A stretch of 34,306 nt of DNA from Paracoccaceae bacterium (GTDB lineage Bacteria; Pseudomonadota; Alphaproteobacteria; Rhodobacterales; Rhodobacteraceae), in assembly GCA_026713305.1 (NCBI GenBank), contig JAPOOS010000164.1:1-34306 (forward strand), in the 5' to 3' direction. The notes beneath the pieces are model-generated. The model saw nothing but the letters and a program-made list of their open reading frames with translations. It was not told where the DNA came from and did not search any database. The position numbers and the translations under genes were made by a program. Of this stretch, positions 1-34,306 are shown piece after piece (the first letter of the stretch is position 1; every line of letters starts with the position of its first letter).

Positions 1-450
1 ACTGAGAAACCCAAATCCTTGATCGCGGAACGGAGCTGGAGGGTCACATTCCGGACCAAAGCGCGAGTTGAACTGGGTTGAAAGCCAATTTGGACTTGAA
101 GCTGCGTTGGCAGCAATTTCCAACGGCGGAGAATTCCGTTCGCAAGGACAGCCGACATTGAAAGTTGAATTCAATGCGGCTTCTGAGAATCTACTCTCGG
201 CCGCCAGATCAATTGCCTTTGGCGAAGGATTTTCATTGTTGTGGAGATCGGTGTTGGCCCCCCTCGTGTGATTCCATCTCAATTCTCAACTTCTGCCAAT
301 TCCAGATCCGGAGTTGCCAGGCATTGAGCCACAATGTGCTCGCGTCGCTCGAAGAAACAAAATCAACGTGCCCGGTCGAATTCTTGTGGACTTGCTCGCA
401 GCGACAGCCCGATTGGTCGACGGACTGCCAAGCAAATTCATGAACCGCCG
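1..450. other. no recognisable gene at left edge
   Basis: No reading frame here looks like a known protein. Short open frames exist on both strands, but their products are low in recognisable structure and overlap each other. The stretch lies downstream of the minus-strand DUF445 gene. I see no hairpin followed by a T tract that would mark its terminator. Confidence 0.4.
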
Positions 451-1722
451 TCAAATCAGAGTAACCGCCTCAACCGCCAGGAACAACAAGACGCCGACTA
501 CGCATCCCAGCACGGTTCCGTTGATCCGAATGTATTGCAAATCATTGCCGACTGCAGCCTCCATTTTCGCGGCAATTTCATCTCCCGACCATCCCTTGAT
601 TTCATCCCTGATGTACGTAGCCACAAGTTCGACAACATCAGGAGCCGTCCTCTCAACCAATTTGGACAGTCGGTTGTCAATTTCCTCTTGAAGTCCGACA
701 TCCTCGTTGAGGTACGCCCCCAAAGCCTGAAACAAGCTCGCGAGCTTGTCCTTCAGCTTCTCGGTGCCGGTTCCGTCTTCGTCCAACATTTCTTTTTTGA
801 TGTCGGTCCACATTCCTCCAATGAGTTGGCCGGTTTGCTCACTCCCTATGAACCTTTGCCAAAAGTCTCTGATCTTGTATGCGTCGAACCTGTCATGCTT
901 TAGGTCTTCAATCAGGGTTTCGACAACTGTGTCAATTCTGCGCCGAAAATCATGGTTTGGATCGCTGATTTCATCCAGCTTTTCCAAGAGCGAGGCCTCC
1001 ACGATGTCCGCCATCCTTCGATCGAGGAACCCGGGGATCCACCAGCTCGAACGTTCAGCAACCGTTTCTCTGAGAACTCCAGGGTTTTGTTCGAGAAATT
1101 TCTTCGCAACGCCAATCAGGATGTCGACAATTTCCTGGTGGTGCTTTCGGCGGTAGACCTGTTCAAGCAGTCGGCCAACCACAGGAGAGATGTTCTGCTT
1201 TCTCAGCTCCTCGACAATGGTCTTGATCAGGAATGTGCGTATGTTGCTGTCACTCTGCGGCGTCAGCAGCAGTGGAATCGACGTTGTCACAATCTTGGCA
1301 GCTGCATCCGAGTTCTTGGGCTGCTTGAACCATTCCGACAAGTGTCTGGCTGGCTCCCTTTCCTTGACGAACTGTGATGCCTTGTTCGGATCACTGAAGT
1401 TCTTGATGACAAAGTCGTAGGCGCCCTCCGCGAACTCTTCCGTCTTGTTGCGAATGATCGCAGTATGCGGAATAGGGATGCCGAGCGGGTGATTGAACAA
1501 CGCAACGACGGCAAACCAGTCCACCAATCCACCTATGATGCCAGCTTCCGTGCCGGCCTTGATCAGTCTGAGCCAGAAATTCAACGAACCCAGCCACACT
1601 GTGAAGACAAATATCAGTACCAGCACGACCAACATCACCAACGGCTTCGTCTTGTGGTTCTTCCCCGCGTTTGGCACGCCAGACTGAATTCCTGCTGTGT
1701 TTTCTTTTGACAAGGGTTTCAC
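451..1722 (-). CDS. DUF445 (YjiN-like) membrane protein
   Basis: A 423-residue protein of the DUF445 family, close to the family's usual length (E. coli YjiN is similar). A hydrophobic segment lies at about residues 28-47. It is followed by the conserved family block with GGLVDWFAVVALF and an HT(A/G)-IRNK-type motif near residues 63-95. A long helical, charged middle follows, and a second hydrophobic segment ends the protein at about 402-420, so the bulk is probably extracytoplasmic or cytoplasmic between two anchors. The family has no established biochemical function. The start is a GTG at 1722-1720, chosen because GGAGGA lies 3 bases upstream. A possible small frame ends 18 bases upstream on the same strand. 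The assignment to the family is firm; its role is unknown. Confidence 0.85.
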   Translation of the reverse strand: MKPLSKENTAGIQSGVPNAGKNHKTKPLVMLVVLVLIFVFTVWLGSLNFWLRLIKAGTEAGIIGGLVDWFAVVALFNHPLGIPIPHTAIIRNKTEEFAEGAYDFVIKNFSDPNKASQFVKEREPARHLSEWFKQPKNSDAAAKIVTTSIPLLLTPQSDSNIRTFLIKTIVEELRKQNISPVVGRLLEQVYRRKHHQEIVDILIGVAKKFLEQNPGVLRETVAERSSWWIPGFLDRRMADIVEASLLEKLDEISDPNHDFRRRIDTVVETLIEDLKHDRFDAYKIRDFWQRFIGSEQTGQLIGGMWTDIKKEMLDEDGTGTEKLKDKLASLFQALGAYLNEDVGLQEEIDNRLSKLVERTAPDVVELVATYIRDEIKGWSGDEIAAKMEAAVGNDLQYIRINGTVLGCVVGVLLFLAVEAVTLI

Positions 1723-1740
1723 GCTTCCTCCGGGTCAAGA

Positions 1741-2070
1741 CTAATTCTTGGAAGTGCAGTTCATCGAAACAGGCCCAGCCGAATTGAGCCAGTGAGACCT
1801 GCCAATTGCTTCCGTTTCAGCCATTCGCAGCATTCGCAAGGAGATCATGGGGAACATCTTGACCCCATAGGCCCCGATTTGCCATCTTGCAGCGCGCCGT
1901 GTTGACTTGCATCTGTTCGAGCATCCAGAACCGGTCTGCCCGCATCGGACCTTCAGCACGCAAAAGTCATTTCCTTCGCTGTTGCCGGTTTCGAAGATCC
2001 AATCGCATTTGTTGGGCTTGATTGCTTCGACCAGCGCTTCATGCTCGGTAGCTCCACGGCTCAAGGCCAC
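1741..2070 (-). CDS. possible small hypothetical protein upstream of DUF445
   Basis: An open frame of 109 residues from a GTG at 2070, open further upstream to about 2121. Its stop lies 18 bases before the GTG of the DUF445 gene. The N-terminal half (for example ALVEAIKPNKCDWIF, then ETGNSEGNDFCVLKV) has a protein-like composition; the C-terminal half is less convincing. I recognise no family. No good ribosome binding site precedes the GTG, so it may be a decayed gene or chance. Conservation in relatives would decide. Confidence 0.2.
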   Translation of the reverse strand: MALSRGATEHEALVEAIKPNKCDWIFETGNSEGNDFCVLKVRCGQTGSGCSNRCKSTRRAARWQIGAYGVKMFPMISLRMLRMAETEAIGRSHWLNSAGPVSMNCTSKN

Positions 2071-2121
2071 CTTGAACCCCTCTTCGCGTTTGAACCACTG
2101 TCTGGGCTGGGTTCTGACAAT

Positions 2122-2934
2122 CTAGGCCCGTTCGGGCGCCTACACATCTTGGACACGCTTTGGCCGCCTGTCAATCACGTTCCATTTAACGGCAGTTCAA
2201 CGGGCGCCCCAACAACAGTTCTGCTTCTGGATATGCAGATGTTTGGCTCTCCATGGGCTGGACGTTGCGGGTTGCAGCAATGTTGCGTGTGTTCAGCGAT
2301 GTACAACTCGGCTCTCGAACATGCTTCATTGCAGGTCGAAGCACATAGGTGTCCTTTGTCAATGCTCCAATTCACGCGTCCATTGTGTGCTATCGCCCCT
2401 ACATTGGCGACCATGGCTCGAAAGTCCGACAAGCCCTGGGAAAGTCCTTCGCAAGCATCTATGCAGCAAGCAGCGTTCAGCGGTGTCCTTCGCCATGTCA
2501 AGGAAGTATGCATGTCAGGTCCGACTTGCGCGCGAATGTTGTGCGGCGAGGTTAACGGATTGAGGACTGCAATGTGGCCTGAATTTGAGGACCGTCACTT
2601 TGAGTGCGTCGGTCAACCTCTTGCCGAAGGTCGACCTCGGCTGGTGACATTTGGTGTTTTCTGCTGAAGTTTGTGTACGCTGCCAAGCGAGCGCTGTTTC
2701 ATTTTGTTGTACGCTTGGTCGTCGGTCGCTTTTGGATGTGAGCGGTGCATCTGGCTTGCACAGACCTTCAGGCACATGTGAAATCAATGAAGACAAGGCA
2801 GCAACAAGCCCGTTGACTGCAAGTTCGAGAATAGGACCTTTATCAGTATGTCCATTGTCCTCAATGTGGTTCGGAAATGCGTGGCTGGCCCGGGAAGCAA
2901 GCCTCCCTGCCATGGCGCTTGAACGCTTGGAAAC
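2122..2934. other. gene-poor stretch, no gene recognised
   Basis: Open frames occur on both strands, the longest about 200 residues on the plus strand. They contain cysteine- and histidine-rich, composition-biased sequence without recognisable domains, and the frames shadow one another. I compared the minus-strand cysteine-rich frame at 2175-2513 with small copper-binding cysteine proteins and found no convincing motif spacing. It is probably decayed or non-coding DNA beside the dead HigBA locus. Confidence 0.35.
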
Positions 2935-3192
2935 AATTGACGTCCGGTGGATGAGCCCGGGAGTCACCTTCCTCCTCAAGAAGGACGGCGACACCCTTCC
3001 ACCTTACGGCCGCTCGACCGCCGACTGGGTCGTTCCGAGAGGCCGGGCAGGTTCCGCCTGCGTCAGCTTTGCCGCCGTGCGGGCGCGGACCTGCGCCCCG
3101 ATGAGCGCATACTCGTCGTCGACACGCGCGTATTCCTCCCGGAACTCCGGGTCTTCCATGAAGCGCACCTTCAGGTCGTTCAGCTTCGTCAT
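2935..3192 (-). pseudogene. higA: HigA-type XRE antitoxin, nonsense-mutated
   Basis: The frame starts MTKLNDLKVRFMEDPEFREEY and runs into a helix-turn-helix, LTQAEPARPLGTTQSAVE, typical of HigA/XRE antitoxins paired with Gp49-type HigB toxins. Where the family normally continues R-L-E-G-G, this copy reads R-P-stop-G-G: a TAA at 3006-3004 replaces the Glu codon. The same frame then continues GGRVSPSF-LRR, as in intact family members, before similarity fades near 2935. The ATG overlaps the toxin stop as ATGA, the usual coupling. It is therefore an antitoxin killed by a point mutation rather than a short real protein. A 62-residue truncated peptide could still be made, but its recognition helix would be incomplete. 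Confidence 0.7.
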
Positions 3193-3350
3193 GTCATCAC
3201 CCTTGTCATTCGTTTCCTTGCGGTCGCGAGCGCACGTTGCGGCGACTTGCGCGACTTCTTCTTGAAGACGTGCAGTACGATCACCCGCCGGCCCGCCGCC
3301 GTCAAATAGATCCCCCGAGCGATACCGCTGTCTGCCCGTGTTGTTTGCCT
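3189..3350 (-). pseudogene. higB: HigB (Gp49-like, RelE/ParE fold) toxin C-terminal remnant
   Basis: About 54 codons ending in TGA at 3191-3189 read GIARGIYLTAAGRRVIVLH, then VFKKKSRKSPQRAL-ARKRM. This is the C-terminal half of phage-derived Gp49-like HigB toxins, including the beta-strand with RRV-VLH and the K-K-(T/S)-x-K-(T/S)-P motif. The N-terminal half expected for a toxin of roughly 100-110 residues cannot be found in this frame; the preceding codons do not resemble the family. The TGA overlaps the antitoxin ATG by the shared ATGA. With half of it missing, the toxin is presumably inactive. Confidence 0.65.
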
Positions 3351-3860
3351 GGCTGTTTCTTCCCAGCAACAAAGAAAGGTTGCGAACTGAATTGACGGCG
3401 TGCTGAGCGGGGTTCGGGCGTGATTTCGGCAGGTGTGCATGCCTGTGTTGCTGTTGCCTGGGCGCATGGCGCTCTTGAGGGGGAAGCGCATCGAGCCTGA
3501 ACAGAAAGGGAGGCCCGCGCGCTGGAACCGCCGGGCCAGTGACCATCACGCAGCTACTCTGGAAAATGCCACATGACGGCGACTAGTACATTGCGCAGAA
3601 GCAGTGGAAGAATGCAACCCTGAAGAAGTGTCCCTCGAGGCAGTTCAACAGGCGCTTGCAATTGCCTGTCCTGCAAGCTATGTGCTGCGCCATGGACAGT
3701 TCCAAAGCATTCACCACTTTGGCGAAAACGACATTCGCCACATCGAGGCCTGCCCTCCTGCTAGGCTGCCTCTGAGCGCGCCACCACAGGTGCATCCGCT
3801 CAGGGGTTCTTTTTGCACCGCACATCACCGGAACACCAAAAAGTCAGCAGGAATCTTCAA
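3351..3860. other. intergenic region upstream of leuA
   Basis: This stretch separates the dead toxin gene from leuA. A plus-strand frame of 86 codons (3604-3864) runs up to leuA but has no recognisable domain, and its C-terminal part looks random. It must contain the leuA promoter, but I see no clear -35/-10 pair. There is no attenuator-type leucine-rich leader peptide or terminator hairpin with a T tract. Confidence 0.35.
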
Positions 3861-5420
3861 ATGACATCCACAAAAGCCAACGGCTCCGGCCGCGTTCTGA
3901 TATTCGACACGACGCTTCGCGACGGCGAGCAGTCCCCGGGGGCGACCATGTCGCTTTCCAGCAAGCTCGAAATTGCGGAACTGCTGCAGGACATGGGCGT
4001 CGACATCATCGAAGCCGGATTCCCGATTGCCTCGGAAGGGGACTTCAAGGCCGTCGAGGAAATATCGCGGCTGGTCAGGAACGCCACGGTATGCGGACTC
4101 GCGCGCTCGTCCTTCGCCGACATCGATCGCGCCGGCGAATCGCTGCGCCCGGCAGCCCGTCCACGCATACACACCTTCATCTCGACCTCGGCGCTGCACA
4201 TGAAGTACAAGCTTCAAATGAGTCCCGAAGACGTGATCGAGGCGATCGACAAGTCGGTGCGCAGAGCTCGCAGCCATTGCGACGACGTGCAATGGTCGCC
4301 GGAAGACGGGTCACGCACCGACCATGACTTTCTCTGCCGAGCCGTCGAAACCGCAATTCGCGCCGGCGCATCGACCATCAACATACCCGACACCGTCGGC
4401 TACTCGACACCCATGGAAAGCGCATTCGTCATCCGCATGCTGCGCGAGCGCGTGCCCGACATTGACCGGGTAACGCTTTCCACGCATTGTCACGACGATC
4501 TTGGTCTGGCGGTTGCCAATTCGCTGGCCGCGGTCTCCGCCGGAGCCCGGCAGATCGAATGCACAATCAACGGACTTGGCGAACGCGCCGGGAACGCCTC
4601 TCTCGAGGAGGTCGTGATGGCCATGCGCGTGCGCAAGGACGTCTTTCCCCACGAAACCGGCATTGACACCACGCGGATCATCCAGGCCAGCCGCCTGGTG
4701 TCGCGCGTGACCGGATTCCCGGTGCAGTTCAACAAGGCGATCGTCGGCAAGAACGCCTTCGCCCACGAAGCAGGCATTCATCAGGACGGAATGATCAAGC
4801 ATTCGGGCACCTACGAGATCATGCGCCCGGAGGAAGTTGGCCTTCACGAATCGAAAATCGTGCTTGGCAAGCACTCGGGTCGCGCCGCGGTGAGCAAGAA
4901 GCTTCGGGAGCTCGGATACGAGATCGGCGCCAGTCGGCTCGGCGAAATCTTTCGCCGCTTCAAGCATGTCGCCGACCGCAAGCGCGAGGTTTACGACGAC
5001 GACCTGGTCGCGATTGTTCAAACAGCCAACCCGGAGGACGCAAACGGCGTGATGGAGGTCGAGTTTCTGCGTGTCGTCTGCGGCACCGAGGCGCCGCAGA
5101 CCGCCGAGATTCGGATGAAGCTTGACGGAATGTCGCTGCAGGCCAGCGCCACGGGAACCGGCCCCGTCGATGCGGCGTTCAACGCAGTCACGGAAGTGTT
5201 TCCCCACAAGGCGCGCTTGCTGCACTATCAGGTCAATGCCGTGACCGAAGGCATGGATGCACAGGCCACCGTGACCGTGGCGCTTGACGAAGACGGGCTG
5301 ATCGTGAACGGCCAGTCCTCAGACACCGACACGGTGCTTGCATCGGTCAGGGCCTACGTCGATGCCCTCAACAGCCTGGCCATGCGCCGCCAGGCCGCCG
5401 AGAACATGGCATTTGCCTGA
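3861..5420 (+). CDS. leuA: 2-isopropylmalate synthase
   Basis: Catalyses the first committed step of leucine biosynthesis, condensing acetyl-CoA with 2-oxoisovalerate in the cytoplasm. The 519-residue product has the DRE-TIM barrel signature DTTLRDGEQSPG (residues 16-27), the metal-binding STHCHDDLGLAVAN (H209, H211) and NGLGERAGNASLEE (237-250). It also has the HEAGIHQDGM linker motif and a full C-terminal regulatory domain that binds leucine in the family. The length is normal for the bacterial LeuA type. The frame is open 48 bases further upstream, but the ATG at 3861 gives the usual N-terminus and has CAGGAA about 8 bases ahead. A 200-base gap containing a promoter-like site separates it from mreB. 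Confidence 0.95.
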   Translation: MTSTKANGSGRVLIFDTTLRDGEQSPGATMSLSSKLEIAELLQDMGVDIIEAGFPIASEGDFKAVEEISRLVRNATVCGLARSSFADIDRAGESLRPAARPRIHTFISTSALHMKYKLQMSPEDVIEAIDKSVRRARSHCDDVQWSPEDGSRTDHDFLCRAVETAIRAGASTINIPDTVGYSTPMESAFVIRMLRERVPDIDRVTLSTHCHDDLGLAVANSLAAVSAGARQIECTINGLGERAGNASLEEVVMAMRVRKDVFPHETGIDTTRIIQASRLVSRVTGFPVQFNKAIVGKNAFAHEAGIHQDGMIKHSGTYEIMRPEEVGLHESKIVLGKHSGRAAVSKKLRELGYEIGASRLGEIFRRFKHVADRKREVYDDDLVAIVQTANPEDANGVMEVEFLRVVCGTEAPQTAEIRMKLDGMSLQASATGTGPVDAAFNAVTEVFPHKARLLHYQVNAVTEGMDAQATVTVALDEDGLIVNGQSSDTDTVLASVRAYVDALNSLAMRRQAAENMAFA

Positions 5421-5466
5421 ATCCGACTGCCCATTTCAAAACTGCTCTTGACTAGCGTCGGAACGG

Positions 5467-5494
5467 TGGAGAAACTGCGGCTTCATGCTATGAT
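5467..5494 (+). promoter_or_regulatory. candidate promoter for the mre operon
   Basis: TGGAGA (5467-5472) and TATGAT (5489-5494) are spaced by 16 bases, and a TGC just before the -10 makes it an extended -10. It lies in the leuA-mreB gap, about 125 bases upstream of the mreB ATG. The -35 matches the sigma70 consensus at four of six positions. Reading through from leuA is also possible, as no T-tract terminator is seen. Confidence 0.35.
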
Positions 5495-5530
5495 TGCGAG
5501 ACCGGACGGGACATCGCAATTGCCGTCCCG

Positions 5531-5546
5531 CCGAGACCTGTCTCGG
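5531..5546. repeat. small hairpin in mreB leader
   Basis: CCGAGA-CCTG-TCTCGG forms a 6-bp perfect stem with a 4-base loop. It directly follows a weaker stem, CGGGAC(N12)GTCCCG, around 5506-5530. Neither is followed by a T run. They would lie in the 5' leader of mRNA from the candidate promoter, so a role in leader stability or translation is possible but unproven. Confidence 0.35.
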
Positions 5547-5620
5547 CGGCGGCGCTTCGCCGGGAATTCCGGCGTGGTCAGGAGCATGTCCGGTTCAGAA
5601 AACTGGCTTGGTTGAGGTCA

Positions 5621-6661
5621 ATGTTTGGCGCGCTGAGTTCTTTGCTCACCCACGATATGGCGATCGACCTGGGGACCGCCAACACGCTGATTCACGTGCG
5701 GGGCTCCGGCATTGTCGTCGACGAGCCTTCCGTCGTTGCGTACCACGTCAAGGACGGGCACAAGCGGGTCATTGCCGTTGGCACGGCTGCAAAGGAAATG
5801 CAGGGCCGGACGCCAAGTTCGATCGAGGTCATTCGGCCCATGCGAGACGGCGTCATCGCCGACTTCGCGGTCGCCGAGGAGATGATCAAGCATTTCATGC
5901 GGCGAGTCGACCGCGTGTCGATCTTTGCCAAGCCGAAGGCAATCGTTTGCGTTCCGCATGGCGCCACGGCGGTTGAAAAGCGCGCAATTCGCCAGTCGGT
6001 GCTGTCGGCGGGCGCTCGCGTGGCCGGGCTGATTCCCGAACCGATCGCAGCCGCGCTGGGCGCCGGGCTGGAAATTCTCGGGCCGCTGGGCTCGATGATC
6101 GTCGACATTGGCGGCGGAACCACGGAAGTGGCCGTTCTGTCCATGGGCGACATCGTTTATGCAACGTCGATTCGGGTCGGCGGCGACTTCATGGACAACG
6201 CGCTCATCAACTATGCGCTCGACCAGCTCAACATTCACATGGGCCATTCAACCGCCGAACGCATCAAGAATTCCCTGGGCACAGCCCGCTTCCCGGAGGA
6301 CGGCGCCGGCGACAAGGTCAGCTTTCAGGGTCGATCCAAGGACGGCGGCCATCCGGCCGAGGTGTACATCTCGCAGCGCATGATTGCCGAGGCGTTCCGC
6401 GATCCGGTGGAGCAAATTCGACGCGCGGTGTCCGCCGCCTGCCACCGGATACCTCCCGAACTGTCCGCCGACCTTTGGGAGAACGGCATAGTCCTCACAG
6501 GGGGAGGCGCCTTGCTGAAGGACATGGACATCGCGCTCCATGAATACACCAAACTCACCGTGACGGTCGCGGAGGACCCGCTTACCTGTGTTGCCACAGG
6601 CACCGGAATCGCGCTCGCCATGGCCAACAAACTTGGCCCGATCATCGACTATGAAAGCTAA
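5621..6661 (+). CDS. mreB: rod shape-determining protein MreB (actin homologue)
   Basis: A bacterial actin that forms membrane-bound filaments and guides the elongasome. The 346-residue product carries the phosphate-1 motif DLGTANT (about 16-22), the phosphate-2 motif DIGGGTTEVAV and the adenosine motif TGGGALL. An N-terminal MFGALSSLL may form the membrane-binding amphipathic stretch. The ATG at 5621 was chosen over an in-frame TTG at 5612, because it gives the standard N-terminus; GAGG sits 3 bases before it, which is rather close. It is the first gene of the mreBCD-mrdA-rodA cluster; mreC follows about 30 bases later. Confidence 0.95.
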   Translation: MFGALSSLLTHDMAIDLGTANTLIHVRGSGIVVDEPSVVAYHVKDGHKRVIAVGTAAKEMQGRTPSSIEVIRPMRDGVIADFAVAEEMIKHFMRRVDRVSIFAKPKAIVCVPHGATAVEKRAIRQSVLSAGARVAGLIPEPIAAALGAGLEILGPLGSMIVDIGGGTTEVAVLSMGDIVYATSIRVGGDFMDNALINYALDQLNIHMGHSTAERIKNSLGTARFPEDGAGDKVSFQGRSKDGGHPAEVYISQRMIAEAFRDPVEQIRRAVSAACHRIPPELSADLWENGIVLTGGGALLKDMDIALHEYTKLTVTVAEDPLTCVATGTGIALAMANKLGPIIDYES

Positions 6662-6691
6662 TGCATCGGGAGCACAGCATCGGCGGTGACG

Positions 6692-7552
6692 ATGAGGTCA
6701 CAAAGAGACCGAATATACTTTCAGGCCTTCCGCCGGCTGATGGTCGGCATTGCCGTCATCGTGCTGGTTGGGGTGTTTCTGTTGTGGAGGATTGACAGCG
6801 ACCGCGTTGATCATCTGCGATTCGCGCTCATCGACAGCCTTGTGCCGGCGATCGAGTTCAGCCTTGAACCTGGCCAGTGGCTGCAGCGGGGCGTTGGCGT
6901 CCTGCGCGACGTCGGCACGGCGCAGCAGAACGCCGAGGAGCTGAACATAGCAAGGAGAGAGCTGGCAAGGCTGCGCCAGCTCGTTCGCGAGCTGCAGCAC
7001 GAAAACTCCTCTCTCAAGAAGCTCGTCGATCTCGTGGACGTTCCGGATGCGGCATCGATTTCCGCAAAGGTGCTGGCCGACACTTCGTCTCCCTTCAGCC
7101 ACTCGATGCTGATCAGCGTGGGCAGCGAGAATCGCGTCGAACCGGGATGGCCGGTGACCGACGGGGATGGAATTGTTGGGCGGATTGCGGATGTGTCCCG
7201 CACCGTTGCGCGTGTCATCCTGCTGACCGACCCGTCCAGCCGGATTCCCATCAAGATTCTGCCTTCGGGCACACGCGGTCTCGCCGTTGGCGACCATACG
7301 GCGCAGCCGCAGGTTCAGTTGCTGGAGCGCGTCGGGCGCGCCAATCCTGGAGACCGCGTTTTGACGACCGGGGAAGGAGGCGTCTTTCCGCCCAACTACC
7401 TGGTTGGCACGCTTGCAATCAACCGGGACGGCCGTGTGCGGGTGCTTCCATCCGCCGACCTGCGCGACTTGATCTACCTCAAGGTGGTTCGCTACCATCC
7501 GCAGGATTTCGAAAGCACGGAGCCCAGACTGGTGACCGGCTCGGGTAGGTGA
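6692..7552 (+). CDS. mreC: rod shape-determining protein MreC
   Basis: A bitopic inner-membrane protein of the elongasome that links MreB to PBP2 and RodA in the periplasm. The 286-residue protein has a short cytoplasmic tail, one transmembrane helix at about residues 15-35 (LMVGIAVIVLVGVFLLW) and a heptad-rich coiled coil at about 75-110. A beta-rich periplasmic domain follows, with family hallmarks such as VGSENRVEPGWPV, DGIVGRI and LLTDPSSRIPI. The ATG at 6692 is preceded by GGCGG at 5 bases' distance; a GTG two codons upstream (6686) is the alternative. No truncation is seen. Confidence 0.92.
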   Translation: MRSQRDRIYFQAFRRLMVGIAVIVLVGVFLLWRIDSDRVDHLRFALIDSLVPAIEFSLEPGQWLQRGVGVLRDVGTAQQNAEELNIARRELARLRQLVRELQHENSSLKKLVDLVDVPDAASISAKVLADTSSPFSHSMLISVGSENRVEPGWPVTDGDGIVGRIADVSRTVARVILLTDPSSRIPIKILPSGTRGLAVGDHTAQPQVQLLERVGRANPGDRVLTTGEGGVFPPNYLVGTLAINRDGRVRVLPSADLRDLIYLKVVRYHPQDFESTEPRLVTGSGR

Positions 7553-7576
7553 ACGGATGCTGTTAGGCGGTCAACG

Positions 7577-8095
7577 ATGATCCGGCGCGGGCTGGCCAAC
7601 GCGGCGCAGTTCAGCGCGGTGGCTGTGCTGTCGATACTCGCAACGGTTGTCGACATTCAGCCGGCAACCCCCCTGTCCGGCAGCTTCAACTTTCCCAACC
7701 TCGTGTACTGTCTGATCTGCGCCTGGATCATCCGGAGCCCGCGCAACGCGCCGGCCCTTGTTGTCGCCGCGCTCTTTCTGCTGCTGGAAGTGATCTATGG
7801 CCTGCCGCCGGGGCTTTGGACGGCGCTCATGCTCGTGGCCACGGAATTGCTGCGCTCAGTTTCGCCGCGGCTGGGAAGCTACAGCTTCGTCGCCGAATGG
7901 GCCTTTGTGTGCCTGCTGTTTTCCCTTGCGCTGTTGCTGTACCAACTGGCCTTGCTGCTGACCTTCGCGCAGGCCATGACGACTGTGGCCATGACCAAGT
8001 ACATTGTTTCCACCGCGCTTTGCTATCCGCTTGCCGCAGCCATTGCGTCGCTGGTTGTCAGGCGGGGCCGCGCCAGCGACCCCTCGCCCGGATAG
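7577..8095 (+). CDS. mreD: rod shape-determining protein MreD
   Basis: A small polytopic membrane partner of MreC in the elongation complex. The 172-residue product is strongly hydrophobic with about five predicted membrane segments and ends in a charged tail (VVRRGRASDPSPG). MreD sequences diverge quickly, so the call rests on size, hydrophobicity and position between mreC and mrdA more than on motifs. It starts 24 bases after mreC and ends 17 bases before mrdA, consistent with one transcript. Confidence 0.85.
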   Translation: MIRRGLANAAQFSAVAVLSILATVVDIQPATPLSGSFNFPNLVYCLICAWIIRSPRNAPALVVAALFLLLEVIYGLPPGLWTALMLVATELLRSVSPRLGSYSFVAEWAFVCLLFSLALLLYQLALLLTFAQAMTTVAMTKYIVSTALCYPLAAAIASLVVRRGRASDPSPG

Positions 8096-8112
8096 AGGAC
8101 TGCGAGGCGGCG

Positions 8113-10053
8113 ATGTTCGTATTGTTTTCAGACCGGAAGGCCCGCAACGCAATGACCAGGCGGGCGCTCCTGGTTGGAGGAGTCCAAGCTGCGTTCGTCT
8201 GCGCAGTTGGCGGCAGGCTTGCCTACCTGCAGACCAAGGAGGCGGAGACATATCTCAACATGGCCGAATCGAACCGAATCGATTTTCGCCTGATTGCTCC
8301 CCAACGCGGCAACATATTCGATCGCAACGGAATCGTGCTGGCCGAGAACGAAAGGAGGTATCTGATCACGATCGTGCCGGAACAGGCCAACGACCTGCGG
8401 CACGTGCTCAGGCGCCTGGCAAGGATCATCCCGATAACGGAGGAGGAGTTCCAGGAGCATTTGAAGCGCCTGCGGGAAAGACCGGCATTTGCATCGGTGC
8501 CCATAGCCGAGAACGTTTCATGGGAGCAGGTTTCCGCCGTGTCGGTCAACGCCCCTGCGCTGCCAGGCGTCTACGCCGACCATGGGAGCGCGCGCGTCTA
8601 TCCGCTTGGCGAGGACTTCGCGCATGTCGTTGGGTATGTGGGACGCGTCAGCCAGACCGATCTCGACAATCCCAACGACAGGGACCCGTTGCTTCGGCTG
8701 CCGCGGTTCGAACTGGGAAAGACCGGCATCGAAAGAACGCTCGAGCATCAGCTGCGAGGCAAGGGAGGCACGCGAAAGATCGAGGTGAATGCCTTCGGCC
8801 GCGTGATTCGCGAACTCGACCACGTCGAGCCGCAGCGTGGCCAGGACATCCAGCTCTCGCTCGACAGCAAGCTGCAGAGCTTCGTCAATGCGCGTGTAGG
8901 CGAGGAAGCGGCATCCGTCGTGGTCATGGACGTGCGGACCGGCGAGGTGCTGGCGATGACTTCGACCCCGACCTTCGACCCCAACAAGTTCGTTCAAGGA
9001 TGGTCGCACGCCGAATTCCGGACGCTGGTCGACAATGTGAAGGCCCCCCTGTTCAATCGTTGCTGGCAGGGGCTTTATCCGCCGGGCTCGACGATGAAGC
9101 CGATCATGGCGCTGGCAGCCTTGGGCCAGGGCAGGATCGACTCGACCGAAACGGTCACCTGCGAGGGGTCGATCGAACGATTCGGAAGCACGTTTCATTG
9201 CTGGAAGCGGACCGGCCATGGCAACGTCGACATGGCCAAGGCCCTCACGGAATCCTGCGACGTCTACTTCTACAAGCTGGCGGAGCGGGTCGACCTCAGT
9301 CAGGTCGTCGAGACCTCCCATCGATTCGGACTGGGCGTGCCGCCCCGGCTGCCGCTTCCCAACGCGGTCTCGGGCATCATTCCCAGCGAGCAGTGGATTC
9401 AAGGCAACGTGGAGCGCTCCTGGTCGCTCGGCGACCTGCTCAACACGGCCATTGGCCAGGGCTACGTTCTGGTGTCGGCCATGCAGCTGGCAATCATGAC
9501 GGCGCGCATTGCGACAGGTCGAAACGTCGTGCCCCGGCTGGTCAATTCCCTGGGGGGAGATCCGGTTCCGGCGTTTGAGTTTCCGCCATTGCCCGATGCG
9601 CAGGAGCATCTGGGGCGCATTCGCGCGGCGCTGGACGATGCCGTGAATTCGCGTCAGGGGACGGCCTACAAGTCCAGATGCATCGATCCGACCTGCATGC
9701 TTGCCGGCAAGACCGGCACAAGCCAGGTGCGCACGATTTCGATGCGGGAACGAAAGAGAGGGGTCATCCTGAATGAGGACTTGCCCTGGAATCGCCGCGA
9801 TCATGCGCTGTTCTGCGGATACATGCCCATTCAGGATCCTCGATACGCGGTTTCCGTAATCATCGAACACGGCGGCGGCGGTTCGGCGGTGGCGGCGCCA
9901 ATTGCGCGGGACACACTGCTGCGCACGCATTTCGGCCGGCAACCTCCATTGTCGGTGTATCCCCATGGCCAGAGGCAGCAGATCCTTGAACAGTTTCAGG
10001 CGCTGTCGGAGCCTGGGTCGCAGCCTGCGGACCAGACGAATCCCGACACATGA
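8113..10053 (+). CDS. mrdA: penicillin-binding protein 2 (elongasome transpeptidase)
   Basis: A class B PBP that cross-links peptidoglycan during cell elongation with RodA. The 646-residue protein has a short cytoplasmic tail and one N-terminal membrane anchor (about residues 17-35). A pedestal domain with IAPQRGNIFDRNG (61-73) and GKTGIERTLE (202-211) follows. The transpeptidase domain holds the serine motif STMK (326-329), the second motif SCD (381-383; PBP2 proteins often have Asp rather than Asn here) and KTGT (533-536). The frame is open about 300 bases upstream inside mreD, but the ATG at 8113 has GAGGCGG just before it and gives the normal anchor. Its stop overlaps the rodA start (ATGA). 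Confidence 0.95.
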   Translation: MFVLFSDRKARNAMTRRALLVGGVQAAFVCAVGGRLAYLQTKEAETYLNMAESNRIDFRLIAPQRGNIFDRNGIVLAENERRYLITIVPEQANDLRHVLRRLARIIPITEEEFQEHLKRLRERPAFASVPIAENVSWEQVSAVSVNAPALPGVYADHGSARVYPLGEDFAHVVGYVGRVSQTDLDNPNDRDPLLRLPRFELGKTGIERTLEHQLRGKGGTRKIEVNAFGRVIRELDHVEPQRGQDIQLSLDSKLQSFVNARVGEEAASVVVMDVRTGEVLAMTSTPTFDPNKFVQGWSHAEFRTLVDNVKAPLFNRCWQGLYPPGSTMKPIMALAALGQGRIDSTETVTCEGSIERFGSTFHCWKRTGHGNVDMAKALTESCDVYFYKLAERVDLSQVVETSHRFGLGVPPRLPLPNAVSGIIPSEQWIQGNVERSWSLGDLLNTAIGQGYVLVSAMQLAIMTARIATGRNVVPRLVNSLGGDPVPAFEFPPLPDAQEHLGRIRAALDDAVNSRQGTAYKSRCIDPTCMLAGKTGTSQVRTISMRERKRGVILNEDLPWNRRDHALFCGYMPIQDPRYAVSVIIEHGGGGSAVAAPIARDTLLRTHFGRQPPLSVYPHGQRQQILEQFQALSEPGSQPADQTNPDT

Positions 10054-11198
10054 CCTTCCTGCCTGCGGATGACGATCGCAAGGAGGCGTGGTTCGAACGC
10101 TTCAAGCGCTTCAACTGGCTTCTGGCATTTGCCCTGTGCCTGTTGGCTGTCCTGGGCTTTGTCGTCCTGTATTCGGTTGGAGGCGGGTCAGGCCAGCCCT
10201 GGGCGCTTCCGCAGTTGCAGAAGTTTCTGATCGGACTAGTTGCAATGCTCGCCATCGCACCGATTCCGGTCAGCTTCTGGAAGAGGTTCGTGTTTCCGGC
10301 CTATGTCGCTTGCATTGGGCTGCTTGTCGTCACCGAACTGCAGGCCTCGCCGGGAGGGTCGGCAAATCGCTGGCTGGATCTTGGATTCCTGCGGTTTCAG
10401 CCGTCGGAACTGTGCAAGCTAGCCATCATACTGGTCATAGCCACGTTCTACGATGCGATTGGACCGGAAAGGTCGTCCCGCCCGCTCTGGGTTGCAGTTC
10501 CCCTGTTTCTGATCGCCGTGCCGGTGGCTCTGATTGTCAGGCAGCCCGACCTGGGAACTGCGCTTCTGGTTGTTCTGGGCGGGGTTGCGCTGATGTTCGT
10601 TGCCGGCGTCAGCATCTACTACTTTCTCGGCGGAGGTCTTGTGGCGATCGCCGGCATCGGCGCCGCGTTGTTCAGCCGCGGCACGTCGTGGCAAATCCTG
10701 GAAGACTACCAGTATCAGAGGATCGAAACATATTTGAGCCCCGACCCGAACATTCTCGGTTCGGGATACCACATCACGCAGTCAATCATTGCTCTAGGCT
10801 CGGGAGGGGTTTCAGGGCGCGGCTATCTCCACGGAACGCAGAGTCAGCTTGGTTTCCTGCCGGAACGGCACACCGACTTCGTGTTCAACACGTTGGGAGA
10901 GGAATTCGGTCTGGTTTGGGGCCTGATCCTCCTTCTGTTCTACGCCACAATCGTGGGCATGTGCATCTACATGTCGATTCGCACGCGTTCCCGTTTCAAT
11001 TCGCTGGTCATCTTTGGGGTTGGAACCATGTTCTTTCTGTATTTTTCCCTCAATCTGGCAATGGTGACCGGGCTGACGCCAGTGGTTGGCGTTCCGCTGC
11101 CCTTCATATCATACAGTGGCTCGGCCACTCTCACCCTCATGATCGGCTTCGGGCTCGTGCAAAGCGCGTACCTGCATGACCGGTCCGCGAACGGATAG
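10050..11198 (+). CDS. rodA: RodA, SEDS peptidoglycan glycosyltransferase
   Basis: A polytopic glycan polymerase partnering PBP2 in the elongasome. The 382-residue protein has about ten hydrophobic segments and the SEDS landmarks: NRWLDLGFLRFQPSEL (106-121), RQPDLGTALL (164-173) and LPERHTDFVFN (270-280), which includes the catalytic-site Asp (D276). It ends in the conserved GLTPVVGVPLPFISY block. That block continues SYSGS (354-358), where many family members have SYGGS, a small deviation next to an otherwise intact motif. The ATG overlaps the mrdA stop by four bases, indicating translational coupling. Confidence 0.95.
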   Translation: MTFLPADDDRKEAWFERFKRFNWLLAFALCLLAVLGFVVLYSVGGGSGQPWALPQLQKFLIGLVAMLAIAPIPVSFWKRFVFPAYVACIGLLVVTELQASPGGSANRWLDLGFLRFQPSELCKLAIILVIATFYDAIGPERSSRPLWVAVPLFLIAVPVALIVRQPDLGTALLVVLGGVALMFVAGVSIYYFLGGGLVAIAGIGAALFSRGTSWQILEDYQYQRIETYLSPDPNILGSGYHITQSIIALGSGGVSGRGYLHGTQSQLGFLPERHTDFVFNTLGEEFGLVWGLILLLFYATIVGMCIYMSIRTRSRFNSLVIFGVGTMFFLYFSLNLAMVTGLTPVVGVPLPFISYSGSATLTLMIGFGLVQSAYLHDRSANG

Positions 11199-11203
11199 AA
11201 GCA

Positions 11204-12142
11204 ATGGCTGCCAGAATCCTTTTTTCCGCGCACCAACGGCGCCACGCCGAATGGCTGCCGCAACTCAGGCTGGCGTTGAAGTCAAGGGGGCTCGACGACG
11301 AGATTTCAACGGAAGTTTCCGACGCGCAAGCCATACAGTACATCATCCACTCGCCCGACGGTTCGGTTTCGGACTTTTCCCGGTTTGAAAGTCTGCGGGC
11401 GGTTCTGAGTCTGTGGGCTGGCGTTGAGGAAATCGCCTCAAATCCAACATTGAGAGCGCCGCTGATCCGCATGCTCGACCCGGGAATGATCGACGGCATG
11501 GTGGAGTGGGTTACGGGGCAGGTGCTGCGCCATCACCTCGGAATGGATGCCCACATCTTCAATCGCAGCGGGCAGTGGCTGAAGCACCTGGCGCCGCCGC
11601 TGGCACGCGAGCGCGTGGTGGGCATGCTTGGGCTCGGGTCCCTGGGCCAGGCCTGCATTCGATCCCTTGCCAGGTTCAAGTTTCAGCTGCTTGGGTGGAG
11701 CCGGACGCCCAAGACGATCGACGGCGTCACGACCCATTGCGGAACGCAAGGCCTTGCGCGGGTTCTGGGCAGGGCCGACATAGTCGTGATTCTCGTTCCG
11801 CTTACGTCGGATACGGAGAATTTCCTCGACGGCGAAACATTGGCGTCCGCCAAACCCGGGCTGACGATCGTCAATTGCGGTCGCGGCGCGCTGATCGACG
11901 ACGGCGCACTTCTGGACGCCATCGGAAGCGGACGTGTCGGCCACGCCACGCTGGATGTGTTCAGGGAAGAGCCTCTGCCACCCGATCATCCGTTTTGGGT
12001 CAACGAGAAAATTTCGATATGGCCGCACATCTCTTCCGAGACACGTGTTGACACCGCTTCAAGCGTAATCGCCTGCAACCTCGAAAGACTTGACGCGGGG
12101 CTTCCGGTTGACGGACTTGTCAACTTCGAGAGGGGCTACTAG
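11204..12142 (+). CDS. GhrA-like 2-hydroxyacid dehydrogenase (glyoxylate/hydroxypyruvate reductase)
   Basis: NAD(P)H-dependent D-2-hydroxyacid dehydrogenase, nearest in form to glyoxylate/hydroxypyruvate reductase A. The 312-residue protein has the Rossmann motif GLGSLG (143-148). The catalytic set is complete: Arg in NCGRGAL (R227), Glu in FREEPLP (about E256) and His in WPHISSET (H275). It begins 5 bases after rodA and may be co-transcribed with the cell-shape genes, although nothing in its chemistry suggests a role in wall growth. The exact 2-oxoacid substrate cannot be told from sequence. Confidence 0.85.
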   Translation: MAARILFSAHQRRHAEWLPQLRLALKSRGLDDEISTEVSDAQAIQYIIHSPDGSVSDFSRFESLRAVLSLWAGVEEIASNPTLRAPLIRMLDPGMIDGMVEWVTGQVLRHHLGMDAHIFNRSGQWLKHLAPPLARERVVGMLGLGSLGQACIRSLARFKFQLLGWSRTPKTIDGVTTHCGTQGLARVLGRADIVVILVPLTSDTENFLDGETLASAKPGLTIVNCGRGALIDDGALLDAIGSGRVGHATLDVFREEPLPPDHPFWVNEKISIWPHISSETRVDTASSVIACNLERLDAGLPVDGLVNFERGY

Positions 12143-12753
12143 CAATTGCCTCTCGTCCAATCTCCTCTCGGCGGCATGTTGACCGTGTCACGCTGCTGCA
12201 GTTGCCGACGGGTCGTGACCCGAGGGAATTCGAAACCGAAGCCGCCGTTCCTCTCCGTTCCGGGCGTCGCCCTGACAGGCTGCCGCAATTGTTGAACATT
12301 CGCGGGTCGAACGGCCGCCGCTTGCGCCGACAGACGACCTTTGCGGTCGCTTCAAGAACATTGCCAGGCGCTGCGCAGGGCAACCAGTTCCGTCATGCCT
12401 GCCACTGCACGAACAGGCAGCGGACATCTGTCCCACCATCAAGGAGCCGGAACTGATGTGAACCGGGTTTGGAACGGCGATCGGGCGACTTGCAGCCAAG
12501 CCGCCGGCGGCGGCCCTCCGCCCTGCCGCTTTGTCCGCCAACACGGAAAGCCGACCGGAACCCGCCAATTGCGGCGCCAAGACAGAGCCACCTGCGAATT
12601 CCGAATTGCCCGGAAGCGCCTGGCGAGAGTTCAGGGCTTGCGACACCGGGGCCACCTGTGCGGCCCCGGGTTCGGTGGACCACGTGTTTCAGGCTTCTGC
12701 ACTTTCAAGGAACAGGCTTTGCGGCCGAATTGAACAAAGTCGACAATCGGCAA
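12143..12753. other. convergent intergenic region, nothing recognised
   Basis: It lies between the 3' ends of the hydroxyacid dehydrogenase (plus) and the ankyrin-repeat gene (minus). Frames of up to 155 residues on either strand are alanine/arginine/glycine-rich shadows with no domain. I find no T-tract terminator for either flanking gene. Confidence 0.35.
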
Positions 12754-14394
12754 CTACTTGGAATGCCCCTTGCGCAGCACACGGTAGACATCCGACTGTC
12801 GGAGGGGAGAATCTTCCGGGATCAGGTCGAACGGCGCTCTTTCTTCAAAGTCGCTGGCCGACATGTCCGCCCCGGCATCGATCAGGGTCTGCACGACAGC
12901 CGCCGTTTCGCTGTTTGCAGCGGCATTGTGCAGGGGCGCCCAACCGCGCTCGTCGGTCGCATTCGGGTCACCCCCGGCATCGATCAGAATTTGCACGACA
13001 GCCGCCGTTTCGCTGCTTGCAGCAGCAGCGTGCAGGGATGTCTTGCCGCGCTCGTCCGTCGCATTCGGGTCACCCCCGGCATCGATCAGTGTCTGGACAA
13101 CGACAGGCGAACAGCACATGATTACCGCTCTGTGAAGAGGCGTGAATCCACCCTTTGCACGCGCCTTCAGAACCGCTCCCGCATCAAGGAGCGTCTTCAC
13201 GACGGGAAGTGGCACGTCGTTTTCTATCGCCATGTGAAGAGGCGTCAATCCTTCCTTTGTACGCGCCTCCAAATCCGCCCCGGCGCCAAGGAGCATCTTC
13301 ACGACGGAAGAGGTTGCGTTGGCGGCTGCCGCAACGTGCAGAGGCGTCAATCCTTCCCATGAACGCGCCTCCAAATCCGCCCCGGCGCCAAGGAGCGTCT
13401 TCAGGATGGAAGGGGATGCGTTGGTGGCTGCCGCGGCGTGCAGAGGCGTTAATCCTTCCCATGAACGCGCCTCCAAATCCGCCCCGGCGCCAAGGAGTGT
13501 TCTCATCACAGCCGGTTCACGGGAGCCTTGCACCCCAAAGTGAAGCGGCGTGAATCCTTCCAAGGAACGTGCTTCCACATCCGCCCCGGCCTTGATTAGA
13601 GTCCGCACGATTGCCGACAATTCGCTTAAGTGTGCCGCCGAGTGCAAAGGAGTGAAACCCTTCTGGCAACGCGCACGCACGTCTGCCCCTGCAACGAGAA
13701 GAATTCGCACGATGGCGGGCATTGCGGTGACTGCTGCTGCCAAATGCAGGGCCGTCGACCCTCCTGGGGTACACGCTTTCAGATCCGCACCTGCATCGAC
13801 GAAGGCCTGCACGACGGCAGGCGATCTGCTTTCAATCGCTGCCAAATGCAGGGGAGTCCTGCCATTAGGCAAGCACGCTTCCAGATCCGCACCTGCATCG
13901 ACGAGGACCTGCACGACTGCAGGCCTTCTGCCTTCTCTAGCCACCATGTGAAGAGGAGTGAGACCCACCTTGCAACGCGCATTCACATCTGCTCCGGCAT
14001 CGATGAGAGTCCTCACGGTGGCAGGCAATTTGCTTTCAGCCGCCGCAAAATGCAGAGGAGTCAAACCCTCCTCGCAACACGCATTCACCTCCGCTCCGGC
14101 ATCGATGAGAACCTGCACGACGGCAGACGATTCGTTTACTGCCGCCGCCAAATGCAGGGGAGTGGTGTCATCGGGTGTGCGCGCATTCACCTCCGCTCCA
14201 GCATCGAGCATTGCCCGAACAACGGCCGGATCCTTTGTGTGGAAAGCCGCCCCATGAAGAATGGTCATCCCCTGGTCGGAGCGCGCATTCACGTCTGCTC
14301 CAATGTCAACAATGGCCTGCACAATTTCAGGCACATCGGTAATGCCTGCCACCCGGTGGAGTTCGGTAAAGCCCAGTGTGTCGCGTGAATACAC
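12754..14394 (-). CDS. protein of 15 tandem ankyrin repeats
   Basis: The 546-residue product is almost wholly repeats. Seven residues (MYSRDTL) are followed by exactly 15 units of 34 residues, each of the form G-x-T-P-L-H-x-A-A...V-x-x-L-(I/L)-x-A-G-A-D-(V/L)-x-A-R. A 29-residue C-terminal cap (ERAPFDLIPEDSPLRQSDVY...) begins like a sixteenth unit. 7+510+29 equals the whole length, so no unit has an insertion. Canonical ankyrin units are 33 residues. There is no signal peptide, membrane segment or catalytic domain, so it should be a protein-binding scaffold that is cytoplasmic or exported by an unseen route. The GTG start at 14394 has GGAGG four bases upstream. Ankyrin proteins are enriched in host-associated bacteria, but a housekeeping role is also possible. 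Confidence 0.85.
   Translation of the reverse strand: MYSRDTLGFTELHRVAGITDVPEIVQAIVDIGADVNARSDQGMTILHGAAFHTKDPAVVRAMLDAGAEVNARTPDDTTPLHLAAAVNESSAVVQVLIDAGAEVNACCEEGLTPLHFAAAESKLPATVRTLIDAGADVNARCKVGLTPLHMVAREGRRPAVVQVLVDAGADLEACLPNGRTPLHLAAIESRSPAVVQAFVDAGADLKACTPGGSTALHLAAAVTAMPAIVRILLVAGADVRARCQKGFTPLHSAAHLSELSAIVRTLIKAGADVEARSLEGFTPLHFGVQGSREPAVMRTLLGAGADLEARSWEGLTPLHAAAATNASPSILKTLLGAGADLEARSWEGLTPLHVAAAANATSSVVKMLLGAGADLEARTKEGLTPLHMAIENDVPLPVVKTLLDAGAVLKARAKGGFTPLHRAVIMCCSPVVVQTLIDAGGDPNATDERGKTSLHAAAASSETAAVVQILIDAGGDPNATDERGWAPLHNAAANSETAAVVQTLIDAGADMSASDFEERAPFDLIPEDSPLRQSDVYRVLRKGHSK
12844..14373 (-). repeat. 15 tandem 102-bp ankyrin-coding repeats
   Basis: DNA encoding the ankyrin units has strict 102-bp periodicity. 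Most units are diverged. Units 9-11 (13252-13557) share long identical stretches, for example the segment coding LLGAGADLEARSWEG, twice at 102-bp spacing and a third time almost unchanged. Units 13-15 (12844-13149) likewise share the DNA for LIDAGGDPNATDERG. These two blocks look like recent duplication or gene conversion within an older array. Confidence 0.85.
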
Positions 14395-15262
14395 GTTTCC
14401 TCCAAGTCAAGAGCGCTGCCTGTCGGCAACCGGAGCTGCGACAACGAAAACCCCCTGCATTCCGCATCGTTTGACAGGGTTGGGGTGCATGCGATCGCAG
14501 CCAAGGCAACTTGGCCAGCAAACCGGAAACCGAGGGATTCCGGAGCTGGCCCTAATGGGCAGTCATGGCACATGGACATTCAGGCGCGCCAGCAGTTCAC
14601 GGTACCGTGGGAAGCCCGAACTCTCAACGCGCCGTGCTTGGCTGAGGGATACGCGTGGATCGCTCATTTGTCAAACTGGCGTTCAAGCGCAAGCAAGTGG
14701 TTGACCGACAGCGCATAATTCATGAAGGAGACAGGCACATGACCAGCGACGAACGCTTGGTGTCGGGATCCCTGGCTTGCTGTTCGTTGAACAACGATGC
14801 TGGCCGACCGCAATCTCAATGCCTCTGCGTCGGATTGCATGGCAAACTCCATTCACAGGGGTTGCAATGTTGCAATGCCTTCATGAATGCCGGGACTGCA
14901 TTGTCGGACACTGGCAGCCGGATGCATTCGGAGGGACAGATTGGAATCGCGGGAGGGCAGTTTTGCGAACCAATTCGCAATCAGTGGAAACGTCGAAGTC
15001 CACCCGATCTCGTTCGCCGCCCGCAGGAATTCCGGCGACCGAAGGCAAATTGACTTGCCAAAAGCGGGATGGAGGCCGGTTGTGCGCATGTCGCCTCTTC
15101 AGGGGCATGGGAGGATTCTCTTCTCATCGGAAGAATTCTTCATCTTGTCCGGAATGAAACTGGTAAAGCTGATTCCAGTCGTTCCAACGCTGCTTTGACG
15201 ACAGGGACAACGTTGAGTTTGTTCTTGTCATGGATTGCCAACAAGTTACTCTGGATCGGAAC
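14395..15262. other. long intergenic region upstream of ankyrin gene
   Basis: About 870 bases without a supported gene. Several overlapping frames of 60-130 residues exist on both strands; none shows a domain, and ribosome binding sites are poor. A plus-strand ATG at about 14740 has GGAG upstream, but the encoded sequence looks random. The promoter of the ankyrin gene must lie at its left end; no clear -35/-10 pair is visible. Confidence 0.35.
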
Positions 15263-15424
15263 ATGGTTAGAATTCTCACACTGATATTGGCAGTGACAGC
15301 CGTTGCATTGGCTGCACAATTGTGGTGGAACCACAAGGATCGTCATAAATTGGAAATAACAGCATTGCTGGTTGTTGGAATTGTTCTAACTATTTTCAAT
15401 CTTGTCATTACCTTTTCAAACTAG
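15263..15424 (+). CDS. possible small two-helix membrane protein
   Basis: A 53-residue frame, MVRILTLILAVTAVALAAQL... to ...VVGIVLTIFNLVITFSN, has two clear hydrophobic helices (about residues 3-20 and 32-50). They are separated by a short charged loop (WWNHKDRHKLEI). An in-frame ATG 33 bases upstream (15230) gives 64 residues. The DNA is visibly more AT-rich than its surroundings. It ends where similarity to an IS5-type transposase begins, so it may be cargo, a neighbour hit by the insertion, or chance. I recognise no family. Confidence 0.35.
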   Translation: MVRILTLILAVTAVALAAQLWWNHKDRHKLEITALLVVGIVLTIFNLVITFSN

Positions 15425-15909
15425 GCGTCAAGACGCGGCTTGCATGCTGCCGTGCGGCGGATCCGACGGTTGCGATCGTCGACAGCCAGAGCGTGAAGGC
15501 GACGGAAGTTGGTGCTCCACGAGGCCATGATCCGGGCGGGAAAGTCAGTTGCCGCAAACGCGACATTGCCGTGGACATCAAGGGCAATGCGCTGGAGGTG
15601 GGAGTGCACCCCGCCGACACACAGAACCGTGAGGGTGCGGCGCCCTTGATTCTCGACGTGTTGGAGGCAGTCCCAAGTGCAGTCGGCGCTTTGCAGGCAT
15701 GGCATCGAGGACAAACAGCGGACAATCAGCAAGCGAACAGTTAGGAGCGCTTCGTGTCGTTCCTGGAACGTTGGATGGTCAAGCGGACCACTTCCTGGTT
15801 GGGCCGGCGCCGCAGGCTGCCCAAGGACCGCGAGAGCGCTGTGGCGAGTTCTCCGGAGTGGACGCAGTTGGCTGCTTGCCGAAACATGGTGCGCCGGACT
15901 GCCCGTACA
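15425..15909 (+). pseudogene. IS5-family transposase remnant
   Basis: The first part reads ADPTVAIVDSQSVKATEVGA, then RGHDP-GKVSCRKRDIAVD and HPADTQNREGAAPLILDVLEA. This is the central DDE region of IS5-type transposases, with the first catalytic Asp in IVDSQSVK. It then runs into unrelated residues and a stop near 15744. The C-terminal part reappears in another frame from about 15765: ERWMVKRTTSWLGRRRRLPK, then LAACRNMVRRTA. The family's RWVVERT Glu, the third catalytic acid, is Lys here, and the segment with the second Asp (ADGGY) is missing. The N-terminal third is also absent. Clearly inactive; I found no terminal repeats. Confidence 0.75.
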
Positions 15910-16035
15910 GCGCTCAGGCCAAGAGCGAACGGTTTTTCCGGCGTGAGTGTGCGTGAAACAGGGAAAACGTGACTTTGCAGTCAGGCTCTGAGGCAGAGTT
16001 GACGGTCAGTCTTCCCTCATTCGGGACCTTCACTC

Positions 16036-16055
16036 CCAACACATGCACGTGTTGG
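16036..16055. repeat. hairpin downstream of PIF1-like gene
   Basis: CCAACAC-ATGCAC-GTGTTGG is a 7-bp perfect inverted repeat with a 6-base loop. It lies 55 bases beyond the stop of the minus-strand helicase gene. No T run follows on either strand, so it could help 3'-end stability rather than act as a simple intrinsic terminator. Confidence 0.35.
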
Positions 16056-16109
16056 CCTGGCGCACCGACCAAAGATGCAAAGTCTGCGCGTTCTGTGCGG
16101 AGCCGACCG

Positions 16110-17459
16110 TCAAGAATTCTTCAGACCCACTTCGTCGAGGAATTTCCCAATGCGGGGGTCGCAAAACACGCTGTGGGAAGTCAACGGGCGGAACAGGTCA
16201 ATGCCCTCCAGACTCGTGCACCTGCTGAGCGCCACGTATGTTTGGCCATACGCAAAGGCACGCCTCAGATTGATCGCCATATGATCGAAGGTCTTGCTTT
16301 GGCTCTTGTGGATTGTGATTGCCCAGCAAAGCCGGAATGGAAACTGACTGTACGTGCCTATTCTGACAGGAAGGATCTTTCCCATCTCGACCTGGTACTT
16401 GAAAATCTCCCACACTTGCCTCTTGACGACTGCATGGGGGCCATCCTTGAGACGCACATGCACCTGCTTTGGGGATGAAGTTCCCTGAATGTCGGTCACG
16501 ATCCCCAGAGAGCCGTTGACCCAGCGTCTGTCGGCATCGTTGTGGACCATCATGACCTGGGCGCCTACGCAAAACCGCAGATTTCGCGGCGCCCTTTCGT
16601 TTTCCCTCTTGCACTCGCCCGTAATCGATGCCTTGCTGAGCCAAATCCTGTTCCTTCCGGCAACTTCCCTCAACCGCGCGCCGTTGATGCTGTCCGCATC
16701 CTTGTTCGAGCCGGTTAGGACAACATAGTAGTCCCTTTTGGGAATGTCCGACGAAGGTCTCACTCGCTGGTTCAGCAATTCGAGATCGCGTCTGTCGGAT
16801 ATTCCTTCCCTTATGCGATTGAGCAGCGCCACAAACCGCCCGTCAACCTGTCGGAAGATTCGCGTTAGGTTTATGACCTTGAGCCTGCTGCGCAGATCGC
16901 CGGGACCACTCCTGAAAGCTTCTGCATCGAAGAAATACTGCGAATTGTACCAGGGAGGACCGCTGAAGAACTGCCGCTCATCCTTCGGGACAACCGGCGG
17001 CAGCTGGTACAGGTCGCCGAACATGACGAGGCGAACGCCGCCAAACGGAAGTCCCTGCCTCGGCCCGTGTTTTCGAAGGATCACGTCGATGCAGTCCAGC
17101 AGATCGGCCCGCAGCATCGAAACCTCGTCAATGACGATCGTGTCCAGCTTTTTCATCAAGCGGCGACGGCGGCCGCTCATCCAGCCTGGCGACTGCCTCA
17201 GGGAATCAGGCGTCACGTTGGGACCGAAGCGAAAGAAGCTGTGAATGGTCTGTCCCTCGACGGTTAGGGCCGCCACACCCGTCGGCGCCAGCACCACAGG
17301 CTGTTCCAGGTGATGCTCGCAAAAGTATCTTAGCAGTGTCGACTTGCCCGTGCCGGCGCGGCCGGTCACAAGAACATGCGACGTTCCGTAGTCAAGCTCG
17401 CGGAGCGCCGACTTGAACTCGCTGGTGAGTTCAATGTCGTCCAGTTCCAATTCTGTCAT
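16110..17459 (-). CDS. PIF1-like AAA ATPase/DNA helicase
   Basis: A 449-residue superfamily 1B helicase of the PIF1/RecD-like type. Visible motifs, in order: Walker A GRAGTGKST (33-41), motif Ia LAPTGVAAL (58-66) with the PIF1 QTIHSFF, Walker B VIDEVSM (109-115) and motif III FGDLYQLPPV. The C-terminal UvrD-like part has TIHKSQSKTF and TYVALSRCTSLEGI (motif VI). The length fits the catalytic core with no added nuclease or binding domain. PIF1 enzymes unwind 5' to 3' and often act on G-quadruplexes and stalled forks; bacterial homologues are scattered and often mobile-associated. It stands alone between transposon debris and nhaA, read divergently from nhaA. Confidence 0.88.
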   Translation of the reverse strand: MTELELDDIELTSEFKSALRELDYGTSHVLVTGRAGTGKSTLLRYFCEHHLEQPVVLAPTGVAALTVEGQTIHSFFRFGPNVTPDSLRQSPGWMSGRRRRLMKKLDTIVIDEVSMLRADLLDCIDVILRKHGPRQGLPFGGVRLVMFGDLYQLPPVVPKDERQFFSGPPWYNSQYFFDAEAFRSGPGDLRSRLKVINLTRIFRQVDGRFVALLNRIREGISDRRDLELLNQRVRPSSDIPKRDYYVVLTGSNKDADSINGARLREVAGRNRIWLSKASITGECKRENERAPRNLRFCVGAQVMMVHNDADRRWVNGSLGIVTDIQGTSSPKQVHVRLKDGPHAVVKRQVWEIFKYQVEMGKILPVRIGTYSQFPFRLCWAITIHKSQSKTFDHMAINLRRAFAYGQTYVALSRCTSLEGIDLFRPLTSHSVFCDPRIGKFLDEVGLKNS

Positions 17460-17929
17460 TGCCTATCCAAAATCATGCCTGTCATTGTGCCGTTGCACTC
17501 GCAGGCTGCAGCTTGAGCGTCACTTTCCCGCCCGGAATACAGGCGGGCCAACCCTGACCTACAAACATCCCGCATCGCCACGGCGGGCGCCTCCCGCGGC
17601 CATTGGCGAGCAGGTGCACGGCCGGTCCGGACTGAACATGTTTCCCGCAATTCGTCAACTGGAGTTGAATTGGGACATCGATTGGCAACCATCTTCAAGC
17701 GTTGCGTGTTGGTGGCGATTATTCACCAGCGGGCGCAGCATGCCAAGCAAGTCCTCAATGGCCGGGCTGGAGGAATTGCAACGGGGGGCAAAAATCCGTT
17801 TGGCAAGTCAAGTGCGAACAGTTAATTGGCGCTAGGCAAATGGTGACTTGCGCTGGCGACCGCCGCCGACCTGCGAACGCGTTTCGCCGCAAGACAGCAA
17901 ACGGGCACAAAGACAGGTTGATTGGCGTT
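17460..17929. promoter_or_regulatory. divergent promoter region, helicase / nhaA
   Basis: A 470-base divergent gap that must carry promoters for both genes. The nhaA frame is open back to about 17702, but that part (MRVGGDYSPAG...) is not NhaA-like. A small palindrome, TCAACT-GG-AGTTGA, at 17655-17668 could be an operator; its outer flanks extend the pairing with a bulge. No convincing sigma70 pair was found. Confidence 0.3.
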
Positions 17930-19183
17930 ATGACTTGGACGTTTATTACACGATACTCGATCCTGTTGATCACGGGAGCCTTGATTGCTCTCATCTGGGC
18001 CAACATCAGTCCGGAACATTACCACTCAGTCGTGGAATTCGTGCTCATTGAACACAGCCCGATCGGACATCTGCACATCGACGCATTGGGACACAGTTCT
18101 CGCACCCTGACACTGCACTACCTCGTAAACGACATTCTGATGGCGTTCTTTTTTGCGGTGGCAGGCAAGGAGGTCTGGGAAGCGGTTGCACTGAAGGGTG
18201 GCGCGCTCCGAGGCAAGAAGGCTCTGACTCCTCTGTTTGCAACCGCCGGCGGAATGTTTGGCCCGATCGCCATATACCTCGGGCTGGCTGCAATGTTCGG
18301 GTCCACGACCTACTCGGCCGTCGCAAACGGATGGGCAATACCGACAGCGACGGACATTGCGTTCTCCTACTTGATTGGACGCATGGTTTTTGGCGCTGGT
18401 CACCCCGCGGTCCGCTTCCTGCTGTTGCTGGCCATTGCAGACGATGCCGCCGGATTGCTGATACTTGCAGTGTTCTATCCTTCCGCCGAACTGGCGCCGT
18501 CTTGGCTTCTGCTGTCGCTGGCGGGTGTTCTGGCCATCTACTTCCTGTTCAACTGGCTGCCCCTGCGCTTGGACCGCGGCAATCCCAACAAGCCGGTTTC
18601 GTCAATGGTTTTGAAACGATTCCACTTCTGGCCGTATGCCCTTGCCGGGATAGCCTCGTGGTACGGATTTCAGGAAGCGGGAATTCACCCGGCGCTGGGA
18701 TTGCTGCCCGTCATTCCGATCATTCCCCATGCCGACCGTGACTTTGGGATTATCGTGCCTGAAGACCACCATCCCAAAGATCTGCTGAACGTGATCGAGC
18801 ACCATCTCATCATCCCGGTTGACATCATTCTCTTCTTTTTCGGATTGGCCAACGCCGGCGTCGTCTTCTCGGCATTTGGAATTCCCACGGTGCTGGTGCT
18901 GGCAGGCCTGATTGTCGGAAAGCCGGTGGGCATATTCCTGTTTGGATGGATTGCGGCCAGCGTCTTTCGATTTGGCGTGCCGGAGGGAATGCGCTTGATC
19001 GACATCCTTGTGCTGGGATTCATCGCGGCGATCGGATTCACGGTTTCGCTGTTCGTCGCCTCGGTGGCTTTCGACCCAGGTCCAGTTCAGGATGCAGCCA
19101 AGATGGGAGCGCTGCTGAGTCTCGGCGCGGCGGCAATTTCCATCTATGCCGGCATATTGTTCCGTGTTGAAAAGCAGGAATGA
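17930..19183 (+). CDS. nhaA: Na+/H+ antiporter NhaA
   Basis: An inner-membrane antiporter that exports Na+ (or Li+) in exchange for protons, supporting salt and pH homeostasis. The 417-residue protein has about 12 hydrophobic segments. The key acidic residues are present: D142 in IPTATDIAF and the adjacent pair D171-D172 in LAIADDAAGLLI, matching E. coli D133 and D163/D164. A Lys in IVGKPVGIF corresponds to the conserved K300. The ATG at 17930 was chosen because NhaA-type sequence starts there; a longer frame to 17702 adds 76 unrelated residues. Codon-level features are ordinary. Consistent with a saline habitat, though NhaA is widespread. Confidence 0.92.
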   Translation: MTWTFITRYSILLITGALIALIWANISPEHYHSVVEFVLIEHSPIGHLHIDALGHSSRTLTLHYLVNDILMAFFFAVAGKEVWEAVALKGGALRGKKALTPLFATAGGMFGPIAIYLGLAAMFGSTTYSAVANGWAIPTATDIAFSYLIGRMVFGAGHPAVRFLLLLAIADDAAGLLILAVFYPSAELAPSWLLLSLAGVLAIYFLFNWLPLRLDRGNPNKPVSSMVLKRFHFWPYALAGIASWYGFQEAGIHPALGLLPVIPIIPHADRDFGIIVPEDHHPKDLLNVIEHHLIIPVDIILFFFGLANAGVVFSAFGIPTVLVLAGLIVGKPVGIFLFGWIAASVFRFGVPEGMRLIDILVLGFIAAIGFTVSLFVASVAFDPGPVQDAAKMGALLSLGAAAISIYAGILFRVEKQE

Positions 19184-19237
19184 CCGGCGGATGCCGGCGG
19201 GCCAGCCGACTCTCCGACAGGCCATGACAGGCCGCTG

Positions 19238-20068
19238 ATGAAAAGCGTAGCCGTTGGCGGCCTTCGCTTGGCCAACAACCTGCCGTTTGTTCTGATTGCG
19301 GGCCCTTGCCAGATCGAGAGCGAATCCCATGCGCTGATGGTTGCAGCCCGCCTCAAGGACATTGCCGCGGAGTGCGGCGTCGGCCTGATATTCAAGTCAT
19401 CCTTCGACAAGGCAAATCGCACGTCGGTGAACAGCGCAAGGGGCGCCGGCATGGATGACGGCCTGAAGGCGCTGGAGGCCGTGAAGTCGGCCATCGGCTG
19501 TCCGGTGCTCACCGATGTCCACGAGACATGGCAATGCGAACCGGTGGCAGAGGTGGTGGATGTGCTGCAGATTCCGGCATTCCTGTGCAGACAGACAGAC
19601 TTGATCACGGCTGCCGCCCGCACCGGGCGTGCGCTGAACGTCAAGAAGGGGCAATTCCTGGCGCCCTGGGACATGGCAAATGTCGTTGCGAAGGCCGAGT
19701 CGGCCGGCAACGAGCGCCTCATGTTGTGCGAAAGAGGCTCCTGCTTCGGCTACAACACGCTGGTGACCGACATGCGCAGCCTGCCCGAGCTTGCCGCAAG
19801 CGGCTATCCGGTGGTCATCGATGCAACGCACTCAGTTCAACAACCTGGCGGACGCGGCAGGAGTTCCGGTGGCCAGAGGGAACACGTTCCAACCGTGGCC
19901 AGGGCGGCAGTTGCCGTTGGCGTTGCAGCGGTGTTCATGGAAACCCACGAGGACCCGGACAGGGCGCCAAGCGATGGCCCCAACATGATTCCTCTCGACG
20001 ACCTGACAGATCTTGTTCGCACGCTTGTGGAACTGGACCGGATTGTCAAGGGCCGCTCCGGCAACTGA
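19238..20068 (+). CDS. kdsA: 3-deoxy-D-manno-octulosonate 8-phosphate synthase
   Basis: Condenses phosphoenolpyruvate with arabinose 5-phosphate to make KDO-8-phosphate for the LPS inner core. The 276-residue protein opens with [11 protein letters not shown]. Cys24 sits where metal-dependent KdsA enzymes have Cys and the metal-free E. coli type has Asn. The other expected ligands follow: H198 in [10 protein letters not shown]235 in METHEDPD and D246 in [18 protein letters not shown] and [18 protein letters not shown] are family signatures. It should therefore be a metal-requiring enzyme. It sits 54 bases after nhaA and 6 bases before a phosphohexomutase, so the last two are probably co-transcribed for envelope polysaccharide synthesis. 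Confidence 0.93.
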
Positions 20069-20074
20069 ACTGTC

Positions 20075-21583
20075 ATGTCCGTTCAACGCACCGGCGCTCA
20101 AGGACCACACCGCACTGACTGGAGTTCTCTCGCCGACCCGTTTGTCACGCCAACCGGCTTTCGCGACTACGACGCCAGATGGCTGTTTCCGGATGAAGTG
20201 AACCTTGCAGGCGTCAATGCGGTGGGTCTCGCAATCGGCGACTTGATGCTTGACAGAGGCATAAGGCCAACCATTGTCGCCGGTCACGATTTTCGCCGGC
20301 ACTCAATTCCCGTCAGCAACGCTCTCAATCTTGGACTTGTCGAAGCCGGAATCGAAGTTCTCGACATTGGCATGGTTCTGTCGCCCATCGCCTACTTTGC
20401 GCGACTCCACCTGGACGTGCCATCCGTGGCCATGGTTACCGCCTCCCACAATCCCGCCGGTTGGACCGGAATAAAGCTTGGTTTCGAACACCCGCTGACC
20501 TGCGGCAGCGAGGACATGAACGAACTGAGAGACAGGGTTTTCAAGGCGTGTCCCGGACGGCGCCCAGGCGGTGCATACCGGTCGGTCAGCGGCATTCCGG
20601 AGGCCTATCTTTCCGATCTGGCTGACAGCGTCCGCGTCAGTCGCAGGCTCAAGTGCGTGTGCGCAACGGCAAATGGAACCGCCTCCGCCTTTGCTCCCGA
20701 CCTGCTGTCTCGCCTCGGGATGGAGGTCGTCCCCCTTCACACCCAACCGGACCATCGCTTTCCAAACTACAATCCGAACCCCGAAGCCTTGAACATGCTC
20801 CGGGACATGGCAAGTGCAGTGGAGATCTGCGCTGCGGACCTGGCATTCGGTTTCGACGGCGACGGTGACCGGCTGGGTGTTGTGGACAACAGAGGACACA
20901 CGGTCTCGGCGGACAAGCTTGGGCTGTTGCTCGCGCGCTTTCTCGCACGCTCCAACGCTTCAGCCCGGTTCATTGCCGATGTGAAGTCAACTGGACTGTT
21001 CTGGACTGATGAAGTCCTGGGAAACCTTGGCTGCGCGGTCCAGTTTGCCAGAACCGGGCACAGCCACATGAAGCGCATGCTTCGAGACAGCGGAGCGCTT
21101 GCCGGATTTGAGAAATCGGGACATTTCTATTTCTCGGAACCCATTGGTCATGGGTACGATTGTGCCCTGCGAGCCGCCGCACTCGTTTGCCAGCTGCTCG
21201 ACGCTCATCCCGACCGCTCGCTTTCGGACCTGATTGACCAGCTTCCATCGACATGGATCTCTCCGACCATGTCTCCCCACTGCGCCGACGACGCCAAGCA
21301 TGAAGTCATGGCAAGGCTGAACCAGGCGCTTCGTCGATTCGCGCACCAGGGAGGACAGCTTGCGGGCCGCGGCGTTTCCGAAGTGATCGAGGTTGACGGA
21401 ACAAGGCTCATGCTTGAAGACGGCTCATGGGCGCTGGTTCGGGCATCGTCCAACATGCCCAATCTGGTTGTCGTGTGCGAAAGCGCTCGGAGCGAGCGTG
21501 ACCTGCGCAGAATTTTTTCCGCGTTTGACGCGCTGTTGCGCCAGACCGCATCATTTGGCGAATACGATCAGTCGATTGACTAG
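20075..21583 (+). CDS. phosphomannomutase/phosphoglucomutase
   Basis: An alpha-D-phosphohexomutase of 502 residues, interconverting hexose 6- and 1-phosphates for nucleotide-sugar synthesis. The phosphoserine loop is TASHNPAGWTGIK (122-134; Ser124), the Mg2+ loop DGDGDR (261-266) and the sugar-binding loop EKSGHFYF (346-353). A C-terminal phosphate-binding stretch, RASSNMPNLVVVCES, corresponds to the family's RxSNTEP-type motif but is altered. It resembles AlgC/ManB-type PMM/PGM; preference for mannose or glucose cannot be read from sequence. The start is 6 bases after kdsA, which supports a shared transcript and an LPS or exopolysaccharide role. Confidence 0.88.
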   Translation: MSVQRTGAQGPHRTDWSSLADPFVTPTGFRDYDARWLFPDEVNLAGVNAVGLAIGDLMLDRGIRPTIVAGHDFRRHSIPVSNALNLGLVEAGIEVLDIGMVLSPIAYFARLHLDVPSVAMVTASHNPAGWTGIKLGFEHPLTCGSEDMNELRDRVFKACPGRRPGGAYRSVSGIPEAYLSDLADSVRVSRRLKCVCATANGTASAFAPDLLSRLGMEVVPLHTQPDHRFPNYNPNPEALNMLRDMASAVEICAADLAFGFDGDGDRLGVVDNRGHTVSADKLGLLLARFLARSNASARFIADVKSTGLFWTDEVLGNLGCAVQFARTGHSHMKRMLRDSGALAGFEKSGHFYFSEPIGHGYDCALRAAALVCQLLDAHPDRSLSDLIDQLPSTWISPTMSPHCADDAKHEVMARLNQALRRFAHQGGQLAGRGVSEVIEVDGTRLMLEDGSWALVRASSNMPNLVVVCESARSERDLRRIFSAFDALLRQTASFGEYDQSID

Positions 21584-21768
21584 TCACGTTTGCCTCAGCC
21601 GTTGCCATGGTTGCGCATGCTGCGCCGAAGCGGACATCTCCGAGTCGAGGGCAACTGCTCCACAAGGGAGTCCTGGCAGCAGACCCGTGCGCACGGCCAT
21701 TCCGCACTGTCCGCCATGTTGAGGACTGCACAATTCGCTTCCCCCGCAGAAATCCCGCCCGATTTGTG

Positions 21769-21797
21769 TTGACCTGTACATCGGCACTCGCTAGGCT
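21769..21797 (+). promoter_or_regulatory. sigma70 promoter of tRNA-Gln
   Basis: TTGACC (21769-21774), a 17-base spacer and TAGGCT (21792-21797). The match to TTGACA/TATAAT at ideal spacing, 46 bases before the mature tRNA 5' end, fits a stable-RNA promoter. It would place the transcription start near 21804. Confidence 0.6.
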
Positions 21798-21843
21798 TGC
21801 CTTCCAAATGAACTTCGGTTCTGCCTGAAGAATCTGTCAGCAT

Positions 21844-21918
21844 TGGGGTGTAGCCAAGTGGTAAGGCAGCGGTTTTTGGTACCGTGTACCGTAGGTTCGA
21901 ATCCTACCACCCCAGCCA
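21844..21918 (+). tRNA. tRNA-Gln (anticodon TTG)
   Basis: A complete cloverleaf. The acceptor stem TGGGGTG pairs with CACCCCA, the D-arm is AGCCAAGTGGTAAGGC and the anticodon stem GCGGT/ACCGT holds the loop TTTTGGT. That places anticodon TTG at 21876-21878. The T-arm contains GGTTCGAATCC. G73 and CCA are encoded. The T at position 1 is typical of tRNA-Gln. The gene stands alone downstream of the hexomutase with its own promoter. Confidence 0.95.
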
Positions 21919-22290
21919 GTTCAGAGCGTGATCGGCAGAACGTCTCGCCGGAGCCTGCAATCCGGAAAGGAACGCAGGCAACGGTGATTGAAGGCAAATG
22001 GCTGCACAAAGCCCGCTCCGGCACGTCAACAGGGTGTTCGGACATGTCGGTTGCGCGGCGCAGCTTCAAGTCATCCGCAACCGGAATTGAAAAGTGGCGG
22101 ACCGCCTCTGCATTCTCGCAACAACACTTCGGGAATGGCCGCAGTGTCGGCGCCGGTCGGCCGGGATTCGCAGTGGCCATCCCTGCGAAGTTCCTTTGGG
22201 CAAGTCATTTGGCCTCCGAGAGCCGCAAGTTTCCGAATGCAGCGGCTGGTGCATTTTCTCCACATCCCGAAGCTTGAAAGCAGGCATTCA
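21919..22290. other. intergenic region after tRNA-Gln
   Basis: A stretch between the tRNA and the membrane hydroxylase gene. The hydroxylase frame is open back to 21988, but that extension (KANGCTKPAPARQ...) is not like the family. I see no integrase, direct repeat of the tRNA 3' end or other sign of an integrated element. No strong terminator follows the tRNA. Confidence 0.35.
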
Positions 22291-23286
22291 ATGAACGAGA
22301 CAACCTCCCAGTCCAGGCGAAAGAGCGCCTGGCACCACTCGCCGACAACGCCCATCCCGGTTTCTCCAATTCTTGAATGGCCGCCGCGGCCATTGGAGTG
22401 GCTCAAATGGATTTCGGGCTACTGGCTGGCCATCAGTTCCATCACGGTGCTTTTCGTGCTTGCCTGGCTGGTCTACGCGTTTTTTCAGCCCGACACTGAA
22501 GTCATGAAGCAGCTCTCCGCGGGATGGGTGGCACAGATCTGGCTGCGCAATGTGGCGCTGTTGACGCTTGTGGCCGGGAGCCTGCATTGCTGGTTCTACA
22601 TCGTGGCCGGACAGGGAGAAAAGCTCAAGTTCGATCACCGCAAGCTGGCAAAGGGCAGCCGCATCCACACGTTCAGGAACCAGACGCTGGACAACATCTT
22701 CTGGTCCATTGCCAGCGGCGTCTCGTTCTGGACCTTCTACGAGGCAATGTACTTTTGGGCAGCGGCAAATGAAGTCATCCCGACCATTGGTCTGCTGGGC
22801 AACCCGACCTGGTTCGTCGTGTGGATGCTCCTGATACCGGTTTGGTCAAGCTTTCACTTCTACTGGATCCACCGGCTCCTGCATTGGCCGCCGCTGTACA
22901 AGATTGCGCACTCGGTTCACCATCGGAACATCTGTGTTGGACCCTGGTCGGGCATTTCAATGCATCCGGTTGAACACGTGATTTACTTCACGTCCATACT
23001 GATTCACTTCGTCGTGCCGTCGCACCCCGTGCATGTCCTGTTCCACTGCTACATTCAGGGGCTGCATCCGGCGTTCTCGCACTCGGGCTACGAAGCCGTC
23101 CTGGTGCGTGACAAGAAGCGCGTCAATTCCGGCGACTTTTTCCATCAGCTTCATCACCGGTACTTCGAGTGCAACTATGGCACCTCGGAAATGCCTTGGG
23201 ACAAGTTGTTCGGGTCGTTCCATGACGGCAGCGAGGCGTCCACGAAGTCAACGCGCAAGCGGCAACGCAAAATGTATGCCAAGTAG
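22291..23286 (+). CDS. sterol desaturase/fatty acid hydroxylase superfamily protein
   Basis: An integral membrane di-iron oxygenase of 331 residues. The three histidine boxes are present: HRLLH (194-198), HSVHH (207-211) and HQLHHRYFECNYGT (285-298). Four or more hydrophobic segments surround them (about 42-64, 83-106, 133-160, 173-193). The C-terminal tail is short and basic (KSTRKRQRKMYAK). The family hydroxylates or desaturates lipids; the substrate (fatty acid, hopanoid, sterol or carotenoid) is not evident, and no lipid gene is adjacent. The ATG at 22291 was chosen because the family-like sequence starts shortly after it and AGCAGG precedes it. Confidence 0.85.
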   Translation: MNETTSQSRRKSAWHHSPTTPIPVSPILEWPPRPLEWLKWISGYWLAISSITVLFVLAWLVYAFFQPDTEVMKQLSAGWVAQIWLRNVALLTLVAGSLHCWFYIVAGQGEKLKFDHRKLAKGSRIHTFRNQTLDNIFWSIASGVSFWTFYEAMYFWAAANEVIPTIGLLGNPTWFVVWMLLIPVWSSFHFYWIHRLLHWPPLYKIAHSVHHRNICVGPWSGISMHPVEHVIYFTSILIHFVVPSHPVHVLFHCYIQGLHPAFSHSGYEAVLVRDKKRVNSGDFFHQLHHRYFECNYGTSEMPWDKLFGSFHDGSEASTKSTRKRQRKMYAK

Positions 23287-23391
23287 GCGCTGTTGATCAA
23301 ACTGCCTCGCTTGGGGCGCCTGCCAGTTCTCTGGCCAGGCAGTCTCTGCGGTCGGCGTGAACCAAGATGAAGGCAGTGGTTTGACGTTGTG

Positions 23392-23418
23392 TCGCGGCCT
23401 GCATTCGGCAGGCCGCGA
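23392..23418. repeat. 11-bp perfect stem-loop after hydroxylase gene
   Basis: TCGCGGCCTGC-ATTCG-GCAGGCCGCGA, an 11-bp perfect stem with a 5-base loop, about 105 bases past the hydroxylase stop. It is very stable but not followed by a T run. It could be a transcript-end stabiliser, a REP-like element, or a terminator acting without a T tract. Confidence 0.6.
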
Positions 23419-23688
23419 GATGGATTGACCTGTTCCGCAGCGTTCATGGCTCACAGCGGTCATGGGACGCACAAACCCTGATTCGAGGTTTCGAAAGCGA
23501 TTGTTCCCGTCAGGCCGATCGCCAGTTCCTGCACTTGACGCCCAAGCGCTGCGGAAATGCTGTGGCGCGCCGAGGATGCAATCCCGGCGCACCAAGCTTG
23601 TTGGCCAAACGCAAGAACCAGCCAAGCGCCCCACAATTGCGGGGGCCTGCCGAACGGCTGCAACCGCGCCTCGGGCAGATTCAGGATT

Positions 23689-23707
23689 CGAACTGCCGGG
23701 CAGTTCG
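23689..23707. repeat. 8-bp inverted repeat
   Basis: CGAACTGC-CGG-GCAGTTCG forms an 8-bp perfect stem with a 3-base loop in the convergent intergenic region. No T tract follows on either strand. Confidence 0.45.
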
Positions 23708-23736
23708 CAAGCGCTGAATTCCCGCCGGCTGCTACG

Positions 23737-23785
23737 GGCCTGTTCGGCAGGCCACTTGCCTTGAACTGCGCATTGGCAAGTTCAA
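23737..23785. repeat. paired palindromes next to ppk2 3' end
   Basis: GGCCTG-TTCGG-CAGGCC (23737-23753) shares its core with the larger stem at 23392. It is followed by TTGAACT-N11-AGTTCAA (23761-23785), which competes with CTTGCC/GGCAAG (23755-23780). All lie within 60 bases of the ppk2 stop, so they may form the 3' end of its mRNA. Confidence 0.4.
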
Positions 23786-23792
23786 CGGCCGA

Positions 23793-24614
23793 TCATGCGG
23801 ATTGCGGATATCGTGCGGGGACGAATGTCTGGTCCGACATGGGCGGTCGCACATACCCGTAGGCTTCCGACCTTGGCGGAAGTTCGATCGGGGCTGGCGT
23901 CAGGTCCTCATATGGAATCTGAGACAGCAAGTGACTGATGCAATTCAGCCTTGCATGCTTCTTGATGTCGGCGTCGACCACGAACCAAGGGGCCTGCTTG
24001 ATGTCGGTGTGAGCGAAATTCTGGTCTTTCGCCCTGGAGTAGTCCACCCATTTGTTTCGGGATTCGAGATCCATTGGCGACAGCTTCCAGCGCTTGAGCG
24101 GCTCGACAAGACGGCTGGCGAATCTCTTCTCCTGCTCCTCATCCGAGACCGAGAACCAATACTTGACCAACTGAATTCCCGAACGAACCAGCATCCTCTC
24201 GAATTCCGGGCAGGAACGCATGAACTCGCGATACTCCTCGTCGGTGCAAAAGCCCATGACTCGCTCAACACCGGCACGGTTGTACCAACTGCGGTCGAAC
24301 AACACCATTTCACCGGCTGCAGGAAGGTGGGCACAATAGCGCTGGAAATACCACTGCGTCTTTTCTCGCTCGGTTGGCGCCGGCAATGCAGCCACGCGAC
24401 AAATGCGTGGGTTCAGGTACTGGATGATGCGCTTTATTACGCCGCCCTTTCCGGCTGCATCCCGTCCTTCAAAAATGACGACAACCTTGAGATTCCTTTC
24501 CTGTATCCACGCCTGCATCTTGACCAGCTCAACTTGCAGCCGCAGCAGTTCTCGTTCGTACTCCCGCTTGCGGATCTTCTTTCTTTTCTTGCTCTTCGCG
24601 ATGACGTCTGCCAT
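23793..24614 (-). CDS. ppk2: polyphosphate kinase 2 family protein
   Basis: A PPK2-type P-loop kinase of 273 residues that transfers phosphate between polyphosphate and nucleotides (usually NDP to NTP for one-domain class I members). A basic, coiled N-terminus (about 1-40) precedes Walker A GRDAAGKGG (50-58 region). The lid and Walker B area follow with LFDRSWYNRAGVE (about 105-117, D107), EREKTQWYFQRY and KYWFSVSDEEQEKRF. The C-terminal FVVDADIKKHARLNCI matches the family's W-x-V-x-x-D-x-K-x-x-R-x-N motif. The length fits a single-domain enzyme. AAAGGAT lies just before the ATG. Nucleotide preference cannot be told from sequence. Confidence 0.92.
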   Translation of the reverse strand: MADVIAKSKKRKKIRKREYERELLRLQVELVKMQAWIQERNLKVVVIFEGRDAAGKGGVIKRIIQYLNPRICRVAALPAPTEREKTQWYFQRYCAHLPAAGEMVLFDRSWYNRAGVERVMGFCTDEEYREFMRSCPEFERMLVRSGIQLVKYWFSVSDEEQEKRFASRLVEPLKRWKLSPMDLESRNKWVDYSRAKDQNFAHTDIKQAPWFVVDADIKKHARLNCISHLLSQIPYEDLTPAPIELPPRSEAYGYVRPPMSDQTFVPARYPQSA

Positions 24615-25093
24615 AAATCCTTTCCCATGCTTCCAAATCGACCAATGGGCCTCTTTCTCACAAGACTGTCATCCTAATGCATTTCGCATTGCATGCAATG
24701 CGAACGGTTGCCGCCGAGTGAAAATCTTCTCTCCCGCCGCCTTGCTGCTCGTCAAGACCGATAATGTACCTGCGGAGCTCGGAATCGGACAGCGCACGCT
24801 TCCTTCAGGCAGTTCCTGCAGCGCCCCTCGGAGCGCCGGATGCTCGAAGAAGCCAATTGCAATCATTCCGTCGGGCTGATCCCAGCCGGACGCAGCACGG
24901 GACCAGGCCAGCATTCCTGTCCGAAACTTGATGCCTGCAGAGCCTTGGCCGGTCCGCAGGTCGCGCATCAGGGCGCTCATGCCAAAGCGCCTTGGTCCCG
25001 ACTCGTGGTTGCATTCCGCCTGTTCGCGGATTCAGCAACTGCCGGGAGCGGCATGGAGAATCCTGACTTCGGGGGCAATCGGTCTTGATTCAG
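24615..25093. other. intergenic region upstream of ppk2
   Basis: This stretch must carry the ppk2 promoter. A 103-codon minus-strand frame (24669-24980) lies in the same direction 54 bases upstream of ppk2, and some of it (GMIAIGFFEHPALRGALQEL) is protein-like. I recognise no family and see no ribosome binding site, so I do not call it. Confidence 0.3.
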
Positions 25094-25131
25094 TCCAATG
25101 GAGAATGCTCCAACAACAATACTCCATTGGA
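25094..25131. repeat. 10-bp inverted repeat beside IS630 remnant
   Basis: TCCAATGGAG (25094-25103) and CTCCATTGGA (25122-25131) are perfect inverted copies 18 bases apart, ending 8 bases before the transposase-like ATG. A third partial copy, GCTCCAAC, lies in the loop. It may be part of the element's left end or a hairpin controlling the transposase. No matching copy was seen elsewhere in the window. Confidence 0.5.
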
Positions 25132-25139
25132 GGTTTGGA

Positions 25140-25370
25140 ATGTCCGTACCTGTGAAGATCTTGAGAATCGATCACTACGGTCGAGCAATTGCACCAATGC
25201 GTCAACAAATGCATGGTCGCACGTCAAGCTTGTCGGCTGCGGGCCGTGGCGAATGTCATTGACGGCCTCCTCACGCGCAGCACAGCGGCCAGACCGGCGG
25301 GCGTGATGCCCCAAACGCTGCGCGTCTGGGTGGTCCGCTACAACGAGCAGAGCGTTGACGGTGTTGAATG
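25140..25370 (+). pseudogene. IS630-family transposase N-terminal remnant
   Basis: An ATG at 25140 begins MSVPVKI, a typical start of IS630-type transposases. A +1 shift follows. The next frame reads EQLHQCVNKCMVARQACRLR, AVANVIDG, RSTAARPAGVMPQTLRVWVV and RYNEQSVDG, the helix-turn-helix DNA-binding domain of the family. Similarity stops near 25370; the linker, the DDE catalytic domain and the right end are missing. The element is therefore a 5' fragment with a frameshift, certainly inactive. Confidence 0.65.
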
Positions 25371-25692
25371 GCATGCCCTGTTGAAGCCAATTTGTCACAA
25401 TGCCTTCATGTCCAATCAGCGATCATTTGCGCGCTGCGTCAAACATATTCGGGTAGTGGCATGGTGGGCCGGTTGCGTTGCGTGATGTCGAACCTTGCAG
25501 GGTGCGAGGGCGGTCGTTGCCTGAATCAGGCCTCAACCGATGCGGGCCGGAACGCCTTCGCCGCGCACTGCCGGTGTCTTCGCCTGTTCCTTCCACTTGG
25601 AAGACAACAATCGCCGCGGCTGCAAGCTCTGAAGCCTACAGATTCGGCCGAACAGCCATGAAATCCAAAGCTGACTGTCAGGGGGCTGGAGA
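25371..25692. other. no gene recognised
   Basis: DNA between the IS630 fragment and the Rid gene terminator. Frames on both strands are short and not protein-like. I looked for the rest of the IS630 transposase (catalytic DDE motifs) here and did not find it. Confidence 0.35.
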
Positions 25693-25717
25693 AAGGATGA
25701 GGCGGCAAACCCGCCTC
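25693..25717 (-). terminator. candidate terminator of the leftward hydratase-rid operon
   Basis: On the minus strand, GAGGCGG-GTTTG-CCGCCTC (25717-25699) forms a 7-bp GC-rich stem followed by ATCCTTTC, a partly T-rich tract. It lies about 90 bases past the Rid stop codon. The T tract is imperfect, so confidence is moderate. Confidence 0.4.
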
Positions 25718-25792
25718 TCCCATCTGTCTCCCTTGCGGGGAAACGGTGATCCCCGAGGGACCCCGCATATGCATGCGAGAATGGCATCCACC

Positions 25793-25804
25793 GACATGCA
25801 TGTC
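25793..25804. repeat. 12-bp perfect palindrome over rid stop
   Basis: GACATGCATGTC is a perfect palindrome touching the stop codon of the Rid gene. A related imperfect one, CGCATATGCATGCG, lies 30 bases away. It could be a protein-binding site or chance. Confidence 0.3.
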
Positions 25805-26258
25805 AAGTTTTGGGGAGTGGGAGTTGCCGCTCCGCCAATCGGCCGGTTTGGCAGGCGGTGATTTCGACCTCGACCTTGAACTCAGGCCTGGTGAACCCTC
25901 TGACAATCACGAGCGTGGAAGCCGGCGGGAACGGCAGCCCGGCAATCCAGCGATCCCTGACCGCCATGTAGGCGCCCATGTGTTCGCGGTGGGTCAGAAA
26001 CCCTGCAATTCGGGCAACGCACGAACGGTCAAGCCCTGCCTCAAAGAGGATGGCGTCGGCGCTTTCGAAGCAGATTTCAGCCTGCGCAGCGACGTCCGGG
26101 GGAATTTCCCGGTCCCGCGAGATGCCCAGCTGCCCCGAGGCAACAAGGATGCGCTGCACGTCTTCCAGCAGCACACCGTGCGAATAGTTGCCAAACGGCG
26201 GATGAATTCCAGCGGGATTCACAGGCCGCGAGAGGACCTGTCGCCCCGTGTCAGACAT
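25803..26258 (-). CDS. Rid (YjgF/YER057c/UK114) family protein
   Basis: A 151-residue protein of the RidA fold, which forms trimers with active sites between subunits. Family blocks: FGNYSHGV (22-29), VASGQLGI (39-46), the helix V-RIAGFLTHREHMGAYMAVRD and the C-terminal FKVEVEITA. In imine-hydrolysing RidA an Arg follows P-A (P-A-R-S); here the position is P-A-S-T (112-115), so the usual enamine/imine-binding Arg is absent. This points to one of the Rid subfamilies of unknown chemistry. It follows the MhpD-like gene by 78 bases on the same strand, and GGAGAA precedes the ATG. Rid proteins in aminomuconate pathways act as deaminases, a possible parallel. Confidence 0.85.
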   Translation of the reverse strand: MSDTGRQVLSRPVNPAGIHPPFGNYSHGVLLEDVQRILVASGQLGISRDREIPPDVAAQAEICFESADAILFEAGLDRSCVARIAGFLTHREHMGAYMAVRDRWIAGLPFPPASTLVIVRGFTRPEFKVEVEITACQTGRLAERQLPLPKT

Positions 26259-26336
26259 CCGGATTCTCCATGCCGCCCGGCAGCCCAGCCAAGCTGCGCC
26301 CGGTTGGATGGCTGAAGGGAGTCCCGACGACGGGAA

Positions 26337-27134
26337 TCATGCAAACTCGATCCGCAGAGAACCCAGCCCTGAAAACTCGGCCGACACAGTGGATCCGTGG
26401 CCTATCGGCACGGGCTTGACCGAAGAACCCGTCATGATCAGGTCCCCCTTGCGAATGTGTCCGCCAAGTTCTCCCAACGCTTCGAGTCTGCCTGCCAACC
26501 AGGACACCGCCCTCGCCGGATGTCCCAGAACATCGTTGGCCCGGGCCTCGTAGACTGTCCCGTCCACCTCAAGCTTCACCTTGATGGCGGCGAAGTCGAC
26601 CGACCCGGGGTCCATGCCTTCACTGGCCAGGACAATGCGCCCCGAGCCGACATTGTCGGCAACCACATCCTTGAAGTCCGCCGACAGCCCCACCCGGCTT
26701 TCGACAATCTCGAACGACGCATGGACCTTGCTGGTCGCCTCAATCACGTCTGCCACCGACAGGTCGCTGCCCTCAAGGTCCGAACCCATTTCGAACGCAA
26801 CTTCTGGTTCGATCAAGGTCTGGCAGTGCGTCTTCACCGGCAGCTTCGAATCGCCCGACACCCGGTGTCGGTCCACCAGGAACCCGAATTCCGGCTCGTC
26901 GATTCCCAGCATCGCCTGAATTGCCTCCGACGTGAATCCCACCTTGTAGCCAAGCCGCCTGGCTCCGGAGGCCAGCAGCAGTTGATAGACTCGGCGCCGG
27001 ATGGCAGCGGCGTCCGACGTGGAAATGACGGCCCGCGCGGTAACGGGCGCCAGCTTCACGTCCCGCTCCATGGCGTCCACGATTTCAGCGGCGAAGTCAG
27101 CCACTCTTGATTCCGACAATTGTTGATCGCTCAT
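26337..27134 (-). CDS. MhpD-like 2-oxopent-4-enoate hydratase / 4-oxalocrotonate decarboxylase family
   Basis: A 265-residue fumarylacetoacetase-fold enzyme of the hydratase/decarboxylase group acting on 2-oxo-enoates from ring-cleavage pathways. Putative metal ligands E109 and E111 in IEPEVAFEM and E142 in ASFEIVESR, with K64 in LGYKVGFTS, match the pattern of E. coli MhpD (K60, E106, E108, E139). The length equals the family norm. AGGGGAA precedes the ATG. It is first in a leftward pair with the Rid gene and is divergent from the ABC/amidohydrolase operon, which places a 2-oxo-enoate intermediate in that pathway. Hydratase and decarboxylase activity cannot be told apart by sequence alone. 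Confidence 0.85.
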   Translation of the reverse strand: MSDQQLSESRVADFAAEIVDAMERDVKLAPVTARAVISTSDAAAIRRRVYQLLLASGARRLGYKVGFTSEAIQAMLGIDEPEFGFLVDRHRVSGDSKLPVKTHCQTLIEPEVAFEMGSDLEGSDLSVADVIEATSKVHASFEIVESRVGLSADFKDVVADNVGSGRIVLASEGMDPGSVDFAAIKVKLEVDGTVYEARANDVLGHPARAVSWLAGRLEALGELGGHIRKGDLIMTGSSVKPVPIGHGSTVSAEFSGLGSLRIEFA

Positions 27135-27423
27135 TTCGAATTCCCCTTGTGCCTGGCCCTTGGATTCGGCGCTTCAATGCCGGAAGGCAACCACTCCCTT
27201 GAAGCTGGCCTTCCTGTCCTTCATGCTGCGGCCGAGGCGGCCTCCTGCATTCCGGCCAACGGCGTTGCATTTCTGTTTCCTGACGTTCGTGCCTTTCGCG
27301 GGCAGGACGCACATTCCAAGTCAAATTGCATATTGAGGGCAAATGTTAAATATGACGCAGCATGCAGGCAAGGTGTTGCCTGATTTGGACAATGGATCAA
27401 TTGCAAAATCGAAAGGATATCCA
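27135..27423. promoter_or_regulatory. divergent control region of the catabolic locus
   Basis: A 289-base region between the leftward hydratase-rid pair and the rightward ABC operon. The right half is AT-rich. TTGCAT (27326-27331) with TATGAC (27351-27356) is a poor, 19-base-spaced promoter candidate for the rightward operon. No TPP, guanidine or other riboswitch core was recognised. No regulator gene is present in the window, so control would come from elsewhere. Confidence 0.4.
27365..27382 (+). promoter_or_regulatory. 7-bp hairpin/possible operator in ABC operon leader
   Basis: CAGGCAA-GGTG-TTGCCTG is a perfect 7-bp inverted repeat with a 4-base loop, 41 bases before the GTG of the binding-protein gene and just after the promoter candidate. 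Position and symmetry fit a repressor operator or an mRNA leader hairpin. Confidence 0.4.
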
Positions 27424-28413
27424 GTGCGTAAAGCGATTGTCGTTGGAATATTTGGTTGGTTGCTGGCCGGAGTTGCCGGTGCAAGCGAGCTGCAAAAGGT
27501 GACCTTTGCAACCAACTGGCTCGCACAGGCCGAACACGGGGGCTTCTATCAGTCGGTGGCCGACGGAACCTACGCGGAATGCGGCTTGGACGTAACCATA
27601 TTGCCGGGGGGTCCCCAAGTGAACGGACGCGCCTTGATGCTTGCGGACAAGGTCCAGTTCCACATGGGCGGCGACCTGCTTCAGGCCTTCAGTTCGGTTG
27701 AGCAAAACATACCGGTGGTTTCGGTTGCGGCCATCTTTCAGAAACATCCGCAGGTCATTGTCGCCCATCCGGGCAAGGCGGAAACTTTCGAGGACCTGAA
27801 GAACCTGACACTTCTGATCGGGGACAATGGATTTCGCTCCTACTATCGCTGGATGATGGCTGAGTTCGGGTTCACGGTCGAACAGCGCATCCCGTACACC
27901 TTCAATCCGGCGCCGTTCCTTGCCGACGTGGACAAGGGGATGCAGGGATACCTTTCTTCGGAACCATATGTGATCCAGAAGGAAGGTGGATTCACGCCTT
28001 TGGTGTTTCTGATTGCCGACGCAGGCTACTCAACCTACGCCACGACCATCGAAACGATGGCGGACACGATTGCCAATGATCCTGAGGGCGTACAATGTTT
28101 CGTGGAAGGCTCGATAAAGGGGTGGTACAACTATCTCTATGGAGACCGCGCCGCGGCAGACGAGCTGATCAAGGGCCACAATCCCGAGATGTCCGATGAC
28201 AAGATCGCCTACGCCATAGAGAAGATGCTCGAACATGGCATCGTGGATTCAGGCGACGCGCTGGAGATGGGCATCGGCGCTCTGACCGACGAGAAAGTGG
28301 AGGACTTCTACAACAAGATGCGGTCATCCGGCGTCATGGAAGCCGACATCGACTGGAAATCCGCCTACACGACGCAGTTCGTGAACCAGGGCGTCGGCAT
28401 GGATCTCAAGTAG
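27424..28413 (+). CDS. ABC transporter substrate-binding protein, NMT1/THI5-like
   Basis: Periplasmic binding protein of a NitT/TauT-type importer. It has 329 residues with a signal peptide (MRKAIVVGIFGWLLAGVAGA, likely cut near residue 20), followed by the NMT1/THI5 start KVTFATNWLAQAEHGGFYQ. Later parts such as DLKNLTLLIGDNGF and YVIQKEGGF fit the fold. The start is GTG at 27424, because AAAGGA lies 6 bases upstream and a signal peptide begins there; the frame is open 81 bases further upstream. This family carries thiamine precursors, pyrimidines, riboflavin, sulfonates and other small ligands. Neighbouring genes suggest a nitrogen-containing ligand that is degraded. Confidence 0.88.
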   Translation: MRKAIVVGIFGWLLAGVAGASELQKVTFATNWLAQAEHGGFYQSVADGTYAECGLDVTILPGGPQVNGRALMLADKVQFHMGGDLLQAFSSVEQNIPVVSVAAIFQKHPQVIVAHPGKAETFEDLKNLTLLIGDNGFRSYYRWMMAEFGFTVEQRIPYTFNPAPFLADVDKGMQGYLSSEPYVIQKEGGFTPLVFLIADAGYSTYATTIETMADTIANDPEGVQCFVEGSIKGWYNYLYGDRAAADELIKGHNPEMSDDKIAYAIEKMLEHGIVDSGDALEMGIGALTDEKVEDFYNKMRSSGVMEADIDWKSAYTTQFVNQGVGMDLK

Positions 28414-28448
28414 GACGGTTGAGGCGAATGCCGAAACACTGCTGACTT

Positions 28449-28478
28449 GCCGCCGGCGTGCCTTGGCCAGCCGGCGGC
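28449..28478 (+). promoter_or_regulatory. intercistronic 9-bp GC hairpin
   Basis: GCCGCCGGC (28449-28457) and GCCGGCGGC (28470-28478) form a perfect 9-bp GC stem with a 12-base loop between the binding-protein gene and the ATPase gene. No T run follows. Such hairpins after binding-protein genes are known to protect the upstream mRNA or trim downstream expression (malE-malF type), raising the ratio of binding protein to membrane complex. That role here is inferred. Confidence 0.55.
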
Positions 28479-28503
28479 CTTCAACACGATCGGGTTTTCG
28501 GTT

Positions 28504-29289
28504 ATGCAAATGCGGCACCACGGTGACACTGTAGGCGACGGGCTGCTGACCATGCTCAGTGTCGACAAGACCTTCGGCGCCGACATCAAGGCCCTGAAGG
28601 ACATGTCCCTTCAGGTCAACGTCGGGGACTTCATCAGCCTGTTGGGACCTTCAGGCTGTGGAAAGTCGACGGCGCTGCGCATCATTGCCAGCCTGATCAA
28701 TCCAACCAGCGGGCGCGTCGAATGGGATGGAGACCACAGCCGCGGGTCAGTGGGCATCGTGTTTCAGGAACCAACCCTGATGCCATGGGCAACCGTTGCC
28801 AAGAACGTGTGGCTGCCGCACCGCCTGTCGGGCATTTCGTTCCGCAAGGCACGCTCCAAGATTGAGGATTGCCTGAAGGTCGTTGGCCTTGAGGATTTCT
28901 CGAACAGCTATCCGCGCGAGCTTTCGGGAGGGATGAAAATGCGTGTTTCCATTGCACGCGCGCTCGTGACCGATCCGCGCATCATCCTGATGGACGAACC
29001 GTTTGCCGCGCTTGACGAAATCACGCGTTTCAAGCTGAACAACGACCTCCTGCAGTTGAAGGAAAACGTGGGCTGCACAGTTATATTTGTGACGCATTCG
29101 GTGTTCGAGAGCGTTTTTCTTTCGAACCGGATTGCCGTTATGGTTGCCCGTCCTGGCCGCGTGTTCGAGGAAGTCGTGATTGACGAGGGCTACCCGCGCG
29201 ACGAGTCGTTTCGAACGTCTTCAAGCTATGCAGCCTATTGCAGAAGGGTCTCGGAATCCCTCAGACGGAGCACCAACGCCAAAACTTGA
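28504..29289 (+). CDS. ABC transporter ATP-binding protein (NitT/TauT type)
   Basis: The ATPase of the importer, 261 residues. Walker A LGPSGCGKST (47-56), Q-loop VFQEPTLMPW (87-95), signature LSGGM (140-144), Walker B IILMDEP (160-166) with D-loop AALDE, and the switch His in FVTHSVFES (H198). The Q-loop and signature follow the TauB/SsuB pattern. The frame is open from a TTG at 28447, but this covers the hairpin; ATG 28504, with another ATG two codons later, is more likely. Its last 50 bases overlap the open frame of the permease, but not the permease start chosen here. Confidence 0.9.
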   Translation: MQMRHHGDTVGDGLLTMLSVDKTFGADIKALKDMSLQVNVGDFISLLGPSGCGKSTALRIIASLINPTSGRVEWDGDHSRGSVGIVFQEPTLMPWATVAKNVWLPHRLSGISFRKARSKIEDCLKVVGLEDFSNSYPRELSGGMKMRVSIARALVTDPRIILMDEPFAALDEITRFKLNNDLLQLKENVGCTVIFVTHSVFESVFLSNRIAVMVARPGRVFEEVVIDEGYPRDESFRTSSSYAAYCRRVSESLRRSTNAKT

Positions 29290-29315
29290 CGCATTTCGCC
29301 ACCGACAAGGAAGCC

Positions 29316-30194
29316 ATGGCCCACATTTCCGACGAAATTGAAACCTCCCGCAGCGAAGCGTCGAAGGCAATCGTCGATGTCGACGAGTACAGGCGGCAAC
29401 GCCGTGCCAGGCTGGAGCGCATCGGCAAGTGGTTGATGCCGCTCATCGTGCTTGCGCTGATGCTCTGGATGTGGAACCGCATCGTCACGGTGAACGAAAT
29501 CCCGCACTACATCCTGCCGGACCCGGCGCTAGTGATCACTACCCTGGCTGCAGACATCTCGCTGCTTTGGAACGCACTGCTGGTTACGCTCAGGATCACC
29601 TTGCTGGCCCTCGCCGTGGCCGTGATTGGAGGCGTGGGGCTGGCGGTCATATTCACGCAGTCGCGGTTTGTCGAAATGTCGCTGTTTCCGTATGCAGTCA
29701 TCCTGCAGGTCACGCCCGTCATTTCCATCGCGCCGCTGATCTTCATCTATGTGGACAACCGCACTGTCGGACTGCTCCTCTGTGCGTGGATCGTGGCATT
29801 CTTCCCGGTCCTGTCCAACACAACTCTCGGGTTGAATTCAGTTGATCACAATCTGCGCGATCTGTTTCGGATCTACGGGGCCAACAGATGGCAGGAGCTT
29901 GTTCACCTGAGACTTCCCTCCGCATTGCCCTATTTCCTTGGCGGGCTGCGTATTGCCGGCGGGCTGGCCCTGATAGGCGCCGTGGTCGCCGAATACGTGG
30001 CCGGAACGGGCGGGATCAATTCCGGGCTGGCCTTCACGATTCTTGAGGCAGGCTACCGCCTCAACATTCCGCGCATGTTTGCGGCGCTGCTCCTCATCGC
30101 AGGCACCGGCGTGCTGATTTTCCTGATCCTGTCGCTGCTCAGTCACCTGCTGCTTCACAAGTGGCACGAAAGCGCCGTCAAGCGGGAGGCGTAG
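29316..30194 (+). CDS. ABC transporter permease (NitT/TauT type)
   Basis: Membrane subunit of the importer, 292 residues. A charged 45-residue cytoplasmic head precedes about six hydrophobic segments. The ATPase-coupling EAA loop is visible as GANRWQELVHLRLPSALPYFLGGLR, followed by GAVVAEYVAG. ATG 29316 is preceded by AAGGAA; the frame is open to 29238, inside the ATPase gene. Its TAG stop overlaps the GTG of the amidohydrolase by one base, so transporter and first enzyme are translationally coupled. Confidence 0.9.
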   Translation: MAHISDEIETSRSEASKAIVDVDEYRRQRRARLERIGKWLMPLIVLALMLWMWNRIVTVNEIPHYILPDPALVITTLAADISLLWNALLVTLRITLLALAVAVIGGVGLAVIFTQSRFVEMSLFPYAVILQVTPVISIAPLIFIYVDNRTVGLLLCAWIVAFFPVLSNTTLGLNSVDHNLRDLFRIYGANRWQELVHLRLPSALPYFLGGLRIAGGLALIGAVVAEYVAGTGGINSGLAFTILEAGYRLNIPRMFAALLLIAGTGVLIFLILSLLSHLLLHKWHESAVKREA

Positions 30195-31465
30195 TGGATT
30201 TCATTGCTCTGCCGTCAGCGCGCCACTACACGATCCGGAACGTCAGACTGGCAAGAGCCGGCGAAGACGGGACAACGCGCTTCTTCAAGAGCGAAGTTTC
30301 CGTCCGCGACGGACGCCTGACCGAACAGCCGTCTGCAGCACGAATCGATGCAGGAGGCGGCATTGTCCTGCCAGTTTTCGTCGACATGCACACGCATCTC
30401 GACAAGGGGCACACTTGGCCCCGTGCCTCCAACCCGGACGGCACGTTTGACGGAGCGCTCTCAACCGTGCGCAACGACCGGGCTCTTCACTGGTCGGAAA
30501 GAGACGTCCGAATGCGCATGGACTTTTCCCTTCAATGTGCGTTTGCGCACGGCACGCGCGCCATTCGAACCCACCTTGACTCGGCTTCGCCTCAGCATCG
30601 GATTTCGTGGCCGGTGTTTCGGGAGACTGCGCAGGATTGGGCCGGTCGCATGGAGTTGCAGGCTGTTGCCCTTGTTCCGATCGAGGACGTGGACAGTCAC
30701 GGCGACTTCGTCGAAATCGCAAATTTGGTCGCGGCCAGTGAAGGCGTTCTCGGCTGCGTGACCTATCCATGCGGGGATTTCACGCGGAGGCTGAACGTGC
30801 TGTTCCGGATGGCCGCCGAGCGCGAAGTCGATCTTGATCTTCACGTCGACGAAACTCACGACACCGATTCAAACACGCTTCGCGAGATTGCGGCCACCGC
30901 AATTGAAACCGGCTTCGGCGGAGCAGTGACCGTCGGTCACTGCTGCTCGCTTTCCCGGCAGCCGGCCGGCATTGCCGCCGAAACGATGGAGCTGGTTGCC
31001 CGCTCGGGTCTGGCTGTGGTTTCGCTGCCAATGTGCAACTTGTACCTCCAGGACCGCGGCCTTGCCCGCACGCCCCGCTGGAGGGGAGTGACGCTGGTTC
31101 ATGAGCTGGATGCACGTGGCGTGCCGGTTTGCTTCGCTTCCGACAACACACGCGACCCCTTCTATGCCTACGGCGATCTCGACATGGTTGAAGTAATGCG
31201 CGAGGCAACCCGCATCTGCCATCTCGATCACGCTTCGCGACCCTGGCTGGACGCCTTTTCGGCGCGACCGGCGGAGGCTTGCGGTTTCTCGCGATCGGCT
31301 TTGGAGCCGGGCGACCCGGCGGACTTCATACTGTTTTCGGCACGCAACTGGACCGAGTTGCTGGCTCGGCCCCAATCCGACCGCGTCGTTGTCAGAAACG
31401 GGCTGGCAATTGACCGCAGCCTTCCGGACTATCGCCAACTCGATGAACTGATGGAAACACGATGA
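30194..31465 (+). CDS. CodA-like amidohydrolase (cytosine deaminase-type)
   Basis: A metal-dependent hydrolase of 423 residues, similar to E. coli cytosine deaminase across its catalytic core. Metal ligands: H66 and H68 in DMHTHLDKGH, H217 in DLHVDE, and D317 in CFASDNTRDPFY. The catalytic Glu is E220 and a further His is H249 in TVGHCCSL. The spacing parallels CodA (H61/H63, H214, E217, H246, D313). Ligands are retained, but surrounding residues differ, so the substrate may be another cyclic amidine, aminoazine or N-substituted ring. GTG 30194 is chosen because GGGAGGC lies just before it and the permease stop overlaps it; an upstream frame start at 30161 lies inside the permease. Its stop overlaps the next ATG (ATGA). 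Confidence 0.88.
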   Translation: MDFIALPSARHYTIRNVRLARAGEDGTTRFFKSEVSVRDGRLTEQPSAARIDAGGGIVLPVFVDMHTHLDKGHTWPRASNPDGTFDGALSTVRNDRALHWSERDVRMRMDFSLQCAFAHGTRAIRTHLDSASPQHRISWPVFRETAQDWAGRMELQAVALVPIEDVDSHGDFVEIANLVAASEGVLGCVTYPCGDFTRRLNVLFRMAAEREVDLDLHVDETHDTDSNTLREIAATAIETGFGGAVTVGHCCSLSRQPAGIAAETMELVARSGLAVVSLPMCNLYLQDRGLARTPRWRGVTLVHELDARGVPVCFASDNTRDPFYAYGDLDMVEVMREATRICHLDHASRPWLDAFSARPAEACGFSRSALEPGDPADFILFSARNWTELLARPQSDRVVVRNGLAIDRSLPDYRQLDELMETR

Positions 31466-32862
31466 ATGCCAACCTAACAGCAGCCAAGGCCGAGCTCGAA
31501 GGGCTCGACTTGGTGGACAGCGGACCCGTGGTCAGGGCCAAGAGCAGAGATTTCTTCTGGTACTCGCCGATTCTGAAGGCGCGTCTCGACCATGTGGTCG
31601 CGGACTTCGTTGTCTCGCCGCGAAACGAGAACGAAGTCATGCGCGTGCTTGCCACCTGCTACCGCCATGACGTCCCGGTAACGTTGAGGGGCGCCGGCAC
31701 CGGGAACTATGGCCAGGCAATGCCGCTGGCCGGTGGATGCGTGATGCACATGCATCGCATGTCGAGCGTGAAGGAGGTGCATCCGGGCCGCGTGATCGTT
31801 GAACCGGGCTGCCTGATCAAGGACCTTGACCAAGCCTGCATCGCCCATTCGGGTCAGGAGATCCGCATGTTTTCGTCGACATGGGCAACCGCCTCGATTG
31901 GCGGCTTCGTCGCCGGAGGATCCGGCGGCGTTGGCTCCTGCACATGGGGACAGCTCAGGGATCTGGGCAACATCATTCGTCTGCGAGTGGTGACCATGGA
32001 GGAGACGCCGAGGGTCATGGAATTCCGCGGCAGCGAACTGCCGCGAGTGTCTCACGCATACGGCACCAATGGCGTCATAACGGAAATCGAGCTGCCGCTC
32101 GCTCCCGCCTATGAGTGGGTGGACCTGATTGTCGGCTTTGACGATTTCATGGAGTCGGTTGCCTACACGGCCGATCTGGCCAACGAGGACGGCATCCTGA
32201 TCAAGCTGGCGACTCCCATGGAGGCCCCGATAGCCCACGACTACTTCCCGCGCATTCGGCCTCATGTCACGCCCAAAACCAGCATCATTGGGCTGATGGT
32301 TGCTCCCCACGCCATGGATGCCTTCCTGACGTTCACCGAGGAATGGAAGAACGCCGGGATTCTCTACCGGTCGGACAACCACAACTGGAAGCGGGGACCT
32401 GGCCTTGTCTTCGAATACGGATGGAACCACACCACCCTGCGAGCGCTGCGAATCGATCCCGCGATCACTTACCTCCAGGTGCGGTACGGCTTTCCCGAAT
32501 ACATGGATCTGATTGCCGAGGTGCGACGGATTTTCGGCAGCGAAGTGCTGCAGCATCTCGAGGCCATTCGTGAAAAGGGCAAGGTCATCTTTGCGGGACT
32601 GCCGCTTGTCAAGTTCACCTCCGAGGAGCGAATGGACGAAATCGTGCGCATACACGAGGAGCTTGGCTGCATGATATTCAACCCTCATCGCTACACGCTC
32701 GAGGAGGCAGGCCGGCAGACGGTCGACCGCCGCCAGCTCGAATTCAAGCGGCAGGCCGACCCAAAGGGTCTCCTCAACCCAGGCAAGATGATTGCCTGGC
32801 ACGCTCCCGACTGGAACTATCGGGAAATGTACGCCTATCCCGACATGCAGCGGCCCGGTTGA
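31462..32862 (+). CDS. FAD-binding oxidase (FAD_binding_4 / GlcD-like)
   Basis: A 466-residue flavoprotein of the vanillyl-alcohol oxidase/PCMH superfamily. The FAD-binding PP loop is LRGAGTGNYGQAMPLAGG (75-92), followed by VEPGCLIKDLD (113-123) and ATASIGGFVAGGSGGVGS (142-159). The C-terminal FAD-oxidase part ends with the typical DPKGLLNPGKMI. No signal peptide or His/Cys covalent flavin site is obvious. The family oxidises hydroxyacids, alcohols or amines, passing electrons to O2 or a carrier; the downstream quinone-reductase-like proteins may be related to electron or quinone handling. Start and stop overlap the neighbours (ATGA; TGATG). Confidence 0.88.
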   Translation: MNANLTAAKAELEGLDLVDSGPVVRAKSRDFFWYSPILKARLDHVVADFVVSPRNENEVMRVLATCYRHDVPVTLRGAGTGNYGQAMPLAGGCVMHMHRMSSVKEVHPGRVIVEPGCLIKDLDQACIAHSGQEIRMFSSTWATASIGGFVAGGSGGVGSCTWGQLRDLGNIIRLRVVTMEETPRVMEFRGSELPRVSHAYGTNGVITEIELPLAPAYEWVDLIVGFDDFMESVAYTADLANEDGILIKLATPMEAPIAHDYFPRIRPHVTPKTSIIGLMVAPHAMDAFLTFTEEWKNAGILYRSDNHNWKRGPGLVFEYGWNHTTLRALRIDPAITYLQVRYGFPEYMDLIAEVRRIFGSEVLQHLEAIREKGKVIFAGLPLVKFTSEERMDEIVRIHEELGCMIFNPHRYTLEEAGRQTVDRRQLEFKRQADPKGLLNPGKMIAWHAPDWNYREMYAYPDMQRPG

Positions 32863-33440
32863 TGCGGGCATTGGTTCTCTTTGCCCATCCGGTTCCGGAC
32901 AGCTATTCCGCTTCGCTGCACAGGATTGTCGTGGACACACTCGAAGGCAGGGGTTGGGAAGTCGACGACTGCGACCTTTACGCCGAGCGCTTCAACCCGG
33001 TGCTCAGCCTTGAGGAACGTCGCAGCTACCACGACGAGCCCGGCAATGTCGCGCCCGTCAAGAAGTATGTCGACAGGTTGCAGAGCGCCCAAGCCCTGGT
33101 CCTGGTGTTTCCAGTGTGGATTTTCGGGTTTCCGGCCATTCTCAAGGGATTTTTCGATCGCGTCTGTCTGCCTGGCGTGGCATTTCGACTGGTTGACGGT
33201 CGCGTGGCGCCGAACCTCCAAAACATTCGCAGTCTTGCCGCCGTAACGACCTATGGCGGCACTCGCCTGCGGGCGCTGCTGGCGGGAGATCCACCTCGCA
33301 AAATTGTCACTCGCTCCGTTCGCTTCTACTGCCAGCCGGAAAGGATGCGATATCTGGCGCTGTACGACATGAACCGCGCCACCGAACACCGGCTGAAGGC
33401 GTTTCAGAAGCGGGTGCAAAGCGAATTTGAAGGTTTCTGA
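32862..33440 (+). CDS. NAD(P)H:quinone oxidoreductase-type flavoprotein, copy 1
   Basis: A flavodoxin-like (Flavodoxin_2) protein of 192 residues. The nucleotide/flavin loop near the N-terminus is LVLFAHPVPDSYSASL, and the flavin-binding VFPVWIFGFPAILKGFFDRVCLPG (about residues 78-101) is the family signature. Such enzymes (NQO1, KefF/MdaB types) bind FMN or FAD and carry out two-electron reductions with NAD(P)H. The ATG shares a base with the oxidase stop (TGATG); a TTG one codon earlier is unlikely. A related gene follows immediately. Confidence 0.87.
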   Translation: MRALVLFAHPVPDSYSASLHRIVVDTLEGRGWEVDDCDLYAERFNPVLSLEERRSYHDEPGNVAPVKKYVDRLQSAQALVLVFPVWIFGFPAILKGFFDRVCLPGVAFRLVDGRVAPNLQNIRSLAAVTTYGGTRLRALLAGDPPRKIVTRSVRFYCQPERMRYLALYDMNRATEHRLKAFQKRVQSEFEGF

Positions 33441-34036
33441 TGCAGACGCTTGTCGTCTTCTGTCACCCAAGTCACGAGAGCTTCAACGCCGCGGTCCTGG
33501 AAACCGTCACGCAGCGCCTGCAATCGAAGGGCGTGGAACACCGCGTTCGCGACCTGTATGGCGACAATTTCAATCCGGTAATGACAATGAGCGAGCTTGC
33601 CGGATATCTGGACTCCCCCGCCAACCGCAACGCTCTTCAGACGGATGTCGAGAATCTTCTGTGGTGCGATACTCTGGTGTTTGTGTATCCGACCTGGTGG
33701 TACGGATTGCCGGCCATGCTCAAGGGCTGGCTTGACCGGGCCATGCTGCCTGGCGTGGCATTTCACTTGCCGGAAAGCGAGAGAGCACGGATCCGTCCGG
33801 GCCTGCGGCATGTCGGAAGGCTTGCGCTGTTCACGACCTGCGGAGCCAGCTGGCTCCAAACGCAGCTAATGGGCGCGCCCGGCAAGAGAACCATCATGCG
33901 CGGCGTCAGGCATCTCTGTGCACCCAGGTTGAGGTGCGCATACGCTGCCCATTATCGCATGGACTTTTCGACGCAGCGCAGTCGAAGGAAGCATCTCGAC
34001 AATGTGGCCGCCAAAATGGACCGGCTGCTCAAGTGA
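33440..34036 (+). CDS. NAD(P)H:quinone oxidoreductase-type flavoprotein, copy 2
   Basis: 198 residues, same family as the preceding gene. It has VVFCHPSHESFNAAV at the N-terminus and VYPTWWYGLPAMLKGWLDRAMLPGVAF as the flavin-binding region. The two copies align along their length, and both share D-L-Y-x-x-x-FNPV, but they are clearly diverged, so the duplication is not recent. The copies may form a heterodimer or act on successive intermediates. Its ATG overlaps the previous TGA by one base (TGATG), extending the coupled block. Confidence 0.87.
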   Translation: MQTLVVFCHPSHESFNAAVLETVTQRLQSKGVEHRVRDLYGDNFNPVMTMSELAGYLDSPANRNALQTDVENLLWCDTLVFVYPTWWYGLPAMLKGWLDRAMLPGVAFHLPESERARIRPGLRHVGRLALFTTCGASWLQTQLMGAPGKRTIMRGVRHLCAPRLRCAYAAHYRMDFSTQRSRRKHLDNVAAKMDRLLK

Positions 34037-34091
34037 GATTCCAGGTGCAACAGCCCCGGCCCTGCCACGGCTGAACGAACAAGGAGGCCCA

Positions 34092-34306
34092 ATGTATCGC
34101 AACTGGATGGAGATTTCCGCAGCCGGCTACAGCAAGACCGACGTGCAGCAAACCGTTGCCGTCCTTCCAACCGCCGCAATCGAACAGCATGGCCCTCACC
34201 TGCCGGTGGGAACTGATTCGTTGATCGCCACAGGCATGTTGTCCGAAGTGGCAAAGTCGCCACCCGAGGTCGCAAGGCTGCGTGTGCTTCCGGTTCAGAC
34301 CGTCGG
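34092..34306 (+). CDS. creatininase family protein (partial, 3' end beyond window)
   Basis: 71 codons of a creatininase-fold amidohydrolase cut by the window edge. The N-terminal signature AVLPTAAIEQHGPHLPVGTD carries the usual metal ligands Glu, His and Asp. AAGGAGG lies 4 bases before the ATG. It starts 55 bases after the second flavoprotein in the same direction and is probably the next operon member. Family enzymes hydrolyse cyclic amides (creatinine), formamidopyrimidines (the archaeal ArfB/FAPy hydrolase) or process peptides (MftE). In this setting, opening or deformylation of a nitrogen heterocycle is an attractive role. Confidence 0.88.
   Translation, partial: MYRNWMEISAAGYSKTDVQQTVAVLPTAAIEQHGPHLPVGTDSLIATGMLSEVAKSPPEVARLRVLPVQTV

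Follow-up and report, generated by a model that had tools for sequence, protein, structure and literature searches.

The analyzed window is a stretch of 34,306 nucleotides from a Paracoccaceae bacterium; the contig has 34306 bases and ends together with the window. Ten adjoining genes occupy 25803..34306, with a minus-strand pair facing a plus-strand unit of eight. Nine or more genes in two divergent units had been proposed in the original prediction, and a Pfam profile search gave matches for every named family (Rid/L-PSP, FAA-hydrolase fold, NMT1, ABC ATPase, permease, amidohydrolase, FAD_binding_4, Flavodoxin_2 twice, and creatininase). The minus-strand unit consists of a Rid-family protein of the arginine-less type (25803..26258, 151 aa; PF01042, 61 bits) and an MhpD-like 2-oxo-acid hydratase/decarboxylase family protein, regarded as accessory (26337..27134, 265 aa; PF01557, 31 bits). 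A divergent intergenic region of 289 bases, read from the DNA, follows (27135..27423). The plus-strand unit begins with a three-gene importer, comprising an NMT1/THI5-type substrate-binding protein (27424..28413; PF09084), an ABC transporter ATPase with an uncertain start (28504..29289; PF00005, 117 bits) and a permease (29316..30194; PF00528, 78 bits). Downstream lie a CodA-like amidohydrolase with a GTG start, predicted to be a pterin-type deaminase (30194..31465, 423 aa; PF07969, 118 bits), an FAD oxidoreductase (31462..32862, 466 aa; PF01565, 83 bits) and two paired flavodoxin-fold NAD(P)H oxidoreductases (flavoprotein 1, 32862..33440, 192 aa; PF02525, 96 bits; flavoprotein 2, 33440..34036, 198 aa; PF02525, 108 bits). 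The two flavoproteins are 36% identical to each other, and the second has NQO1 and NQO2 among its PDB relatives. After a gap of 55 bases, the 5' part of a creatininase-family amidohydrolase gene is found (34092..34306; PF02633, 58 bits), of which only the first 71 residues are present because the contig ends at 34306.

Overlaps of 1-4 bases had been claimed for four consecutive junctions, and these were read directly from the DNA: 1 base between permease and amidohydrolase (TAGTG), 4 bases between amidohydrolase and oxidoreductase (ATGA), 1 base between oxidoreductase and flavoprotein 1 (TGATG; or 4 bases with the TTG directly upstream as the start) and 1 base between the two flavoproteins (TGATG). 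The closest relative, locus L002, has overlaps of 1, 4, 4 and 1 bases at the corresponding junctions. GTG 27424 is the probable start of the binding protein (329 aa; 356 aa from ATG 27343), as the N-terminus then looks signal-peptide-like by eye and agrees with L002. For the permease, ATG 29316 is probably the start, leaving a 26-base gap behind the ATPase, with TTG 29286 as the alternative. The longest stop-to-stop frame in the region has 505 codons, beyond the maximum of 363 reached by 50 mononucleotide shuffles; with this frame length and the conserved neighborhood, the coding content is beyond chance. A promoter scan of 25400-28500 gave no σ70-like site, and the divergent region contains one weak pair of inverted repeats. 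A weak terminator-like hairpin lies past the Rid gene (25699..25717, minus strand); three such sites occur in the stretch, with 2.6 expected.

Either the oxidoreductase or the amidohydrolase was found in 33 of 398 sampled genomes and both in 31, where they were no more than 6 kb apart in all 31 cases; these are raw genome counts without correction for relatedness, using E-value limits chosen by us and scoring at most four candidates per genome. The refuting condition set in the original prediction, neighbors not conserved together in other genomes, was thus checked and did not apply, and the cluster is a conserved unit. Most of the ten genes recur side by side across many other proteobacteria. 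Among the holders of the cluster is Jannaschia aquimarina (locus L021), which can serve as a laboratory strain. For individual genes, the best 80 of 485 relatives were used, and a gene was counted for a relative only where the flank covered its expected place, with windows and E-value limits again set by us. Among these, the Rid gene was absent from its expected place in 22 of 66 relatives. The MhpD-like gene lay next to the cluster in only 5 of the 68 relatives reaching far enough and was not found in the other 63, which does not support its earlier placement in the core. In L060, the flavoproteins and the creatininase-family gene are missing altogether. Twenty longer stretches were picked from genomes matched in the co-occurrence survey and from one genome of another search; binding protein, ATPase, permease, amidohydrolase, FAD enzyme and creatininase-family gene were all present together in only 13 of the 20. 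The exceptions lack the creatininase-family gene (L124, L130), the amidohydrolase (L134, L135), the NMT1 importer (L138, L139) or both importer and creatininase-family gene (L133).

Many relatives carry an extra gene between flavoprotein 2 and the creatininase-family gene, which is absent from the window (47 of 69 among the best 80 of 485; 11 of the 80 were left out, the 69 being loci in which flavoprotein 2 and a creatininase on the plus strand were both matched). It was scored if the gap exceeded 600 bases and held a single open frame carrying an H[T/S]D motif. The extra gene is of the dioxygenase type, the family having been checked in one relative. A search of the window's own genome, run without a control on a 92% complete assembly, gave no match for it.

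The FAD oxidoreductase is 55% identical to PDB 6v42 over about 450 residues (E 1e-170, residues 3-454) and hence a full-length homolog of a protein whose PDB title names a flavin oxygenase involved in folate catabolism. That nothing was known of the locus, as had been assumed, therefore does not apply to this enzyme. PF01565 (FAD_binding_4) was its only Pfam match at E ≤ 0.001. Since the structural model was poor (pLDDT 51.5, built from 14 sequences at ≥ 70% identity), its fold matches were used only to read the 6v42 title, and the relation to 6v42 was taken from sequence. In those loci that come closest to 6v42 among the ones fetched (73-75% identity), the same amidohydrolase adjoins the enzyme within 15 bases in eight of eight genomes, and the L128 cluster, also a fetched near relative, likewise shows the shared neighbors. 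The literature search found no paper on 6v42/6v43, nor on a folate-catabolism oxygenase; the putative folate link of the locus rests on this one PDB title. For the 6v42/6v43 system, a structure exists for this single enzyme only.

In the amidohydrolase, the metal and catalytic residues of CodA (six positions) are kept in 83 of 83 sequences, the residue pattern looked for in a pterin deaminase (EC 3.5.4.11). This count excludes matches of ≤ 340 residues, which leaves 77 of the 79 loci with a match, and treats five distant sequences separately. Gln156 of CodA, the cytosine-binding residue, which belongs to the cytosine pocket together with Asp314, is replaced throughout (Gln in 0 of 83). Asp314 is Asn in all 83 sequences and Trp319 is replaced in all of them; the window enzyme thus lacks these pocket residues of the cytosine deaminase CodA. 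This conflicts with the name of NF005759 (cytosine deaminase at NCBI), for which the enzyme reaches 582 bits at a cut-off of 403. In G095 and in plasmid stretches of Aminobacter and Shinella, the amidohydrolase is present but the FAD enzyme is not, hence membership of the family is insufficient to define the substrate. Its use as a pathway marker by itself was rejected because other plasmids carry the family beside quite different genes. A look by name through the 120 relatives listed for the Comamonadaceae (L141) amidohydrolase, most rows being without a name, gave no Variovorax.

The Rid protein has Ala113 at the position of the active-site arginine (RidA Arg105, RutC Arg104), and none of 53 Rid sequences has an arginine there; these comprise the window, 48 loci, some with the gene away from its expected place, and four named plasmids. 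The arginine is required for deaminase activity of Rid proteins, according to PMC8113886. The enamine-type function foreseen for this protein is therefore not supported. The best NCBIfam matches of the MhpD-like protein are 2-oxopent-4-enoate hydratase and decarboxylase types, far below their cut-offs (TIGR03220, 2-oxopentenoate hydratase, 157 bits at a cut-off of 409). The creatininase-family gene is whole in L002 (262 aa, followed by a gene on the opposite strand), where the protein matches PF02633 and scores 85 bits for the creatininase model TIGR04448 with a cut-off of 235.

Three other substrates were weighed. The genes might serve salvage or degradation of thiamin-type aminopyrimidines (HMP, formylaminopyrimidine), with the NMT1 importer taking them up and the CodA-like enzyme removing the 4-amino group. 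The binding protein has both the fold and a PF09084 score above the cut-off of the NMT1/THI5 family, and the two best structural matches of its model bind thiamin and formylaminopyrimidine. However, identity to these two is only 16-18%, other relatives sharing this fold have PQQ, bicarbonate, sulfonates and nitrate as their ligands, the nearest solved relative of the FAD enzyme is filed under folate catabolism, and a thiamin gene was annotated in none of the clusters with gene tables that were examined, which makes this reading unlikely. The window importer differs from thiamin-pyrimidine ABC importers of the ThiY type (3ix1, 4nmy) by this low identity of 16-18% and by adjoining catabolic-type genes instead of thiamin genes. 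Plain use of cytosine and other pyrimidines, or of creatinine and hydantoins, would follow from the automatic gene names, namely the NF005759 score and the creatininase Pfam match; the replaced pocket residues and the low creatininase score of the whole L002 protein render it very unlikely.

Alternatively, whole folate or pteroate might be imported and its C9-N10 bond cleaved oxidatively by the FAD enzyme, the remaining steps following. This would suit the 6v42 title, and folic and pteroic acid are substrates of the pterin deaminase PDA of Variovorax sp. F1 (PMC9513972). Against it, neither the window cluster nor the tabulated clusters examined contain a gene for a carboxypeptidase-G-like enzyme or aminobenzoyl-glutamate hydrolase, and import of folate through a small binding protein of the NMT1 type would be unusual; we regard this route as quite unlikely. 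With a clear relative of a folate-catabolism flavin oxygenase inside a recurring gene set, the likely function is import of the ring portion of folate-like vitamins (pterins), which the set is predicted to dismantle as a nutrient. The locus is probably an operon for pteridine (pterin) catabolism, whose predicted steps are uptake of a pterin, loss of its amino group and ring opening. The view originally proposed, that a conserved unit takes up and dismantles a nitrogenous heterocycle, gains support from the co-occurrence within 6 kb. Pterins, which the evidence favors, were not among the candidate substrates then listed (pyrimidines, pyridines, hydantoins, creatinine-like compounds).

From the observed gene content, order, conservation, catalytic residues and 6v42 relation, all substrates and steps of the pterin route are predicted as follows. 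Folates shed pterins, for example pterin and pterin-6-carboxylate, into the environment, and the NMT1-type binding protein with its transporter would import one such compound. Deamination of the 2-amino-pyrimidine ring by the CodA-like enzyme would then yield a lumazine, which includes a uracil ring. The 6v42-like flavin enzyme would then oxidize the lumazine, while the two NQO-like flavoproteins may supply or recycle reducing equivalents. Next, the creatininase-family enzyme would hydrolyze a cyclic amide in the oxidized ring. The Rid protein may speed a later step, probably other than ordinary imine deamination, and the MhpD-like enzyme, in close relatives only, could act on the released 2-oxo-acid. 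That all this forms a complete and widespread pterin-eating operon, with import, deamination to lumazine, flavin ring opening, amide cleavage and a Rid step of a class in which no deaminase activity was found, is put forward tentatively, at somewhat below an even chance. The literature search returned no paper on this gene set or on lumazine-carboxylate intermediates, and the papers searched contain no description of the predicted pterin route.

Arad3529 has reportedly been tested as a pterin deaminase in a JACS paper. Arad3529 and Variovorax F1 PDA are amidohydrolases acting on a cyclic amidine, as predicted for the window enzyme, which has 423 aa and scores as NF005759. The Rut pathway (rutABCDEFG, RutR) follows a similar logic, with importer, flavin ring opening, hydrolase and Rid-family protein. 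However, the window's flavin enzyme belongs to FAD_binding_4, another family than RutA, the ring-opening enzyme of that pathway, and RutC has the active-site arginine that the window's Rid protein lacks. Two other cluster versions include a RutR-family regulator; beside the window cluster, no RutR-like gene was found. The Variovorax deaminase gene is followed by an 'endoribonuclease' gene (PMC9513972), and a RidA gene is placed likewise in the Pantoea version, a comparison made by gene order and length only.

Of 394 genomes sampled from this bacterial family, 134 contain a relative of the FAD enzyme (E ≤ 1e-60), so the trait may be common; the weaker matches (35-50% identical) may represent another subfamily. 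Folates and other pterins are present in most living things, yet most of the genes by which the pterin ring re-enters the element cycles seem to lack an assignment. If the prediction is true, the locus would define the bacterial pathway returning the folate ring to nitrogen and carbon and provide a natural substrate for arginine-less Rid proteins, the function of which becomes testable with this locus. The window's own genome also has five family matches for molybdenum hydroxylases, which are candidates able to act on pteridines.

The window is one entire contig (34306 bases) of a 351-contig assembly, at whose right end a minus-strand pair, a Rid-like gene (26258-25803) and an MhpD-like gene (27134-26337), diverges from a plus-strand series. 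The latter encodes, in order, an NMT1-type binding protein, an ABC ATPase, a permease, a CodA-like amidohydrolase (30194-31465), an FAD oxidoreductase (31462-32862), two flavodoxin-fold oxidoreductases (flavoproteins 1 and 2; 32862-33440 and 33440-34036) and a creatininase-family protein, of which the first 71 residues are present before the contig ends. The short overlaps claimed in the original prediction for four consecutive junctions were read from the DNA as 1, 4, 1 and 1 bases.

A pattern search of the genome collection for the FAD enzyme gave 489 matching stretches, 485 of which encode a relative; the best 80 of these 485 were used and mostly carry Rhodobacteraceae-type labels (L057 and L064 are among the exceptions). 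The closest of these 80, L002, has an FAD enzyme at 83% to that of the window and carries all ten genes in identical order; the last gene of its operon codes for a creatininase-family protein of 262 residues, and the gene after it lies in the opposite orientation. Neighbours at the expected place were counted in those of the best 80 relatives which had enough flank. The binding protein was found in 70/70, the ATPase in 74/74, the permease in 76/77 and the amidohydrolase in 77/78 relatives, followed by the creatininase (65/68), Rid (44/66) and MhpD (5/68). The flavoproteins were matched in 74/75 and 73/74 relatives, where one may match in place of the other since they are paralogues (36% identity).

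In a phylum sample of 398 genomes, using limits of E ≤ 1e-60 for the FAD enzyme and E ≤ 1e-40 for the amidohydrolase, each enzyme was detected in 32 genomes and both in 31, compared to 2.6 expected when genome kinship is ignored; the single-enzyme genomes were G200 (FAD enzyme) and G095 (amidohydrolase). Both genes are located on the same contig within 6 kb in 31/31 genomes, and within 300 bases in 28 of them. The original prediction named neighbours that are not conserved together as grounds for its refutation; the counts in relatives and this spacing show joint conservation. Twenty longer stretches, taken from genomes of the sample with a match plus one other genome, were examined: binding protein, ATPase, permease, amidohydrolase, FAD enzyme and creatininase are all present in 13, and at least one is absent in seven (L124, L130, L133, L134, L135, L138 and L139). 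Cluster parts, in the same or a different order, also occur in Rhizobium, Paroceanicella, Palleronia, a Comamonadaceae plasmid, Pantoea and Alloyangia. Within the window's genus, 7 of 8 other genomes have the FAD enzyme.

Among solved structures, 6v42 is by far the best match of the FAD enzyme: the hit spans residues 3-454 at E 1e-170, and identity is 55% across some 450 residues. Its title reads 'Crystal structure of the flavin oxygenase with cofactor bound involved in folate catabolism'; a literature search for the paper behind this PDB entry found none, so the title is taken as the depositors' statement. Of the loci fetched, those of eight genomes encode the closest sequences to 6v42 (73-75%), and in all eight a spacing of 12-15 bases separates the amidohydrolase from the FAD enzyme; L128, the one among them examined at length, also has the importer, creatininase, Rid and both flavoproteins.

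The amidohydrolase meets the cut-off of the NCBIfam model named cytosine deaminase. It was aligned to E. coli CodA together with its relatives (83 sequences, i.e., 81 from clusters and two plasmid-borne ones without an adjacent FAD enzyme). His61, His63, His214, Glu217, His246 and Asp313 of CodA are kept in 83/83, and in the same 83 Gln156, the residue that holds cytosine in CodA, is replaced, with Asn in place of Asp314 and Phe in place of Trp319; five more distant amidohydrolases give the same picture. Judged from these residues, CodA-type chemistry looks retained and the predicted substrate pocket differs from that of CodA. Pterin deaminases are amidohydrolases as well: in PMC9513972 a Variovorax enzyme of 399 residues, 37.0% identical to Arad3529, is reported to deaminate folic and pteroic acid, and one primer of that study was based on 'endoribonuclease' genes that lie downstream of homologues of this enzyme. 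The Pantoea version of the cluster has an amidohydrolase of 399 residues whose end is overlapped by a RidA gene, and in L140 and L141 a Rid-like frame, seen by eye at a place where Rid queries gave no match, directly follows the amidohydrolase. The likeness to the Variovorax enzyme is one of gene order and length and makes no case for orthology to it or to Arad3529.

Amidohydrolase relatives were also seen in other settings. On the atrazine plasmid pADP-1, a 55% relative of the Comamonadaceae version (92490-93821, i.e., L153:9815-11146) is preceded by a BMP-family importer, next to the cyanuric acid operon atzD-atzG-atzE. On Aminobacter and Shinella plasmids (L145:3408-16156 and L146:3464-15564), a relative occurs with another importer, adjoined by Rid, GntR, isochorismatase, tautomerase and 'dipicolinate synthase' genes; these gene sets perhaps represent another heterocycle pathway.

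The cluster is likely an operon importing and degrading pterin, each step of which we infer. The importer would bring pterin into the cell, where deamination would yield lumazine. A flavin-driven oxidation would follow, with the flavoproteins, for which NQO-like relatives were found, handling reducing equivalents; the creatininase-family enzyme would then hydrolyse a cyclic amide and the Rid protein may assist a late step. This overall plan resembles the Rut pathway, but the flavin enzyme belongs to another family than RutA. In the Rut pathway, according to PMC8113886, ring opening of uracil is the task of RutA/F, hydrolysis that of RutB and deamination that of RutC. The kinds of enzyme in the cluster have been described before, and for one key enzyme the link to folate catabolism is already on file; in the papers searched, no description turned up of the cluster in full, of its importer or of how far it extends.

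The Rid protein (25803-26258) was originally read as enamine-type, a reading which its residues speak against: Ala occupies the position of the deaminase arginine, RidA Arg105, and Arg is found there in 0/53 Rid sequences from these loci (47 Ala, 3 Thr, 3 Val). The equivalent of RidA Glu120 is kept in 50/53, with three gaps. According to PMC8113886, Rid4-7 lack the arginine, and Rid proteins without it have so far shown no detectable enamine deaminase activity. The missing arginine counts against the simplest Rut analogy, and the Rid gene would have either a different role or an unassayed one. The conserved cluster context offers a handle for asking what an arginine-less Rid protein does.

Other parts of the cluster vary. 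Among the best 80 of 485 relatives, the MhpD-like gene is confined to L002-L006. In 47 of 69 loci with both neighbours matched, flavoprotein 2 and the creatininase are separated by an additional gene that codes for 293-322 residues; the sole copy tested with Pfam (L015, 12612-13532) belongs to the 2-oxoglutarate/Fe(II) dioxygenase family, as which the Paroceanicella copy is annotated. It occurs in 0/5 MhpD-bearing loci, and an uncontrolled search of the window's genome for it gave no match. The Rhizobium clusters examined have one flavoprotein plus a LysR gene, and L060 has importer, amidohydrolase and FAD enzyme, with flavoprotein and creatininase absent.

Left of the cluster lies a polyphosphate kinase 2 gene (23793-24614); at the corresponding place, judged by eye, L002 has a frame (3334-4203) with a similar N-terminus. 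The window further contains a cell-shape cluster of the ordinary MreB-MreC-PBP2-RodA type (5612-11198), a 449-residue PIF1-like helicase (16110-17459) and, amid cell-shape and other ordinary genes, a long ankyrin-repeat protein (12754-14394, minus strand).
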